Source: a bacterium
Lineage (GTDB): Bacteria > UBP15 > UBA6099 > JAJRTR01
Direction of reading: 5' to 3'
DNA: 63,333 nucleotides
NCBI GenBank assembly: GCA_024278215.1
Contig: JAJRTR010000038.1
Span: forward strand, 1-63,333
Shown here: piece by piece, positions 1 through 63,333 of the stretch
How the letters are laid out: each line of letters begins with the position of its first letter
Numbering within the stretch: position 1 is the stretch's first letter
The notes under the pieces: generated by a model
The model's database searches: none
What the model was told of the DNA's origin: nothing
What the model saw: the letters and a program-made list of their open reading frames with translations, nothing else
Program-made: the position numbers and the translations under genes

Positions 1-84
1 CGGCCAGGTCCGTTTTCGCGCCGACAACGCAGCTATGGACAATAGCAGCCGACCACAGCAGAATCAGAATTTTGCAATTGGCTC
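1..84 (+). repeat. Element A, copy 1 (right half, cut by window edge)
   Basis: Right half of a dispersed element whose full form is at 30291-30467. It shares the internal block GCGCCGACAACGCAGCTATG and the terminal arm AATTTTGCAATTGGCTC. Its last base lies 22 bp before the first gene. The left part falls outside the window. Confidence 0.85.
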
Positions 85-106
85 TTATAGATAAGGGAAG
101 AACCTT

Positions 107-1291
107 TTGAGAGTAATGATAAATGCCGCCTCCGCCAACATGGGAGGTGCCCTGACATACCTGATGAATGTTCTCGCCGAGCTTCCGTCTTTCGCCGGCG
201 GCAACGACCGCTTCATCGTTATCGTGCCGCCCCGCACTCTCGAGATACTCGACACTTTCACGGATAACAACCTGATCGAACTGATTCCTTTCGACGGTGT
301 TTCCGGACAATATATGCAACGACTTTCCTTCGATCATTTCGGCATCCCTTCCCTGCTTAAACATCACAATTGCGATGTGCTATTCTCATCGACCGGCTTC
401 GGAAGCCTGCGCTGCCCGTGTCCACAGATATTGCTCTTACGCAACCTGGTTTACTTCAGTCCCGAGTTTCACAACAGGAGAAACGAATCGCTGAAAACCT
501 TTTACATACGGCGCGCCCGGCGCGCTCTCAGCCTCATGTCTGTAAAGTCCGCGGACATCGTTATGTTCCCGACCGACGCCATGCGGCGGATGGTCGGGAA
601 GAACATCGCCCTGGGCGACAAACCGGCTATACCCATGCACTACGGTTTCTCTCGCGACCGCTTCTTCAACACCGGCTCCGAAAAACCGCAACTCGCCCGA
701 GACATCGACCGCTGGAAGGCCGAAGGCTGCCTCATCATGCTCAATATCGCTTCTTATGCGGTCCAGAAAAATTTTGAAACAGTAATCGAGTCTCTGCCGG
801 CGGTTGTAAACTCGGGTATCAGCCTGAAATTCGTCACAACACTTTCACGCGACATACTCGGCGTCGAGCGCGTGCACTACGACAGGATGCTCGATCGCGT
901 GAAAGAGCTCGGGCTCGAGGACGTACTCGTCAGGGGCGGGCAGTTCGACTATCGGAAACTGCATTATCTTTACACGAGGGCGGATGTATTTATTTTTCCG
1001 TCATTCACGGAATCTTTCGGACACCCGCTGGTAGAAGCAATGTGCTGCGGACTGCCTGTCGTCGCGGCCGACACCGAAGTGAGCAGGGAACTCTGCGGCG
1101 ACGCGGCGATGTATTTCCAAGCCGCGAGTGTGCAGGAATGCGCGGAAACATTGAAAATACTTTTCCATAGTCCGGACCTCAGGGAAGAGATGCGCAGGCG
1201 CGCGAATGCCAGGGGGGAACACTTCTCGTGGACAAATTATACTGCTGAACTAATGAATATTTTCAGGCGGGCGGCGGACATGAAAAAGTAA
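107..1291 (+). CDS. Glycosyltransferase family 4 protein
   Basis: A 394-residue GT-B glycosyltransferase that would move a sugar from a nucleotide-sugar donor to a lipid-linked or polysaccharide acceptor at the cytoplasmic membrane face. The C-terminal half has the GT4 signature FTESFGHPLVEAM near residue 302, with the two Glu spaced as in the EX7E motif, followed by GLPVVAAD. The N-terminus begins with a strand and a glycine-containing segment (NAASANMGGA) typical of the acceptor domain. The TTG start at 107 is chosen because AAGGGAAG lies 6 nt upstream; an ATG three codons in has poorer spacing. It opens a plus-strand cluster with a radical SAM protein, a GT2 and a CapK-like enzyme, which points to surface glycan assembly. 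Sugar specificity cannot be read from the sequence. Confidence 0.9.
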   Translation: MRVMINAASANMGGALTYLMNVLAELPSFAGGNDRFIVIVPPRTLEILDTFTDNNLIELIPFDGVSGQYMQRLSFDHFGIPSLLKHHNCDVLFSSTGFGSLRCPCPQILLLRNLVYFSPEFHNRRNESLKTFYIRRARRALSLMSVKSADIVMFPTDAMRRMVGKNIALGDKPAIPMHYGFSRDRFFNTGSEKPQLARDIDRWKAEGCLIMLNIASYAVQKNFETVIESLPAVVNSGISLKFVTTLSRDILGVERVHYDRMLDRVKELGLEDVLVRGGQFDYRKLHYLYTRADVFIFPSFTESFGHPLVEAMCCGLPVVAADTEVSRELCGDAAMYFQAASVQECAETLKILFHSPDLREEMRRRANARGEHFSWTNYTAELMNIFRRAADMKK

Positions 1292-1419
1292 CATTCTTAT
1301 ATCCGTCATATCGAGGAACTATCGCAATCCCGCGAAAAATATTTTATATTTAGTAACGGAGAATATACGGTCATGAGCATAACGTGAAAAATAATGACCG
1401 TTCATACGGAAATAACATT

Positions 1420-2868
1420 ATGAAAGCATTTTTCTATCATCCGTTGTCCAACCCCGACGGCTATTCGGAGCCGCCCCTCGGGCTTGCATATCTCATGCGC
1501 GTCGCGAAGGAAAAGGGCTGGGAATACGAATTCTACGACGAAAACCATCATCGCCATAAGTTTCCGATCGACAATCTTTTCAAACACTTCCGGCCCGATC
1601 TTTTTGTAGTGTCTATGATGACGCCGCAGTACGTCGAGACAAAGAATGCGTTGAAATATTTTAAGAAGGAGTTTCCCGATTCGACAATAATCATCGGCGG
1701 CCCGCACCCGACCGCCCTTCCGGCGCAGACACTCGATGAATTCAGTGAAGTAGACTATCTCGCAAAGGGCGAAGGCGAAAAAACATTTGCCGAATTCATC
1801 GAATTCATGGAAGGCCACCGCGAAATCGACTCGATAAACGGTCTGTTCTTCCGCAGGGACGGCAGGGTGGTTTCCAACCCGCCGCGCGAACTGCTCACGC
1901 GCGAAGAACTCGACGAGGCCGAAGTCGACTATGAAAAACTCTACGAACACGGCCCGTACAAAGTTAAACTCAGCTACACGGATTATGTCGGGCCGGGCTT
2001 CACGTTCATCACGGCGCGCGGCTACCCCAACAAATGCACTTTCTGTGACGAGGGCAATATCTGGAAGGGCAAAGTCCGCATGAGGTCGATGGATAAAGTC
2101 GTCGCGGAAGTCGAATACCTCGTAAAAAACTGGAACGCGAAATACTTCAACATCCTCGACGATACTTTCACGCTTTCGACGAAACGGGTAAAAGAATTCT
2201 GTGAGCGCGTGCGACCGCTGAATCTGAAATTCAGGATCACTTCGACGATAAGGGAAATGAACGAAGAGATGCTCGCTGCGCTTAAAAGCGCGGGCTGCGA
2301 ACTCATCGCCTACGGCGTCGAGTCCGGAGACAACGAAGTCCTGCGGATAATGCGCAAACGCCAGACGACCGACGAGATAAAAGCTACATTCGCGATGACG
2401 AAAAGATACGGCATTATCACATACGCGCTCTGCATGGTCGGCAACATCGGCGAAGACATGGCGGCTGTACGCGAAACCGCGCAACTCATCAAGGACATCA
2501 AAGCCGATCTCATGTCCTGCTCGATCATGATACCCTACCCCGGCAGCGCGAATTACAGGGTCTGCAATGAAAACGGCTGGATAATCCACACAGGCTGGGA
2601 AAACTGGGTGCCCTCGGTGCTGAAAATGAAGAACTTCCAGGGCGTCACACGCACCGACAAGATGGACGCGGACGAGATTCTAAAAGCCTACTACTTTATG
2701 AACCGCACGATAGTCACGACACGGTTCAAGCACAAATACGGAAACCTTTACTACCTTAAACCAGACTTTTATTTTAGAGAGATATTGCCGAGGCTCAAAA
2801 GTATCGGGCTGGCCGCTTTCCTGAAACACGCCCTGCGCATGTTCGGCCACTCGGAAAAATCGGGATAG
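1420..2868 (+). CDS. B12-binding radical SAM protein with an altered Fe-S motif
   Basis: About 482 residues with the layout of class B (cobalamin-dependent) radical SAM enzymes. An N-terminal B12-binding Rossmann domain contains IIGGPHPTALP and is followed by the radical SAM barrel and a C-terminal extension. Such enzymes usually methylate or rearrange unactivated carbons. The cluster-binding motif is abnormal. Where the family has C-x3-C-x2-C, the sequence reads ARGYPNKCTFCDE, so the first cysteine is Tyr (codon TAC at 2023-2025, one base from TGC). The ATG at 1420 is preferred because it starts exactly at the B12 domain (MKAFFYHPLSNP); an in-frame GTG at 1384 would add 12 residues with no clear ribosome site. 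It sits in the glycan cluster and could modify a sugar or lipid. The Tyr may mean loss of activity, another ligand set, or a sequence error. Confidence 0.85.
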   Translation: MKAFFYHPLSNPDGYSEPPLGLAYLMRVAKEKGWEYEFYDENHHRHKFPIDNLFKHFRPDLFVVSMMTPQYVETKNALKYFKKEFPDSTIIIGGPHPTALPAQTLDEFSEVDYLAKGEGEKTFAEFIEFMEGHREIDSINGLFFRRDGRVVSNPPRELLTREELDEAEVDYEKLYEHGPYKVKLSYTDYVGPGFTFITARGYPNKCTFCDEGNIWKGKVRMRSMDKVVAEVEYLVKNWNAKYFNILDDTFTLSTKRVKEFCERVRPLNLKFRITSTIREMNEEMLAALKSAGCELIAYGVESGDNEVLRIMRKRQTTDEIKATFAMTKRYGIITYALCMVGNIGEDMAAVRETAQLIKDIKADLMSCSIMIPYPGSANYRVCNENGWIIHTGWENWVPSVLKMKNFQGVTRTDKMDADEILKAYYFMNRTIVTTRFKHKYGNLYYLKPDFYFREILPRLKSIGLAAFLKHALRMFGHSEKSG

Positions 2869-2897
2869 CACTTTATAAGGATCACACTGCAATCATT

Positions 2898-3803
2898 ATG
2901 GAAAAACTCCCTGTCAGCGTAATAATACTGACCTTCAACGAAGAAGAAAACCTGCCCGACGCTATCGACAGCGTCAGTGACTGGGCACATGAAATCTTCG
3001 TTGTCGACAGCCTCAGCACGGATAAAACCGTGGACATCGCACTCGCGGCAGGTGCGCGGGTTGTACAGCGACCGTTTAAGAATATAGGTGACCAGTGGTG
3101 CTGGGCTCTGGACATGCTGCCCATCGACCAGCCCTGGATACTGAAACTCGACGCGGACGAGCGCGTAAGCGACGCGCTGCACCGAGAAATCGACGACGTC
3201 GTCAACAACTGCGCCGCCGCCCACGACGGTTACTTTATCAGGGTGCGGCTCTGGTTCATGGGCAGGCCGCTTCATGTTGTCGTCAAAACATGCCGCCTCT
3301 GGAAAAACGGCAAAGGCAGCTTCTCGAACGTCGCTATAAATGAACATGTGCATATCGACGGCTCTGTGGGTACACTCGCCGGATACATCGAACACGTCGA
3401 CAGCCCCAACCTGCACCGCTGGTTCGATAAGCAGAACCGCTATACCACGATCACCGCCGTTCAACACGTCACCGGGCAGGTCTACCCGACGAAACCCAAC
3501 CTGCTGGGCTCGCCGCTCGAGCGCCAGATGTTCTTCAAGAAGATTTTCTATCGCGTTCCGTTCAGGTACGTTTTTCACTGGCTGCACGAGGCATTCGTCC
3601 GCCGCGCGATACTCGACGGCCGCGCCGGGCTTACATGGGTCGCGTTGCGAACCTTTGTGCGGAAATCGGCCCAGTACAAGATCGCCGAGATAAACACGAC
3701 CGGACGGATTCCCGAACTCCCGCCCGTACCAGCGGGCGGCTACGACCCGCGCGTTCTCGAATCGCCGCTCCAGAAGCTGGTTATGCGCAATGATCGAAAC
3801 TAG
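2898..3803 (+). CDS. Glycosyltransferase family 2, WaaE/KdtX-like
   Basis: A 301-residue GT-A enzyme resembling the WaaE/KdtX group that adds glucose to the lipopolysaccharide inner core. The N-terminus VSVIILTFNEEENL is the GT2 nucleotide-binding strand. VVDSLSTDKT follows, and LKLDADERV near residue 83 carries the DxD-type metal and donor site. A basic, aromatic C-terminal region probably touches the membrane. It starts 29 nt after the radical SAM gene and ends 30 nt before the CapK-like gene, consistent with one transcript. The acceptor and sugar are not determined. Confidence 0.9.
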   Translation: MEKLPVSVIILTFNEEENLPDAIDSVSDWAHEIFVVDSLSTDKTVDIALAAGARVVQRPFKNIGDQWCWALDMLPIDQPWILKLDADERVSDALHREIDDVVNNCAAAHDGYFIRVRLWFMGRPLHVVVKTCRLWKNGKGSFSNVAINEHVHIDGSVGTLAGYIEHVDSPNLHRWFDKQNRYTTITAVQHVTGQVYPTKPNLLGSPLERQMFFKKIFYRVPFRYVFHWLHEAFVRRAILDGRAGLTWVALRTFVRKSAQYKIAEINTTGRIPELPPVPAGGYDPRVLESPLQKLVMRNDRN

Positions 3804-3833
3804 AATAGACGGTTGTAGTTACGCACAGGAATA

Positions 3834-5165
3834 ATGAGCACAAGATACAAACTTAAACAACTCGCGGAACACATTCCCGGCCCCGTCGGGAAAGCGCTCG
3901 CGCGTGTCCCCTATGCGTGGAAGCTCGGCCCGGTTTACAAGAAGACAAAAAAGGAACACGACGAGTTCGAACGGCTGCCTGTTGCGCGAAAAAAAGAAAT
4001 AATCACTCGCCGTGTCCGCAAAATCGCATTATTCGCATATAAGAACATCGAGTTTTATAAGGAACGATACGACCGGGCCGGATTCGCTCCTTCGAGCATA
4101 AGTGATTTCGAGGACATCGCGCGCGCGCCGATATTTACAAAAGGCGATTTGCGTGCGGCAGGTATCGAGAAGCGAACCCACACGGAACCCGGCATGTTGC
4201 AGATAAACACAGGCGGCTCGTCCGGCGAACCGCTCGAATTCCATATCGACCGCCACGCGTTCGCTCGCGAATGGGCTTTCATGCACACGATATGGGCGGC
4301 GGGCGGCTACGAGCCGAAAAATCTGAAAATCACTTTTCGCGGTAAAAATCTCGGCGATGCCCCCATGCGATTCAACCCTGTACACAACGAATATTACATA
4401 AACGCATACTGCACGCCGAACGTGCAGGCCGATGCGATAAAAACCGTCGCCGCCTCCGTTCGACACGTGCACGGCTACCCTTCATCCATATACGAATTCG
4501 TTCGCTTCTGTGCCGTCAACAGGCCGGACGTGCTCGATATCCTTCGCAATAATGTAAGGTCTGTTATGATGGGGTCGGAATTCCCCGCGCCCGTTTACCG
4601 CGACCTGATAGAGGAAAAACTTTGCGATAAAACGATCTCGTGGTACGGACTTTCCGAGATGACTATACTCGCGCCCGAAACGGATAGATACCTGTATGCG
4701 CCGTTCCACTACTATGGATATTGCGAGGCGGTCGACAACGGAGACGGAAGGTTCAGGCTCATCGGCACAAGTTGCGACAACACGGCGTCTCCATTTATAC
4801 GATACGACACCGGCGACCTCGTCGCGCCTGTATACGACGACGGATTGCTCGTCGGCTTTCGTATCGAAGACGGGCGCGTCGGCGAATTCGTAACAGACAG
4901 AAACGGCAACCGCATAGCGCTCACATCACTGATATTCGGTCGCCACCACACGATATTCGGCAGCGCGAAATTTATCCAGATCGCACAGTCGGAACCCGGA
5001 GAAGCGACACTCGTTGTGGTGCCCGTCGATGGCCGGAACATCACTGCGGACGAAGCGCGTGCCGGGTTCGACCTCACGAATGTGGAAATTGATTTCACCG
5101 TGGTAATACGACAGGAACCATATAAAACACCGGCCGGAAAAGTTCCGCTTATCGCGCTGGAATAA
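3834..5165 (+). CDS. CapK/PaaK-like adenylate-forming enzyme
   Basis: A 443-residue member of the AMP-forming ligase superfamily, in the branch that includes PaaK and the capsule protein CapK. The phosphate-binding loop appears as NTGGSSGEP near residue 124, the adenine-binding segment as SWYGLSEM near residue 269, and the ribose-binding Asp in RYDTGDLV near residue 325. Such proteins activate a carboxylate as acyl-AMP. CapK-like members occur in polysaccharide clusters, where the substrate is usually unknown. The flanking glycosyltransferases and the length support CapK rather than a phenylacetate enzyme. A separate true PaaK lies at 15625-16932. Confidence 0.85.
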   Translation: MSTRYKLKQLAEHIPGPVGKALARVPYAWKLGPVYKKTKKEHDEFERLPVARKKEIITRRVRKIALFAYKNIEFYKERYDRAGFAPSSISDFEDIARAPIFTKGDLRAAGIEKRTHTEPGMLQINTGGSSGEPLEFHIDRHAFAREWAFMHTIWAAGGYEPKNLKITFRGKNLGDAPMRFNPVHNEYYINAYCTPNVQADAIKTVAASVRHVHGYPSSIYEFVRFCAVNRPDVLDILRNNVRSVMMGSEFPAPVYRDLIEEKLCDKTISWYGLSEMTILAPETDRYLYAPFHYYGYCEAVDNGDGRFRLIGTSCDNTASPFIRYDTGDLVAPVYDDGLLVGFRIEDGRVGEFVTDRNGNRIALTSLIFGRHHTIFGSAKFIQIAQSEPGEATLVVVPVDGRNITADEARAGFDLTNVEIDFTVVIRQEPYKTPAGKVPLIALE

Positions 5166-5209
5166 TGTTGAACAAACATTGTCACGATGAATGATCGGAA
5201 TTGCTCCAG

Positions 5210-6517
5210 ATGAACGAAAAAAAACCAAAAGTCATCATAAGAAAATGCGAACGGTACGACACCGACGCGGTCGAAAGAATCGTCCGCGAGTGTTTTGCCG
5301 ACCTTGCTTTCACGCCGTGCGGCAATGTGCTGATAAAACCCAATATCGTCACTGCCAACAGGCATTACATACATCACTCATATACACATCCGGCTGTAGT
5401 GGGGGGCTTGATACGTGTCCTGAAACATAACGGCATCGACGGCAAAAGAATCACAATCGGCGAATCCAGCGGCTACGGGATACCGCCGGGACTATTCATG
5501 TACGAGTCGGGCTACGCTGCGCTGGCAAAGCGCATGGGAGTGAAGATAGTCGACTTCAACGAGGATGATTCCGAGTGGGTCGACCTGAAACGAAGTAGGG
5601 CGCATCCGGGTTTCAACGTCGCGAAAAGCATAATGCGGGCCGACACGAAAATCTGGGCTACGAAACTCAAATACCATATATGCTGCCAGGTCACAAATGC
5701 TCTCAAACTTAATATCGGCCTCCTGCAACATCGCGACAGGATGAAGTTTCACGACGACAGGCTGAACGAAAAGATTGTGGATATGCTGGAGATAGGATAC
5801 CCGGATGTCGTGGTCACGGATGCGATAGTTATCGGCCACGGCTACGAATCCGCACCGCGCGGTATCGACCTGGGTGTTGTTATGGTCGCCGACGATCCGC
5901 TCGCCGCGGACGCGGTCGCCGCCTTCGCGCTCGGCTATGAACCCGCGGATGTCGTGCACCTGCGAATTGCTGCCGAACGCGGCTACGGCTCTATCAACCT
6001 CGACGACTTCGACATATCCGGCGACACCGCCCTCGACGAACTAAGAGACATCACGCGCGGTGTCGAAAGCGAGTATCAGGACATCCACAAAGTAAAAACG
6101 CCGATAAAATTTTACTGTGGTTATTCGCCGGGCAGGAAAGAATTCTGCTACGGCGGCTGCCTTGCGGCCGTGAAAGGCTGCCTCGGTACGATAGACAAAC
6201 GCAGGCCCGGCTCGGTCGCCGCCGCCCGGCCCGGCGCGATAGTGACGGGCATAAACGATTGCGATGTGATACACCCCGGCCAGACGGTAGTGCTCGTGGG
6301 CGATTGCACAAAGGTCACCGGCAGGCTCGAGGCAGCGAAAGTAAAACGACTGAAAGGCTGCCCCATCGGTACGTCGCAACTGATATTCGGGCTTCCCGGC
6401 AGCTTCGGACTGCCCAGCCCGGCGAGCGATGCGGATGCCGCAGTCAAGTTTGTATACTTCACGCTGAGAAGTTTTTTCCGTAGAATCACCCTGAAAATAA
6501 GATCAATATTTTCGTAG
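5210..6517 (+). CDS. DUF362 domain protein
   Basis: About 435 residues with the DUF362 pattern: KPNIVTANR near residue 45, a following Pro-rich loop, and ITIGESSGYG. DUF362 proteins often accompany ferredoxins or cell-wall and glycan genes, but no reaction is established. The C-terminal third has a cysteine-rich patch, GRKEFCYGGCLAAVKGC, that could bind metal but is not a canonical ferredoxin motif. ATG at 5210 is chosen because GGAA lies about ten bases upstream; TTG at 5201 would place that site too close. It is the last gene of the plus-strand glycan cluster. Confidence 0.8.
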   Translation: MNEKKPKVIIRKCERYDTDAVERIVRECFADLAFTPCGNVLIKPNIVTANRHYIHHSYTHPAVVGGLIRVLKHNGIDGKRITIGESSGYGIPPGLFMYESGYAALAKRMGVKIVDFNEDDSEWVDLKRSRAHPGFNVAKSIMRADTKIWATKLKYHICCQVTNALKLNIGLLQHRDRMKFHDDRLNEKIVDMLEIGYPDVVVTDAIVIGHGYESAPRGIDLGVVMVADDPLAADAVAAFALGYEPADVVHLRIAAERGYGSINLDDFDISGDTALDELRDITRGVESEYQDIHKVKTPIKFYCGYSPGRKEFCYGGCLAAVKGCLGTIDKRRPGSVAAARPGAIVTGINDCDVIHPGQTVVLVGDCTKVTGRLEAAKVKRLKGCPIGTSQLIFGLPGSFGLPSPASDADAAVKFVYFTLRSFFRRITLKIRSIFS

Positions 6518-6546
6518 TAATATCATCCGTACCATAATCTCCGGAA

Positions 6547-6870
6547 TAATATCTTGAACTTGTGCGTTTTTCATAAAAGGTAGTGCCATGTCAAGAAAGA
6601 AAGGATGTAAGACGGGGTAGTGTAAAAACTATAAAAGTGTACGGCGGGGTCACCGTAACACGCATGAACATATTTCTCGCGAAAACGGTTTGTACAGGCA
6701 CAAGTTGAGGCGGGGTACGGTGACCCCACCCTTCCAGCGACATTACAAGCCTGACGTGACAGTAGTCGAATTTCAGGAGATACGGTCCGGAATTGAGGTG
6801 CAAATTCAAGTCGTGTCCCCGAAATTCTCACTTGATTTTGAAAAACGCACAAGTTCAGTAATATCTTGAA
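6547..6870. mobile_element. MITE-like element with 12-bp flanking direct repeats
   Basis: A non-coding insertion filling most of the 6518-6898 gap. Inverted ends GAACTTGTGCGTTTTTCA (6556-6573) and its exact reverse complement (6839-6856) are flanked by direct repeats TAATATCTTGAA at 6547-6558 and 6859-6870. The direct repeats overlap the terminal bases slightly, so the true target duplication may be 9-10 bp. Inner inverted arms CGGGGTCACCGTA (6645-6657) and TACGGTGACCCC (6716-6727) belong to a core shared with the element at 31548-31721. No transposase is encoded. Confidence 0.75.
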
Positions 6871-6898
6871 AAGTGGTTGAGCGAAGGAGTATCGCCGA

Positions 6899-8086
6899 CT
6901 ACATTTTAAAATGCTTTGGCGACATCAGGACCGGACCGGCGTTTATCAATATGTTCGCCGCCATCTGCAACGCGCGTTTTTGCAATATGCCGTAGTCGGG
7001 TTTCTCTCCCGCCGCCTCCTGCACGAGCTGCACGAGCGGCATCATCTTCGGGGCTAACGGATTCATCAGCCCCATCATGCCGAGCGTCAACTGGCAGCCG
7101 TTGCAGTATGTAACCGCCATGTCGGTTTCTGCCTTGCGCATATCGTTTGTGCGTTGCAGCCCGGCGCTGATCATGTCGTACATACTGTAGCGCCCAACTC
7201 CGGCGGCAAGCCCGCAGCAGCGCGAGTCGTTCCTGTTGTATTGCGCTTCTTCTATACGCGCACCCAGCGCCTCGAGTAGTTTTCTGGGCGATTCATGTAT
7301 ATCCGGTGCCATCATCTTCGCGTGGCACGAGTCCTGCACGCAAACTATTTTGTTCATTTTCTTTTTAAGTTTCAGTGTGCCGGACTCGATGCGCTCGAGC
7401 AGCCAAGTTGCGAGGAACTGCTTCTCGAAATCGAACTCGATGCCGAACTCACGAGGCAGCACATTGGAAATAATGTTCATGCACGCCGCACAGATAAAAA
7501 CCATCTTTTTAATTTTGAAGCGATCCAGTGTTTTTTTCAGTGCGAGACCTGTTTTTTCCGCGTCGTCGAAAAGCCCCATCCGGTAATACATCTCGCCGCA
7601 GCAGTAATCGAGTGAGCCGAAAGGTGACAGACCGTCGAAAATCTCCGATTCGAATATTCGCGGGAACATCAGGGAATTGCAGCCGGTATAGAGCACAACC
7701 TCGGAATCCGGCGGCCCGGCCAGTCTGTCGACAATCTTTTTTTCCTTCGCGGAATACTGTATTTGCGACCTGAAGTTCGGCTCCGAGTGTGGCATCATGT
7801 AGCGGGCGCGCTCGGGCAGTCCTTTTTTGTTATAGCGCATATACCACAGTGAACGTATGAGGGTATAAGGTCTGTTGCCGTTCGGGCAATACGTGTCGCA
7901 GGTCCAGCACCCGACGCACTTGCGCACTACCACACTGCCGCGGCCTTTGCGCATTCGTCGCATCTCGCGGGCGGCCTGTGCGAGGCTGAAGTCCATATAA
8001 GGACAGTGTGTCAGGCATTCACCACAGGCTGCGCATTCGTCGTAATTGTATTGTTCGATAACATTTCCGGGGCCGTCCTTCATCAT
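6899..8086 (-). CDS. CCG-domain Fe-S protein, HdrD/GlpC-like
   Basis: A 395-residue electron-transfer protein of the heterodisulfide reductase D / GlpC type. Two ferredoxin motifs sit near the N-terminus (CAACGECLTHCP, about residues 18-29, and CVGCWTCDTYCP, about residues 57-68). Two cysteine-rich CCG domains follow, with YCCGEM and later DSCHAKM and CCGLAAGVG, which usually bind a non-cubane cluster or flavin partner. It probably passes electrons in the cytoplasm between a dehydrogenase and a quinone or disulfide, but no partner subunit is adjacent. Start: AAAGGA lies 8 nt before ATG at 8086, and a second ATG follows directly. It is the last gene of this minus-strand stretch. Confidence 0.88.
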   Translation of the reverse strand: MMKDGPGNVIEQYNYDECAACGECLTHCPYMDFSLAQAAREMRRMRKGRGSVVVRKCVGCWTCDTYCPNGNRPYTLIRSLWYMRYNKKGLPERARYMMPHSEPNFRSQIQYSAKEKKIVDRLAGPPDSEVVLYTGCNSLMFPRIFESEIFDGLSPFGSLDYCCGEMYYRMGLFDDAEKTGLALKKTLDRFKIKKMVFICAACMNIISNVLPREFGIEFDFEKQFLATWLLERIESGTLKLKKKMNKIVCVQDSCHAKMMAPDIHESPRKLLEALGARIEEAQYNRNDSRCCGLAAGVGRYSMYDMISAGLQRTNDMRKAETDMAVTYCNGCQLTLGMMGLMNPLAPKMMPLVQLVQEAAGEKPDYGILQKRALQMAANILINAGPVLMSPKHFKM

Positions 8087-8166
8087 TCACACAAATCCTT
8101 TCTCATTCTGTCGAGCCGCTTGCAGTAGCAGTTATATTGCTGTCGGCTCTGCCGGTCGAGGTATTA

Positions 8167-9072
8167 TCAAGCCATATTTTGCGACATTAATTTCTTAGCT
8201 TTCGGCACGGGCAGCGCCTGGAAGCGCAGGAGCGATTCGAGCGATTCGATACCGGCACGCTGAAGGCGGTCGAGAGCGTGGATAAGCAGTTCAGCCGTCG
8301 CCCATGCGTCGCCGTGGCCGCGGTGTCTCTCGTTCGGGTCGAGGTCGAGGTGCAGCATGTCTATTATGTGATCGAGGCAGTAAGACGGCTCGCCGGGGAA
8401 CACACGCCGCGCGAGTTTTACCGTGCACAGAACATCGTTCTCAACAGGCGGGTGTCCACATCTTGCGAGTTCCGCGTTGATAAAAGCAAAGTCGAACCGC
8501 GCATTATGTGCCACGAAAACGCCGTCTCCAAGGAAATCCAGAAACTTCGGGAATACCTCCTCGATCCTGGGCGAATGTTCGACATGTTCATCGTAGATGC
8601 CTGTGAGATGCGATATCGGCAGCGGTATTTTGCGGTCCGGATTGACCAGCGCCATCATCGAGCCCCTTATGCTGCCGCCGACGGCCCTGAACGCGCCGAT
8701 CTCGATAATGCGGTTGTTTGCGCTTCTGCCGCCAGTGGTTTCGAGATCGACAATTACGAACGGTACGATGTCGAGACTGTTGAATTCACAGTCCACGAGC
8801 CGCCAGCGTCCGTCTTCGCACTCGAAGCTGTCTGTGCCGCCTATGACGTCTTCGACAAGCTTTGCGGCTATCGCGGGCGGAACGGATTTTATGCCCATCG
8901 CGTGGCGCGCCAGTTGCGCGGGTTTCATTCCGTCCGGTTTGCCTCTGAGCAACTCTTTTATTCTTTTTACGAGTCGAATATTTCTATTTCCGTCTTTCAT
9001 CGGGTCCAGCGCATGAGACGAACAACCGCACTGCTGCCCGTCCGAATGTCCTGTGCAATCGCAATCGTGCAT
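8167..9072 (-). CDS. DEDDh 3'-5' exonuclease, DnaQ-like
   Basis: A 301-residue exonuclease of the DNA polymerase III epsilon fold. Catalytic residues are visible as VDLETTG (D109, E111), HNARFDFAF near residue 200, and HRGHGDAWAT near residue 258 with the DEDDh His and last Asp. About 80 residues before the nuclease resemble a small winged-helix domain. The extreme N-terminus is unusual, with a CxC-H-CxC-H pattern at C4, C6, H9, C15, C17 and H20 that could bind zinc. No polymerase subunit is fused or adjacent, so a stand-alone repair or RNA-processing nuclease is more likely than proofreading. A later ATG at 9000 lacks a ribosome site. Confidence 0.85.
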   Translation of the reverse strand: MHDCDCTGHSDGQQCGCSSHALDPMKDGNRNIRLVKRIKELLRGKPDGMKPAQLARHAMGIKSVPPAIAAKLVEDVIGGTDSFECEDGRWRLVDCEFNSLDIVPFVIVDLETTGGRSANNRIIEIGAFRAVGGSIRGSMMALVNPDRKIPLPISHLTGIYDEHVEHSPRIEEVFPKFLDFLGDGVFVAHNARFDFAFINAELARCGHPPVENDVLCTVKLARRVFPGEPSYCLDHIIDMLHLDLDPNERHRGHGDAWATAELLIHALDRLQRAGIESLESLLRFQALPVPKAKKLMSQNMA

Positions 9073-9197
9073 AATAAGGTGACCTGTCTTTCAGCTTTTA
9101 TCGCACCGCAGGCGGCTCGAATGTGTTGCATTCGCTGCCGCGACCATGTCTTGCGTTTCCGCCTGGGACGGTGGGGACGAGTAAAACAATACACCCA

Positions 9198-12100
9198 CTA
9201 CTTTTCCATCATATCTTCAGAGACGACGCGGTTGCGGCCGCCTTCTTTACCGACATAGAGCGCTTCGTCGGCTCTTTTTATAGCGTCTTCTATATTCGCG
9301 CCGGGCGCCCGGACACCGACACCGAATGTCATTGTAATATTGAAAGTGTAATCCTCATATACAATGGTGGTTTCCTGTATCTTCTTCCGCAACTTTTCCG
9401 CAAGTGTTCTCGCGCCTTCAAGGTTGGTTTCAGGGAGCAGGGCGATAAACTCTTCGCCGCCCCAGCGGGCATAGACATCCTGCTTGCGCATTGTGTTCCT
9501 TATGGTTTCCGCAATGGTTTTCAGGACATAGTCGCCGCAGTCGTGGCCATAGGTGTCGTTTACCAGTTTGAAGTGATCTATGTCGGACATAATAATGGAA
9601 ATGGGCTTGCCGGAGCGGTCTGCACGCGCATTTTCGACATCGGCTTTTTCGAGGAAATCGCGGCGGTTGGGAAGTTTTGTGAGCGGGTCCGTTCTGGCCA
9701 TTTCCTCCAGTTGTTTCGTCTGTTTTGTAATGATTGCATTTCTCCGCTCCAACTCCAGCACATGTTTTTCGATCTGTTTCGTACGCTCTTTCACCAGTGC
9801 TTCCAGTTCGATATTGTGTTTTCTCACCGTTGATATGCGTCCTTCATATATAAGGAACAGTACAGCCGCGACAGCGAAGACGACAAGGACCTTGAACCAG
9901 AGTGTCATCCACCATGCGGGCAGGACGGTGATATTGAGAGCAACTTCCGAGTTGCTCATCAATTCGTTGTTGTTGGACCCTTTGACCCTGAAAACATAAT
10001 CGCCCGGCGGCAAACTCGCATAGGAAACGAATCGCCGGGAACTGTCCGTCTCGATCATGTCTCTGTCGAGCCCCTCGAGCTGATACCTGTAACGGTTCCT
10101 TTGCGGCGCGGCATAGCTGAGCGCGGCGAACTCGAATGAAATGATCGATTGCCTGTGGTTCAGCACTATTCTGTCGTCCTGCCCGGTCATCGCCCATATC
10201 TGTTTCTTGAGTACCGAATCGGGACCGACAGGCACTTCCTTGTTCAATATGCGGAAATCCGTCAGCACAACAGGCGGTCTGTACTGATTGCTTTCGATCA
10301 TGTCGGGATCAAAGGAATTGAAACCGTTTATCCCGCCGTAGTACATCATATTATTGTCTTTGTCATAATATGAAGAAAGGAACTCATTACCCTGCAGGCC
10401 GTCTGTGACATCGTAAGTCGCGTGTACGCCTGTATCAGGATTGTATTTTGTAAGTCCTTTCCCGGCGGTGAGCCACAAATTCCCATGCGCATCGAACTGA
10501 ATATTTGTAACATTCCTCGCGGGGAGCGCTCTACCCCTTGTGATGCGCATGTATATCCCGGTGGGCGGGTCCAGAACCGAAAGACCGCATGATGTCCCGA
10601 GCCACAGCCTGCCGTCCGGGGTTCCTTTTATCGAGTTCACTGCTACAGTGACATCTTCATTCAAATAATTAAGAAATGTATCGTTCTCCCTGTCGTACAG
10701 GCTGAGCCCGAGTGGAGTTCCCACCCAGACGAGATTCGACGAATCTTCATATATTGTCAGTATCCTGTTATGGATCAATGTGTTCGCCTGCTCGTTGCCT
10801 GCGCCATAAACTTCGAACTTATCCGCCCCCTTTGCAAGGCGCAGCAGGCCGCCAATATCGGTGCCGACCCACAGGTCGCCGGCGCTGTCGACCATACAGG
10901 AAGAAACATGGCCCTGCGGCAGTTTTCTCTTTTTTGATTGCCTGCTCGCGAATTGATTCACTTTCCCGGTTCCGATGTCCAGACGGTCGAGCCCCTTGCG
11001 GGTGCCGATAAATAAATTGTTTTCTTTGTCTTCGCACAACGCGAAAACGAAGTCGTCGGATAGCCGGTAGCCGGGCGCGGAATCCTGGGTATATGCACGC
11101 CACCGGTGGGTCCCACTATCGTATGCGTTCAGCCCGCCCCCGCTTGTACCTACCCACAGCGTGGCCGAACTCCCCTTTAGAATTGCCGACACCTCGTTAT
11201 TGTTCAGACTGTTGAGATTATCGGGTTCAGCCCTGAAGAGCGCAAACTGCCTGCTCGCCGGATTGTTGATATTGATGCCGGTGCCGCGTGACCCTATCCA
11301 TATCAGACCCTCGCGGTCTTCATAGAACGATATCGCATTATTTATAGAAAGGCTCTTGGGCACACTCGGCACATTCCGGTAATGTATCGCCTCGTCCGTG
11401 TCCGGGTTGAATTTATATATCCCCTGCGAACTCGTGCCGATCCACAGATCACCGTCCGAATCCAGAAACAGCTTCGTCGTATCGCTGAAACACCCGTAAC
11501 GTGTGAAACTCTTTCTCGCCGTATCAAACCGCAGCAGACCTTTCAGGTTGGATGTCAGCCATATAGTTTCCTTTATGTCCATCGTCATGTCGCGAACGAT
11601 AAATCTGCCTTTGCTCTCGAGCGACATGAGACGCGGACTGAACGCTTTGAATGTCTCCGCTTCCGGATCGAATCGGCCAAGCCCTATGTTTGTCGTCAAC
11701 CATATATAACCGCTCCTGTCGGCAAGCACTTTTACAATGACACCGGGCGGAATATTCCCGCTGCCCTGCGAACCCTCATATTCAGTTATTGCTTCAGTCC
11801 GTTTATTGAATTTTATCAGGCCGCCCGACGCGCCGATCCACAGATTGTCCGACTGGTCTTCGACTATTGAAAACAGTTCGTGCGAAAGCAGGCTGCCGCC
11901 GCGCCCACTCTTCTTTACGTAGTGTCTGAAAGTGTCTGTTTCCGGATCGAACCGGCTGAACCCGCCGCGCTGGTAGACGATCCATATTATTCCGTCAGCG
12001 TCCTCATACAGTGCCGCTATACTGTTGTTTGCTATGCTGTCGGCGTTATCCGGATTATTGTTGTAGACTTTAAACCGGTAGCCGTCGTAGCGGTTCAACC

Positions 12101-12320
12101 CCTCGTCTGTTCCTATCCATATAAACCCGTGCCTGTCCTGTATTATGGAAGTGACAACACTGCTGGAAAGTCCGTCGTCGGTTGTGATACTCTCGAAACG
12201 CCCCCCGAGATTTGGAGCCGCATGACCTTCATCTGCATTTTCGGTGGCCGACACGGAAATTACCTGTATCATGAAAAAAAACAGAACAACTGCTGCTCTG
12301 AAAATACTTTTTGTCGGCAT
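9198..12320 (-). CDS. Two-component-type propeller sensor with GGDEF output
   Basis: A 1040-residue membrane sensor and probable diguanylate cyclase. It has a signal peptide (residues 1-25) and then many propeller blades of the form IWIGT-GL-RYD (about 40-690) that would form two seven-bladed propellers in the periplasm. A Y_Y_Y domain (about 720-790), one membrane helix (about 800-820), a coiled coil and a GGDEF domain follow. The active-site loop reads RWGGEEF near residue 954. An RxxD inhibitory site (RKQD) lies five residues before it, so product feedback is expected. In well-known homologues this sensor half is fused to a histidine kinase; here it drives c-di-GMP synthesis. The ligand is unknown. 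Polysaccharide degradation products are typical for the family. Confidence 0.92.
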   Translation of the reverse strand: MPTKSIFRAAVVLFFFMIQVISVSATENADEGHAAPNLGGRFESITTDDGLSSSVVTSIIQDRHGFIWIGTDEGLNRYDGYRFKVYNNNPDNADSIANNSIAALYEDADGIIWIVYQRGGFSRFDPETDTFRHYVKKSGRGGSLLSHELFSIVEDQSDNLWIGASGGLIKFNKRTEAITEYEGSQGSGNIPPGVIVKVLADRSGYIWLTTNIGLGRFDPEAETFKAFSPRLMSLESKGRFIVRDMTMDIKETIWLTSNLKGLLRFDTARKSFTRYGCFSDTTKLFLDSDGDLWIGTSSQGIYKFNPDTDEAIHYRNVPSVPKSLSINNAISFYEDREGLIWIGSRGTGININNPASRQFALFRAEPDNLNSLNNNEVSAILKGSSATLWVGTSGGGLNAYDSGTHRWRAYTQDSAPGYRLSDDFVFALCEDKENNLFIGTRKGLDRLDIGTGKVNQFASRQSKKRKLPQGHVSSCMVDSAGDLWVGTDIGGLLRLAKGADKFEVYGAGNEQANTLIHNRILTIYEDSSNLVWVGTPLGLSLYDRENDTFLNYLNEDVTVAVNSIKGTPDGRLWLGTSCGLSVLDPPTGIYMRITRGRALPARNVTNIQFDAHGNLWLTAGKGLTKYNPDTGVHATYDVTDGLQGNEFLSSYYDKDNNMMYYGGINGFNSFDPDMIESNQYRPPVVLTDFRILNKEVPVGPDSVLKKQIWAMTGQDDRIVLNHRQSIISFEFAALSYAAPQRNRYRYQLEGLDRDMIETDSSRRFVSYASLPPGDYVFRVKGSNNNELMSNSEVALNITVLPAWWMTLWFKVLVVFAVAAVLFLIYEGRISTVRKHNIELEALVKERTKQIEKHVLELERRNAIITKQTKQLEEMARTDPLTKLPNRRDFLEKADVENARADRSGKPISIIMSDIDHFKLVNDTYGHDCGDYVLKTIAETIRNTMRKQDVYARWGGEEFIALLPETNLEGARTLAEKLRKKIQETTIVYEDYTFNITMTFGVGVRAPGANIEDAIKRADEALYVGKEGGRNRVVSEDMMEK

Positions 12321-12545
12321 CCCGCGCGATTCCTCAATCTGTATCTATGCTGAACTTGCGTATCTGTATATATAATAAGGAAAGAACCATAGTTTCTTCA
12401 ACTCCGCGTCGGATTACCAAATGTATTTTCATATATTCAGCCCTGTCGGTAAATTCTTCGGTTCCCCCATCGGAATGGCAAACAGTTTATGTAACCGTGC
12501 CGAGTGTATAAAACGGTTTTAGCCCGGATTTGTGAAATATTCGGG

Positions 12546-12654
12546 TTAGTATCAATACCGTTTACTTTAGCAACAATGATGCGCAAAAAAGCCTGTATTT
12601 TCGCGAATATTGATACCCATGCTCTCTTAAGTAAACGGTATTGGGTTTAGTATC
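12546..12654. mobile_element. Small inverted-repeat element with flanking direct repeats
   Basis: Perfect 15-bp inverted ends CAATACCGTTTACTT (12553-12567) and AAGTAAACGGTATTG (12629-12643) enclose a non-coding 91-bp unit. TTAGTATC occurs just outside each end (12546-12553 and 12647-12654), as expected for a target duplication, although the right copy is offset by a few bases. No coding potential. Confidence 0.6.
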
Positions 12655-12756
12655 TAACTACAAAATCCGTCAGTGTGTCATTCCGGGCAAAGCGACGACA
12701 TCCCGTCGCTTACGGCGAACAATGGGGATAAAGGACCTGAAAGGGTTTTGTCATTT

Positions 12757-12805
12757 GAGCCAGTTGCAGCCGACCGCAGCCGAATCAGAATTTTGAAATT
12801 GGCTC
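12757..12805 (+). repeat. Element A, copy 2 (internally deleted)
   Basis: Begins GAGCCAGTTGCAGCCGACC and ends TTTTGAAATTGGCTC. The left end is joined directly to the right-hand block of element A, so the middle of the 177-bp form is missing. Confidence 0.75.
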
Positions 12806-12818
12806 CTTTGAGATTCAA

Positions 12819-13259
12819 TCATTTCCGTTTCAACTCCAGCGCACGGAATGAGACACGTTTGCCATTGTGTAGCAGTGCGCTGCGGGCGGTATATGTGTCG
12901 TCGTCAATTTTAGAGATGAATTCCATGCCGCTGTATTCTTTGCTCGCCGTTTCGTAATTCGACACGATGGAATCCTCGACGAGGACGTATCTTCCATGCA
13001 GGTCGCCGAGTTCGTGATCCACAGATGTCCAGTTGGTTGCTTTTCTGCCCTCAGGCCAGGGATCGATAATATGTTTTTTTCGCACAACCATCTTCTCTCC
13101 GGTTTCGGGAAAAAGGGTCAGCCGGCTGTCAAGGAGCCAGACTTCGTCGCCGTGTGTAATCTCGATAATACCTATGCACGGGATTACCTTTTCGTCGGCA
13201 TCCATAAAAACACCCTTTGCATTCCATATGCCTTCTTCGATTATGTATTTGTGACTCAT
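12819..13259 (-). CDS. Conserved-looking small protein, function unknown
   Basis: About 146 residues with no signal peptide or membrane helix. It is rich in predicted beta strands (GIIEITHGDEVWLLDSRLTL, then GRYVLVEDSI), suggesting a lipocalin-like barrel or sandwich; I do not recognise the family. The start at 13259 is favoured by GGAG 9 nt upstream; a start five codons earlier is possible. It lies 65 bp downstream of the broken moaE on the same strand. Confidence 0.65.
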   Translation of the reverse strand: MSHKYIIEEGIWNAKGVFMDADEKVIPCIGIIEITHGDEVWLLDSRLTLFPETGEKMVVRKKHIIDPWPEGRKATNWTSVDHELGDLHGRYVLVEDSIVSNYETASKEYSGMEFISKIDDDTYTARSALLHNGKRVSFRALELKRK

Positions 13260-13324
13260 ACGATCAGTCTCCATTCGCCAGAAATAAATTCATAATATTT
13301 TATCACGATTACGATAAAGAACGG

Positions 13325-13696
13325 CTATTTATCAGTGACTTTGATGCTTTTCATTGCTTTGAACCTGTCGACACCTTCGAGGCAGGCTTCGAACGCTTCA
13401 CGCCTGCGGACTGCACTTACGGCGACAACAGCGACAACTTCGCCGACTTCGAGACGCCCGAGCCGATGAACAACTATTATGTCTTCGAGTTCCCACTTCC
13501 GTTTTATTTCATCTGCTGCTTCGGCGAGTTCTTTTTCCGCATCGCCGATAATATCGAACTCCATATAATTCGTGATCCTGTTGCCGGTCTTCCCTCTCAC
13601 GATTCCAACATGAGATACGACCTAGCCAGAATTATTTTTACTGATTCTTTCATATATTTCGTTCGGTTCGATCTTTTCATTTGTAAAGGAAATCAT
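13325..13696 (-). pseudogene. moaE: Molybdopterin synthase large subunit MoaE, interrupted by an amber codon
   Basis: The frame from ATG at 13696 to the stop at 13325 encodes a full-length MoaE-like protein of about 123 codons, except that codon 25 is TAG (13622-13624). Before it comes MISFTNEKIEPNEIYERISK; after it comes VVSHVGIVRGKTGN, matching the family block G-x-VVSFVG-VR. The C-terminal part has the MoaE core (VVHRLGRLEVGEV, SAVRRREAFEAC) and the two lysines near the end expected at the active site. GGGGG stands 8 nt before the ATG. MoaE joins MoaD to convert precursor Z to molybdopterin. TAG is a normal stop for several neighbouring genes, so general reassignment is unlikely. Restart at the GTG at 13600 would give only 91 residues, lacking the N-terminal strand. 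Pseudogene, readthrough or sequence error are all possible. Confidence 0.8.
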
Positions 13697-13777
13697 GTGC
13701 TGCCCCCTGTGAAAACAAGTGTTGCTGAAAAGACAACCCGCATATCTCATCAGCGCGGGCTGAAAATCACACTTATG

Positions 13778-13809
13778 AAAAAGCCGGGAACATGTTCATG
13801 CTCCCGGCT
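13778..13809 (-). terminator. Rho-independent terminator of the ior-paaK operon
   Basis: On the minus strand the arms AGCCGGGAGCATG and CATGTTCCCGGCT form a long GC-rich hairpin followed by a T run. It lies about 50 bp after the stop of the substrate-binding protein at 13860 and ends the five-gene operon. Confidence 0.85.
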
Positions 13810-13859
13810 CATATATTCCTGACGGCGCTGTGTGCGCAGTTGCAAAATTCTTACGATAA

Positions 13860-15074
13860 TTACGGATTAAGCAGGTCGAACTGCTCGTTCCTGACCGTCA
13901 GCATTTCGAGCGAATTTATATCAAGCCCGTTGTGGTCTTCTTTGCTGAAAGTGAAGACGCCGCCGGTGCCGGGGAAGTCCTTGATATTCTCGATAGCGTC
14001 GCGGATGCCCTGCCTGTCGGCGCCCGCGACCTTGATCGCTTCGACAAGTATTGTGAAAGCGTCGTAGGCGTGGCCACCGAATGTGCTGACGTCGCCACCG
14101 TATTTCTTTTCATACTCGTCTTTGTATTTCACGAGCAGTGCTTTTTGCGGGTTGCTGTCGGGAAGTTTGGCCGCGACGAGAAGTCGTCCGGCCGGGAAGA
14201 TGATTCCGTTGGCCGCCGCGCCGGCGTCCCTGACATACTTGATGTTTCCGAAGCCGTGACTCTGGAACAGAACGATGTTGGCCATTTCCAGTGCTTTCAT
14301 TTTCTTCGGGATGACAGACTGTGTGGGCAGAATTGTCCAGTCGACAATGGCCTGAATGTCGCCCGCGCTCTTGACCTTTGTCAGGAGAGTCTCGATGTCG
14401 CCATCTGTGGCGGCGGGCTGGAAGGCTTCTTCGAATGCGACCGTGACGTTGAACTTGGGTGCGAGAGACTTGATCTGTTTGAGACCCTGCTGCCCGAAAC
14501 CGGTGTTGCCGTAGAGCACTGCAATATTTGTGATGCTGTGGTCTTTCATGTAGCTGAGAATCTTTGTCGCTACAAAGCTGTCTTTCTGTGGAGTTTTGAA
14601 AACCCATGGGTTGACGGGATTCACGATAGCCTCGGCGGCGGCGCATGAGATCAGCGGCACTTTCTTTTCGCCCATCATGTCTTTGATCGCCATCGTGTTG
14701 CCGCTTCGTGACGGCCCGATGATAGCGAGCACTTCTTCTTTTTCGATGAGTCTTGCCGCCGCCTGTTTTGTTTTGTCTTCGAGCCCCGCGTCGTCTTCGA
14801 TGATCGCCTTGATCGGTATTCCGTTGATGCCGCCCGCGGCGTTGATCTGTTCGACCAGCATCTCGACCGTTTTCTTTTCCGGGTCGCCGAGGAACGACGC
14901 TTTTCCGGTTACCGAGAATATTGCGCCGATCTTGTATTCGGTGACTTTCGGCGTTCCTTCCTCTTCTCCTCCTTTTTCACCCGGAGGGGTGCATCCGCCG
15001 ATGATCATGGCGAAAGCGGCTACTACCATCAGCGCCAGGCTGATGTGCAATACCTTCCTCAACTTCTGTGTCAT
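13860..15074 (-). CDS. Branched-chain amino acid-type ABC substrate-binding lipoprotein
   Basis: A 404-residue periplasmic binding protein of the LivJ/LivK class. A signal peptide ends in the lipobox IIGGC, so it is anchored as a lipoprotein, and a short acidic linker follows. The mature domain begins YKIGAIFSVTGKASFLGDP and has INAAGGINGIPI and IGPSRSGNTMA, typical of this family. It should bind an amino acid or an aromatic or acyl acid for import. No permease or ATPase of the liv type is present in the window, so partners must be elsewhere. The gene is last in the ior-paaK operon, with AGGAGG before the start. Context suggests it supplies amino acids or aryl acids to IorAB and PaaK. Confidence 0.92.
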   Translation of the reverse strand: MTQKLRKVLHISLALMVVAAFAMIIGGCTPPGEKGGEEEGTPKVTEYKIGAIFSVTGKASFLGDPEKKTVEMLVEQINAAGGINGIPIKAIIEDDAGLEDKTKQAAARLIEKEEVLAIIGPSRSGNTMAIKDMMGEKKVPLISCAAAEAIVNPVNPWVFKTPQKDSFVATKILSYMKDHSITNIAVLYGNTGFGQQGLKQIKSLAPKFNVTVAFEEAFQPAATDGDIETLLTKVKSAGDIQAIVDWTILPTQSVIPKKMKALEMANIVLFQSHGFGNIKYVRDAGAAANGIIFPAGRLLVAAKLPDSNPQKALLVKYKDEYEKKYGGDVSTFGGHAYDAFTILVEAIKVAGADRQGIRDAIENIKDFPGTGGVFTFSKEDHNGLDINSLEMLTVRNEQFDLLNP

Positions 15075-15154
15075 TCAACACCTCCTTGGATTTTGAGCGC
15101 TTTATTGGTGGGTGTCAGGTTTATCGCTGCCCCGGCACTCTTATCGTGTATATA

Positions 15155-15583
15155 TTAAACCGAGTATACCTCCTCGGGTGAGAGCAGTCTTATGCCGCCG
15201 CCTTCGAGCGTTTCCGCGGTTTTCTCTTTGTCGTCGACCCTGATGATTACGACGGCGTTGTCTGTTGTTTTCGTGAAATAGGCATAGAGGTATTCGACAT
15301 TGATGCCGTTGTCGCGGAGCTTCTCGAGCAGGTCCGCCAGGCCGCCCGGCCTGTCAGGCACCTGCGCCGCGATTACATTGTTGGCCGTCGCCGTGAAACC
15401 CGCGTCTTTCAACGCGCCGAGCGCTTTGTCCATGTCGTCGCATATCAGGCGCAACACGCCTAATTCCGATGTGTCCGCCACAGCCAGCGCACGTATATTG
15501 ACACCGGCGTCGGATATCGCCCGCGTCGCCTCCGCCATCCTGCCCGACTTATTCTCTATAAAAACAGATATCTGTTTAACCAT
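15155..15583 (-). CDS. Tandem ACT-domain protein
   Basis: A 142-residue cytoplasmic protein made of two ACT domains (ISVFIENKSGRMAEATRAIS near the start and AAQVPDRPGGLADLLEKLRD in the middle). ACT domains bind amino acids and serve as allosteric sensors. Proteins of this kind are commonly found next to paaK and iorAB genes and probably sense an aromatic or branched amino acid. GGGAGG precedes the start. It lies 41 bp after paaK and 80 bp before the binding-protein gene, inside the operon. Confidence 0.9.
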   Translation of the reverse strand: MVKQISVFIENKSGRMAEATRAISDAGVNIRALAVADTSELGVLRLICDDMDKALGALKDAGFTATANNVIAAQVPDRPGGLADLLEKLRDNGINVEYLYAYFTKTTDNAVVIIRVDDKEKTAETLEGGGIRLLSPEEVYSV

Positions 15584-15624
15584 CGTTTTCCTCCCTTTTT
15601 CACCGGATGCACTTTCTCTTTATA

Positions 15625-16932
15625 TCAGATATTCCTTTTGTCGACAATACGAACAGCTTTTCCTTCGCTTCTCTTGATGGTTTTTGGTTCGACGAGTTTG
15701 ATCTTCGTGGAGATCAGGAGCGCGCTGTCGAGTTCGCTCTTGATCTTGCGTTCTAGTGTTTCGAGGCCCTTGATCTCGTCGCTGAAAATCTTTTCGGAGA
15801 CTTCGACCCAGATCTCGAGCGTATCCATGGATTTCTGCCGGTCCACCACTATCTGGTAGTGGGGTTCGACATCGTCGATGGCCACGAGCAGGCTCTCGAC
15901 CTGCGAGGGATAGACGTTGACGCCGCGTATTATCAGCATGTCGTCGCTGCGGCCCTTGACACGCTCCATGCGCACTGATGTGCGCCCGCACGCGCATTCG
16001 CCGGGGTGCAGCGATGTGATGTCCCGCGTTCTGTATCTGAGCAGCGGGAACCCTTCTTTGTCCAGAGTCGTGAAAACCAGTTCGCCCTCTTCGCCGGTTG
16101 CGACAGGCTCGAGGGTTTCCGGGTCGATGATCTCGGGCAGGAAGTGGTCGTCGAACACGTGCAGATATTTCTTTTCGAGGCATTCGCTCGCCACGCCGGG
16201 TCCGATGATCTCGGTAAGGCCGTAGATGTCGATTGCGTTGATGCCGGTTTTCTTTTCGATCTCCCGGCGCATCGCCTCGGACCACATTTCCGCGCCGAAG
16301 ATGCCTGTATGCACCTTCAGTTTGTCGATGTCGACGCCGGCTTCGGCGGCTTTCTCGAACAGCAGCAGCGCGTATGAGGGTGTGGCGCACAGTGCGGTCG
16401 AGCCGAAGTCCTGCATGATAAGCAGTTGCCGTTTAGTGTTTCCGCCGCTGATCGGGATGACCGTCGCGCCGAGACGCTCGCCGCCGTAGTGCGCGCCGAG
16501 CCCGCCGGTGAACAATCCGTATCCGTAGGCGTTCTGGATGATGTCGCTGCTTGTGAGGCCGGCGCAGGTGAATGTGCGCGCCATGACTTCCGCCCACATC
16601 TTTATGTCGTTTTTCGTGTAGCCCGCCACCTTCGGCTTGCCGGTCGTGCCCGACGACGCGTGGACACGGACGATCTTTTCCATCGGCTCGGCGAGCATTC
16701 CGAACGGATAGTTTGCCGCGAGGTCTTCCTTCGTGGTGAACGGGAATTTTGCCAGGTCTTCGAGTCTGTTCAGATCGCCGGGTTTCACGCCCGCCGCGTC
16801 GAATGATTTCCTGTAATGCGGAACCTTTTCGTAAAGTTTTGTTACGAGTAGCTTTAGCTTTTCGAGTTGCAGTTCTTTTCGCTTACTTTCTGTGAGACAC
16901 TCGTTTTCCCTGTCCCATATTATTGCCGCCAT
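15625..16932 (-). CDS. paaK: Phenylacetate-CoA ligase
   Basis: A 435-residue AMP-forming acyl-CoA ligase that would convert an aryl acetate plus ATP and CoA to the thioester. [12 protein letters not shown] near residue 95 is the phosphate loop, [13 protein letters not shown] near residue 235 the adenine site, and RYRTRDIT the ribose-binding region. The length and the C-terminal domain ([20 protein letters not shown]) match PaaK closely. Placed after iorAB, it may run in reverse or act on the aryl acids formed from aromatic amino acids, as in archaeal and anaerobic bacterial ior clusters. The start has GAGGAGG 8 nt upstream. A perfect palindrome (element A, copy 3) sits just before it in the operon. 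Confidence 0.92.
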
Positions 16933-16951
16933 AGGTCAAACCTCCTCTATC

Positions 16952-16997
16952 GAGCCAATTGCAAAATTCTGAACGAACCTAATTTTGCAATTGGCTC
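16952..16997 (+). repeat. Element A, copy 3: perfect 17-bp-arm palindrome
   Basis: The two ends of element A are joined with only 12 bases between them: GAGCCAATTGCAAAATT, a short loop, then its exact complement. It lies between iorB and paaK within one operon, so the transcript must carry a strong hairpin there. No T tract follows on the minus strand, so it need not terminate transcription. Confidence 0.9.
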
Positions 16998-17062
16998 TAT
17001 CTCCATCACTGAAGATGCGCCGCGAAGCGCATGATATATTTTATTCGTTTCACAGGCCTGTG

Positions 17063-17653
17063 TCAGCTTTTCCCGACAAGCTCCATGCCCGCTTCCAACG
17101 CCTTTAGATTTATATCGACGAGTTTCTCTTTGACGAACTTGCGATACATCTTTCCCCAAACACTTTTCTTCAGTGGCAGCAGGGCCGCAAGGCATCCCAC
17201 CAGCACCGAATTTGTCACACGCTCGGTCCCCAGTTCCTTCGCGATGCTGTTGGCGTCCAGCGTGATGATCTTTTTTGTTTTCTTCCGTATTTTTTCCAGC
17301 ACGTCCGCCGGATATTCTTCACGACCGATCGCGACGGACGGCGGGTCGCTGCGCAGCGTGTTCAGGATAACGGTGGTCTTTCTCGACGCGTAATTGAGGT
17401 AGCGCAGGGTTTCGAGCTGCTCGAAAGAGAGAATGAAGTCCGCGTCTGTTTCCGGTATCAGAGGCGAGTATACTTTCGCGCCCGCGCGCACATGGGCCGA
17501 CACCGCACCGCCGCGCTGCGCCATGCCGTGCACTTCGCTCTGCTTCACATCGTAGCCCTCGGCCACGAACGCTTCGGAGATTATCTTTCCGGCCAGTATA
17601 TTGCCTTGGCCGCCCACGCCTACTATGAGTATGTTGCAGTCCTGTTTTTCCAT
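17063..17653 (-). CDS. iorB: Indolepyruvate:ferredoxin oxidoreductase, beta subunit
   Basis: A 196-residue gamma/POR-type domain. The N-terminus ILIVGVGGQGNILAGKIISE is diagnostic, and SEVHGMAQRGGAVSAHVR follows. With IorA it forms the enzyme that oxidatively decarboxylates aryl pyruvates to aryl-acetyl-CoA while reducing ferredoxin. The gene begins 56 bp after iorA and leads into paaK. The length is normal for the stand-alone beta subunit. Confidence 0.95.
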   Translation of the reverse strand: MEKQDCNILIVGVGGQGNILAGKIISEAFVAEGYDVKQSEVHGMAQRGGAVSAHVRAGAKVYSPLIPETDADFILSFEQLETLRYLNYASRKTTVILNTLRSDPPSVAIGREEYPADVLEKIRKKTKKIITLDANSIAKELGTERVTNSVLVGCLAALLPLKKSVWGKMYRKFVKEKLVDINLKALEAGMELVGKS

Positions 17654-17709
17654 TATTATACCTGTCCGTTCGCTGTTTCTTCGCGCGCCGCGTCGTGCGC
17701 CGCCGCGTT

Positions 17710-19440
17710 TTATTTCTTAATAACCTTAATCGCTTTCTTCGGGCAAATCTGTGCGCAGACAGTGCAGCCGTTGCACAGGAAAGTATTGATGGAGGGTTTG
17801 CCGCCTGAACTGGTGATCGCCGGGCAGTTTATGCGCAGGCAGCCGCCGCATTCGTTGCACACGGCCTCGTCGACAAACATGGGAGTGTGCCGTATCTTCG
17901 CGCGAAGCGGGCAGGGCGCCGTCGAGATCAGTACCGAAGGTGCGTCTTTCGCAAGCTCGCGCCTGATGACCTTGCGGGTTTCCCTGATCTTGAACGGGTC
18001 CACTCTGAAAGTATTTTTTATGCCCAGCGCTTTGCAGACCTCGACCAGGTCGACGGCGTTTGTGTCGTCGCCCTGGAGTGTGCGGCCCGTGGCGGCATGT
18101 TCCTGCCCGCCCGTCATGGCAGTTGTCCTGTTGTCGAGGATAATAACAGTATTCAGACCTTTGTTGTAGGCCATCTCGAGTACGCCCGTGAGCCCCGAGT
18201 GCAGGAAAGTCGAGTCGCCGAGCACACCCACACACTTCTGAGCGTCTTTGCCCGCGGCTTTCGCGTATCCGTGCGACACGCCGATGCTCGCCCCCATGCA
18301 CACGCACATGTCGTGCATACTCAGCGGCGGCAGCACACCGAGCGTGTAGCAGCCGATGTCGCCGAAGACGATAGTTTTAAGTGGTTTCAGAGCAGTGTAC
18401 GTGCCGCGATGCGGGCAGCCCGCACACAGGTTGGGCGGCCTCATCGGCAGCCCGCTCGCATCTTCCACAGGGTGCGGGCGGCGCCGGCGCACCAGCGCGT
18501 TCTTTATGATGTCCGGGTTCAACTCGCCGCACACGGGCAGCTTGCTTTTCCCGATCACTTCTATTCCCAGCGCCTTTATCGAATCTTCGAGGAACGGTTC
18601 GAGTTCCTCGATTACATATATCTTTTTAACACTTTTCGCGAATTTTCTTATCAGTTTTTCAGGCAGCGGGTTGGTCATGCCGAGTTTAAGAAAACTCGCG
18701 TCCGGGAACACTTCCTTCGCATACTGATATGCCACGCCGCTGGTGACGACGCCGATTTCCTTGCTACCTTTTTCGATGAAATTAAGAGGTGACTTTTCGC
18801 TGTATTCCTTCAGGTGCGCTGTCCGCTCTTCGACAAATTTATGTCTCTTTCTGGCAAACGCCGGCACCATGACGTACTTGGGCGGGTTCTGCACGAACGG
18901 TTTTTGCTTAACCCTTTTCCTTCGTCCTGTATTGACAATCGTGCGCGAGTGGTTGACGCGGGTGGTGGTGATCACCAGCACGGGCGTGTCGAAATTCTCG
19001 CTTATATCAAAGGCAGTCTTGACGGCGTCGAGCGCTTCCTGGCTGTCGGAGGGTTCGAGCAGCGGCACCTTTGCCAGCTTCGCATAGTAGCGGTTGTCCT
19101 GCTCGTTCTGCGAACTGTGCATCTCGGGGTCGTCCGCGCATATCAGGACAAAACCGGTCGGAGTGCCGGTATAAGAGAATGTGCAGAAAGGGTCGGCGGC
19201 GACATTGAGTCCGACATGCTTAAGGGATACGATGGTGCGGCGGCCTGCCATTGCCGCGCCGATGCCCACCTCGAGGGCCACCTTTTCGTTCGGTGCCCAC
19301 TCGGCGTATATTTCCTCATACTGCGCGAGATTCTCTGTGATTTCCGTGCTGGGTGTGCCGGGATACGCGGCGGCGAAAGTCGCGCCCGCTTCCCATGCTC
19401 CCCTCGCTATCGCTTCGTTGCCTGTTAAAAGCTGCTTCAT
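17710..19440 (-). CDS. iorA: Indolepyruvate:ferredoxin oxidoreductase, alpha subunit
   Basis: A 576-residue thiamine-diphosphate enzyme subunit. The N-terminal pyrimidine-binding domain begins LLTGNEAIARGAWEAG and contains YPGTPSTEI. The diphosphate-binding part has GDSTFLHSGLTGV and ends in ILDN. Two ferredoxin-type motifs close the protein (CNECGGCLRINCP and CNGCTVCAQICPKKA), so it carries two [4Fe-4S] clusters. It oxidises indolepyruvate, phenylpyruvate or related 2-oxoacids from transaminated amino acids. It is the first gene of the operon, behind an 18-bp Rex-type operator at 19515-19532, so it is probably repressed when NADH is low. Confidence 0.95.
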   Translation of the reverse strand: MKQLLTGNEAIARGAWEAGATFAAAYPGTPSTEITENLAQYEEIYAEWAPNEKVALEVGIGAAMAGRRTIVSLKHVGLNVAADPFCTFSYTGTPTGFVLICADDPEMHSSQNEQDNRYYAKLAKVPLLEPSDSQEALDAVKTAFDISENFDTPVLVITTTRVNHSRTIVNTGRRKRVKQKPFVQNPPKYVMVPAFARKRHKFVEERTAHLKEYSEKSPLNFIEKGSKEIGVVTSGVAYQYAKEVFPDASFLKLGMTNPLPEKLIRKFAKSVKKIYVIEELEPFLEDSIKALGIEVIGKSKLPVCGELNPDIIKNALVRRRRPHPVEDASGLPMRPPNLCAGCPHRGTYTALKPLKTIVFGDIGCYTLGVLPPLSMHDMCVCMGASIGVSHGYAKAAGKDAQKCVGVLGDSTFLHSGLTGVLEMAYNKGLNTVIILDNRTTAMTGGQEHAATGRTLQGDDTNAVDLVEVCKALGIKNTFRVDPFKIRETRKVIRRELAKDAPSVLISTAPCPLRAKIRHTPMFVDEAVCNECGGCLRINCPAITSSGGKPSINTFLCNGCTVCAQICPKKAIKVIKK

Positions 19441-19481
19441 TTTTTCAGTTGCCTTTTCGTTTCAATATAATGCGCGGTCCT

Positions 19482-19510
19482 TCTATATTCAGACATTCGG
19501 ACCGTCGCAA
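19482..19510 (-). promoter_or_regulatory. Probable iorA promoter
   Basis: Read on the minus strand: TTGCGA as -35 (19505-19510), a 17-bp spacer and TATAGA as -10 (19482-19487), about 40 bp before the iorA start codon. The -10 match is moderate. The Rex-type site lies 4 bp upstream of the -35 box. Confidence 0.5.
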
Positions 19511-19514
19511 TGCC

Positions 19515-19532
19515 TTGTGATTGTTTACACAA
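19515..19532. promoter_or_regulatory. Rex-type operator upstream of iorA
   Basis: TTGTGATTGTTTACACAA has the exact 18-bp architecture of Rex sites: TTGTG, eight bases, CACAA. It lies 75 bp upstream of the iorA ATG. A rex gene is present at 38342-39010. The link is inferred from the motif and the presence of Rex. Confidence 0.7.
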
Positions 19533-19810
19533 GTGTTGAATTTTATCACTTTTTATATCAAAAATCCACAGTCTTTTTGTATATGTGGTGTGCGATAAAA
19601 ACGTGGATTTCGAGTGTACAGTATTGAAAATGCGTGAAAACAGAGTTGCTTGTGTCATACACTGCCAAAAAAGGGCTGGGCTCGATTGTTGTTTTTGACT
19701 GGAGTTTTCAATTTCATTTGTGTAAAATTGCGAAATCGTATGATTTCAATTTTTTGACTTTTTAATCTGTTGTCGCGATTGTTTTCTATTTTGAGCCGGG
19801 TAAACCATAA

Positions 19811-20863
19811 ATGGTATCAGTTGAATTCGAAAGTGTGGTAAAGCGATTCGGCTCGACGGTCGCTGTGGACCGTGTATCGCTGAAGATAAACGAAGGCGAG
19901 CTCTTTTTTCTGCTGGGGCCGTCGGGTTGCGGAAAGACAACCTGTCTGCGCATGGTCGCCGGTTTTATTTCGCCCGACGGCGGTTGCCTTACATTCGACG
20001 GACACGATATCGGCAATATGCCACCGCATCGTCGCAATGTCGGCATGGTTTTCCAGACTTACGCGCTTTTTCCTCACATGACGGTCGAACAGAATGTTGC
20101 ATACGGGTTGCGTTTCCGCAAGGTAGGTGCTGCCGACAGGAAAAGGAGAACGGCGGAGATTCTCGAACGAACCCGGCTCGAGGGGCTCGGAAAACGGCTG
20201 CCCGCGCAACTTTCCGGCGGACAGCAGCAGCGTGTCGCTCTGGCCCGCGCTCTCGTGATACAGCCCGATGTTCTCCTGCTCGACGAGCCTCTCAGTAACC
20301 TCGACACGCGGCTCCGCATCGAGGTGCGCGAAGAGATAAAAAAGATACACGAAGAGTTTCGGATAACTGCGCTGTATGTCACCCACGATCAGGACGAAGC
20401 GCTTTCACTGGCGGACCGGCTCGCAGTGATGCGCGACGGCCGCATCGAACAGATGGGAACGCCCGAAGATATTTACGCGCGGCCCGCAAACGCTTTTGTC
20501 GCGGGCTTCGTGGGCGACACCAATATCTTGAGTGCGGCCCCCGCCGTGCGTGATGGCACGTCCGGCATCGACACGCCTGCGGGCTGGGTGCCGATTGGCG
20601 ACAACGCCGGTTACGCGCTGCCGGTAGGTGAGTTCGACATATCTGTGCGGCCCGAATCAGTGAAGCTCGCCGACCCGTCGGAGTGCGACGCGGCGGGCAC
20701 TGTGCGCAGCATCGACTTCTTCGGCAGCACAGCGCGTATCATTCTGGAACTGGACAACGGCCTGGAGTTGAGCGCGCTGGCCGTGGGGCCGTCCACGCGC
20801 TGGAAAAAAGGAAGCCGCGCGGGCATCAGGCTGGAGGCGGGCGATGTCGTTATCCTCAAGTGA
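19811..20863 (+). CDS. ABC importer ATP-binding protein, PotA/FbpC-like
   Basis: A 350-residue ATPase of the spermidine/putrescine/iron/thiamine importer group. It has Walker A GPSGCGKTT near residue 37, signature LSGGQQQRVALARAL near 135 and Walker B VLLLDEPLSNLD near 155. A C-terminal TOBE-type regulatory domain (FVGDTNILSAAP onwards) follows. It powers the fused permease encoded next, whose start overlaps its end by 20 bp. No binding protein is adjacent, so the substrate cannot be named; iron, thiamine and polyamines are the usual choices. Confidence 0.93.
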   Translation: MVSVEFESVVKRFGSTVAVDRVSLKINEGELFFLLGPSGCGKTTCLRMVAGFISPDGGCLTFDGHDIGNMPPHRRNVGMVFQTYALFPHMTVEQNVAYGLRFRKVGAADRKRRTAEILERTRLEGLGKRLPAQLSGGQQQRVALARALVIQPDVLLLDEPLSNLDTRLRIEVREEIKKIHEEFRITALYVTHDQDEALSLADRLAVMRDGRIEQMGTPEDIYARPANAFVAGFVGDTNILSAAPAVRDGTSGIDTPAGWVPIGDNAGYALPVGEFDISVRPESVKLADPSECDAAGTVRSIDFFGSTARIILELDNGLELSALAVGPSTRWKKGSRAGIRLEAGDVVILK

Positions 20864-22541
20864 GCGCCCTGCGGCAGGCACATACGCGGGCACAGCGGCG
20901 ATCGTGGCCTTCTTTCTTGTTTTCCTTTTCTATCCGCTCCTTTATGTGTTCAGAAAATCGTTCATCATCGACGGCGGTTTTTCCATGACGTTTTTCAGGC
21001 AGCTTCTGGAAAACCCGGTGATGCGCGAAAGCATCGTCAACAGCCTTGTGATCGGGGCGACTGTGACGATAATTTCAGCCGGCCTCGGTTTTCTTTTCGC
21101 CACGCTGATGGTAAAGACCGACATGCCGTTCAAAGGTTTGTGGGGCAACATGCTGCTCGCGCCGATTATCCTGCCGCCTTTCGTCGCGGCGATCGGCGTA
21201 AAATATATATTCGGCAAATTCGGCATGGTCAATTCGCTGCTCATGCAACTGGATATGATCGAACCGCGCCACCCTATCGACTGGCTCGGACAGCCTTTCT
21301 GGGGCGTTGTTATACTCGAGGCGCTCCACCTGTTTCCCATAATGTACCTCAATATAGTCGGCTCGTTTTCGCTTATAGACCCGTCGCTGGAGGAAGCCGC
21401 GCGCGGACTGGGAGCGAAAGGGCTGTCTCTTTTCCGCTCCATAACGATGCCGCTGCTCGCGCCGGGTTTTTTCGCGGGCTCTTCCATCGTGTTTATCTGG
21501 GCCTTCACCGATCTGGGCACACCGCTGCTGTTCGAGTACCGCGCGGTGGCGCCGGTGCAGATTTTAAACGCGGTGCAGGCGGCCCAGGTGAATCCCATAG
21601 GCTATGCGCTGGTCGTCGTGGTACTGGCGGTGACGGTGATATTCTTCGCGGCTTCGAAATTCATGTTCGGGCATCGTCGGTTCGAGATGGCGGCGTTCGG
21701 TCGCACTTCGGGCACGCTGACGCGACTTTCGCCGCTCGTAAAATTGTTGCTGGTTGTCTTCATGACGGCATTTGTGCTCGTCTCGATTATCCCGCATATA
21801 AGTGTTGCCTTGGTCTCATTCTCACAAGATTGGTTTATGACTGTGCTGCCGGATGCCTGGACCACCGAGTTCTACGCCAAAGTGTTTTCCCACCCCATTG
21901 CCGCGTTGTCAATGAAAAACAGCATGTTGTTCAGCAGTCTGAGCGTGATACTCGTGCTTGTGATGGGTGGCGTCATAGCGTACTACCTGGCAAGGAAGAA
22001 GTTCAGGGGTAAGGAAGTGCTCGACGCATGCGCCATGCTGCCGCTTGCAGTGCCCGGTGTTGTGCTCGCGTTCGGCTATGTGCAATGTTTTTTCGGCACG
22101 CCGATAGACCCACGAATGAACCCGGTGGTGCTTCTGGTGATCAGCTATGCGGTGCGGCGACTGCCGCTCGTCGTGCGCGCACTGTACGCGGGCTTCCAGC
22201 AGTCGAGCGTCACACTCGAGGAAGCGTCTCAGTGCCTCGGCGCGTCGCCGGGCACCACACTGCGCCTGATCACGTTTCCGCTCATCCGGGCCAACTTCCT
22301 CGGCGCGGCAATTCTCGCATTCGCATTCAGCATGCTCGAAGTCAGCGACAGCCTGATACTCGCCATGCAGGAGAAGTTCTACCCGATGACAAAAGCGATA
22401 TACATGCTTGCGGGCAGACTTGGCGACGGCGGCTACATCGCCAGTGCGATGGGGATGTTGGGGGTGCTGCTGCTCGCAGGAGCCATCATGATCGCCCAGC
22501 GCCTCATCGGCAGCCGCATGGGCGACCTCTTCAGAGCCTGA
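20844..22541 (+). CDS. ABC importer fused double permease, FbpB/ThiP-like
   Basis: A 565-residue membrane protein with about twelve helices, formed by two permease halves in one chain. Each half carries an EAA loop that contacts the ATPase: EEAARGLGAKGLSLFRS near residue 184 and EEASQCLGASPGTTLRL near 460. This fused layout is typical of iron(III) and thiamine importers. It overlaps the ATPase gene by 20 bp, so the two are translationally coupled. The operon ends here; no solute-binding gene follows or precedes. Confidence 0.92.
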   Translation: MSLSSSERPAAGTYAGTAAIVAFFLVFLFYPLLYVFRKSFIIDGGFSMTFFRQLLENPVMRESIVNSLVIGATVTIISAGLGFLFATLMVKTDMPFKGLWGNMLLAPIILPPFVAAIGVKYIFGKFGMVNSLLMQLDMIEPRHPIDWLGQPFWGVVILEALHLFPIMYLNIVGSFSLIDPSLEEAARGLGAKGLSLFRSITMPLLAPGFFAGSSIVFIWAFTDLGTPLLFEYRAVAPVQILNAVQAAQVNPIGYALVVVVLAVTVIFFAASKFMFGHRRFEMAAFGRTSGTLTRLSPLVKLLLVVFMTAFVLVSIIPHISVALVSFSQDWFMTVLPDAWTTEFYAKVFSHPIAALSMKNSMLFSSLSVILVLVMGGVIAYYLARKKFRGKEVLDACAMLPLAVPGVVLAFGYVQCFFGTPIDPRMNPVVLLVISYAVRRLPLVVRALYAGFQQSSVTLEEASQCLGASPGTTLRLITFPLIRANFLGAAILAFAFSMLEVSDSLILAMQEKFYPMTKAIYMLAGRLGDGGYIASAMGMLGVLLLAGAIMIAQRLIGSRMGDLFRA

Positions 22542-22597
22542 TCGAGTTCCAACGCCTGATTCGGCACAGTCGAAACTCGGAATTCGATAGTTTTATC

Positions 22598-25500
22598 TCA
22601 CCCGGAGAAATCGACATTGCGGATTAGTTGAAGTGTGCATTGTTTGTCGCGGAGGCGGCGGATCATGGCTTCGTTGACGACTTCGCCCTCAGCCGCGAGA
22701 ATATTGCCCTCCGAGTCGGCGACATCTTTTTTCAGGCGCTTGCCGATGAGGTAGGCGAGTCGTTTGATGTGGGTGTCTTCGAGCTGGCTGCGGGTGGGAC
22801 CTACGCCGGAACCGCGTGCTGTGCTGCGGCTGGCGATCTTCAGCGGATTCTCCGGTCTCTGCCCGCCGAACAGACTGCTCAGGATTCCGCCTCCTGCGAA
22901 CATGCTCTCGAGGTCTGTCCTGAAGCCCTTGCTCAGGAGCTTTTCCATATTCTTGAGAATCGCTTTGAAACCCTTTTCCATTTCGATGTCGCGCCTGTCC
23001 AGATGGTCCTCGATGCGCTCGACGTAGTTGTCGATGACGTCGCCGACACGCGCCTCGATGCGTTCACGCAACCTGTCCATGTCCTTCATGCTCGCAAGTT
23101 CATTAAGTCCCGCATCTAGTGATTCGCGCACACTTTCGCGCAACTGTTTGAGCGTCTTCTCGATGTTTTCGTTCGAGCGCTTGATGGCCCATGCCTGATC
23201 CGATAATTTTTCGGACATCTTTCTGTCTATATCATCGCTCAGGCTGTCATGAAGTTCGGCGCTTTTTTCAGCGATTACCTGCCGCAACTGCCGGAGTGTT
23301 TCTTCCGGGTCGCCACCTGCGGCACCGATCATTTCTTCGATGCTGTTGCGCAACTCATTTATTTTATCGGCGTTGTTTTGCGTCACATCGTTCGCCTTCG
23401 CGCCGACTTCGTCGATAATCCTGTCGCGGACTTCGTCGAGCCTGCCCGGCAGCCCGCTGATTATTTCCTTTGTCGCGTCGTCATCTGCCGGTGCCGTCTC
23501 CGAGAGTTTGCTTTCAATTTCCGACATCAGCCTGTCGGCATTTTCCTGCGTGAATATTTTCATGCTGTCGAGTTTTTCACCTGTTGTGCTGTTTATGCCG
23601 CGCCCGAGGTCGTCCAACTGCGATGAAATACGGTCGCTCAGTTGCGTAATGTCATCACTCGACGCGGCTCCAGCGAATTGGGCACCCTGTGAAAGAAACT
23701 CCCTGATGCCTGCCGCCATATCAGAATACCCCGACACGCTCTCTTCGAGCCGTTCGCGCAGGCCGCCCGTCAGCGCTTCGGTTTTCGTCTCGAGTCGTCC
23801 CGCCGCGTCGTCGATTTTCGACAGTAGTTCGGTTTTAATATTTTCGAGATCGGCGGTTGTCGCGCCGCCGGATTTCTGCAACGCGCCGGCAATGCTTTCA
23901 TCAATCATCCGGGCTATTTCAGCGACGCCGGGCAACGATACTTCTTCAGTTACCGCCGCGCTTTCCAGAAGGTCGCCGACTGTTTCAGTCACCGCGGCGG
24001 CGAGTTCTTCGCGCAACGCGCCGATCTGCTCTTCCGTAATCACTGCCGTCGCTTCGCCGGGGGCCGCACTGCCTGTTCCCGCCGCGATTTTCGATATTGC
24101 CTCCTCGACGGATTGTTTAAGTTTCTCGACTTTCCCGGTAAGTTTCTCGTCCAGTGTTTTCAACTGTTCACGGTTGTCCAGAGTGAGTGTATTCAGTACG
24201 TCGACGACAGTGTTGATCTCATCGACGAGTGATTCTGTGATGTTTTCCGTATCTGCGCTGTTGCCGTCCGGCAATTTCTCCGCGAAGTTTTGCATCAATT
24301 CTCTAAGCCCGTCTATGTCTTCGGATTTCGCTGAGGCCGCCGTCGCATCCCGTACAGCCTCGATAAGTTCGGCTTTCAACTTTTCGAGAGTTTCCGCATC
24401 GACCGCATCGCCCTGCGCCGACGACGGACCGGCGGGCTGCGCATCGTCCGCGCTTTCTTCCGGCGCGATATAACCCATTATTTCCTGCTGTATCTTTTCA
24501 ATATCTTCAGACTTCAGCATCAATTCCGTCATCGACTTGAGGTCTTCATGGAAAGCGCTTATCTTTTCAACGATAATGCCTGCCGTCTCTTTATCTTCCA
24601 TGTCGGATTGCGTTGCAGAATATAGTGTCGTTTTATCGAGCCAGCCGCGGATAACCTCGAGGTCCTGCTTGCGCAAAGCGCCTTCTCCAAACTCTGCGAA
24701 TTGTGCCAGGAGATCATTTTTCAGTGATTCGAGATGCTCGATTCCTACACCAGCCGGAGTCGGCGCGCCGGTCGCGGTTTTTTCCATCAATTCGTCGATC
24801 CGGTTCCTTATGGATTCGAGGTCATCCTTCCTGATAAAGTTGTCGAGGTACATCTCCAGCCTGCCGATTATCTCCTGTTTCGCTTCTCCCAGCAGTTGCT
24901 CTGTCACGGTGTTTTTCGAGTCTGTGTTTTCCAGTGACTGCCGCACTTCGCCCAGTATCTGCCTTATTTCCGCAAGGGCGTCCGCACCTGTATTGTTGTC
25001 GCCGCCTATCGCAGCAATCATATCCGCCAGTTCGTTTCTCAGGTTTTCGATGTGCGATACTTTCACAGAGTTTTCGTCTTCGACAGGCTGCGCGGGCGCG
25101 TACTCCGCCAGCCACTGCCGTATCACAGAAAGGTTTTCCTCTTTAAGACCTGTTTCGGACGCAACGCCGACAGCATCAATAATTTCTGTTTTAACCTTAT
25201 CGAGCAGTTCCTCTATATCAGGCTTACCGGCATCTTTTTCTTCAGCGCCGAGCGCAAATTCATCTATCCATTGCCGGACCGGAGCAAGGTCTTCTTTCTT
25301 CAGAACGGATTCGGAAATGTCGGAAATAATGCTTTCGATCTTTTTTATTTTTTCGTTCAATTCAGCAGCATGTTGCGCTTCGAGTTCCATGCGATGCGCG
25401 ATGCGCGATTCGAGCAGATTCCTTATCGAGTTTTCGATTATTGTTTGCTGATCGTCAATGTCCTGGGCAAGTTTGTTGTGCCGTTTTTCAGCGTTTTTCG

Positions 25501-27190
25501 CCATGTTGTCGAGCTTGCTGCCGAGTTCGAGAGCGTATGTCTTCATGTTTTCCATCAACCCGGCCATCAACCCGGCGAGTTCTTTGCCGCTGTTGCTTTC
25601 GACAGCATTTTTGAGTTCTTCCATCGTCTTGTTCTGCGTCTGGAACGCTTCGGAAAGTGTGTCGACAACAGCGTCGACCGCGCCTTCGTTTTCTTCGTCC
25701 ATTTTGCTCGCGAGTGAACGGATTTCGCCGATAATATTTTTCGACACGCCGCCGAGGGCTTCATCTTTAAGCCCGGAGATGATCTTTCCAGCAAGGTCGT
25801 CGAACATGATGGCTGCTGTGTCGGAATCCAGTAGTTGAGACGCGCCGTCGGCTGCACCAAGTGCACCGGCGATACGGTCCAGCTCGGATGTAACCATCGA
25901 ATTTATTGCCTTCGTCCGCTCTTCGTTCCTGTTGCTGAAATCGAGAAGTTGTTTCTTGAATTCTTCGGTCGTTATAGCTTTGTCCTCGAAGTTTTTCACT
26001 ACCTCGATAACAGGCGCGGCAAGTTCGGCGGCCAGTTTCTCCGGGTCCGGTCGTTCTTCCTCAAGTTTCTGTTTCACAGCATCGACTGTTTCGTCCAATT
26101 TCCGTCCGAGCGATTCGGCAATCTCCTTTATCGGGGCGGTATCAATCTGCGGGGCTTCCTGTCCGGTCGCGGCAAGTTCGTCTGTTTTTTCTATCAGCTT
26201 ACTCAGCATGGATTCAATGTTCGCAAGCGATTCCTTAACATTGTCGATGGGAGCCGTCGCGCCGATCGTGATCTTTTCCTCGAGCAGCATCTCCATGGCG
26301 CGTGCTTCCTGGTCGAGTTCATCTTCATCGACGGTTTTTTCATTTTGTGCGCGGAGCGCATCGAGTATTTCCTCCTTGAAGCTTTCCAGCGACTGCGCCG
26401 GGGCAAAGTCACTTATCCGCTCGAGCATTGCGCCCGACATTTCCTCGAACAATTCCCTGACAGCGCCTTTTATATCGTCTGTCGTGGGCACCTCCGGCAA
26501 CTCGATTCGGGGCATCAACGGCGCGGGGATTGTTTCCGGCGCGTGATGCGTGGCCTGCATGGACGAGCTTTCGGGCATTGCGGCAACTTCAGGTTGTGAT
26601 GTTGTCGTAGCAGTCGGTGTCGCCTGCGTGGGCTGTTCGACAGGTGAGGTAGCAGGGGCCGGCTGTTGGGCGGGGCGAGGAGGTGCAGGCGCTTCAACAG
26701 CATCGTCGTCGTCGATTTTTTCTGTGAGTGCGTCTGCGTTGACGATGATCCGCTCCTGCGTGATTTTCATGATGTGGCGACCGGCGACCTTTTCCACATC
26801 CTTGTCGGGTATCAGCGAAAGCCTTTCGATCACACCGTCTTTTTCACTTATTGCGAAATCATGCACCGTTCCCATCAGCATTCCCGTGTCGGTGATAACC
26901 TGTGCTCCGGCGACTGCTATGTCTTTGAGAAAAGTGTTCAGAAGCTCCGGGACATCGGACAACTTCAACGGCGATGACAGATTCTCGGTGATTACGGCGT
27001 TCGAATAGACACTTTTAACATAAGAATACGGAACCACATCAAGCGAACTCTGCCCCTCGGCGGGTGCGAGTATGAAAGCTGTCACCCGCTTCTCGTCGGG
27101 CTCGATCACATAACCCTTGATCTGCCCCATCTTTTCGTTCTTGTCCGAATTGATTACCGGTTTGTTCAGCAGTACGAGACTGTAAACCAT
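22598..27190 (-). CDS. Giant PRC-barrel coiled-coil protein, function unknown
   Basis: About 1530 residues, the largest protein here. The N-terminal 170 residues look like one or two PRC-barrel domains (PVINSDKNEKMGQIKGYVIE, then VITDTGMLMGTVHDFAISE), which bind proteins, RNA or membranes. A Pro/Gln-rich linker follows, then over 1200 residues of acidic helical coiled coil. Residues about 625-975 hold at least six degenerate units with K-x-D/E-D-L-x-x-IR-x-WLDE (RQWIDEF, RQWLAEY, RNRIDEL, RGWLDKT), spaced 50-95 residues apart. The last 60 residues form a small domain (IGKRLKKDVADSEGN) found at the ends of other PRC proteins. There is no signal peptide or membrane helix. ATG at 27190 is chosen because GAGGGG precedes it and the barrel starts there. 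It may be a cytoskeletal or polar scaffold. Confidence 0.75.
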   Translation of the reverse strand: MVYSLVLLNKPVINSDKNEKMGQIKGYVIEPDEKRVTAFILAPAEGQSSLDVVPYSYVKSVYSNAVITENLSSPLKLSDVPELLNTFLKDIAVAGAQVITDTGMLMGTVHDFAISEKDGVIERLSLIPDKDVEKVAGRHIMKITQERIIVNADALTEKIDDDDAVEAPAPPRPAQQPAPATSPVEQPTQATPTATTTSQPEVAAMPESSSMQATHHAPETIPAPLMPRIELPEVPTTDDIKGAVRELFEEMSGAMLERISDFAPAQSLESFKEEILDALRAQNEKTVDEDELDQEARAMEMLLEEKITIGATAPIDNVKESLANIESMLSKLIEKTDELAATGQEAPQIDTAPIKEIAESLGRKLDETVDAVKQKLEEERPDPEKLAAELAAPVIEVVKNFEDKAITTEEFKKQLLDFSNRNEERTKAINSMVTSELDRIAGALGAADGASQLLDSDTAAIMFDDLAGKIISGLKDEALGGVSKNIIGEIRSLASKMDEENEGAVDAVVDTLSEAFQTQNKTMEELKNAVESNSGKELAGLMAGLMENMKTYALELGSKLDNMAKNAEKRHNKLAQDIDDQQTIIENSIRNLLESRIAHRMELEAQHAAELNEKIKKIESIISDISESVLKKEDLAPVRQWIDEFALGAEEKDAGKPDIEELLDKVKTEIIDAVGVASETGLKEENLSVIRQWLAEYAPAQPVEDENSVKVSHIENLRNELADMIAAIGGDNNTGADALAEIRQILGEVRQSLENTDSKNTVTEQLLGEAKQEIIGRLEMYLDNFIRKDDLESIRNRIDELMEKTATGAPTPAGVGIEHLESLKNDLLAQFAEFGEGALRKQDLEVIRGWLDKTTLYSATQSDMEDKETAGIIVEKISAFHEDLKSMTELMLKSEDIEKIQQEIMGYIAPEESADDAQPAGPSSAQGDAVDAETLEKLKAELIEAVRDATAASAKSEDIDGLRELMQNFAEKLPDGNSADTENITESLVDEINTVVDVLNTLTLDNREQLKTLDEKLTGKVEKLKQSVEEAISKIAAGTGSAAPGEATAVITEEQIGALREELAAAVTETVGDLLESAAVTEEVSLPGVAEIARMIDESIAGALQKSGGATTADLENIKTELLSKIDDAAGRLETKTEALTGGLRERLEESVSGYSDMAAGIREFLSQGAQFAGAASSDDITQLSDRISSQLDDLGRGINSTTGEKLDSMKIFTQENADRLMSEIESKLSETAPADDDATKEIISGLPGRLDEVRDRIIDEVGAKANDVTQNNADKINELRNSIEEMIGAAGGDPEETLRQLRQVIAEKSAELHDSLSDDIDRKMSEKLSDQAWAIKRSNENIEKTLKQLRESVRESLDAGLNELASMKDMDRLRERIEARVGDVIDNYVERIEDHLDRRDIEMEKGFKAILKNMEKLLSKGFRTDLESMFAGGGILSSLFGGQRPENPLKIASRSTARGSGVGPTRSQLEDTHIKRLAYLIGKRLKKDVADSEGNILAAEGEVVNEAMIRRLRDKQCTLQLIRNVDFSG

Positions 27191-27495
27191 GAGACCCCTC
27201 TTTTGCATGCTGATGCTTCCGGGCGTTTTGCATTCTACCGGAAACTCACGTTTCTGATGCGGCGCGAAAACCGCCCCTGTTCCTGCTCGAACTCCCCGGC
27301 TCGTGCATCGGGACTTTCCGGGCACGCAAATATAACAACGGCATTCCTGCCGGATTCCATTATAATATAGTATCCCTCACTTATGAACAACAGTTGTATT
27401 AACTTATTAAGATTCGCATAGCGCCCGAAGTAATTTGTCGTTTATGTATTCAGATGCCGAATTTCCGTTTTATCCCCATTGCAGGTATAATCGGG

Positions 27496-27921
27496 ATGGA
27501 CATGGAAAACAAACATAAAGACCGCTTCTGCCGCAATTGCGGCACAGCCCTTTCGGCCACATTCATCTTCTGCCCCGGATGCGGCAGGTCAATCGGGGCC
27601 GGCGATGCCGTTGCTGAAAAGCCGGTAGCTTCCGACGGCAGCGTGCCGGGTGGCGAAAAAAGACTGTCTCCCGATGCCGAAATGGTTATGCGGGAATTCG
27701 ACATGAAATTCCGGAAGCTGAAGGCGGACATGCAGAATCCCCTGCGAAACGGCATCCCGTTTATTACTCGTTCTCCTTTCAGCTACATCAAGGACCAGCG
27801 GATTGTTTTGTGGCTGACAGTATCTTCATTTGTGATCTTTTTCGCAATGATCGTCGGCTCTTATTACCTGATCGTAAGGTTTTTCTTACCGTACATAATG
27901 AGTATGCAGGCGATAGATTGA
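27496..27921 (+). CDS. Zinc-ribbon membrane protein
   Basis: About 141 residues. An N-terminal zinc ribbon (FCRNCGTALS and FCPGCGRSIG, two CxxC pairs) is followed by a polar stretch and one C-terminal membrane helix (about residues 100-130). Function is unknown; similar layouts act as small membrane-bound regulators or assembly factors. An upstream in-frame ATG at 27454 would add 14 residues; the chosen start is nearer the ribbon, but the ribosome site is weak for both. It is followed 42 bp later by a TPR lipoprotein gene. Confidence 0.65.
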   Translation: MDMENKHKDRFCRNCGTALSATFIFCPGCGRSIGAGDAVAEKPVASDGSVPGGEKRLSPDAEMVMREFDMKFRKLKADMQNPLRNGIPFITRSPFSYIKDQRIVLWLTVSSFVIFFAMIVGSYYLIVRFFLPYIMSMQAID

Positions 27922-27963
27922 TTCAACTATTAAATTCAGCAACAACACCTGGAGGTGCGAATC

Positions 27964-28416
27964 ATGAAAACTTCGAAATGCTTTATCATTATCCTTTCAC
28001 TATCGGTAATCCTGTTTGCCGGATGTTCCGGAAAGAACAGTTCCGAGGCAAAAAATCTGCTTCGTGAAGGAATGAAATGCCATAATGCCGGCGACCTCGA
28101 ATGCGCAATGAAGAAATATCAGGCCGCACTCGATATTGAGGAAACCGCCGAAACATGGAACCTGCTCGGCATGGTCTACAGGTTCAAATATCTTAAAACG
28201 CAGAACGGTGAATGGCGCGACAAAGAGATAGAAGCATTCAAAAAGGCTGTCGAACTCGACGAAAAGTATGTTGTCGCTATAAAAAATCTCGGCGTGACAT
28301 ATTATCAGATCGGCGAAAAAACAAAAGCAGCCGGGCTTTTTCAGCGTGCTCTCGAACTCAATCCACACGACCCGGAAAAGGAACAACTCGAAAAGATGAT
28401 TTCAGAAGGAAAATAA
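27964..28416 (+). CDS. TPR-repeat lipoprotein
   Basis: A 150-residue protein with a signal peptide ending in lipobox LFAGC, so it should be lipid-anchored. About three tetratricopeptide repeats follow, for example AGDLECAMKKYQAAL and VAIKNLGVTYYQIGEKTKAA, used for protein contacts in envelope complexes such as outer-membrane assembly or secretion. Start: GGAGG lies 8 nt before ATG at 27964. Confidence 0.88.
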   Translation: MKTSKCFIIILSLSVILFAGCSGKNSSEAKNLLREGMKCHNAGDLECAMKKYQAALDIEETAETWNLLGMVYRFKYLKTQNGEWRDKEIEAFKKAVELDEKYVVAIKNLGVTYYQIGEKTKAAGLFQRALELNPHDPEKEQLEKMISEGK

Positions 28417-28478
28417 CACTTCGAGGCGCTGTTGATAAAGTCCGGTTTCCCTGAAAATAGCGTGTTTGAAACGGGTTA

Positions 28479-28503
28479 GCCCGCATATTTCACCAATGCG
28501 GGC
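28479..28503. repeat. CCCGCAT stem-loop (family C)
   Basis: GCCCGCAT and ATGCGGGC form a perfect 8-bp stem with a nine-base loop. Flanking ATAGCG (28457-28462) and CGCTAT (28510-28515) extend the symmetry. Other copies are at 12523, 39318, 58339 and 63124. Confidence 0.75.
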
Positions 28504-28551
28504 AGGAATCGCTATGTTTGTTTTACGGTTGAATAACGGGTAAGAACAGAA

Positions 28552-29514
28552 ATGACAGGCACACTTTCACAATACATAGAAGGCCTGCTGGTCAGGAACG
28601 GTACCGCCTACCAGGGGCTGATAATATACCCGATCTGCCTGATAGCGCCTGAATTCGAGGTCACAGTCGGGGAAACGGCATCGCTCGGCGAAGCGCTGAA
28701 AAGAGGCTCGATTCACGTGTTGGAAACGGGTGAGATGGACAACATAAGAATAATAAACCGACGTGGCCGGACGGTTATTATCGACGGCGAGACATTGATC
28801 GGAGGCGCGCAGAACAGGATGATAAACGCCGGGGCCGTATTCGACGGAAAAGAAGAATCCGAGATGCCGTCGAGCTGTGTCGAAGTGCACAGGTGGGAAT
28901 GCGGCGGCGACAAAACGATTTTGCCCGGCAAGCGGCTGTTCCGTGATACGGATGTGGTATTCGGAAGCCTGAAGAGGCTGAAAATGACGGAATCCGTCCG
29001 TTCCCTGCACAAAGACAGGGCTATAAGCATCGACCAGCGCAAAGTGTGGAAACACATAGCGGAAGTTTTCGGTGTCAGCGGCGCGAAAACGAAAACACTC
29101 GATATGCACGATCTTTATGAATTCTGGGATAAGCCCCTGCATATTTTATCGAGACGCTTCACATTCACACGGCGGCAGGTAGGCACAATTTCATTTCTGG
29201 ACAAAAAAACGTGGTTTATCGACATATTCATGAATTCGGATATGCTGATGAAGAATTTCCGGAAAATCGTCCGCGCGTATTCTTTCGACGCGCTGATACA
29301 GGTCGAGCGCGGCAGATCGACCGAATATCTCAAAATGCCGTCGGTGCAAGACGCGCGGCAGGTGTTGAAAAGCCTTCGGCTCGCCAGGCTGCATGTGTTC
29401 GATGTGGACACTGCCGGTCGGCGCAAAAATCACTTCTTCTCCACAAACCGCTACTGCGGCACCGCCGTCATCGAAGGCGAAACCCTCATTCACCTCACAG
29501 CCTGCTCGAAGTGA
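28552..29514 (+). CDS. ARPP-1-like (DUF6569) domain protein
   Basis: A 320-residue protein whose pattern matches the ARPP-1 family: a strand-rich start (GLIIYPICLIAP), LGEALKRGSIHVLETGE, then NRRGRTVIIDGETLIGGAQNR and PSSCVEVHRWE. The family is named for its association with ADP-ribosylglycohydrolases and rhodanese-phosphatases in predicted nucleotide-linked conflict or signalling systems; its own activity is not known. No such partner gene is adjacent here. It is cytoplasmic, with no signal peptide. Confidence 0.75.
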   Translation: MTGTLSQYIEGLLVRNGTAYQGLIIYPICLIAPEFEVTVGETASLGEALKRGSIHVLETGEMDNIRIINRRGRTVIIDGETLIGGAQNRMINAGAVFDGKEESEMPSSCVEVHRWECGGDKTILPGKRLFRDTDVVFGSLKRLKMTESVRSLHKDRAISIDQRKVWKHIAEVFGVSGAKTKTLDMHDLYEFWDKPLHILSRRFTFTRRQVGTISFLDKKTWFIDIFMNSDMLMKNFRKIVRAYSFDALIQVERGRSTEYLKMPSVQDARQVLKSLRLARLHVFDVDTAGRRKNHFFSTNRYCGTAVIEGETLIHLTACSK

Positions 29515-29559
29515 AGTCGTTGTATTCCGGCGCTTCTCGCAATTCTATTGTTGCCGCGG

Positions 29560-30180
29560 TCAATTTACTGTAGCGTCGAAAACAATCGCGCCGGTCGCTC
29601 CGGCGGCAATATTGGGGATGAGGCAGTTTACGGATGCCGTAGCGGACAGGTAGCCGCAACCGTCTGTGTGGTCGTCATCGTTTGTAGTTGTCGTGTCGTT
29701 AGTTATGATCTCGATGGAACCGGAATAATAAGTCATGTCCGATGGTATCGGGTCGTCGACCACAGCGTTTCTGGCCGCCTCGCCTTTGTTCTCGAATTCG
29801 AGTTTGAAGGTGATACGCGAGCCCGGCACAACATCGTCGGGGTTTCCGTTGTAGCCTGTCCCCGTCGGCGCCTGTATGTCGATTATGGATTTCGTCGCTT
29901 CGAGAACAGACACGATACCGGATATGTAGCCGCCCTCGAGCCGGTAGTTTGCGCTGCTCATATCCGTGTAGCCCGCGGGCTGGGCCGCGCTGAACACCAG
30001 CCAGTAGCCCGCGCCCACCAGCCCCGGCGCGCCCGCCGCCGTAAGCGAGCCGTGCCCTATCTCGTAGCTGGTTCCCGCCGCGCCGGCACATGCGACCACT
30101 GCGCTGAACAATACTATAAACAACATTGCCGCCGGTATTGAAAATAATTGGAGTTCCGTTAGTTTTCTTTTTTGTTTCAA
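29560..30180 (-). CDS. Secreted DUF11-type repeat protein
   Basis: About 206 residues. A TTG start at 30180 gives a good signal peptide (MKQKRKLTELQLFSIP and a hydrophobic stretch), with GGTGAG 7 nt upstream. An open frame continues further upstream into a copy of element A, but those codons are not plausible. The mature part has a YRLEGGYISGIV segment common in surface proteins and a single DUF11-like beta sandwich (VVPGSRITFKLEFENKGEA). It probably sits outside the cell or in the envelope. It appears shorter than most DUF11 proteins and has no obvious anchor. Confidence 0.7.
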   Translation of the reverse strand: MKQKRKLTELQLFSIPAAMLFIVLFSAVVACAGAAGTSYEIGHGSLTAAGAPGLVGAGYWLVFSAAQPAGYTDMSSANYRLEGGYISGIVSVLEATKSIIDIQAPTGTGYNGNPDDVVPGSRITFKLEFENKGEAARNAVVDDPIPSDMTYYSGSIEIITNDTTTTNDDDHTDGCGYLSATASVNCLIPNIAAGATGAIVFDATVN

Positions 30181-30290
30181 ATGCACTCTCACCCTGATTA
30201 TATGGTACCGCACATGCCGTAATGCGTCAATTGAAACACAGTATAATTCATACCGGAAATTGCAAAAACGTGGAAAGTCTGATAAGAATA

Positions 30291-30467
30291 GAGCCAATTG
30301 AAAATTATGTTTGTAGCGAGGTCGAGCGAAATTGTTCAGAGCAAGGCGGAGGTGTAAAATCCTCGCAGGTGTACTTGCAAAGTACGTCGAGGACGATTTC
30401 GCGCCGACAACACAGCTATGGACAATAGCAGCCGACCGTAGCAGAATCAGATTTTTACAATTGGCTC
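30291..30467 (+). repeat. Element A, copy 4: full-length 177-bp form
   Basis: Reference copy. It runs from GAGCCAATTG to CAATTGGCTC with inverted ends. The middle contains GAGCAAGGCGGAGG, a hairpin with arms GTACTT and AAGTAC (near 30371-30385), and GCGCCGACAACACAGCTATG. It fills the gap between the DUF11 gene and dctP and encodes nothing credible. Confidence 0.92.
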
Positions 30468-30509
30468 AATAAGGAAAACAATCAGACAGGATCGGGAAAC
30501 TACGTAATT

Positions 30510-31487
30510 GTGAAGTTTATTGAAGCGACCATATATGTTCTTTTGCTTGCGCTTGCGGTGTCGTTTTCGCTTGCGCCGCAGGTTGACAAGCGTGTGCTTA
30601 TCGCCTCGGACGACCACAACGCCGAATACCCCACTACAAAAGGTCTTTATAAGATAAAAGAAATAGTGGAGCGCGAGACAGGCGGTGCGCTGAAGGTCGT
30701 CGTGCGACACAGCGCGCAGCTCGGCTCCGAGAAAGAAACCATCGAACTGACGCAAATGGGCATCATCGACATCAACCGGGTGTCGTGTTCGCCCATGGCC
30801 AGTTTTTCACCGAACATGGGTGTGTTCAGCCTTCCCTATATCTTCCGCGACTCCGGACACGAATGGAAAGTGCTCGACGGCGCCATCGGCCGGGAACTGG
30901 GCCGGGAACTCGAGCGGGTCGGCATGGTGACGCTGGCGTATTACGATTCCGGCGCGCGAAGTTTCTACAACAAGCGGCGCCCGATAAACAAGCCGTCCGA
31001 CCTCGAGGGCCTGAAGATTCGTGTGCAGAAAAACCCCGTGATGATCGACCTGGTGAACGGGCTCGGCGCATCGGCGACTCCGATGGCGTTCGAGGAGGTG
31101 TACAGCGCGATACAGACGGGCGTCATCGACGGTGCGGAGAATAACCCGCCGAGCTATGTGACTACAGGCCACTACGAAGTGGCGAAGTACTACTCGCTCG
31201 ACGAACACACGCGAATTCCGGAAATAGTACTGTTCAGCAAAAAAGTGTGGGACCGTCTGCCGGAGAGCGAGCGGGAGATCGTCGCCCGCGCGGCACGTGT
31301 GTCGCAGGACTACCAGATCGAACTGTGGAAGGCGAAAGAAGAAGCGGGAATGAAGGCGGTGCGTGAAGCTGGCAACAAGGTGAATGTGCCGGACAAGCAG
31401 CCGTTCATCGACGCTGTGCAGCCCATTTATGATAAGTATGCCGCGGACCTGGGCGGCCTGATAAAACGAATACAGGCGGTGAAGTAG
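30510..31487 (+). CDS. dctP: TRAP transporter solute-binding protein DctP
   Basis: A 325-residue periplasmic binding protein with an N-terminal hydrophobic signal (IYVLLLALAVSFSLAP). DctP features include VERETGGALKVVVRHSAQLG, the family Arg in KIRVQKNP that pairs with the carboxylate, and FEEVYSAIQTGVIDGAENNP. It captures a carboxylic acid for the DctQ/DctM permease. GTG at 30510 is the start, with GGGAA upstream. The operon partner dctQ is displaced about 1 kb downstream by a MITE-like element and an HNH gene. The substrate (C4-dicarboxylate, sugar acid or other) is not readable. Confidence 0.93.
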   Translation: MKFIEATIYVLLLALAVSFSLAPQVDKRVLIASDDHNAEYPTTKGLYKIKEIVERETGGALKVVVRHSAQLGSEKETIELTQMGIIDINRVSCSPMASFSPNMGVFSLPYIFRDSGHEWKVLDGAIGRELGRELERVGMVTLAYYDSGARSFYNKRRPINKPSDLEGLKIRVQKNPVMIDLVNGLGASATPMAFEEVYSAIQTGVIDGAENNPPSYVTTGHYEVAKYYSLDEHTRIPEIVLFSKKVWDRLPESEREIVARAARVSQDYQIELWKAKEEAGMKAVREAGNKVNVPDKQPFIDAVQPIYDKYAADLGGLIKRIQAVK

Positions 31488-31502
31488 GAAAGACAACAAG
31501 TC

Positions 31503-31520
31503 TGGAAGCTGGAGCTTCCA
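31503..31520. repeat. TGGAAGC palindrome (family R)
   Basis: TGGAAGCT and AGCTTCCA form a perfect palindrome just after dctP. Related forms occur at 41837-41854 (TGGAAGC-CGGC-GCTTCCA) and near 34399, in each case near a GTTCCC...GGGAAC hairpin. Confidence 0.6.
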
Positions 31521-31547
31521 TTGCCCGGTGTTCCTACATGGTGGACC

Positions 31548-31721
31548 ATAGTGTCGTGTCAACGATGAAAAGACGTAAAACCGATAAAAGGGTAGACAAG
31601 GGCGGCCCGCCTCAACTTTTGCTCGCACAAATAGTTATGCGTAATATATGCTCAGGCGCGGGACGATGACCCCGCCCTTGTCTACACTCAATATGTCAAT
31701 ACAAAGTTGACACGACACTAT
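31548..31721. mobile_element. MITE-like element inside the TRAP operon
   Basis: Perfect 16-bp inverted ends ATAGTGTCGTGTCAAC (31548-31563) and GTTGACACGACACTAT (31706-31721) around a 174-bp unit with no gene. On the minus strand its core (GCGGGGTCATCGT to AGTTGAGGCGGG) resembles the core of the element at 6547-6870, although the termini differ. A 27-bp fragment identical to its left end lies at 46289-46315. The TA at the tips suggests a TA target, as for IS630/mariner-type elements. Confidence 0.75.
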
Positions 31722-31923
31722 AAACAAGCAGGGGAATGAGCAGGAAATTACACATCAAGCATGAATTGTTGATTTGTATATGTAAACCATAATAAACTGC
31801 TATAAAGTTGAATAGTAATAAGTTTTGCGGATGCGGGAGCGTCCAGTCGTTACATTCCCGCTGTGGACGGTGGGAACGAGTAATAAATGACGGGTAGACG
31901 GATGATTCGGAGTATTGGATCGT

Positions 31924-32481
31924 ATGTGCAAAAAGATAGATTTCAAGACGTTGGGAGAGAAGCTTTATTGGATATACGCAAATATCGCAATGGCACATGT
32001 TGCATTGGACCATAATCATAGTAAATATCAACGGCTTGACTATATGGTGCGTGCTAGACTGTATAAAGGATTATGTACCGGCACAATGAGAATCGGAACT
32101 TTATATGATGACGAAAAGGAAAAGCTTGGTAATGATATATGTTGTTACTGTGGGAGCGGAGACAAATTGACTCTTGATCATCTGATCCCAAGAAAAAACG
32201 GTGGTACTGATTCTGGGGATAATATTGTTTATGCTTGCAGGAAATGTAATTCTTCAAAAAGTTCTACTGATCTTATAGAATGGATGTTACGGAACGATAA
32301 ATTTCCACCATTATTGATACTCAGAAGATACATGAAAATTGTTATATCATTTTGTGAAGTTAATGATTATATGGATAAAGATTATACAATGTTTGAAGAA
32401 CTTGATTTGCCGTTCAGAATTGATCTTTTGCCATACCGTTTTCCGAACCCTGGAGAGTTGAGATTAAGAGCCGCTAACTGA
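31924..32481 (+). CDS. HNH endonuclease, AT-rich insertion in the TRAP operon
   Basis: About 185 residues with a zinc-supported HNH nuclease: CCYCGSGDKLTLDHLIPRKN, then GGTDSGDNIVYACRKCN, giving two CxxC pairs and the DH-N-N core. The rest matches no family I recognise. Codon use is strikingly AT-rich compared with the flanking dct genes, a sign of recent transfer. The gene separates dctP from dctQ and its stop lies 2 nt before the dctQ ATG. Start at ATG 31924, with GGAG 11 nt upstream. It could be a homing-type or phage/defence nuclease; no methylase or intron is seen. Confidence 0.85.
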   Translation: MCKKIDFKTLGEKLYWIYANIAMAHVALDHNHSKYQRLDYMVRARLYKGLCTGTMRIGTLYDDEKEKLGNDICCYCGSGDKLTLDHLIPRKNGGTDSGDNIVYACRKCNSSKSSTDLIEWMLRNDKFPPLLILRRYMKIVISFCEVNDYMDKDYTMFEELDLPFRIDLLPYRFPNPGELRLRAAN

Positions 32482-32483
32482 AG

Positions 32484-33017
32484 ATGAAAGCTTACGAAGC
32501 ACTATTAAAAGCAATCTCGAAGCTCGTGGAGTTTGTGACCTGTGCGCTTCTGACTGCCCTTGTGCTGATAATCACATGGCAGGTTTTCTCGCGCTACGTG
32601 CTGGGCACGACACCGTCATGGTCTGAAGAAATATCGGTAATACTTGTCGTGTGGTTCGGTATGCTGGGAGCGGGGCTGGGAGTGCGCGACGGAAGCCATC
32701 TGGCAGTCGAGTTCATTGTGCGCGGCATGAGCGCGGGGCCGCGCATGTTCTTCCATCGGCTTTCCTTCGCGCTGATAATCGCGTTTTCAGGACTAATGGT
32801 TATCGGCGGCTTCAGGCTCGTCAAATTTGTTATGGACAACAACGAGATCAACCCGGCAACAGGAATACCCGTAGGATATACATATCTCGCGCTGCCTCTT
32901 GCGGGCATTTTTATTTTCATGCACGCGCTCAAGCATCTTCTGGACCTCTTCGCGGGCCGGGAGCCCGCAGTTGAGGACCTGTTTGCAGAAACGGGAAAGG
33001 GGGCGGACGCAGAGTAG
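32484..33017 (+). CDS. dctQ: TRAP transporter small permease DctQ
   Basis: A 177-residue membrane protein with four helices, of the DctQ type: ITWQVFSRYVLGTTPSWSEE is the classic motif, followed by GAGLGVRDGSHLAVEF. It bridges DctP and DctM in the inner membrane. It starts 2 nt after the HNH stop and ends 2 nt before dctM, so translation is probably coupled. Confidence 0.93.
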   Translation: MKAYEALLKAISKLVEFVTCALLTALVLIITWQVFSRYVLGTTPSWSEEISVILVVWFGMLGAGLGVRDGSHLAVEFIVRGMSAGPRMFFHRLSFALIIAFSGLMVIGGFRLVKFVMDNNEINPATGIPVGYTYLALPLAGIFIFMHALKHLLDLFAGREPAVEDLFAETGKGADAE

Positions 33018-33019
33018 AT

Positions 33020-34324
33020 ATGGACCCGGTGAATGTCGCAACCTTTCTGCTTATAAGCACGTTTTTCGTGCTGCTGCTCGTGCGGGTACCCATAGCATTC
33101 GCGCTGGGCATAGCCTCTTTTGTCACGATATCGTATCTCGGGCTCGAACCCATGGCGGTCGTTCTGAAGATGGCCGACGGGATCGACTCGTTCGCGCTGC
33201 TGGCTATCCCATTCTTTATACTTGCGGGACAGATCATGGCCGACGGCGGCATAGCGAGGCGGATGATCAACTTCGCGAATATATTCGTCGGACGCATCAG
33301 GGGCGGTCTGGCGATGGTCAACATACTCGCCAGCATGTTCTTCGGCGGCATCTCCGGTTCGTCTGTCGCGGACACCGCTTCCATCGGCTCGATCCTTATC
33401 CCGATGATGAAGAAAAAAGGATACGATACCGACTATTCAGTAGCTGTGACTATAACATCGTCCACACAGGGCATCATTATTCCCCCGAGCCATAATGTGA
33501 TCATTTACGCGCTTGCCGCCGGAGGCGCGGTGTCGATCGGCAAGCTCTTCCTCGGCGGCGTGATCCCCGGCGTGCTGGTCGGCATCACTCTCATGATCGT
33601 ATCCTACATCATCGCAGTGCTGCGCAATTATCCGAAAGGCGAAAAGATCGGGTTCGGCGAGGCTCTCAGGATCACTATCGACGCATTCTGGGGCCTGATC
33701 ACGGCGGTTATTATCGTCGGCGCTGTTGTTTTCGGCGTTGCCACCGCGACGGAATCGTCGGCCATCGCGGTAGTATATGCGTTCCTCGTGACATTCCTTA
33801 TCTACCGCGAGATCGGCATCGGCGAGTTCGGAAAGATTCTACTGAATTCGGTAAAGACCATATCTATGGTCATGATGCTGATAGCGACGGCATCGACATT
33901 CGGCTTTATGCTGGCTTATCTCGGGGTGCCTGCAAAGGTGACTGCGCTTCTCGCGGCGGTTACCACAAACAGGATAGTACTGCTGCTGCTGATAAACGTG
34001 ATGCTGCTCGTGCTGGGCTGCATCATGGACATGGCACCGCTGATACTGATAGTGACACCGGTTCTGCTGCCGGTGGTAACAGGCCCTGCAATCGGGATGG
34101 ACCCGGTTCATTTCGGCATCATGCTCATGCTGAACCTGGGCATCGGGCTCTGCACGCCGCCGGTGGGCAGCACGCTTTTCGTCGGCTGCGCAATAGGCAA
34201 CATCAGCATCGAGAAAATGGCGAAATCGCTCTGGCCGTTCTACCTCGCCATGCTATTCGTTCTCCTGCTTGTTACTTATGTCGCTCCGGTCACCTTATGG
34301 CTCCCCTCGCTGATTATGAAGTGA
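33020..34324 (+). CDS. dctM: TRAP transporter large permease DctM
   Basis: A 434-residue permease with about twelve membrane helices. DctM-type segments include VRVPIAFALGIASFV, PFFILAGQIMADGGIARR, FFGGISGSSVADTASIG (sodium/substrate site region) and IIIPPSHNVIIYALAAG. It carries out sodium-driven uptake with DctP and DctQ. Length is standard. Triplicated GGAGTTC and a GTTCCC...GGGAAC hairpin follow the stop. Confidence 0.95.
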   Translation: MDPVNVATFLLISTFFVLLLVRVPIAFALGIASFVTISYLGLEPMAVVLKMADGIDSFALLAIPFFILAGQIMADGGIARRMINFANIFVGRIRGGLAMVNILASMFFGGISGSSVADTASIGSILIPMMKKKGYDTDYSVAVTITSSTQGIIIPPSHNVIIYALAAGGAVSIGKLFLGGVIPGVLVGITLMIVSYIIAVLRNYPKGEKIGFGEALRITIDAFWGLITAVIIVGAVVFGVATATESSAIAVVYAFLVTFLIYREIGIGEFGKILLNSVKTISMVMMLIATASTFGFMLAYLGVPAKVTALLAAVTTNRIVLLLLINVMLLVLGCIMDMAPLILIVTPVLLPVVTGPAIGMDPVHFGIMLMLNLGIGLCTPPVGSTLFVGCAIGNISIEKMAKSLWPFYLAMLFVLLLVTYVAPVTLWLPSLIMK

Positions 34325-34365
34325 TTTGAAGAAAATTCGGAGTTCGGAGTTCGGAGTTTTTACTC

Positions 34366-34389
34366 GTTCCCAGGGTCCGCCCCGGGAAC
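34366..34389. repeat. GTTCCC...GGGAAC hairpin after dctM
   Basis: GTTCCCAGGG and CCCGGGAAC pair imperfectly. It is preceded by three copies of a GGAGTTC unit (34336-34358). It resembles degraded hairpins near 31855 and 41880. Without a T run it is not a clear terminator. Confidence 0.5.
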
Positions 34390-34458
34390 GCGGAAACTGG
34401 AAGCGTCGGCTTTCGTCATAATTGTATCGGCAGGCCTTCCGGGTTTTTCGTTCAATCG

Positions 34459-34950
34459 TTACTTTACTTTTTTATTTTTCCTGGGCTTCCTCTTTTCACT
34501 TTTCGGTTCAAGGAAAGAAAAACGCAGGAACATAAAATCTACTATGTGGTACAGTGTGCCTTCTGTGGGGATAAATCGAAACGAACCGGCAATCTGGGAT
34601 TTTATATTATCCGGGAGTCTCGCCGCCACGAACATGCCGAAAATACCACCGAAAAAAGAAAAGAAAATCCCGTAGCCGATAGCCTTCGGAACTATTACAT
34701 AATTAATTATGTTGGTGTAATAAAAAACAGCCACAAAAAAACAGATCATTCCAAATATCATGCCCTTGATGCGTGCTTCCATCTCGACATCGCTCACCAC
34801 AACTCGCATACCATAAGGAAGGTTACTGCCGATGACCTTTTTGTTTTTTTTCCTTATGGCAGCCCAGTCGAGTTCCGCGCCACAACCGGTGCAGAATTGT
34901 TTCTCGTGCAATTCAAGCATTTTTCCACAGTTCGGACAGTTCATTATCAT
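34459..34950 (-). CDS. Zinc-ribbon protein with two membrane helices
   Basis: A 163-residue protein. CPNCGKMLELHEKQFCTGCG at the N-terminus is a zinc ribbon. Two membrane helices follow (around MIFGMICFFVAVFYY and GYGIFFSFFGGIFGMFVA), and the tail is highly basic (Lys/Arg-rich). The function is unknown. A second in-frame ATG two codons later has an AAGG 6 nt upstream and may be the true start. It runs with the next gene upstream on the minus strand, but 104 bp apart. Confidence 0.7.
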   Translation of the reverse strand: MIMNCPNCGKMLELHEKQFCTGCGAELDWAAIRKKNKKVIGSNLPYGMRVVVSDVEMEARIKGMIFGMICFFVAVFYYTNIINYVIVPKAIGYGIFFSFFGGIFGMFVAARLPDNIKSQIAGSFRFIPTEGTLYHIVDFMFLRFSFLEPKSEKRKPRKNKKVK

Positions 34951-35053
34951 CCTTACTTCCCGGAAATCGACAACTTTCAGGGAAAAACCACGCTAATGAT
35001 AATTATCATTACAAAACAGAAAAAAATGACCGGTTGAGTTAATCGCAAAATTA

Positions 35054-35467
35054 TTACTCCATCGGTTCATCCTGTACTGCCTTCGGTGGCTTGCCGCCCG
35101 GCGGCACAACAGATATTCGCTCGATGACGAATTTCCATTCACCGGATTTGTCCATCTCATAGTCGCGAAAAACATAAGTCAGCACAGGTTCCTCTCCGCA
35201 TTCCATGTATGCGGAACCTGAAAACGTCGGTCTCAACAGATATGATAGCGAGGAAAAAAGACTGTTTTTTAAATTATCCGGCATTCCGATAGTACTTCCT
35301 TTTATCTCGCATTCTTCTCTTTTTTCTATTTCTGCTTTTGCCTTCAGCGCAGAAACGGCCGCTCTGCTTTTTATGTTGAAGTTGACTATGAGAACTCCCG
35401 AAACCAACAGTGAAACAACTATCATGATTACAACTGTTTTCGACATATTTACATTGTTTTTTTTCAT
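35054..35467 (-). CDS. Small membrane-anchored protein, function unknown
   Basis: A 137-residue protein with one N-terminal membrane helix (VVIMIVVSLLVSGVLIVNF) that could be a signal anchor, a charged region, then a compact domain with two Cys and a Pro-rich tail. The family is not recognised. It lies just downstream of the palindrome at 35486-35574. Confidence 0.6.
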   Translation of the reverse strand: MKKNNVNMSKTVVIMIVVSLLVSGVLIVNFNIKSRAAVSALKAKAEIEKREECEIKGSTIGMPDNLKNSLFSSLSYLLRPTFSGSAYMECGEEPVLTYVFRDYEMDKSGEWKFVIERISVVPPGGKPPKAVQDEPME

Positions 35468-35485
35468 AATACGTCCCTAACCATG

Positions 35486-35574
35486 TTTGGAGTGCGGTGT
35501 TTCATCACCGCTTTGTCTTAGTCCGGGAATTAATTCCCGACGATGAAAGCGACAATGAATTGTCGCACTCCAAA
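35486..35574. repeat. REP-like palindrome beside the decayed transposase (family B)
   Basis: Outer arms TTTGGAGTGCG (35486-35496) and CGCACTCCAAA (35564-35574) enclose three stem-loops: GCGGTG/CACCGC, CGGGAATTAATTCCCG (a full palindrome) and GCGACAAT/ATTGTCGC. It lies directly past the 3' end of the RAYT gene. A related fragment, TGGAGTGCAACGACAGTGTC, occurs at 53341-53360. Confidence 0.8.
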
Positions 35575-35579
35575 TCGCC

Positions 35580-36110
35580 TTATATCGGTTCGTCAAAATT
35601 CCTGCGAGGTTCCTCCTTCAGAAAGGCGCTCCAGTCTTTAATGTTTTTCATATCAGGCACTGGTGTTTCGACGAGTGGATCATGGGCGAAACCGCAATGT
35701 GCCGCCGCGCTGCTCCATGGCCAGTCTTCCGCGCTGTCCACCAGACCCGCCCGCACCGGAAGCGTCTCGACATATCTCGCGGCTTCACAGACGGGTAAGC
35801 CGTCGAGTGTGCAGCCGACGAGTTCCCGCTTCCATGAGACCGTGTTACCGTTCTTCTTTCCCATGTATCTTGAATACATAGTTTTCAGCATTCGCACTGT
35901 ATTTTTAACAGATTCCTGTTTCGACGGCGTCGCCACAAGATGCAGGCTGTCCGGGAATAGGCAGTATGCAGTTACATTCAATCCGTACATGTCGCAATAC
36001 TTCGCCAGATATTCCAGGAACCGGACCCGGTCGATCACCGCGGGCAGCACATTCGATCCGTCATGTGAAACCATCGACAGATATATGGGACGCTCTTTCA
36101 AATATTTCAT
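35580..36110 (-). CDS. REP-associated tyrosine transposase (RAYT), degenerate HUH motif
   Basis: About 176 residues with the Y1/TnpA_REP layout: VIDRVRFLEYLAKYCDMYG, then the HUH region, MYSRYMGKKNG with the expected catalytic Tyr helix, and AARYVETLPVRAGLV near the end. RAYTs cut and move REP palindromes. The HUH motif, normally N-H-x-H in MPNHVHL, reads FPDSLHL, so the first His is Ser and the preceding Asn is Asp. Activity is therefore doubtful. ATG at 36110 is chosen; an open frame runs upstream, but only through element A copy 5. The gene is flanked by that element and by the palindrome at 35486-35574. Orphan domesticated RAYTs are known. Confidence 0.82.
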   Translation of the reverse strand: MKYLKERPIYLSMVSHDGSNVLPAVIDRVRFLEYLAKYCDMYGLNVTAYCLFPDSLHLVATPSKQESVKNTVRMLKTMYSRYMGKKNGNTVSWKRELVGCTLDGLPVCEAARYVETLPVRAGLVDSAEDWPWSSAAAHCGFAHDPLVETPVPDMKNIKDWSAFLKEEPRRNFDEPI

Positions 36111-36133
36111 AATATAACCAGACAGGTTTTCGG

Positions 36134-36311
36134 GAGCCGCTTGTAAAAGTCCGTTCGTAGCGAGGTCGAGCGAAATTGATTCAGAGCAGGGCGGAAGCGC
36201 TAAATCCGCACATACGCACTCATAAGAGTACGTTGAAGACAATTGCGGCGGACAACGCAGCTCCGGACAATTGCAACTGATCGCAGTAGAACAGAGTTCT
36301 GCAAGCAGCTC
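36134..36311 (+). repeat. Element A, copy 5: full-length, diverged
   Basis: A 178-bp copy beginning GAGCCGCTTGTAAAAG and ending TTCTGCAAGCAGCTC. It is clearly homologous to copy 4 (GTAGCGAGGTCGAGCGAAATT shared in part), with many substitutions. The middle hairpin is kept with changed bases (GCACTC/GAGTAC). It lies 23 bp upstream of the RAYT start. Confidence 0.85.
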
Positions 36312-36412
36312 TTTATGTTATACCTCGCGTTTACGGTAGTCAATGCGGCTGCCGGATTCATCGACCGGCTGCATACAAACGATCATACAGGCGACTATGT
36401 CGATTTCGAGAA

Positions 36413-38251
36413 TTATCTTTTCAACTGGTACAGACGGAAATCATCGAGAAACAATTCCGAATCCGGCGCTCCGGTGATGACAAGTGTTCTGTCTTTCGCC
36501 TGGTCGAGATGGAAACCCGACGACATAAGGAAGTTCCAGTTGCCCGGACTGTACCGCTGGGAAAACTGATAGATGTCGCCGTTGGTGCAACATGAGCCCG
36601 TTGCGGGGACGATATCGATCCGGGCGCTACCTGTTTTGACGAGAGCAAAGCCTGTCAGGTGAAAAATGAGCTTATCATCATAAGCATCTTTTACAGGTAT
36701 CGGTATCACGATTTTTCCGCCCTGGTGCCCGAATTTGATATATTGCGCTTTCCTGCCGCTTGCGACAAAATTGTGCATATCCGTCAGCGCGGTCCCCGCG
36801 GCGCCCGTAACAGTCCAGCCGTCCGCGACCCCGTCGCTGTCTGCATCTTTCTCGAAATCACCGTTTTCAAGGAACTGTTTTTTATGGTAAACAAGCGATC
36901 TGAAAGGCTCATTCAATGGGCAATATTTCTTTTTCAGGATCAGCCTGCCGTCCGCCGGCACCGGGTTCCTCATCCTGATCTTATCCAGAGTGAAACTCTT
37001 CCTGTTTTTTCCCTTTTGAAAAATGATCGATTTATTGTTTATCCTTATCCTTTCGGGTGGCAGATACCACAGTTCCGGGGTGGCCATCTTCCTTGCGCAA
37101 CGGCTCCAGGGCAGCGAGTATTCATCACTGTAACAAAATGAATTCCCCGGGTTGTTATCGAAAATCCCGACTGCAATATTCTTAAAAAGATATCTTGGGT
37201 TGATGTAGTATCCTTCAAGTCTCTTTATTGAATCTTTATATGGCACATATCCCATCGACTCGACCTTGCCGTTTACCAGCGCCTCGTGCATTTCAAACAC
37301 ATTCGCCGGTTTTGCGCCCACTGTGTAGTAAACACTGAACGTCGAATCGAAAGCGACCCACTTGTTCATCGACCTGACGAATATTTCTTCAAACACATGT
37401 GTGTCTCCCCAACTGCTGAAATTTATATCCACCATTCGTGGGGTGAAACCATACTTGCGCGCCAGCCGGTAAAGTTCTAATGCGTGTCGACCGCAACCGG
37501 CATTTCCCCCGTAAGCATCGTATCCCATATTAGTTATTGTGAATATCTTGGAGAAATCATCGGCCATTCCATTTTTCGCGTTTTCGACAAAAGTCAACGC
37601 TCTGCTTCCGGCTGAAGCGACGACCTTTCCCTCATCATTCATCCCTGCGGCAATAACATTGAAGTACTTGTAAAGATGGAGATCCTTCCGCGGAATAACA
37701 AGTTCTTTTCGATTCCCCGCGGCCGCCCCGCCTCTGAACGATGCCAGTCTGATCTTTGTTCCGATGGGCTCGAGGGCATAGACGTTAATACTTTTGATCC
37801 GGCTTCCACTCCACTCGATACATATATGATCTTCCTTTTCGAGAGAAATCACCGAATAGACGCTGCCCGGTGCATCCAGCAACGGATTCTTAACCTGCGT
37901 GGTTTTCAACTCGCCGCCGCCGCACAGTTCGTCGATGATGATTGTTACGGGTTCTTTTTTATCGGTTCGAGATGTCGCTGAGCCGGTAGTGAATTCCTGT
38001 GTTGGCGTTGTTCCCGACCGCTGCGCTCGGGCCGCAGAGTCGACACTCTTTTTTTCGTCCTGTTTTGTGCCGGTTCCTTCTTCTTCCGAATTGGACAACT
38101 TGATTGACTGCGCATCCTTTTTCTTCGCCGCGGCGGCATTCCCGCCGGACCCGTTGCCCGGTCCGCTGCACGAGTTCACAACAAATAACACGCAGGCTGT
38201 CAAAACGGCTATCGCCGTAATACGCAATAATGTCATGTTTTTCCAATTCAT
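36413..38251 (-). CDS. Transglutaminase-like lipoprotein
   Basis: A 612-residue protein with a signal peptide ending in lipobox VVNSC, then a Gly/Ala/Ser-rich linker. The central domain is transglutaminase-like: catalytic Cys in NAGCGRHALELY near residue 250, His in WGDTHVFEEIF near 285 and Asp in VAFDSTFSVYYT near 302. The C-terminus (NGDFEKDADSDGVADGW onwards) resembles a carbohydrate-binding or jelly-roll domain with a calcium-like DxDxDG loop. It probably acts as a periplasmic or surface peptidase/amidase on a protein or glycan. It stands alone on the minus strand between the RAYT and rex. Confidence 0.82.
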   Translation of the reverse strand: MNWKNMTLLRITAIAVLTACVLFVVNSCSGPGNGSGGNAAAAKKKDAQSIKLSNSEEEGTGTKQDEKKSVDSAARAQRSGTTPTQEFTTGSATSRTDKKEPVTIIIDELCGGGELKTTQVKNPLLDAPGSVYSVISLEKEDHICIEWSGSRIKSINVYALEPIGTKIRLASFRGGAAAGNRKELVIPRKDLHLYKYFNVIAAGMNDEGKVVASAGSRALTFVENAKNGMADDFSKIFTITNMGYDAYGGNAGCGRHALELYRLARKYGFTPRMVDINFSSWGDTHVFEEIFVRSMNKWVAFDSTFSVYYTVGAKPANVFEMHEALVNGKVESMGYVPYKDSIKRLEGYYINPRYLFKNIAVGIFDNNPGNSFCYSDEYSLPWSRCARKMATPELWYLPPERIRINNKSIIFQKGKNRKSFTLDKIRMRNPVPADGRLILKKKYCPLNEPFRSLVYHKKQFLENGDFEKDADSDGVADGWTVTGAAGTALTDMHNFVASGRKAQYIKFGHQGGKIVIPIPVKDAYDDKLIFHLTGFALVKTGSARIDIVPATGSCCTNGDIYQFSQRYSPGNWNFLMSSGFHLDQAKDRTLVITGAPDSELFLDDFRLYQLKR

Positions 38252-38341
38252 AAAATCAACCCGGTTTTATATAAATCAACAGCTCTATTATAGGCCTTCT
38301 CCCGATTTTGAACCTGTATTGGTGAAATATGCGGTTAAAAA

Positions 38342-39010
38342 TTAATTAATAATCTTCCAGAGTTTGTCTTTGTTGAAACTCATATAGTAGGCGAGAGCCT
38401 CGAGTTTTGTTGTGAGATCGACAGACAGGATGCGGATATCGTCTTCGGCCTTGAGAGTTACAGGCGCGAAATTGAGAATCGCCTTGATGCCTTCCGCAGC
38501 AAGTGTGTCCGCTACATTCTGGGCATGTTCGGCGGGCACGGCGATAATAGCCATCTCTATTTCATTTTCCCTGATAAAATGCTCCATCTCGTCGACATGT
38601 TTGATAGGAATGCCGTCTATATCGGTGCCGACTTTTTCAGTATCCATATCGAATATGGCCTTGATGGAGAAACCGCGCATATCGAAGCCGGGGTAGCGGG
38701 ATATGGCGAGTCCAAGATGTCCCGCGCCGACAACAATCACCGGCCACTCGCGGTCGAGACCCAGGATATAGCGCAGTTCCTTGAGCAGATAGCGCACATC
38801 GTAGCCCATGCCGCGTTTGCCGAAATATCCAAAATAGGAAAGGTCTTTGCGTATCTGCGAAGATTTTATGTTCAGCTTATTGCCCAGTGCTTCGGAAGAA
38901 ATGGTGTCTATGCCTCTTTTGGCCATTTCTTCGAGTGCTCTGAAGTAATATGAAAGTCTTTCGACCGTTGTCTTTGGGAATTTGTATCTCTTTCTTTTTG
39001 AACTGCTCAT
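38342..39010 (-). CDS. rex: Redox-sensing transcriptional repressor Rex
   Basis: About 222 residues. An N-terminal winged helix (TTVERLSYYFRALEEM, then SSQIRKDLSYFGYFGKRG, which is diagnostic for Rex) is followed by a Rossmann domain (PVIVVGAGHLGLAI) that binds NADH. Rex dimers leave DNA when NADH/NAD+ rises. ATG at 39010 is preferred: GGGAG lies 5 nt upstream, and a GTG at 39016 is too near it. An 18-bp Rex-type operator stands before iorA at 19515. No clear operator is seen at its own promoter. Confidence 0.95.
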   Translation of the reverse strand: MSSSKRKRYKFPKTTVERLSYYFRALEEMAKRGIDTISSEALGNKLNIKSSQIRKDLSYFGYFGKRGMGYDVRYLLKELRYILGLDREWPVIVVGAGHLGLAISRYPGFDMRGFSIKAIFDMDTEKVGTDIDGIPIKHVDEMEHFIRENEIEMAIIAVPAEHAQNVADTLAAEGIKAILNFAPVTLKAEDDIRILSVDLTTKLEALAYYMSFNKDKLWKIIN

Positions 39011-39094
39011 CGCCACTCCCGGCGCATGTGAATTTTTTAACTTGTCGGCTCAAAAAAAATCGAGTGTACTGTCAATGTCGTTCCAAGTCGATAA

Positions 39095-39181
39095 TGCCGA
39101 AGCCCGGACTTGAACCGGGACGCGAATATTTTCGCACTAGCACCTCAAGCTAGCGTGTCTACCAAATTCCACCACTCCGGC
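39095..39181 (-). tRNA. tRNA-Leu (anticodon GAG)
   Basis: An 87-nt tRNA with a long variable arm. The acceptor arms GCCGGAG and CTTCGGC pair, with one G-U. The anticodon stem CTAGC/GCTAG encloses loop TTGAGGT, giving GAG. The T arm is CCCGG-TTCAAGT-CCGGG. The 3' CCA is not encoded. Confidence 0.93.
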
Positions 39182-39511
39182 TAACGCAGTTTATAATTAT
39201 AGGGGCGATCCCTCTTATGTCAATATTTTCTTGATTTCTTCATCATCACTCCCGGAACTACACTTCTTTTACCGCCGCTGCAACGCAGTAGAATAGACGT
39301 TATCGCGATTTTCTGGCCCGCATTGATGAAATATGCGGATTAACGATAAAAATGACTCGGATTATGTTATTGTCAAACCCGGTTCGAAACAAAACCTACA
39401 GATTCTGTGATAGAGTCTTCATTTCCAACACGTTGCCGGTTAGAATTGGTATCAACAAAACTCAAGAGTCGTAATCCGCTTTTTAGAGAAAGAAGCACTG
39501 GAGGGAAAATA
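39182..39511. other. Intergenic region with family C repeats
   Basis: Upstream of the phosphatase gene. It holds a segment at 39272-39312 that is an inverted match to 62977-63013 (CAACGCAGTAGAAT and TTATCGCGATTTT), followed by the stem-loop CCGCAT...ATGCGG at 39318-39338. No promoter is obvious. Confidence 0.6.
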
Positions 39512-41785
39512 ATGTTCAAAAGATCAGCCGGCCTGTTTGTTGCTTTTATTGTAGTCGCGGTTGTTTCTGTTTCTGTCGCGGTTCTGCCCGCTGTGGCGGC
39601 GCAGGTGCCGTCGGATGTGGCGCGTATGAAACCATTCCGCAGCGGACTCGGTGTACGCATCGAGAACTGGCGCGCGAAAAAGGGCGAGCACCCGCAGGCG
39701 CTGAAGCCCGGCTTCGACGACTCGGGCTGGAGGCCGGTGGCGGTGGGCCGGAGTTGGAAGGGGACGAGCACTTGCTGGTTCCGCACTGAATTCACTGTGC
39801 CGGAAGCTGAAGCGGGCAAGGCGTTGTTTATCGAAGTCGGCGTGGACGATGCCGGAATTGTATATGCGGACGGCGAGCAGCTTATGCAGTTCAACGGATT
39901 CGGGAGCGCGCTGCTGACGAAGTCGGCTGAAGCAGGTCGGACTTATACGCTGGCGATACGCGCTATGAACATGGGCGGCGTGGGAGCACTCACTGTCGCG
40001 TCGTACAGGGCGCTGGCGTCGGAAAAACTCATCTCCATCGAAAACGCCCTCGCCGGACTCGACAGCTTGCGCAGCATAGATACCGTAAAAATCGATGACT
40101 GGATTTTTAATTCCTCCGGCGGCAAGTCCAACGCGAAACCACACGTCGAAACGGACGACTGGCAGAAGATTTTCCTTCCACACAAGATTCCAGGGCAGAA
40201 GGCTTTCGGGTGGTATCGCACTGAATATACGATTCCTGAAACGGTAAACGGTTTCGAGTATTACGACAAACCCGCATACCTGGACATAAGCGTCAGGACG
40301 ACCGGTGTCCTGTACGTCAACGGAAAGAAGATAAAAAGTTTCAAAGAAGATCTGAAACTTAACATTAAGAACAAGTTGAAACCCGGTGAAAAAGTAGTTC
40401 TGGCTGTTAAGGTGACGGACCTGAGCAGCCGGGGAGGCCTGCGGAGCGCTGTGCTCAGGGCATCAAAATTGGGGCCTGTCGTCGAGCTTGCAGACAAACT
40501 CACCGAAAAACTTAAAAGGGCGAAACTCCTTATCGAGCAACACCCCGAACCGCCGTCCGAAATACTCGACGCGGTTGATGAAATTGCCGGAGGACTCACG
40601 TCACTCGACGGCAAAACCGACGCGAAACAGGTAATGGCCGCCCTTAATGTCATGCTCCGTTCCGTCGAGCCTCTGGAAGGCTATCTGGCGCAATACCCGA
40701 TCTTCCACCAGGGACCCTACCTCCAGAACTCGAAGCCCGACGGCATGACGATAATGTGGGAGACACTTGTGCCTGCGAGGGCGGCTGTCTACTACGGCAA
40801 AGACGGTCTGACGAATGTCGTCGAGGACAACGAACTCAAGACAGTACACGAAATAGTTATCACCGGCCTCGAGCCGGAAACCGAGTACAAATATATGGCA
40901 GTGTCCAACAAACTGGCGGCCCCGCAGAGTACGTTCAAAACGTCGATCAAGCGCGACACGCCGTTTGTATTCGCTGTCTGGGGCGACAACCGCACGGATT
41001 CGAAATCACACGAAAGTGTTATCGACGTGATGATCCCGTACCACCCCGCCATCGCTCTTAACGTCGGCGACGTGGTCACTTCCGGCAGCAGCTACAGCCA
41101 GTGGAGCAAGGAATACTTCCTGCCCATGCGACGCCTCGCCATCGACACTCCCACATATATCGCCATCGGCAACCACGAGTACGGCGGCTACGGCTACGGC
41201 AATCGCGTGCTGTGGTTCGAGCAGTTTGTGTCGCATCCCGAGCCGAACGATTATTACTATTCGTTCACTTACGGCAACAGCTTTTTCATGATTCTGAACC
41301 CACAGGATGAACCCGGGGCGCATAACGTGCGCAAGGGAACGGAGCAGTATGACTGGATGATAAAGCAATTCGAGTCTGAAGCATATAAGAACGCGGCGTT
41401 CAAGTTTATATTTTTCCACGAGCCGCCCTATTCCGAGTGCTGGTCGGGCGGCTACTATGACGGCGAGCCTGCAATCCGGGCAAATCTTGTGCCGCTGTTC
41501 GAGAAGTACAAGGCAGACATTATTTTCTCAGGCCACACGCACGACTACGAGCGCGGCCAGTGGCCCATACCCGGCGGCCCCTACTATATCATCACCGGCG
41601 GCGGCGGCTCGTCGCTCGACAACACCAAGTACAAAGAGTGGGAGCAGATACAGTACTATGCTTTTAAATACCACTTTATAAATGTGACAATTGACGGCGA
41701 CCACCTGTCGTTCGAGGCTATCGACCGCAACGGGAAGGTATTCGACAGTTTCGAGATGACGAGCAAGCTAACGACAAACCGTTAG
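39512..41785 (+). CDS. Secreted purple-acid-phosphatase-like metallophosphoesterase
   Basis: A 757-residue exported protein. It has a signal peptide (MFKRSAGLFVAFIVVAVV to AVAAQ), then two beta-sandwich domains resembling sugar-binding domains of beta-galactosidases (FRSGLGVRIENW; SSRGGLRS). A fibronectin-type domain (SKPDGMTIMWETLVPARAAV) is followed by the phosphoesterase. Metal-site segments are WGDNR near 489, NVGDVVTSG near 517, GNHEYGG near 552, FHEPPY, and SGHTHDYERG near 673. This layout matches bacterial PAP-type enzymes releasing phosphate from organic esters. Start: GGAGGG lies 6 nt before ATG at 39512. Confidence 0.9.
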   Translation: MFKRSAGLFVAFIVVAVVSVSVAVLPAVAAQVPSDVARMKPFRSGLGVRIENWRAKKGEHPQALKPGFDDSGWRPVAVGRSWKGTSTCWFRTEFTVPEAEAGKALFIEVGVDDAGIVYADGEQLMQFNGFGSALLTKSAEAGRTYTLAIRAMNMGGVGALTVASYRALASEKLISIENALAGLDSLRSIDTVKIDDWIFNSSGGKSNAKPHVETDDWQKIFLPHKIPGQKAFGWYRTEYTIPETVNGFEYYDKPAYLDISVRTTGVLYVNGKKIKSFKEDLKLNIKNKLKPGEKVVLAVKVTDLSSRGGLRSAVLRASKLGPVVELADKLTEKLKRAKLLIEQHPEPPSEILDAVDEIAGGLTSLDGKTDAKQVMAALNVMLRSVEPLEGYLAQYPIFHQGPYLQNSKPDGMTIMWETLVPARAAVYYGKDGLTNVVEDNELKTVHEIVITGLEPETEYKYMAVSNKLAAPQSTFKTSIKRDTPFVFAVWGDNRTDSKSHESVIDVMIPYHPAIALNVGDVVTSGSSYSQWSKEYFLPMRRLAIDTPTYIAIGNHEYGGYGYGNRVLWFEQFVSHPEPNDYYYSFTYGNSFFMILNPQDEPGAHNVRKGTEQYDWMIKQFESEAYKNAAFKFIFFHEPPYSECWSGGYYDGEPAIRANLVPLFEKYKADIIFSGHTHDYERGQWPIPGGPYYIITGGGGSSLDNTKYKEWEQIQYYAFKYHFINVTIDGDHLSFEAIDRNGKVFDSFEMTSKLTTNR

Positions 41786-41836
41786 TCTCTTTATTTCGCC
41801 GTAAGCGACTGGATGTTGTCTCCAATAATATTATGA

Positions 41837-41854
41837 TGGAAGCCGGCGCTTCCA
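41837..41854. repeat. TGGAAGC palindrome (family R)
   Basis: TGGAAGC-CGGC-GCTTCCA, a 7-bp stem downstream of the phosphatase gene and related to 31503-31520. A degenerate GGGAAC segment follows at 41882. Confidence 0.6.
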
Positions 41855-41890
41855 GTTTCATGCGCTCCAAAGGTGGCCCCTGGGAACGCA

Positions 41891-41923
41891 CAAAAAAACC
41901 GACCGGTTTTCTGGCCGGTCGGC
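41891..41923 (-). terminator. Rho-independent terminator of the subtilase gene
   Basis: On the minus strand, CCGACCGGCC and its partner CCGGTCGG form a strong hairpin followed by seven T. It lies about 70 bp after the protease stop. Confidence 0.85.
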
Positions 41924-41991
41924 AGATAATTTTATGTGAGCTCTATTCCGTTGGAATCGAGATGTGTATATGTATATGTAATATATCCGTC

Positions 41992-44523
41992 CTACTTCTT
42001 GAATCTCAATCTTGAAGGATTCGCAACACGCGAAGCGCTTGATATCGTAGCTTTCGAGACAGAGAAATTGATGCTCTTCGTAAATGTCTGCCCCGTGACG
42101 GATACCGCGTCGGGATCGCTTATCAGCGGATATAGGCCGCAGTAGTCCTGGTCCTGATCGCAGATATAATCGTCGTTGTTGCAGTCTGTTCCGGCCACGA
42201 CATAGTGCGAACCTGCGGGAATCTCGAAGACGGAGTAGTCGCCGCCCGAGATCGAAACCTCGTCTTCCGCTGAAGCATAGCAAGTGTCTTCAGTGCACTC
42301 GTTTTCATCGAAAGTCATAATATAAATAGTTGTGTTGGTGCAATCTGAAGGAGGCGTGGGTGCGGGCGCGTCGACCTGCATAGTGATCGCGATAGTGGCG
42401 GTGCCGCCGGTGGATTCAATGCCGATACTACCCGTGTATGATCCTGCGGCAAGACCTGTACGGTCGACTGTCAGAGTCAGAGTTATCTTGTCCGTGTCTG
42501 TTTCGGTGGAGGTCGACAACCAGTTGCCGCCGCTGTTTTCTGTGTCGAACACACTTGTGAGCGAGAGGGTTCCCGAACCTGTGTTGGTGATGATGACGGT
42601 TTTGCTCGTTTCTGTGTATGCGAAACTGACATCGGTAGATGATAGCGCGATGACCGGCGTGGTGGGCTCTGTCGGAGTCTCCACGAGCTTCTTCGCTTCG
42701 AGAACCGCCTTGTAGGCGTTGATGAGACCCGCGCCGAACACATCGTCGGTGCCGGATTCGCCGAGGTCGGTGGCCGTCTGTGTCATTATCGTTACTATCT
42801 CGGAAGGGGTTATCGCCGGGTTTGCCGCTATCATGAGGGCTGCAAGCCCTGTGGCGTGCGGCGTGGCCATCGATGTTCCCTGCATGGTACCGTAATCTGT
42901 ATCAGAGTTCGTAGCATCGTTTCGAACTGTACTGAGAATACCGTTATCCATGTCTGAATACTGTTCGCCGCCGGGAGCGACAAGCGTGAGTTCCGAACCT
43001 GTATTCGAATAGTACGCGTGATTCATATCCTTTCCCACAGCCCCCACAGCCACAATGTTATTGCAAAGGGCTAAAGGATTAAGATGTCCGTTTCCGCCTT
43101 CATCATACTCGTTGCCGGCCGCTACGAAAATAGCGACACCGGCGTTGAAAGCAGTGTCATAGACATCCTGCCATGACGAAGGACAGGTGCCCGGAGGGTT
43201 CGAACCGAGGCTGATGTTTATAACTCTGGCTTTTTCCGCCGGAACCGTGCCCGAATCGTTGGTCTGGCCTGCCGCGTAAAGTATCGCCTGGAGTATTCCG
43301 TAATCGTCGCTGCCGACACGCACCGGCATGATCTTTACATTCCAGTTCACACCTGCGACACCGATGCCGTTATTCGTCTCAGCGCCGATCGTGCCCGCTA
43401 CATGTGTGCCGTGATAATGCGAAAAATTAGCCGGGGAGACCGGGCCGCTCGCGCATCGCGAGTCAGATACATCCTCGGGATTGCTGTCGAATCCGTCGCC
43501 GTCGCAGCTTTCTTCCGCCGCCGCGAAGTCGTAGCCCGCCGTCAAGTTTCCGTCAAGGTCTGCATGTCCGGACACGATGCCCGAATCGACCACGGCGACG
43601 ACAACATCCGCGCTTCCCGTCGTGATGTCCCACGCCTGCGGGAGATTCATCATCGGATATTGCCACTGGCGGCTGTAGTATGTGTCGTTGGGAACGGTGG
43701 ACATGTGGCTCCTGATTCCGTTCAGTTCCGCATATTTCACTTCCGCGGCGTTATTGAGTTCTATACATTTTTCGACGGTACGCGCCGCAGCCGTTTCGTT
43801 GTCAAGGCCATCGACATCAAGGACGACAAGGGCCATCCCGCCCGGGCTCTGTTTCTTCACCGCGAGGCTGCGTGCTGCCGCGAAATCCGCGACCGGGCCT
43901 CCCGATTTAAGTTTCATTATCAGTTCGCCTGACTTGAAATTTTCCGTATCACACGCCTGCGGGACAGGCGCCCTGTTGCTGAACCGCACTTCACGCGACA
44001 GATCGCGCAAAGACGGCGCCGCTATCTTCAGCGGACTCGAGAGCGTATTGCCCGAAGAGGTCGGACCCTGCGCCGCCGCAAGACGCGACGAAGATGCCGT
44101 CACCGAGACCGATCCCTTTACCGCGCCCTCTGTCGCGCTTGCTCCGAAGCAGGTTATCTTCATCGTCGAGTTTACCTGCCCGCCGCGCCGGTCATTTACA
44201 TTTACTGTTATCTCATATTCACCTGTCTTGGTCGTTGAAAATGTATATTGCGTATCGGAAACCTTCACGAGTGTTCCGCCCGTGTTGCTCCATGTATAAT
44301 ATAATGTATCATTGTCCGGGTCGCTCGCGCTGACGGTGATTGTCGTTTGTTCGCCGTCTGATAATACAGCTGTTTTCGACGCGCTGAAGTTTGAGATTGC
44401 AGGCGTATTGTTCGGTGCAGTCGCCGCCGGCACGCCGCCGCTGCCTCCTCCTCCTCCGCATCCCGCAGACCACACTAATCCTGCACACACCAGACCTCCG
44501 ATAATACTTTTGAATCCCTTCAT
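41992..44523 (-). CDS. S8 subtilisin-like protease lipoprotein
   Basis: An 843-residue secreted protease. The signal peptide ends in lipobox WSAGC, and a Gly-rich linker is followed by a PKD/Ig-like domain. A propeptide-like region (KSGELIMKLKSGGPVADF) and the catalytic domain come next: Asp in VVAVVDSGI near residue 311, His in HYHGTHVAGT near 371, and Ser in GTSMATPHATG near 551. After it comes a BACON-type sandwich (SSTDVSFAYTETSKTVI onwards) and a further C-terminal Cys-containing domain. It is a surface-anchored endopeptidase for nutrient use or maturation of surface proteins. It has its own terminator and is flanked by unrelated genes. Confidence 0.93.
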   Translation of the reverse strand: MKGFKSIIGGLVCAGLVWSAGCGGGGGSGGVPAATAPNNTPAISNFSASKTAVLSDGEQTTITVSASDPDNDTLYYTWSNTGGTLVKVSDTQYTFSTTKTGEYEITVNVNDRRGGQVNSTMKITCFGASATEGAVKGSVSVTASSSRLAAAQGPTSSGNTLSSPLKIAAPSLRDLSREVRFSNRAPVPQACDTENFKSGELIMKLKSGGPVADFAAARSLAVKKQSPGGMALVVLDVDGLDNETAAARTVEKCIELNNAAEVKYAELNGIRSHMSTVPNDTYYSRQWQYPMMNLPQAWDITTGSADVVVAVVDSGIVSGHADLDGNLTAGYDFAAAEESCDGDGFDSNPEDVSDSRCASGPVSPANFSHYHGTHVAGTIGAETNNGIGVAGVNWNVKIMPVRVGSDDYGILQAILYAAGQTNDSGTVPAEKARVINISLGSNPPGTCPSSWQDVYDTAFNAGVAIFVAAGNEYDEGGNGHLNPLALCNNIVAVGAVGKDMNHAYYSNTGSELTLVAPGGEQYSDMDNGILSTVRNDATNSDTDYGTMQGTSMATPHATGLAALMIAANPAITPSEIVTIMTQTATDLGESGTDDVFGAGLINAYKAVLEAKKLVETPTEPTTPVIALSSTDVSFAYTETSKTVIITNTGSGTLSLTSVFDTENSGGNWLSTSTETDTDKITLTLTVDRTGLAAGSYTGSIGIESTGGTATIAITMQVDAPAPTPPSDCTNTTIYIMTFDENECTEDTCYASAEDEVSISGGDYSVFEIPAGSHYVVAGTDCNNDDYICDQDQDYCGLYPLISDPDAVSVTGQTFTKSINFSVSKATISSASRVANPSRLRFKK

Positions 44524-44694
44524 TCACACACTCCCCTTTTATGAATTTGACTGTAGCTACGGTATCATACTTGCATCAACTACGCATGTAAAGCTCTGTT
44601 TATTGCCGATCTCTTGATTTTCTTTCTATGATATATATCACAGTTCAGGTCCTTTAGCCCGGATTTCTTTGTGAGAAATGCAGATTACGTCCGC

Positions 44695-46161
44695 TTACGG
44701 CACGTGCTTGCTGGAGATGAAATAGCGGAGGTTGTAGAAGAAAAAGGGGTCGCGCTCTTTCAGGGCGTTGATAAAAAGAAGCAGGTTATTGATAGCGAAA
44801 GAAGTGGGCCAGTGCCGGTAGAGCTTTTTCCTGATAAGAAAAGCTATCCATTTTCGCGGCAGCAACAAGATTGAAGAAAAGAAAACAGCGAAATGGGGGA
44901 TAGCCGGGTCGGGAGGCGAAGCGCCGCCGCCGCTGTAACGGTGTCCGCCCTGTCCGCGCTCGATATTCCGCCTGTCTTCTTCCGAAATGCAGCCTCGTTC
45001 GCGTGCGATCTGCACAATCTCGGTGCCGGGATAATATGTGAGCCAGAAAGTGAGCAGGCGGTCGGGGCGCAGATCGTTGTAGAATGAAGCGGCCCTGCTG
45101 AGAATCGCCTCGTTGTCGCCGGGTATGCCGATGATGTGATCGACAGAAACTTGTATGCCGCGCTTCTTGAGCATCTCGACGGTTTTTCGAGCGCGGTCAT
45201 TCCGGTATCGTCGGTTGAGCACCTCGCGGCGCTGTTTTTCGTCTACCGACTGGATGCCTATTGTAACATAAACGCAACCGCTCTCTTTTATCAGGTCCGC
45301 GCTTTCCTCCGAAAGGGCGTTAGGGTGTGTGTAGCAGAAGTAGGGCAGGCCGACACGCTCGCGGTAACCACAGGTGAATTCCTCCAGCCATTTCTTTTGG
45401 AGAGTGAAAACATCGTCGCGGAAAACTATCATTCGGGCACGTCCCCGAGCGGCGACCGGCTCGAGTTCGTCGAGCACATTGCCGGGACTGCGGCGGCGGA
45501 TAAGTTTTGTGCCGGGCGGGAAGTAGTGCGACAGGCTTTTGTAGCAGTAGGTGCAGTTGTACGGGCAGCCGCGCGCACTCATAATCATGTAGTGGCGCTC
45601 GAGCGCGGGGACTTTATCGTAGAAAAGTTCTTTTGCCGGGAAGGGCAGTGTATCCAGATCTTCCACAGGCGGCGGCGGAGCGCCTTTGAAGATCGCACCG
45701 TCATCTCTGAGCCATACGCCGTCTATTCTGCCGGGCCGGCCCGCCTCCCACTCAGCGAGCAGCGCCGGGAACGATGTGTCTGCTTCGCCGACTGCAATTG
45801 CGTCGATACAGTCCTCGGCAACCACATGATCGGGCACTGCGCTAACATGCACACCGCCGAAAACGGTTTTGATTTCGGGCATTCTTTTTTTTATCTCGCG
45901 GGCGATTTCCAGCGACCAGAGATAACTGCCACTGAAACATGAGAAAGCGGCGACATCCGGTTTTTCTCTGATAATTCTTTCGATAATCTTCGGGCGCAGG
46001 TCGAAATGTTTCGCAAGAGAAGGGATGTCCCACATGAGGTGACCGCCGAAAATGCAGGGGTCGAAAGCGAGCTCGACCCGGTGCCCCGCCGCGCGCACCT
46101 CTGCCGCGAGGTACTCCACCCCGAGGTTCTCCGTTCCCATGTAGATAAAAAGGACTTTCAT
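44695..46161 (-). CDS. B12-binding radical SAM protein
   Basis: A 488-residue class B radical SAM enzyme. The N-terminal B12 domain (GTENLGVEYLAAEVRAAGH, and KTVFGGVHVSAVP) is followed by the SAM barrel with a canonical CPYNCTYC motif near residue 200, and a C-terminal hydrophobic, basic region. It is the same architecture as the protein at 1420-2868, with the first Cys intact. Such enzymes often methylate or cyclise lipids, sugars or antibiotics. The gene stands alone and its substrate is unknown. There is no strong ribosome site before ATG at 46161. Confidence 0.88.
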   Translation of the reverse strand: MKVLFIYMGTENLGVEYLAAEVRAAGHRVELAFDPCIFGGHLMWDIPSLAKHFDLRPKIIERIIREKPDVAAFSCFSGSYLWSLEIAREIKKRMPEIKTVFGGVHVSAVPDHVVAEDCIDAIAVGEADTSFPALLAEWEAGRPGRIDGVWLRDDGAIFKGAPPPPVEDLDTLPFPAKELFYDKVPALERHYMIMSARGCPYNCTYCYKSLSHYFPPGTKLIRRRSPGNVLDELEPVAARGRARMIVFRDDVFTLQKKWLEEFTCGYRERVGLPYFCYTHPNALSEESADLIKESGCVYVTIGIQSVDEKQRREVLNRRYRNDRARKTVEMLKKRGIQVSVDHIIGIPGDNEAILSRAASFYNDLRPDRLLTFWLTYYPGTEIVQIARERGCISEEDRRNIERGQGGHRYSGGGASPPDPAIPHFAVFFSSILLLPRKWIAFLIRKKLYRHWPTSFAINNLLLFINALKERDPFFFYNLRYFISSKHVP

Positions 46162-46203
46162 AACTGTTACTAACTATATCAGGGTGCAGGCTTTTGTTCT
46201 ATG

Positions 46204-46285
46204 GAGCCGATTGCAAAATTATTTTTGTAACGAGACCGGGACAATTGCAGCCGGGTGCAGCAGAACATAATTTTGTAATTGGCTC
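46204..46285 (+). repeat. Element A, copy 6 (internally deleted)
   Basis: GAGCCGATTGCAAAATTATT to TTTTGTAATTGGCTC. The left end (GTAACGAGACCGGG) is joined to the right block (CAATTGCAGCCGG), skipping the middle. Confidence 0.85.
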
Positions 46286-46288
46286 TTT

Positions 46289-46315
46289 CGTCTTTTCATC
46301 GTTGACACGACACTA
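46289..46315 (-). repeat. Solo end of the 31548 MITE
   Basis: A 27-bp exact copy, in inverted orientation, of the left end of the element at 31548-31721 (terminus GTTGACACGACACTA). It directly abuts element A copy 6. Confidence 0.8.
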
Positions 46316-46346
46316 TTGGACTACAGGAGAATAGGTGCCGGAATAT

Positions 46347-46377
46347 AAAAAGGGACCGCTTTTGCGGCCCCTTTTTG
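46347..46377. terminator. Rho-independent terminator, usable in both directions
   Basis: AGGGACCGC and GCGGCCCCT form a hairpin bounded by A and T runs. It lies about 45 bp after the stop of the secreted protein at 46422 (minus strand). Confidence 0.85.
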
Positions 46378-46421
46378 TTCTTGTCTTTTGCTTCTTTATA
46401 TCTTAATTTACGTTCGCGAAA

Positions 46422-47525
46422 TTACTTCACAGCAAAGTAGGTGTCTTCCGTGAAGTGTGTGGTGGTGACACGTGTGTTGTCGTATACGGTACCGTCGATG
46501 GGATCCGGGAAATTGGTGATCGTGGCGCCGAGGGAAATAAACTGGTACAGTCCGCTGTCGTTGATTCCGACAGCTTCCCGACTCACTCTGAAAATCAGAT
46601 GGTTTCTCTTGTTGACACATACAACTGCTGTGTCGTCCTGCGTGAACTCTCCGCCTTGCTGGTAGCCGTAGAAGCAGGGTTTGACCATGCCGCCGGCCAT
46701 CTCGGCGAGTGGCGCGTGTACGAGAACTCCACCGGCATCCAGCAACTGTTCGATATCCGTGCCGCTCCCGACTTTGTCTTCGTCAATAATAACACCGACA
46801 TAAGCGTGAAGATCGGTCGGATTCATTGTTCCCTGTGAAATCTTGCCCTGGACAGCTATGTCGATGTAGAAGTAATTTTCATCATATCCGATGCGGTGGT
46901 CCAGAATATCGAAGTCGTCCGGGATTTCGTCTTCCTCGTCGTCGATAGGTTCTTCGTCCACGGCCATTCTGATCATGCAGCCCCGGGGCATTATGTCTTC
47001 ACATGCGCTCAGGTCGTCGCCCGAGTTCACACAGTCGCTCTTGCCATAATCGTTATTGAATTTTTCTCCGTCCAGCACTTCGCCTTCCATGAGCATGCAC
47101 GGTACGGTTGTGTACACGTTCTCGGACGAGTCGATAGCATGTACGAGATAGATAACTTCCGTGCCGCTGTCGAAGGCGGGAAACTCTCCATACCACACTT
47201 TATCATCATCTGTTTCAAGTTCGATCTGTTCCCATGTTTCCCCGAAGTCAGTCGAGTACATAACGTAAACAGTTGAAGTTTCATCTGAAGTTATATCCTT
47301 CGGGTTGTAAATTTCCACCTCGATATTGGTGGGTTCACCGGCAACAGGCTCTTCCGGGTCCAGCGTGATGCTGTGGAGTTCCGGCGGGAATCTTGTGGCG
47401 ATCAGGTCTTCGACCCTGTCCTGCAGGTCGCCGGGCAACATGCTGAGGTCAACGGCTCTTGCCGTGGTTCCAGCCCCCACCAGAACAAAAAGTGCAACTA
47501 ATAGTACTGACAGCATTCTACGCAT
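46422..47525 (-). CDS. Secreted protein of unknown function with a fibronectin-like domain
   Basis: A 367-residue exported protein. The signal peptide (RMLSVLLVALFVLVGAG to TARA) is followed by a beta-sandwich segment (VYVMYSTDFGETWEQIEL and VIYLVHAIDSSENVY) like those of surface-layer or fibronectin-type domains. An acidic DEEDE stretch and a C-terminal domain of unknown type with paired Cys come next. GGAGG lies 10 nt before ATG. I do not recognise a specific family; it is probably an extracellular structural or binding protein. It has a good terminator. Confidence 0.8.
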   Translation of the reverse strand: MRRMLSVLLVALFVLVGAGTTARAVDLSMLPGDLQDRVEDLIATRFPPELHSITLDPEEPVAGEPTNIEVEIYNPKDITSDETSTVYVMYSTDFGETWEQIELETDDDKVWYGEFPAFDSGTEVIYLVHAIDSSENVYTTVPCMLMEGEVLDGEKFNNDYGKSDCVNSGDDLSACEDIMPRGCMIRMAVDEEPIDDEEDEIPDDFDILDHRIGYDENYFYIDIAVQGKISQGTMNPTDLHAYVGVIIDEDKVGSGTDIEQLLDAGGVLVHAPLAEMAGGMVKPCFYGYQQGGEFTQDDTAVVCVNKRNHLIFRVSREAVGINDSGLYQFISLGATITNFPDPIDGTVYDNTRVTTTHFTEDTYFAVK

Positions 47526-47609
47526 ACTTCTCTTCCTCCTTCAAGATTTTTTCGCATCCAATTATATAAAATTATGGCAAAAAGTAAAGCCGCCTTACAC
47601 ATAAACCGC

Positions 47610-47625
47610 ATTTTGCAATCGGCTC
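47610..47625 (+). repeat. Element A fragment, copy 7
   Basis: A single right-hand terminus, ATTTTGCAATCGGCTC. No left end is found upstream. Confidence 0.5.
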
Positions 47626-48727
47626 ATAAATTTTTGATTCCCGATTCCACTTTCATGTCGCGTTTTGCGAGTTCGACAAGGAAAAGTTCGACAGGAACGC
47701 AGACTTCCGGCGCGACCACGCCACGTGCTTCGATCTGTTTTCCGGCAAGCAGCAATGTTCCGATGGAAGCCGGAATGCCTGTGAGCCGGTTCATGTTATC
47801 GACACACGTACCCGTATACATCACTTTTCTGCCGTCCTTTTCGCCGAGCACTCTCACGTGAATACCTGAAATCGGCCTGTGTTTGCTCTTGAACAGTGCG
47901 GGGCCGACAGCATGGAAGAAGTCTGCGCCCCAATTGCGTTTTTTGGGCGTGTTGGTCAGTCCCAGGGCCGCGAGCGCCTTTGCCATGGGGTTCACCCATT
48001 CAGGTGTGCAGGCACCCTTGAGCGTAACGACATCCAGTCCGGGAATGAAATGAGGAATAGTAACAGGTTCGGGATGCCCGAGGTGGTAGACGCTGATTTT
48101 GCCTATGGGTTCGGGAAACTCGACTCTCTCACGACCACTGCCCGCTGGTATTTTTGTCCAGCGCCCACCCTTGAAAGTGGGCACTTCGCCGGTAAAAATG
48201 TGGAGCGTATGCTTGATAACGGCGATACCCTCCGAGTCGTCCGCGCCGCCGGCCCAGGCCACATGCACCTCGCTTGCTTTGTCCATGCTTTCGATGCCCT
48301 GCCGCACCAGCACGTTGGACAATCCGGGCGTCCAGCCCATTCCACACAGGACAGCGATCCCTGCGTTTTTCGCCTGCTTATCCAGCGACAGAGCTTTCTC
48401 GACCGCGTCGTAATCGTCGCAGATGCTCACATAAGACCGCCGTGCGTCGATCGCCGCACGGATCATCTTCTCTTCATAAGTGTAGAACGGCCCGATGCAA
48501 CTGAGGGAAACGTCGGACTGCTTCATTATTTCCACAATCGCATCATGGTCGTTCGCGTCGCAGAAGGCGGCTTCCACACGGTCGTCCTCCAGCTCGGACA
48601 CCAGTTTGCGCGCGGCGGTTTTGTTGTAATCGGCTACAATAAGGTGTTCAACATTATCTGCCTTGACGAGGTCTCTGACCGCCTCGCTACCCATGTCGCC
48701 GGCACCGCCGAATACCGTTATTCTCAC
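47624..48727 (-). CDS. Saccharopine dehydrogenase-like reductase
   Basis: A 367-residue NAD(P)-dependent enzyme. VFGGAGDMGSEAVRDL at the N-terminus is the dinucleotide-binding loop, and PGLSNVLVRQGIESM lies near the hinge. The family includes saccharopine dehydrogenase and carboxynorspermidine synthase, which form or cleave secondary amines of amino acids. No lysine or polyamine genes are nearby, so the substrate is open. GGTGAG lies just before the start. A tip of element A touches its 3' end. Confidence 0.87.
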   Translation of the reverse strand: MRITVFGGAGDMGSEAVRDLVKADNVEHLIVADYNKTAARKLVSELEDDRVEAAFCDANDHDAIVEIMKQSDVSLSCIGPFYTYEEKMIRAAIDARRSYVSICDDYDAVEKALSLDKQAKNAGIAVLCGMGWTPGLSNVLVRQGIESMDKASEVHVAWAGGADDSEGIAVIKHTLHIFTGEVPTFKGGRWTKIPAGSGRERVEFPEPIGKISVYHLGHPEPVTIPHFIPGLDVVTLKGACTPEWVNPMAKALAALGLTNTPKKRNWGADFFHAVGPALFKSKHRPISGIHVRVLGEKDGRKVMYTGTCVDNMNRLTGIPASIGTLLLAGKQIEARGVVAPEVCVPVELFLVELAKRDMKVESGIKNL

Positions 48728-48780
48728 CGTTCATCACTCCAATCTCATCTGGACTCAATAAAACACTGTTGACACCCTGT

Positions 48781-48810
48781 GAGCCGATCATAAAATTCTA
48801 CAATCAGCTC
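48781..48810 (+). repeat. Element A, copy 8: minimal form
   Basis: GAGCCGATCATAAAATT joined to CTACAATCAGCTC. It has imperfect arms and no internal block. Confidence 0.6.
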
Positions 48811-48904
48811 CTTGCATATATCCTATCACAATTCCACAGAGATAAATAAATATTTTTGAAATAATGCGATATATTTTCCTCGCATCGAGGGGCGGTTCGG
48901 GAAG

Positions 48905-51457
48905 TCATTTATAGAAATTCCGGAAGAAGTCCAGCCTGTTCTTCATGGGGCGAATCTCCGGCCTGAAATCCTCCATTCTTATCGGGCATATCTCGCTGTC
49001 GCCCAGGACATCCACATATAACTGCCTGTATCCATAGCAATAATCATTCAGGGAACAGTCGGTGCAACAGTCGTTTTTATACATCCGACCGCTCACCCTG
49101 TGAAGATCGGGATAGCAGCGAAGATCGCCGCCGAGGGCGCAGGGCGGCGCGCCGCAGAAACCCGAGAATCCAGCAAAAGGAATTTTATTCCGATAACACT
49201 TTTCAACGGCTTCTATGACATGGCTTCGGATATCCGGGAATACAGGCACAATCCCCTTGTACAACAGTTGAGTATTGTGCGGCGCGGCAACCGAGAAAAC
49301 AATCGGTATGCCCCCGAGTCTGCCGGAAACGTATTCCACGAAATCAGGCAGCATTGTGCAGTTCATCGTATTGATAACGTGGCTGATATAAACGAAAACT
49401 CCACATTCGATAAGGTTGTCGATGCCCGCAATCGTTTTTTTAAATGCGCCTTTCATACCCGTGAGCAGATCGGATACCTGCGGATCGTGCGAATGCAGGG
49501 ACACGAAAGCGCTGTCGAGCCCGTTCCTGACAAGCGCTCTTGTTTTCTCCATGTCGTGGAGCAGGACAGCGTTCGTCTGAAGGCTTAGCTCCTCCGCTTT
49601 CACATCGTGCAGGAGGCTGACATATTCAGGGAGCCGTGGGTTCATTGTCGGTTCGCCACCGGTTATCGAGATAATATTTATCCGCCGGGCGGAATCGCGT
49701 AGCGCATTGATCTCCGCGAGTATCTGTTCATGTGTCGGATCGGGACAGGAGGTGTCGATGTAGCAGAAAAGGCATTTCTGGTTACACTTGAACTTCACCC
49801 TTAAAAGTACATCGTCGATGATCGTGTCGCCGTCGGAGCCGGTCTTCTCGGCTTTGACCACCAGGTTGTCCCGGCTGAACTTCATGCCCTGTTCCGCGTC
49901 GAGAAAAGAAGTGGGTGAAATTTTCTGTGAATACCTCAGGATCGCGCTCGCCTGATGTGTGTTGACGTTGTGCGCGACACCTGTGTGGAAAAACTTCCTG
50001 TACTCGGGCCGCAGCCCGAGACATATTGAATTGAAAGAGCAGTTGTTGCAGACATTGAACTTATCGAACATCGTTTCAACAGGATGGTCTACAGGCGGGA
50101 AATTGAAAAAGGAGAGCATTTTCTCGATGTTATTGAAAAGACACGGCGGCGGCGCTTCGAACGGGGCAAACGTGATAAGCACATCGCCGCCCACGCGGCG
50201 CTCGGTGATCCCTGTGAGCATACTCTCTATTTCCGCCGGCCCGAGCGGAAAATCTTCACCGGAGAAAATGGGCTGCAACTCGATCCTCTCGATGCCGGGG
50301 AATTTCCCGACGAGATATTCGATGTGATCGGTCAGGCCGAAAAATGTTGATCTCAGCAGTGGAATAATAACGAAAACATCCAATCCGAGTTCGAGCGAAT
50401 TGCCTATGGCCTCGAGTGACGCTTTGCATATACCTTTGCTCCGGCCGGCCTCGTCGCATTTTTTGTCGATGTGGCTTATCGATAGTACCCTTATATAAGA
50501 CAAACCCGCCCGGGCCAGTTTTTCGACATAGTTCATGTCGGCGAGTTGTATGCCGTTTGTCCGGATGCCCACCGAACGGAACCCCAGTTCCTTCGCAGTG
50601 GAAATGTATTTTATCAGTTGTTTGTTGACTGTCGGTTCGCCCCCGGTGAAAGTCACAGTGGGCGAAATAGTGCCTTTGATTCTCGCGATGTCGGACATGA
50701 TTTCCCTGGAACTTCGCTCCATTACCGTATCACCCTGCATGGGGCAGCAGAAGCAGCAGTCGATATTACACTTTTGTCCGAGATAGACCGAGCAGGGTAC
50801 AGCGCCGTCCGACACATCCGCCTTCCCGAAACACAGGTCGAAAGCTTTGTTGCCGAGTGTCGACTTTTGTTTCGCACCTGTCGGCGACACGGCTTCATCG
50901 GCGCATGTCTTATCCTGTACTTTCGCCTGTTTGTATCTTTCGATCTCTTTTTTTACACGTCGCTCATAGTCAACTGTTTTTTCGCAATCCGCCGAGCACG
51001 GAATATGGGCAATGTACTGGAAACGGCTTCTGGCGACTTCAGCGTTCATCGACTCCAGGCCGCACGAATCCAGTTTTTTCACGCAACACGCCGGGTACCC
51101 CAGAAGAATGCCGACGCTGCATGTATCATTTTCATAATCGGCCTCCATAAGTTTTTCCACATCCGCGCGGTCACGCCCGATGTAGAAAAGAAACTCGTTC
51201 CTGTAGTTTCGCAGGGTATCGTGTTTTCGTTCTTTACGTATCTTATTCAGTTGCGCGGCAGTGATCATTTTATAAAACAGGCCGTTTCTCTGAAAAAAGT
51301 CTTCGTATGCCGGGATATCCGGCTCCGCCACTTCGATTATGCCCGCGGGCCGTAGTCCACGCAACACTGTGAATATCTCCGACCAGAAATTGTTCAACAC
51401 GTTTTCGGCTTCGTCAGATGTCATTGTTGAATACACCTCCAGGGTGTGTCCACTCAT
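48905..51457 (-). CDS. DUF483 protein with two radical SAM domains
   Basis: About 850 residues. The N-terminal domain is DUF483-like (SVGILLGYPACCVKK near residue 124). Radical SAM domain 1 follows, with KCNIDCCFC near 230 and TFTGGEPTVN, then a Cys-rich SPASM-like tail (NVCNNCSFNSICLG). Radical SAM domain 2 has KCNQKCLFC near 555 and ISITGGEPTMN, then a second Cys-rich tail (DCCTDCSLNDYCYG). Both cores carry canonical C-x3-C-x2-C. Such enzymes modify peptides or mature protein cofactors; no precursor peptide is seen. ATG at 51457 overlaps the stop of the upstream gene (ATGA), so the two are translationally coupled and should form one system. Confidence 0.85.
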   Translation of the reverse strand: MSGHTLEVYSTMTSDEAENVLNNFWSEIFTVLRGLRPAGIIEVAEPDIPAYEDFFQRNGLFYKMITAAQLNKIRKERKHDTLRNYRNEFLFYIGRDRADVEKLMEADYENDTCSVGILLGYPACCVKKLDSCGLESMNAEVARSRFQYIAHIPCSADCEKTVDYERRVKKEIERYKQAKVQDKTCADEAVSPTGAKQKSTLGNKAFDLCFGKADVSDGAVPCSVYLGQKCNIDCCFCCPMQGDTVMERSSREIMSDIARIKGTISPTVTFTGGEPTVNKQLIKYISTAKELGFRSVGIRTNGIQLADMNYVEKLARAGLSYIRVLSISHIDKKCDEAGRSKGICKASLEAIGNSLELGLDVFVIIPLLRSTFFGLTDHIEYLVGKFPGIERIELQPIFSGEDFPLGPAEIESMLTGITERRVGGDVLITFAPFEAPPPCLFNNIEKMLSFFNFPPVDHPVETMFDKFNVCNNCSFNSICLGLRPEYRKFFHTGVAHNVNTHQASAILRYSQKISPTSFLDAEQGMKFSRDNLVVKAEKTGSDGDTIIDDVLLRVKFKCNQKCLFCYIDTSCPDPTHEQILAEINALRDSARRINIISITGGEPTMNPRLPEYVSLLHDVKAEELSLQTNAVLLHDMEKTRALVRNGLDSAFVSLHSHDPQVSDLLTGMKGAFKKTIAGIDNLIECGVFVYISHVINTMNCTMLPDFVEYVSGRLGGIPIVFSVAAPHNTQLLYKGIVPVFPDIRSHVIEAVEKCYRNKIPFAGFSGFCGAPPCALGGDLRCYPDLHRVSGRMYKNDCCTDCSLNDYCYGYRQLYVDVLGDSEICPIRMEDFRPEIRPMKNRLDFFRNFYK

Positions 51458-53217
51458 TTTTTCAGAACCAGGAACCACTGATTGGCGGTATCCGGCGTGA
51501 CCGGCGAATGATGGACTGTTTTAAAATCGTGTACGCTGCGAATCAACCGCAGGGCGTCTTCGGAATAGTGGTTTCTGAAATGCTCATATACAGGTTCACG
51601 AGGATTCGCGGGCGGGTCCTCCGCGACATCTTTTTTGAGATTGGCGAAGATGCCGTTTTCAAAGATGTAAAGAGTGCCGCCCGGCTTCAGCAAATCGACA
51701 ATCCTGCGGACGACATACACAGGATCGCGAAAATGGTTGTAGCTTCGCAGCAACAATACGTGATCGTATACGTTGGGTGCGCTTTCAAAATCTTCGAAAT
51801 TCCTGTTGATAATGTCGAGGCCGATTCCTTCGTGCGGCCTGCTGTCGACGCCCGTATATTCGATCTCTCCGTTGCGCACCTTGCTCTCGAACAGGTCAAG
51901 CAGCACAGGGGTCCCACATCCGATGTCGAGCACTTTCCCCTCGAGCTTCCCGAGGAGTGCTCTTTCCTTTTCAACAACCCCGGCGTATACATTTCCCCCG
52001 ACCGGCACAAAAACGCACGAACACACTCCCGCCCTGTCGCACTCATGGCATCCTTCATGCAGTACAATCCGTTTGAAGGCGGTTCGGAAGTCCAGGTTTC
52101 TCGTGTGGCCCGCTGTGTTGAGATAGAGCTGTTCGCGCTCGAACTTCACCATCTTCATCACCGGACAACTGTAAATATCGTTCGCGACTTCGAAGATGTC
52201 AAGATTCCCATCAACGAGAACCGCCGTTTCCCTGTAACGATGGTGCCTGCCGCAGAAACTGGCCCCGCCGGGACATTCGCCCTGATCACCCACAGGATAT
52301 GAGCGTGTGAAATCGTAGCCGAGACTATTCGGCATACGTTCGCAAAAAGGGGTCGCATTTTCCGCGGAAACCCGCGCGTTCGCGCCCGGACAGTTCAACT
52401 GTTGCGAACAATGGAGACATTCTTTGAAATACTTTCCCGGTGTCGCTTCATAATAAGCCGGGCCATCTTCATCAGCCACACATGCAGACAGTATCTTTTC
52501 TGCGCAGAAATCCGTTCCCGATTGCCTGTGGGCGGGCATCACACAGGGAATAAAGCTGCTGCGGCTGAAGGTGATCTTTCTGCCGGGTACACACCTGTAC
52601 AGGTCTATTGCAGCGTCCACCGCGGCGGCGGCGGCAGCGACATCCGGGAAATACAGCTCCCTCATTTTCGCATCGGCGAAGTCATTTTCGGGCAGTGAAA
52701 ACATTATCTCCGAATCTGCCCGGATAGCGCCCGCGAGAGCGACGATATGATTCAGGTACTCGATATTGACCCGTGTTATTACAGTATGAAACTTCAGGGT
52801 TTTTACGCCCGCGGCAATGTTGCGCAGTCCCGCGACAGTCTGTTTGAACGAGCCTGCGACACCGGTCAACGCGTCGTGTATCTCTTCATTGTGCCCCGGC
52901 AGGAGCACCTGAACGTATTCCGGCTCATAACCGACGAATCTTTCAGCGAAACTTTTATATGCGAACATCCTGCAGTTGGTTATCAAGCCGATATTCATGC
53001 CGTGTTCTCTGATACTGTCGGCGAGCTGCCGGAAGTCTTCGCGTATTGTCGGCTCTCCACCTGCCAGGATCACTGTTGAAAAACACATTTCTTTCAGGAC
53101 CCGGATATTGTCCGCTATGTCCTGTGTCGACAACCGGGGCGCTTCGCGCTCCATAGTGAGCGCACAGAAAACACAATTATTGTTGCAACTATGTCCAACC
53201 CTGAGGATAGCTCTCAC
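51454..53217 (-). CDS. Radical SAM protein fused to a class I methyltransferase
   Basis: A 587-residue protein. The radical SAM core is N-terminal, with SCNNNCVFC at residues 10-18 and VILAGGEPT at about 50. A Cys-rich auxiliary-cluster region follows (FKECLHCSQQLNCPG and later CHECDRAGVCSC). The C-terminal domain is a class I methyltransferase (KVLDIGCGTPVLLDLF near residue 425, then LKPGGTLYIFENG). The fusion suggests sequential chemistry: radical modification, then methyl transfer. Its stop overlaps the start of the next gene. It is the first gene of the pair, about 380 bp from the divergent prepilin-peptidase gene. The substrate is unknown. Confidence 0.87.
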   Translation of the reverse strand: MRAILRVGHSCNNNCVFCALTMEREAPRLSTQDIADNIRVLKEMCFSTVILAGGEPTIREDFRQLADSIREHGMNIGLITNCRMFAYKSFAERFVGYEPEYVQVLLPGHNEEIHDALTGVAGSFKQTVAGLRNIAAGVKTLKFHTVITRVNIEYLNHIVALAGAIRADSEIMFSLPENDFADAKMRELYFPDVAAAAAAVDAAIDLYRCVPGRKITFSRSSFIPCVMPAHRQSGTDFCAEKILSACVADEDGPAYYEATPGKYFKECLHCSQQLNCPGANARVSAENATPFCERMPNSLGYDFTRSYPVGDQGECPGGASFCGRHHRYRETAVLVDGNLDIFEVANDIYSCPVMKMVKFEREQLYLNTAGHTRNLDFRTAFKRIVLHEGCHECDRAGVCSCVFVPVGGNVYAGVVEKERALLGKLEGKVLDIGCGTPVLLDLFESKVRNGEIEYTGVDSRPHEGIGLDIINRNFEDFESAPNVYDHVLLLRSYNHFRDPVYVVRRIVDLLKPGGTLYIFENGIFANLKKDVAEDPPANPREPVYEHFRNHYSEDALRLIRSVHDFKTVHHSPVTPDTANQWFLVLKK

Positions 53218-53600
53218 AATATTTCATTAACTCCGCAAAATGACGTCAAACAACAGGAACCGCTGAAACTTTTGACTGAAAATCATTATAACACAGTAAT
53301 CGTCGCGATGTGTGAAGGGGGAAAGGCGCGGTGTTTTTCCTGGAGTGCAACGACAGTGTCGTTACAAAAAATGTTGTATTAATATCTAATGAAGCGCCCC
53401 GGAGCAAACTCCGGAGTATCAAAATACTTGAGACAACTTCCGACACACTATATTTCTCTATCCATACCAAAAAGCGAAGAGCCGTATTTTGATTCGCGCT
53501 ATGCTGTATGATATAATTATTCTGCGTATTCCGGGCACATATTATACCGGTAGAAGCAGGTTTTCGTTCAGCCACGAATTACACGACAGGTGAATGATTG
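53218..53600. other. Divergent promoter region with small palindromes
   Basis: About 380 bp between the radical SAM pair and the prepilin-peptidase gene. It contains a family B fragment (TGGAGTGC and AACGACAGTGTCGTT, 53341-53364), a CCGGAG-CAAA-CTCCGG hairpin (53399-53414) and a consensus promoter facing right. I found no credible precursor peptide gene here. Confidence 0.65.
53489..53517 (+). promoter_or_regulatory. Sigma-70-type promoter of the prepilin-peptidase operon
   Basis: TTGATT (53489-53494) and TATAAT (53512-53517) with a 17-bp spacer; the -10 is perfect. Transcription should start near 53525, about 75 nt before the ATG at 53601. Confidence 0.75.
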
Positions 53601-54734
53601 ATGAGCATCCAACTGGTTCTTCTGTTTACCCTTCTGACAGCGGCGACGGTTACGGACATGAGAACCAGCAAAGTCAAAAACCGGACACTCTTGTTTTTCC
53701 TGATGCTCGGACTTGTTTTCTACGGTGTGCTCACGGCAAAAGCGCTGTTGACGCACAACGAAGCGATTATCTGGGAATTGAAAATAACAGGAGTTAACTT
53801 TTTGCTGGCTTTTCTCGTATCGTTCATGCTGCGAAGCATGAAGATATGGCCTGCGGGAGATGCCAAGACGTTCGCTCTCTGCAACCTGTTCATACCTCTC
53901 CATTATTACAAACACGTGTATTACAAATACTTTCCCGGCTTTACATTACTCATAAACATCTTTGTAATAGGCATTATCTATATCCTGCTGAAAGCGCTGG
54001 CGTATATGTGGATAAACCTCGAGATATTTTCAGGGACCGGGAAACTAAGGTCGGTCATCACGGAAAACTTCGGTAAGTTCAAAACCGGCTGGCCGGATTA
54101 CCTGAAGCTCTTTTCCTCATATCTCATGATCTTTCTTGTAATGAGTTTTTTCTATTATTACTTCGCGGCGGCCATAGAAAAATACCTGCGCATCAGCCCC
54201 GAATTCATAATTATTATTGTCTTCATCATTATGAAGCCGGTGGGCGATGTCATCAATAAGAACCTCGGGGGGATCAACCACGGTCTTTTCTACATATTTT
54301 ATTTATTGCTTGTTTTCTATGCGTCGGGCTGGTCGCTTGCGGAAGCTCAGTATACCCTGACGAGGGTTCTCGCAAGCTCGATTAAATTCATGGCGCTGTA
54401 TGGTATCGTCAACGGACTGGTTAAGTATTACATAACGAACACGCAGGTGGTTGTAAAAAACGTTGACGAACTCAAGGAAGGCGATCTCCCGATCCGGGAG
54501 TCGCTCGGCATTCTTTCGCACGAAGCGAGAGCGATGCTGGAGGTACCTTCCGAGGGCCTGACCGCCGAGAACATCGCCGTTATCCGGCATGACATCGCAA
54601 ACAGGAACGCCGGCGACAATTTGATTCATATTTATGAACCGATCCCGTTCATACCGATTATTTTCGCGGGCGTTGTTTTTACTGTCGTAACAGGAGTTTC
54701 TTCCGTAGTATATTTAAAAAATCTTTTCTTCTGA
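53601..54734 (+). CDS. Prepilin-type (A24) aspartic peptidase-like membrane protein
   Basis: About 377 residues with roughly ten membrane helices. Two aspartate sites of A24 peptidases are present: TDMRTSKVKN (Asp near residue 19) and PAGDAKTF (GDxK-like, near 86). Prepilin peptidases cleave the leader of type IV pilins and pseudopilins. This one is longer than the CpaA or stand-alone forms because it has a large C-terminal membrane part. ATG at 53601 has AGGTGA 7 nt upstream. It is followed 21 bp later by a GT39-like gene, so a glycosylated pilin or surface system is possible. No pilin gene is in the window. Confidence 0.75.
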   Translation: MSIQLVLLFTLLTAATVTDMRTSKVKNRTLLFFLMLGLVFYGVLTAKALLTHNEAIIWELKITGVNFLLAFLVSFMLRSMKIWPAGDAKTFALCNLFIPLHYYKHVYYKYFPGFTLLINIFVIGIIYILLKALAYMWINLEIFSGTGKLRSVITENFGKFKTGWPDYLKLFSSYLMIFLVMSFFYYYFAAAIEKYLRISPEFIIIIVFIIMKPVGDVINKNLGGINHGLFYIFYLLLVFYASGWSLAEAQYTLTRVLASSIKFMALYGIVNGLVKYYITNTQVVVKNVDELKEGDLPIRESLGILSHEARAMLEVPSEGLTAENIAVIRHDIANRNAGDNLIHIYEPIPFIPIIFAGVVFTVVTGVSSVVYLKNLFF

Positions 54735-54755
54735 AGAATTACGCGAAAGAGAACT

Positions 54756-56318
54756 ATGTCACCGATTGAATTCATGGCAATGATCGAGCAACACACGCAG
54801 GCCGCCAGAGCGCCGTTTGCGGCCATTACCCTTTCCGTGGTCATATATTGCATATTCGCACTTTGGAAAAATGATAAGGATATTATTTCCGGCATTCCCC
54901 GAAAGTACATATACGGTCTGGCGCTCACCTTTGTGGTCGCATTCGTTATCCGGGTAGTAATCTACCCGCATCACGCGGGAATGATGAATGACGATTTTTA
55001 TAATATGCAGCACGCGAAAATGATACTTGATCCGAATTTTCATCCTTTTAATCCGTTCGAGAAATCTATCGGCTGGCCGTTCCTCCTGTCGATCCTGTTC
55101 TGGCCGCTGGGGCTGAATCAGTACACTGCCTACTTCGCCAATTCGATCTTCGGCGCACTTACGGTAATCCCGCTTTTTCTGCTTGCAAAAAGAACAACCG
55201 ACTCCAATGTGGGAGGCATCCTGGCAGCTTTTGTTTTCGCGGTGCATCCGCTTCACTCGATGTGGTCCATCTGCGGTGAAAACAATGTTGTCTCCATCTT
55301 TTTCATGGTTATCGCTCTCGCGGCGCTTTTCGGCTTCTTCATTCACCACACACACGAATACATTTATTTGTCGTTATTCTCCGCTTCTTTCGCCGCGCAA
55401 ACCCGGGTCGAGCATTTCATCCTTTTCCTGTTCATTCCCATAGGGATATACTTTCTGTGCAGAGCGCTTTTTTCTTTCAGGCGAATCGTTGCCGTAATGT
55501 GGATACCCGTCGCGCTCGCGATCCCCAACCTGCTCCACGAGATAGTGTTGAAGATGTCCACAAACTGGACTCTCAACGATACTAAAGGGGCTGTCACGGG
55601 CGCGAACGTGTCTCTGGATAACCTGGTGTCGAACCTCGGCAGCGAAATGATGCGAATCAGGAGCGGCGACAGTTTCTCCTCGCTGATTGTACTACTTGCC
55701 CTGGTGGGCATAGTCGTCGGCTGGAAATACCATAAAAAGATAATCGTATTTTTCGGGGCGCTGGGAGCGACGTATTTCGTCATGATCAGCCTGCTCTGGA
55801 AAACACTCGCTTGCCGCGAACGATTCTTCCTTTATACCGATGTCTGCCTGGTCCTGATAGGGTGCTTCGTGCTGAAATATCTTGTCCGGAAATATAAAAA
55901 GCATGAAAAAATAATCGTGCCGGTACTCTTATTGCTGATAGCTGCGTTCTCCCTGCATTTCCACGTTAGGAATATCGACCCGGGTTACGATTACTTCTAT
56001 TACGGACGAAAAATGACGGATGCGTTTCAGCAAATAATCGCGAAATCATCTGAAAACACAATCATAGTTGTCGGCGACCCGGCTCCGATACAGGCGCTGT
56101 CGGATATTATGGTGATGCTCCCGGATGTTGCGCTGGACAATATCGAAAAACTGGGAGATCATGAGGACCTTTACTACCTGTGTTATATACCGGGGGACCC
56201 TTCTTATGAAAGAATCAGGCAGGCATTCCAGATGCAGATAATCATGCCCCTGAAACTCGGCGTGGAGCTAACCCCCGACTCTTCAAGATTCGGGTACTAT
56301 AAAATCATACCAAGATAG
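54756..56318 (+). CDS. GT39/ArnT-type membrane glycosyltransferase
   Basis: A 520-residue GT-C enzyme with about ten or eleven helices. The first periplasmic loop carries the acidic motif MNDDFYNMQ near residue 76, expected for polyprenyl-phosphate-sugar transferases, and GWPFLLSILFWPLG follows. It should transfer a sugar from a lipid carrier to a protein or lipid on the outer face of the inner membrane. The C-terminal tail (about 100 residues) is soluble. It directly follows the prepilin-peptidase gene. The stop codon touches a partial copy of element A. Confidence 0.82.
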   Translation: MSPIEFMAMIEQHTQAARAPFAAITLSVVIYCIFALWKNDKDIISGIPRKYIYGLALTFVVAFVIRVVIYPHHAGMMNDDFYNMQHAKMILDPNFHPFNPFEKSIGWPFLLSILFWPLGLNQYTAYFANSIFGALTVIPLFLLAKRTTDSNVGGILAAFVFAVHPLHSMWSICGENNVVSIFFMVIALAALFGFFIHHTHEYIYLSLFSASFAAQTRVEHFILFLFIPIGIYFLCRALFSFRRIVAVMWIPVALAIPNLLHEIVLKMSTNWTLNDTKGAVTGANVSLDNLVSNLGSEMMRIRSGDSFSSLIVLLALVGIVVGWKYHKKIIVFFGALGATYFVMISLLWKTLACRERFFLYTDVCLVLIGCFVLKYLVRKYKKHEKIIVPVLLLLIAAFSLHFHVRNIDPGYDYFYYGRKMTDAFQQIIAKSSENTIIVVGDPAPIQALSDIMVMLPDVALDNIEKLGDHEDLYYLCYIPGDPSYERIRQAFQMQIIMPLKLGVELTPDSSRFGYYKIIPR

Positions 56319-56350
56319 AGCCGGTTGCAATAATATGTTCGCAACGAGAC
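56318..56350 (+). repeat. Element A, copy 9: left end only
   Basis: GAGCCGGTTGCAATAATATG and GTTCGCAACGAGACTGCCGG match the left part of copies 4 and 6. Its first base is the last base of the GT39 stop codon. Confidence 0.6.
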
Positions 56351-56402
56351 TGCCGGCACGAAAAAGCTGGTGTCGGAGTCAGGCAGATAAGACGGTGAAA
56401 TA

Positions 56403-57965
56403 GTGTCCCGGAGAAAAACAACAAAGGACCAACACGCGTTCCTCTTTGGATTGCTCTATTGGACAGCGACCCTCGCACTCGTGTTTTTTATTCTCAATAC
56501 GGTTTCTTCCCATATTCTGGGAAAACAGGAAACTTCTTACTCGAAATACGACATTAAAGCCATCACCAATAACGGCGATGTCGACTACCTTGTCTGCGAC
56601 GAAGGCGGAAACAACTATTACTTCGATTTCTATTTCCACATCGTCAAAGACGCTTATGCGAAAACTATAAATATCGGCCCCGAGATTATCGACACAAACG
56701 AACCCGTGAAATGTGTGCGCCACAACTTCGATGCAACAAAAATAATGACCGAACTGCCTGATCCCGGACCACCCGGTCGCGACGAAAAACGCATCGTTTT
56801 CATCGGTGACTCATTCACTTACGGCGAAGCTGTTCCGGCAGGCATGGCCTATCCCAACGCCATGAACACCTACCTCGAACTCCGGGGCAATCCGAATAAA
56901 TGGAATATAATCAACTATGGAATCATTGGCGCGGACCTGCCGTTCATTTATAATGTCAATTTCAAACAGGCTCTCAATGTGTCGCCCGACACAATCGTCT
57001 ACACCTGGATTCCCAACGACACACCTTACCATGGCAAAAGAGCCGAATTCCTTGAATTGTACGATTTGATAAACAGGCGCAATCTCCGCTTGAGACTCAG
57101 GGGAATCCCTTTCGTCAAACTCATTCGTCTGCTCCTGGAAAACCGTCGGCTGACTTCTCAAACGCTGAAATGGTATCGCGATATACACGGCCCGGACAAC
57201 AAACAGGGGATGGCGGAACTCAGGGAATTATTTGCAAAAATGAAGGAAGAATCGAACGCGATTTCCGCGGATTTCAGAGTCGCTCTCTTTCCTCTTCTCA
57301 TCGGTCGGCCCGGCGATTATCCACTCGCCGGCGTCCATAACTCCGTCAAAGAAATACTCGATGAAGAGGGGATAAAGTTTATTGATCTAACCGACAAAGT
57401 ATTGGTTGAGCCTGCAAACGAGCTGTGGGTACACAATGCGAATCATCACCCGAATGTTAAGACACACAGGCGGGCGGCAAAAGCGCTCTTAGATTACCTC
57501 GGCATCGCAAAAACCGGCATCGAAAACGGCGGAGACGGGAAAACAGACGGCCCGGACATTTCGGAAAACTCGACAGCGCTGCCTCCCGTGTGCGTTGCTC
57601 ACGCGATGGGCGCGGCAGACTACGCTTCCATGCTCGACGCACTTACCACGGAACTGAAAGAATATCCTGCCGGCACCCGTTTCATCACCAATTCGGCGGT
57701 AGTGTTCGACATCGTAAGAAACAGGCTCTCGGGCAACATCTTTTTCGACGACGGCAACCTTACAGAAACAGAAACAGGCGGTTCGATCTTACAATGTATC
57801 TACCTGTTTTACATGGTGGTCAACCGCGACAATGTCAGGTTGGATTTCGCACCCGATTACATGAGTAAAATGACCTTTCCCGAAGGCTCGCTTTTCGTGA
57901 TACCCGTTAACCGCATCTTTTACATCCCCATTGCACATGAACAAAACGAGTGCGCCCACAATTGA
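56403..57965 (+). CDS. SGNH/GDSL-type hydrolase with extra C-terminal domain
   Basis: A 520-residue protein with an N-terminal membrane helix (FLFGLLYWTATLALVFFIL) that anchors it, then an SGNH hydrolase: IGDSFTYGEAVP near residue 134 (Ser), a GxxG region and a later His in NANHHPNVK near 348. Such proteins often acetylate or deacetylate cell-surface glycans. The last ~150 residues (ENSTALPPVCVAHAMGA onwards) form a separate domain I do not recognise. A GTG start is used, with GGTGA upstream. It follows the GT39 gene and may act in the same glycan pathway. Confidence 0.78.
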   Translation: MSRRKTTKDQHAFLFGLLYWTATLALVFFILNTVSSHILGKQETSYSKYDIKAITNNGDVDYLVCDEGGNNYYFDFYFHIVKDAYAKTINIGPEIIDTNEPVKCVRHNFDATKIMTELPDPGPPGRDEKRIVFIGDSFTYGEAVPAGMAYPNAMNTYLELRGNPNKWNIINYGIIGADLPFIYNVNFKQALNVSPDTIVYTWIPNDTPYHGKRAEFLELYDLINRRNLRLRLRGIPFVKLIRLLLENRRLTSQTLKWYRDIHGPDNKQGMAELRELFAKMKEESNAISADFRVALFPLLIGRPGDYPLAGVHNSVKEILDEEGIKFIDLTDKVLVEPANELWVHNANHHPNVKTHRRAAKALLDYLGIAKTGIENGGDGKTDGPDISENSTALPPVCVAHAMGAADYASMLDALTTELKEYPAGTRFITNSAVVFDIVRNRLSGNIFFDDGNLTETETGGSILQCIYLFYMVVNRDNVRLDFAPDYMSKMTFPEGSLFVIPVNRIFYIPIAHEQNECAHN

Positions 57966-57971
57966 AAGGCT

Positions 57972-58092
57972 GTGCGACACAAAAGTGCTTTTTTGCGAAA
58001 AGTGGGACAGGTACCGCAAAAAACAGCGTTACCAGTCCCTGTTTTTCGCACATTAAAAATGTGGTTGTTTTTAACCCACTTTTATGTCGCAC
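57972..58092. mobile_element. 121-bp near-perfect palindromic element
   Basis: Outer arms GTGCGACACAAAAGTG and CACTTTTATGTCGCAC (15 of 16 paired). Inner segments GCGAAAA, GGGAC, GGTA and CGC match TTTTCGC, GTCCC, TACC and GCG, so most of the unit folds into one long hairpin. It is non-coding and lies between the SGNH gene and tRNA-Cys. Confidence 0.7.
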
Positions 58093-58112
58093 ACCCCGAT
58101 TGAAAAACCGGT

Positions 58113-58140
58113 TTGCCAACGGGATATGAAAAGGTATAAT
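58113..58140 (+). promoter_or_regulatory. Promoter of tRNA-Cys
   Basis: TTGCCA (58113-58118), 16-bp spacer, TATAAT (58135-58140). The predicted start, near 58147, is about 55 nt before the tRNA. Confidence 0.65.
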
Positions 58141-58201
58141 ATGAAAGAGCCATTAACATGTTGTCTCTTATGGTAAACCGGGGGCATAAATCGAGCGCAA
58201 T

Positions 58202-58274
58202 CGGCCGCGTACCCGAGTGGCTTCAGGGAGGGGTCTGCAAAACCTCTAACATCAGTTCGATTCTGATCGCGGCC
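58202..58274 (+). tRNA. tRNA-Cys (anticodon GCA)
   Basis: A 73-nt cloverleaf. Acceptor GGCCGCG pairs fully with CGCGGCC; the anticodon stem GGGGT/ACCTC has loop CTGCAAA (anticodon GCA); the T arm ATCAG-TTCGATT-CTGAT is perfect. The discriminator base is T and no CCA is encoded. Confidence 0.92.
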
Positions 58275-58338
58275 TTAGTGTTTTAAGAATGAAATTCTGC
58301 GTTTCGTAGAGTTCGCGAGTGGTCACAAAGCCCGCTAT

Positions 58339-58361
58339 CCCGCATATTACACCAATGCGGG
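58339..58361. repeat. CCCGCAT stem-loop (family C)
   Basis: CCCGCAT and ATGCGGG arms around a nine-base loop, 65 bp after tRNA-Cys. Same family as 28479-28503. Confidence 0.7.
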
Positions 58362-58502
58362 TAAAAATACATTCAGCCACTTCATTTTCCCATCACCATT
58401 ATATGTAGCTCACAGCACTACCATGTCGCAGGTTTTTATGTCAGAATAAGGATATTATCCTAAAAAGGATTTTTTGAATCTTTGTTGCGGACAGGCAGTT
58501 AA

Positions 58503-59609
58503 ATGAATATAGCCCTCGTACACGAGTTCCTGGTCACCTGGGGAGGGGCCGATCTTGTGTTGCAGAAATTCGGCGAGATATACCCCGACGCGCCCATGTT
58601 CACGGCTGTCTATGACCGTGCCCGCATGGAGAAATATTTCGCCGGCAAAAATATATTCACCAGTTTTCTCCAGAAACTGCCTCTTTCGACGAAGAAGCAC
58701 CGGCTGTTCATGCCCTTTTTTCCGCTCGCGTTCGAGAGTTTCGATCTGACGGCTTACGATGTCGTTCTGAGCAGCCACCACATGGCGGCTAAAAGTGTTA
58801 TCACGACATCCGAAACCTGCCATATATGTTTTGTGCATACGCCGATGCGGTTTGCCTGGGAATTCTTCCCGCGGTACATGTCGGAATTCGGGCCGTTGAC
58901 GAGGCCGCTGATGCGACTGTTTTTTCATTATCTGCGGATGCACGATGTCGCCGCCGCCAACAGGGTTGATTACTACATTGCCAATTCGCAAAACACGGCG
59001 CGCCGGATAAAAAAACATTACCGGCGCGACGCGACTGTTATACATTCGCCGGTCGTCGCGGACAACTTCCACGTCGCCGACCGTGTTGACGACTACTATC
59101 TTGTCCTTTCGCGGCTCGTGCCGTACAAGAGAGTGGACCTCGCGGTGGAAGCATTCAACAGGCTTGGCCGGAAGCTGGTCATTGTGGGCGACGGGCCGGA
59201 GATGCGACGGCTGAAGGATATGGCCGGGCCGAACATAGAATTCGCCGGTTTTGTGCCTCCCGACAGGGTGGCGGATTACTACGCCGGTTGCAGGGCGTTC
59301 ATTTTTCCCGGCGAAGAGGACTTCGGTATCACGCCGCTGGAGGCGCAGGCGAGCGGCAGGCCGGTGGTAGCTTATGGTGCGGGCGGCGCGCTCGAAACAG
59401 TGGTGGAAGGTAAAACGGGAACTTTTTTCGATGAGCAGACACCGGGATCACTTGCGGCAGCGGTCGATAAATTTGACGAAAAAGCTCTGGACCCGTCTGC
59501 TGTCCGGCGTCACGCCGAAGAGTTCGATGTTGAAGTGTATAAAAAGAGAATACAGAAATTCGTCCTTGAAAAATATAATGAATTCCGGTTGGAAGGTGGC
59601 TTGAAATGA
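58503..59609 (+). CDS. Glycosyltransferase family 4 protein
   Basis: A 368-residue GT-B enzyme, WbaZ-like. The N-terminus IALVHEFLVTWGGADLVLQ binds the acceptor, and YLVLSRLVPYKRVDLAVEAF opens the donor domain. EEDFGITPLEAQASGRP near residue 271 carries the EX7E pair. It is likely a mannosyl- or rhamnosyltransferase for O-antigen or exopolysaccharide. Its stop overlaps the next gene by 4 nt, so the pair is coupled with an initiating sugar-phosphate transferase. Confidence 0.92.
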   Translation: MNIALVHEFLVTWGGADLVLQKFGEIYPDAPMFTAVYDRARMEKYFAGKNIFTSFLQKLPLSTKKHRLFMPFFPLAFESFDLTAYDVVLSSHHMAAKSVITTSETCHICFVHTPMRFAWEFFPRYMSEFGPLTRPLMRLFFHYLRMHDVAAANRVDYYIANSQNTARRIKKHYRRDATVIHSPVVADNFHVADRVDDYYLVLSRLVPYKRVDLAVEAFNRLGRKLVIVGDGPEMRRLKDMAGPNIEFAGFVPPDRVADYYAGCRAFIFPGEEDFGITPLEAQASGRPVVAYGAGGALETVVEGKTGTFFDEQTPGSLAAAVDKFDEKALDPSAVRRHAEEFDVEVYKKRIQKFVLEKYNEFRLEGGLK

Positions 59610-61009
59610 GACGCCGAAAACTGTCGGCACCTGTTTTTTGCGTAGCTTTCACGGCTGTGTATCTTGTTGTTGATATTCTCATTTCCTTTGCATCCATAGA
59701 AATAGCGTATTTTGTGCGGCTCGATCTCTTTGCTCCCGGTCTCTACAGGCCTTCAAAAGAAAACTACCTTATCCTCGAAGCGATATTCACGATCCTGATC
59801 GTCTATTTCAATAAGCAGAATGGGCTCTATATGCCCCAGCGGGGCCAGGCGGCAATCGACATTGTGTTCAACGTGTTGAAATCCGTCTTGTACAGTTCGC
59901 TGGCGCTGCTGGCGCTGCTCTTTTTCTATCGCGAGTTTTCCTACGCCCGGCTCATCATGCTCGCCGGCGTGTTGTTCGCTGTGATTCTTATCAGCCTCGG
60001 CAGAATAGTTGTCGGCTCGATAGAAAAGGCCATGCTGCGCAGGGGCCACGGCCAGAAACGGCTTCTGATAATTGGCACGGGCGGCGCGTTCAAAACCATC
60101 GTGGCCCGGCTCGCCCACAACCCGGAACTCGGCTTCCACGTGGTCGGCTACCTGGAAGAAGAATCCGGCAAAGAACTGGCAAACATTCCGCTTGCCGGCA
60201 ATATCGACGAAATAGAGGAGCTGATTATCCTCAAAGATATTGATATTTTGATTGTCACGCTCGAGCCTGAATACCATTACCTGATGAAACAGATAGTGGA
60301 CCTTTGCGACAGGCGGCGTATCGAGTGCATGCTTGCGCCCAATATGATGGAACTGCTCGTGGGGCCGCGCATGTACGAGGAAGTGTGCGGCGTGCCGCTC
60401 ATCAGGGTACACGGCATCCGCATGCGCGGCGTCAACGCCCTGGTGAAGAGAGCAATGGACATTGTGGTATCGGCGGCGGCGCTGATAATCCTTGCGCCGC
60501 TGTTGCTGATTATCGCTGTCATTATCAGAATCGAGTCTCCGGGTCCTGTTTTCTATTCGCAGAAGCGGGTGGGGCTGGACGGCAGCATTATATGGATGAT
60601 AAAGTTCCGCTCGATGCGCACCGACGCCGAGACGAACGCCGGCCCCGGCTGGTCTGCCGAAGGTGATGCCAGGGTAACGCGCTTCGGCAGCTTTTTGAGA
60701 AAATTTTCGCTCGACGAACTGCCCCAGTTCTTCAATGTGTTCGGCGGCGGCATGAGCCTGGTGGGGCCAAGACCGGAGAGACCTTATTTTGTCGAGAAGT
60801 TCGACAGGGATATCCCCCGCTACATGGAGCGCCACAAGGTAAAATCGGGCATGACCGGCTGGGCGCAGGTGAACGGCCTGCGGGGCGACACTTCGATCGA
60901 GGAGCGTGTCCGCTACGATCTCTACTACATTGAAAACTGGTCCGTGTGGTTCGACATCAAAATTATGATACTCACTATTGTGGACATATTCGGGGAACTG
61001 CGGCGATAA
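59606..61009 (+). CDS. Polyprenyl-phosphate sugar phosphotransferase, WcaJ-like
   Basis: A 467-residue initiating transferase. Four or five N-terminal helices (about residues 10-120), a Rossmann-like middle domain (RLLIIGTGGAFKTIVARL) and the catalytic C-terminal domain (KRAMDIVVSAAALIILAP near 281, then GPVFYSQKRVG and SLVGPRPERP) match the WcaJ/WbaP family. It places a hexose-1-phosphate on undecaprenyl phosphate to begin an exopolysaccharide unit. It overlaps the GT4 gene by ATGA. Confidence 0.93.
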   Translation: MRRRKLSAPVFCVAFTAVYLVVDILISFASIEIAYFVRLDLFAPGLYRPSKENYLILEAIFTILIVYFNKQNGLYMPQRGQAAIDIVFNVLKSVLYSSLALLALLFFYREFSYARLIMLAGVLFAVILISLGRIVVGSIEKAMLRRGHGQKRLLIIGTGGAFKTIVARLAHNPELGFHVVGYLEEESGKELANIPLAGNIDEIEELIILKDIDILIVTLEPEYHYLMKQIVDLCDRRRIECMLAPNMMELLVGPRMYEEVCGVPLIRVHGIRMRGVNALVKRAMDIVVSAAALIILAPLLLIIAVIIRIESPGPVFYSQKRVGLDGSIIWMIKFRSMRTDAETNAGPGWSAEGDARVTRFGSFLRKFSLDELPQFFNVFGGGMSLVGPRPERPYFVEKFDRDIPRYMERHKVKSGMTGWAQVNGLRGDTSIEERVRYDLYYIENWSVWFDIKIMILTIVDIFGELRR

Positions 61010-61059
61010 GGATAAAGTGTGGTACTTAAACTTCAATCCGGACAGGAGCACAGAGTAAG

Positions 61060-62949
61060 TTGGCAGATCAGCATTTCGGACATTTCCAGATGAAGGGCAA
61101 GCTTGGGCAGGGCATACTGTCCACTGTCTACGAAGCGACAAATCTTAAAAACGCAGGCACTGTTGCGCTGAAAATCATTCGCCCCGAATTCGCCACGAAA
61201 AAAGACATCTCCGACCGCTACAATTCTTCATCGCAGATATTTTCAACTTTCGATCACCAGGGCCTTGTGCGGGTCCGCTCGACCGGGGTGGTCGGAAACT
61301 ATGTATATATGGAACAGGATTTCATCGAAGGAAAAACCCTGCACTCAACGCTGAAAGAAAACGGTCCGCTACCTGCAAAGCGAGCTATGGAGCTTGCCCT
61401 GCAGGTGGCGACGGCGCTCGAATACTTGCACGCCGAGCCGGGCGGCCGGGCACACGGAGCAGTGGTGCCGCGCAAGATAATGCTTGTTAGACGAATGGGA
61501 CAACAGCCGAAGGTGATACTGCTCGACGGATGTTCCTTCTCAGCGATTCCTATTGAAGAAACAATCGTCGAAGCGGCCGCGAGTGTGGATACCGTACTGA
61601 TATATTCCGCTCCCGAGCGGATCGCCGGCGCGCCCGCCTCACAGGCTTCCGACATATTCCAGTTCGGCGCGATGCTCTATGAAATGGTCGCCGGCGAACC
61701 AGCCTTCGATCCTGCCGGGTTTCAGGAAACAGCTCATGCTGTGTTAAAAGAGTCCCCGAAACCACTCAGGGAGATAAACCCGGACATACCGGCCGGTCTC
61801 GACCAGTTCGTCGCGCGCTGCATGGAAAAGGACCCCGACAAACGCATAAAAAATGCAACAGTAGCAGCTACTTTTCTCAGATCGACAATTGCGAACATGA
61901 ACCGCAAACCGGCGAAAAAGAAATCAGCGCCGCCGCCCAAACCGAAAACGCCGCAGGTGCCGCCACCGCAACCACAGGCGCAAAATCCAAACGTCGCCGC
62001 AACCACAGATGCTGTCGCTGAGCAGCAACAGGCAGCCCGGTCTCAACCCGAGCCCCGGCAGACCGCTCCGCAGTTTGCAGAGCAGCAGGCGTCATCAACG
62101 ATGCCGACAGTTTCAGACACGCGGAAACAGTCCGCGCCGCCCGAAGAAAAAGACCGCCCACAGAAAAGTTTCCTGAAAGCGAGTATGCACAGAATCGAAT
62201 TCTCCGGCTTCAAACCATCCCTGATACTTGTGCAGAATTTCGGCAGCGACGATCTCAAGTGCGAGGTGCTCACAGATGCGCGCTGGGTCAGGGCAGACCC
62301 CGTCGAATTCACTATTCCCGCGGACAGCCACCAGGAACTTGTGCTTCAGGCCGGCGGCTATCCTTCGCCGAACAAAAATACGGCAACACTGGAAATCAAA
62401 TCCGACGGCGGCAACGATTCCGTCGTTCTTGTTGCCGACTGGAAACAGATATTCAATCGCATCGCGCAGCTTAAATCGTTTGCCGTATCGTTTGCGGTGC
62501 TGCTCGTCGCGGTCATGGTGTCGTGGGCGCTGTATTCAGGGCGTCAGGCTATCGCTGATAATGGCTATGCGCCGTACTCCGAATGGACGCCTTTGATAAT
62601 ACTTGCGCTGGGAATTATTTTCTTTGCCGGTGCAGTGGCGACGAGGGATTCCGGGGTTTCACTTACAGGAGCGGTGTTGGTCATATTCTGCCTGTGGCAC
62701 ATCTTTTTCACAGCCGGATTCGACCTGTTGCTGATAAGTATTCTTGTGGTGATTCCGCTGCTCGCACCGTTTGCGGCGTATCTTATTTCAGGAGTTATTT
62801 TTTCCCGGAAACCGTCGTTATGGTACATGGCAGTCATCGTGCCGATAGTTTTATGCGCAATCTTCGGATTTATCGCAATGTTTGTGGATACATCTCTCGG
62901 CGCATCCGGCGAAGCACTCATCTGGCATTTGTATCCGTTCACCAGCTAA
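61060..62949 (+). CDS. Membrane Ser/Thr pseudokinase
   Basis: A 629-residue protein. The kinase fold is N-terminal: Gly loop KLGQGILSTVYEA, VALKII with the ATP lysine, and PERIAGAPASQASDIF in place of the APE region. The catalytic HRD-x-K-x-x-N segment reads AHGAVVPRKIM, lacking the Asp and Asn, and the DFG site reads LLDGCSF, so catalysis is unlikely. A Pro/Gln-rich linker (about residues 285-360), a beta-rich Ig-like domain (IEFSGFKPSLILVQNFGSDD) and about five membrane helices follow. It could be a scaffold or nucleotide-sensing regulator. TTG start with AGGAG upstream. It lies 50 bp after the WcaJ-like gene and may regulate polysaccharide export. Confidence 0.83.
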   Translation: MADQHFGHFQMKGKLGQGILSTVYEATNLKNAGTVALKIIRPEFATKKDISDRYNSSSQIFSTFDHQGLVRVRSTGVVGNYVYMEQDFIEGKTLHSTLKENGPLPAKRAMELALQVATALEYLHAEPGGRAHGAVVPRKIMLVRRMGQQPKVILLDGCSFSAIPIEETIVEAAASVDTVLIYSAPERIAGAPASQASDIFQFGAMLYEMVAGEPAFDPAGFQETAHAVLKESPKPLREINPDIPAGLDQFVARCMEKDPDKRIKNATVAATFLRSTIANMNRKPAKKKSAPPPKPKTPQVPPPQPQAQNPNVAATTDAVAEQQQAARSQPEPRQTAPQFAEQQASSTMPTVSDTRKQSAPPEEKDRPQKSFLKASMHRIEFSGFKPSLILVQNFGSDDLKCEVLTDARWVRADPVEFTIPADSHQELVLQAGGYPSPNKNTATLEIKSDGGNDSVVLVADWKQIFNRIAQLKSFAVSFAVLLVAVMVSWALYSGRQAIADNGYAPYSEWTPLIILALGIIFFAGAVATRDSGVSLTGAVLVIFCLWHIFFTAGFDLLLISILVVIPLLAPFAAYLISGVIFSRKPSLWYMAVIVPIVLCAIFGFIAMFVDTSLGASGEALIWHLYPFTS

Positions 62950-62950
62950 C

Positions 62951-63150
62951 CCGGATTTCTTTGTGAGAAATCCGGAAAATCGCGATAACGCCAATTCTAC
63001 TGCGTTGCGGCGATTCGGGATCGGTCACATACCTGCATTTTGCGCAAGAGGCCGGCTGGCCGGCTGCTCCCTCACAACTCACTTGCTACGCCTTGTTATT
63101 ACAGGCATTCTCCCGATATTTGGCCCGCATTGGTGAAATATACCCGCATG
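62951..63150. repeat. Composite family C repeat region
   Basis: CCGGATTTCT and AGAAATCCGG form a perfect hairpin (62951-62975) just past the pseudokinase stop. A segment matching 39272-39312 in inverted orientation follows (62977-63013), and a CCCGCAT-type stem-loop begins at 63124. No gene is seen in 62950-63333. Confidence 0.65.
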
Positions 63151-63203
63151 TCTCACGAAAAAAATCCGGGGGGGTACGCGACACTTTTTAATATTCCACG
63201 ATT

Positions 63204-63333
63204 GAGCCAATTGCAAAATTCTGATTCGGCTACGGTCGGCTGCAATTGTCAACAGCTGCGTTGTCGGCACAAAATCATCCTCGACGTACTCTACAAGTAC
63301 GCCTGCGGGGATTTTGCACCTCCGCCTTGCTTC
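63204..63333 (-). repeat. Element A, copy 10 (cut by window edge)
   Basis: The minus strand reads as the right-hand 130 bp of the full element, from GCAAGGCGGAGGTGCAAAAT through the GTACTT hairpin to AATTTTGCAATTGGCTC. It is nearly identical to copy 4 over this stretch. Confidence 0.9.

Follow-up and report, generated by a model that had tools for sequence, protein, structure and literature searches.

The locus analyzed here raises the question of what two overlapping genes, which together encode three radical SAM (rSAM) cores, a class I methyltransferase, and the domain of unknown function DUF483, might modify, and whether they act on a single substrate. Both open reading frames, P0002 and P0001, were found on the minus strand of the window, i.e., the whole stretch of 63,333 nucleotides that was analyzed. 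The ATGA by which the initial annotation had described them as overlapping was read at 51457-51454 (-), where the ATG of P0001 overlaps the TGA of the upstream P0002. A mechanical ORF call for P0001 starts upstream at GTG 51478; ATG 51457 was taken as the start because it fits the ATGA overlap, resulting in a protein of 850 aa. The features of the pair are:

51454-53217 (-): P0002, rSAM core, two CxxCx5C auxiliary units and class I methyltransferase, 587 aa
52603-53217 (-): P0002 rSAM core, C11-X3-C15-X2-C18, GGEP at 53
52363-52560 (-): P0002 auxiliary unit 1, C225...C267xxC270x5C276, invariant in 5/5 family members
52003-52290 (-): P0002 auxiliary unit 2, C315...C390xxC393x5C399, without a core of its own, invariant across the family
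51457-51960 (-): P0002 class I methyltransferase domain, motif I DIGCGTP
48905-51457 (-): P0001, DUF483-like domain and two rSAM cores, 850 aa, ATG within the P0002 stop
50855-51397 (-): DUF483-like region of P0001, a stand-alone gene in relatives G001 and G006
50927-51127 (-): four-Cys heart of the DUF483-like domain, GYPxCC ... PCSxxC
50264-50794 (-): P0001 rSAM core 1, C237/C241/C244
49994-50161 (-): P0001 auxiliary unit 1, C446...C477xxC480x5C486
49274-49816 (-): P0001 rSAM core 2, C565/C569/C572
48974-49171 (-): P0001 auxiliary unit 2, C775, C780...C805xxC808x5C814

All three cores belong to the radical SAM superfamily as judged by Pfam, motifs, and predicted core folds, each combining CX3CX2C with a barrel core that carries the GGE motif, here GGEP. 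In Pfam, P0001 gave two Radical_SAM (PF04055) matches above cut-off (1.2e-35) and P0002 gave one (1.8e-18). When the sequences were shuffled at constant composition, the core motif pair arose in no more than ∼0.1% of cases (21 and 11 of 20,000). Each core is followed by PC...CxxCx5C, and P0002 contains a second such unit, in agreement with the at least three auxiliary Cys-rich regions proposed earlier. The methyltransferase was likewise confirmed: P0002 matches Methyltransf_23 above cut-off (8e-12), combines a Rossmann-like domain with motif I, in which the GCG of DIGCGTP is invariant, and its domain is matched by 3l8d, BpumL, and UbiG in Foldseek. The structure predictions (pLDDT 62 and 64) were usable for the cores and the methyltransferase and unusable for the auxiliary regions and DUF483, and no claim is built on the unusable parts.

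The DUF483 assignment of the initial annotation needed qualification. P0001 scores 16.3 bits against PF04467, which is under the Pfam gathering cut-off of 25. With our own DUF483 profile, the window copy scores 97.6 bits (E 1.9e-27), being itself among the six seeds, and it shares with DUF483 the GYPxCC ... PCSxxC pattern, differing in its fusion to two rSAM cores. In the relatives the domain is a separate gene, which reaches 23.2 bits against PF04467 in G001 and lies above cut-off, together with its neighbors, in G006. The pair thus carries a DUF483-like domain, but the set comprises three genes in these relatives, and the window gene is a fusion. An apparent selenocysteine reading of “stops inside” in the relatives was rejected, because these are simply the TGA that terminates the stand-alone DUF483 gene.

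Absence of the pairing from relatives had been set beforehand as grounds for rejecting a joint role. A neighborhood comparison found it in both G001 and G006, where the order SGNH-PMT-A24 / rSAM-MT - DUF483 - double rSAM is shared with the window, although in one of the two relatives it is split by contig ends. This six-gene arrangement is held across two families at about 32-43% protein identity. The conserved neighbors are:

53598-54734 (+): A24 (prepilin-type) aspartyl peptidase-like membrane protein, divergent from the pair, 43% identity
54756-56318 (+): PMT_2-type membrane glycosyltransferase-like protein, about 32%
56403-57965 (+): SGNH/GDSL-like protein with an N-terminal hydrophobic stretch, about 37%

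A saccharopine-dehydrogenase-like gene (47624-48727) was rejected as a member of the module, its homologs in the relatives being located on contigs other than those of the pair. Full-length rSAM-MT proteins are confined to the small order of the window genome and were absent from all 379 other genomes sampled.

The closest relationship of the pair is to His-Xaa-Ser (Hxs) systems. For both proteins the best NCBIfam match is HxsC4 (NF038332; 135.5 bits for P0001 and 87.6 bits for P0002, cut-off 500), and HxsC (TIGR03977) is among the top matches (113.3 and 77.1 bits, cut-off 267.9); both thus remain far below the curated cut-offs for membership in either family. As in HxsC and HxsC4, the rSAM cores are followed by PC...CxxCx5CxG, and a tree built from the cores places the two of P0001 with an rSAM protein of the Hxs cassettes (support 89/91). 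In contrast to Hxs systems, the pair has tandem cores and fusions to DUF483 and to a methyltransferase. Homologs in a known pathway would have counted against the initial annotation; the equivalogs of known pathways are not reached, but the parts do have kin, with the rSAM proteins closest to HxsC4/HxsC.

DUF483 points in the same direction. The four-Cys profile found nine copies in five of 386 genomes, every one beside HxsC-like rSAM genes; six are within Hxs cassettes (G000:C37 in the window genome, G001:C99, G003:C2, G006:C39, and two in G031:C80), while the remaining three belong to the rSAM pair module of the window, G001, and G006. Cassettes were called by HxsB above cut-off plus HxsD or HxsD-like and HxsA-like matches, and in G031 by HxsB alone. 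HxsB was detected in seven of the 386 genomes, among them all five with DUF483. Since four of these five are from one order, the association represents two independent lineages, and a PF04467 search of 80 genomes from the G031 phylum detected only G031 and one short partial match. The four-Cys DUF483 is accordingly common to the pair and to the cassettes of this order and G031, which links this functionally uncharacterized domain to Hxs-type rSAM genes.

Nevertheless, neither HxsA nor HxsB is encoded in cis, and we therefore do not class the pair as an Hxs system. No HxsA-type His-Xaa-Ser repeat ORF was detected in the window, G001:C147 (1-50000), or G006:C104 and C370; HxsB (TIGR03978) was not found near the pair in any of the three genomes, which carry it on other contigs; and a blastp comparison of the cassette HxsD proteins with the predicted genes around the pair gave no match. 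A scan of the module gaps likewise yielded no convincing small conserved ORF, the good matches being the ends of known genes. An encoded precursor peptide, as expected of a RiPP pathway, was thus not found in the cluster, in agreement with the initial annotation. Its range of possible substrates, a peptide, a protein, or tRNA, can be narrowed: the kinship of the rSAM proteins with HxsC4/HxsC, along with the association of DUF483 with Hxs cassettes, indicates a peptide or protein, and nothing was found in favor of tRNA.

Taken together, we tentatively propose that the pair may be a free-standing, Hxs-related unit for multi-step radical tailoring, built from HxsC-type rSAM modules such as those of Hxs cassettes. 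Its substrate would most likely be a protein or peptide that is made by the ribosome, exported, and encoded in trans; export would fit the conserved neighbors (A24 peptidase, PMT-like, and SGNH), which suggest the cell surface. Secreted proteins of 490-530 aa that lie next to the cassettes and to the pair are among the candidate substrates. As judged from the motifs, each core would bind a [4Fe-4S] cluster and generate a 5'-deoxyadenosyl radical, and the auxiliary units may each hold one more cluster, which would bind the substrate or transfer electrons. DUF483 might present or reduce the substrate, on which the three cores would presumably work in turn, and which the methyltransferase would methylate. 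For comparison, the maturation chemistry of Hxs systems was itself termed putative in 2022 (PMC9062424).

A different substrate class is suggested by the solved structures. The closest by sequence to P0002 and to P0001 core 2 is that of the nucleoside-sugar enzyme BlsE, a cytosylglucuronate decarboxylase (E 4e-20 for P0002 and 1.5e-19 for P0001), whereas P0001 core 1 is nearest to the lipid enzyme GDGT-MAS (1.3e-17); the top Foldseek matches are BlsE and DesII. The pair could then act on the route to a surface glycan or lipid, where it would subject a sugar, a nucleotide sugar, or a lipid-linked intermediate first to rSAM dehydration, decarboxylation, epimerization, or formation of a C-C bond and then to O/C-methylation, with the PMT-like protein transferring the product and the SGNH protein trimming or acylating it. 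The conservation of these two neighbors fits this scheme, as does a Bac_transf sugar transferase further along the window, but the latter has no conserved counterpart next to the G001 pair. Moreover, BlsE lacks both a methyltransferase and DUF483, its family model scores well below HxsC4 (50.6 vs. 87.6 bits for P0002, 61.8 vs. 135.5 for P0001), and DUF483 is tied to Hxs cassettes rather than glycan clusters. Core 1 is nearest to GDGT-MAS/Tes tetraether synthase and TrsS among solved structures and NCBIfam equivalogs, yet falls far under the equivalog cut-offs (115.7 of 450 and 122.4 of 490). We regard a glycan or lipid substrate as somewhat unlikely. A role in trans on the HxsA-like proteins of an Hxs cassette, as an optional extra tailoring step, appears very unlikely: all three pair-bearing genomes also have a cassette, and the genes adjoining the pair in G001 are largely orthologous to the block adjoining the cassette in G000:C37, but the cassettes are already equipped with a DUF483 and with more than one HxsC-like rSAM gene, several in number. 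The very similar G003 cassette, complete with HxsA-like proteins, stands without the pair, which is therefore dispensable for that cassette.

Paralogs of both proteins in the window genome lie beside nitrogenase-like genes, that of P0002 (rSAM-MT) at C196 next to NifH and two NifDK-like genes, and that of P0001 (double rSAM) at C30 next to a NifH-NifDK-like fusion. These are the only two loci of this genome with PF00148, and the arrangement resembles BHDK systems (Isr, Mar, Nfa), in which the rSAM “B” protein can be essential, as for the isethionate reductase of R. capsulatus (PMC11423573). By analogy, the pair might build or insert a metallocofactor or a tetrapyrrole-like compound, or activate a reductase, the window copy having lost or never had its partners. 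However, no NifH- or NifDK-like gene lies near the window pair, which thus lacks a BHDK arrangement; its 63-kb contig has no PF00148 protein, and none was found in G001 or G006, both of which carry the pair. Furthermore, IsrB, MarB, NfaB, and NifB have nothing but the motif in common (PMC11423573), which shows that recruitment is open to unrelated rSAM proteins. We consider a cofactor role quite improbable. Chance adjacency of rSAM genes of no shared function, conceivable in a genome extremely rich in them (106 radical SAM hits), is contradicted by the ATGA overlap and by the synteny across two families and can hardly be maintained.

The Hxs-related tailoring unit that we favor can be extended to a bolder scheme, which we consider unlikely as a whole: a single coupled complex of three cores, up to eight Cys-rich metal sites, DUF483, and methyltransferase would modify a trans-encoded surface protein in several steps, DUF483 would partner HxsC-type enzymes in a new way, in redox chemistry or in handling the substrate, and the same organism would separately have co-opted each subunit to serve nitrogenase-like reductases as their rSAM arm. 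One small bacterial order uses a single rSAM family three ways: as part of Hxs cassettes, within a surface-linked module, and next to nitrogenase-like genes. The full-text literature searched contained no account of this fusion set, papers on DUF483 being covered by title and abstract. The set offers a compact experimental object, available as three separate genes in G001. A phage or defense role was rejected, as PHROGs and PADLOC yielded merely generic rSAM or viperin-like similarity. Comparison of P0001 with genome contigs gave one weak archaeal match (27%).

Both reading frames of the pair were confirmed at the coordinates reported in the initial annotation and lie on the minus strand; their ATGA overlap was confirmed as well: the DNA reads ...aaaATGAgtg... 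at 51457-51454, which places the start of P0001 within the stop of P0002.

53217-51454, minus strand, P0002: 587 aa, one Radical_SAM core and a methyltransferase (Pfam)
51457 (ATG) to 48905 (3' end), minus strand, P0001: two Radical_SAM cores (Pfam)

Pfam thereby recovered the three radical SAM (rSAM) cores and the methyltransferase that had been proposed, and CX3CX2C and GGEP were present in all three cores. Alignment of both proteins with their relatives revealed a repeated plan of invariant cysteines, consisting of a core followed by PC...CxxCx5C, and P0002 carries a second, coreless unit of this kind that is also invariant. Including the DUF483-like domain, where CC...CxxC is invariant in all six seed sequences (two phyla represented), the pair holds up to eight cysteine sets, which would bind Fe-S clusters. 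Predicted structures reached low overall confidence (pLDDT 62 and 64) and were used solely for confirming the folds of the cores and of the methyltransferase.

The sample contained six other species of the order (G001 to G006), and the next-nearest sampled relatives have just domain rank in common with the genome of the window, G000. The pairing is kept in two of these species, with DUF483 as a separate gene in both:

G001, contig C147, 26196-28067: rSAM-methyltransferase
G001, contig C147, 28045-28611: DUF483
G001, contig C147, 28521-30626: double rSAM protein
G006, contigs C370 and C104: the module, split across contig ends

In each of the three genomes with the module, genes for an A24-type peptidase (about 43% identity), a PMT_2-like membrane protein (about 32%) and an SGNH-like protein (about 37%) lie upstream of it in divergent orientation. 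The A24 gene had a weak match in G005 and was not found in G002, G003 or G004. A whole-protein profile run on 386 genomes detected the full-length rSAM-methyltransferase within this order only: in the window, at G000:C196 and G005:C290, in G001 and, as two pieces, in G006. In G005:C290 (L030 637-2211), the N-terminal core of a P0001-like protein seems to lack CX3CX2C and GGEP and is possibly a pseudo-core. The saccharopine-dehydrogenase-like gene next downstream in the window has homologues in six of the seven genomes, but since these do not adjoin the pair in G001 or G006 it was excluded from the module. In G001:C147 (L026-L028), the module is surrounded by about 40 kb with many genes for rSAM, B12-rSAM, methyltransferase, peptidase U32 and large membrane proteins, whose orthologues are scattered in G000 over C6, C10 and C37.

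The top-scoring match of both P0001 and P0002 was HxsC4, an rSAM protein of the His-Xaa-Ser (Hxs) system, with HxsC among the leading matches, all well below the cut-off. DUF483 is rare: while its Pfam model (PF04467) gave five matches in 4 of 386 genomes, a four-Cys profile found nine copies in five; reading their neighbourhoods placed six within Hxs cassettes and the other three in this module.

G000:C37: HxsB over the cut-off, HxsD-like, HxsA-like His-Xaa-Ser proteins, several HxsC-like rSAM proteins; at 12.7-22.3 kb of the joined stretch L058-L059, three HxsA-like, HxsB, HxsD-like, DUF483 and three HxsC-like rSAM genes
G031:C80 (L062), another phylum: HxsB over the cut-off, two different DUF483, an HxsC4-like rSAM, a class I methyltransferase, further rSAM genes; HxsD and HxsA not recognised

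The G000:C37 layout recurs in G001 (C99) and G003 (C2) by blastp, and a similar one in G006. HxsB occurs in 7 of 386 genomes, among them all five with DUF483; the chance probability is near 3e-10 if genomes are independent, but four of the five share an order, so that the support amounts to two independent lineages, both agreeing. In a maximum-likelihood core tree with midpoint root, the two P0001 cores were sister groups (81/81) joined with an rSAM of Hxs cassettes (89/91), and the P0002 core grouped with proteins of C196, G001 (8416) and G005 (90/73). Beyond the pair in G001, the C147 stretch 30681-42776 consists largely of orthologues of the genes adjoining the Hxs cassette in G000:C37.

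The module is real, conserved and partly explained, and its parts belong with Hxs-type genes. It has HxsC-like rSAM proteins and the four-Cys DUF483 in common with the cassettes but differs in that HxsA and HxsB, two defining features, were not found in cis with the pair; we therefore call it an Hxs-related free-standing module rather than an Hxs system. Among the papers found for DUF483 and for HxsB/HxsC in a full-text library, none has a title or abstract that describes this gene set.

Kinship with HxsC and the presence of DUF483 make a protein or peptide the putative substrate, and the conserved membrane neighbours point to a cell-surface context in which the pair may act. As initially noted, no precursor peptide was found in cis. 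The nearest solved structures are BlsE, DesII and GDGT-MAS, by which the substrate may instead be a sugar or a lipid. The proposed multi-step modification would comprise three radical steps and one methylation of a single substrate; seen directly are the domains in their order, the cysteine conservation, the overlap of the genes and the synteny.

Nitrogenase-like enzymes with rSAM partners are known, the partner being essential in the isethionate system, and different systems recruit rSAM proteins alike in motif only (PMC11423573). Within the order, matches to PF00148 (nitrogenase component 1 type) were found in G000 only, at two loci with paralogues of the pair:

G000:C196 (L037 1050-6617): NifH-like gene, then a P0002 paralogue (rSAM-methyltransferase), divergent from two NifDK-like genes (PF00148 at 1e-42 and 3e-38)
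G000:C30 (L032 5830-12070), one strand: P0001 paralogue without DUF483, then an 879-aa NifH-NifDK-like fusion, its middle region without assigned domain, and a NifDK-like gene

The former is possibly a nitrogenase-like BHDK locus whose rSAM partner bears a methyltransferase. The pair in the window has no nitrogenase-like partner gene, and no PF00148 protein was found in G001 or G006, which both have the pair.

The whole G000 genome (4.5 Mb) has 106 Radical_SAM matches, and several of them are cores arranged in tandem or fused (C10, C30, C44, C47, C112). Two B12-binding rSAM proteins are encoded in the window, at 1384-2868 and 44695-46161; the latter lies downstream of the pair on the same strand and shares 38% identity with a protein of this kind at G000:C37. 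A 1040-aa protein at 9198-12320 combines two-component-regulator propeller, Y_Y_Y and GGDEF domains.
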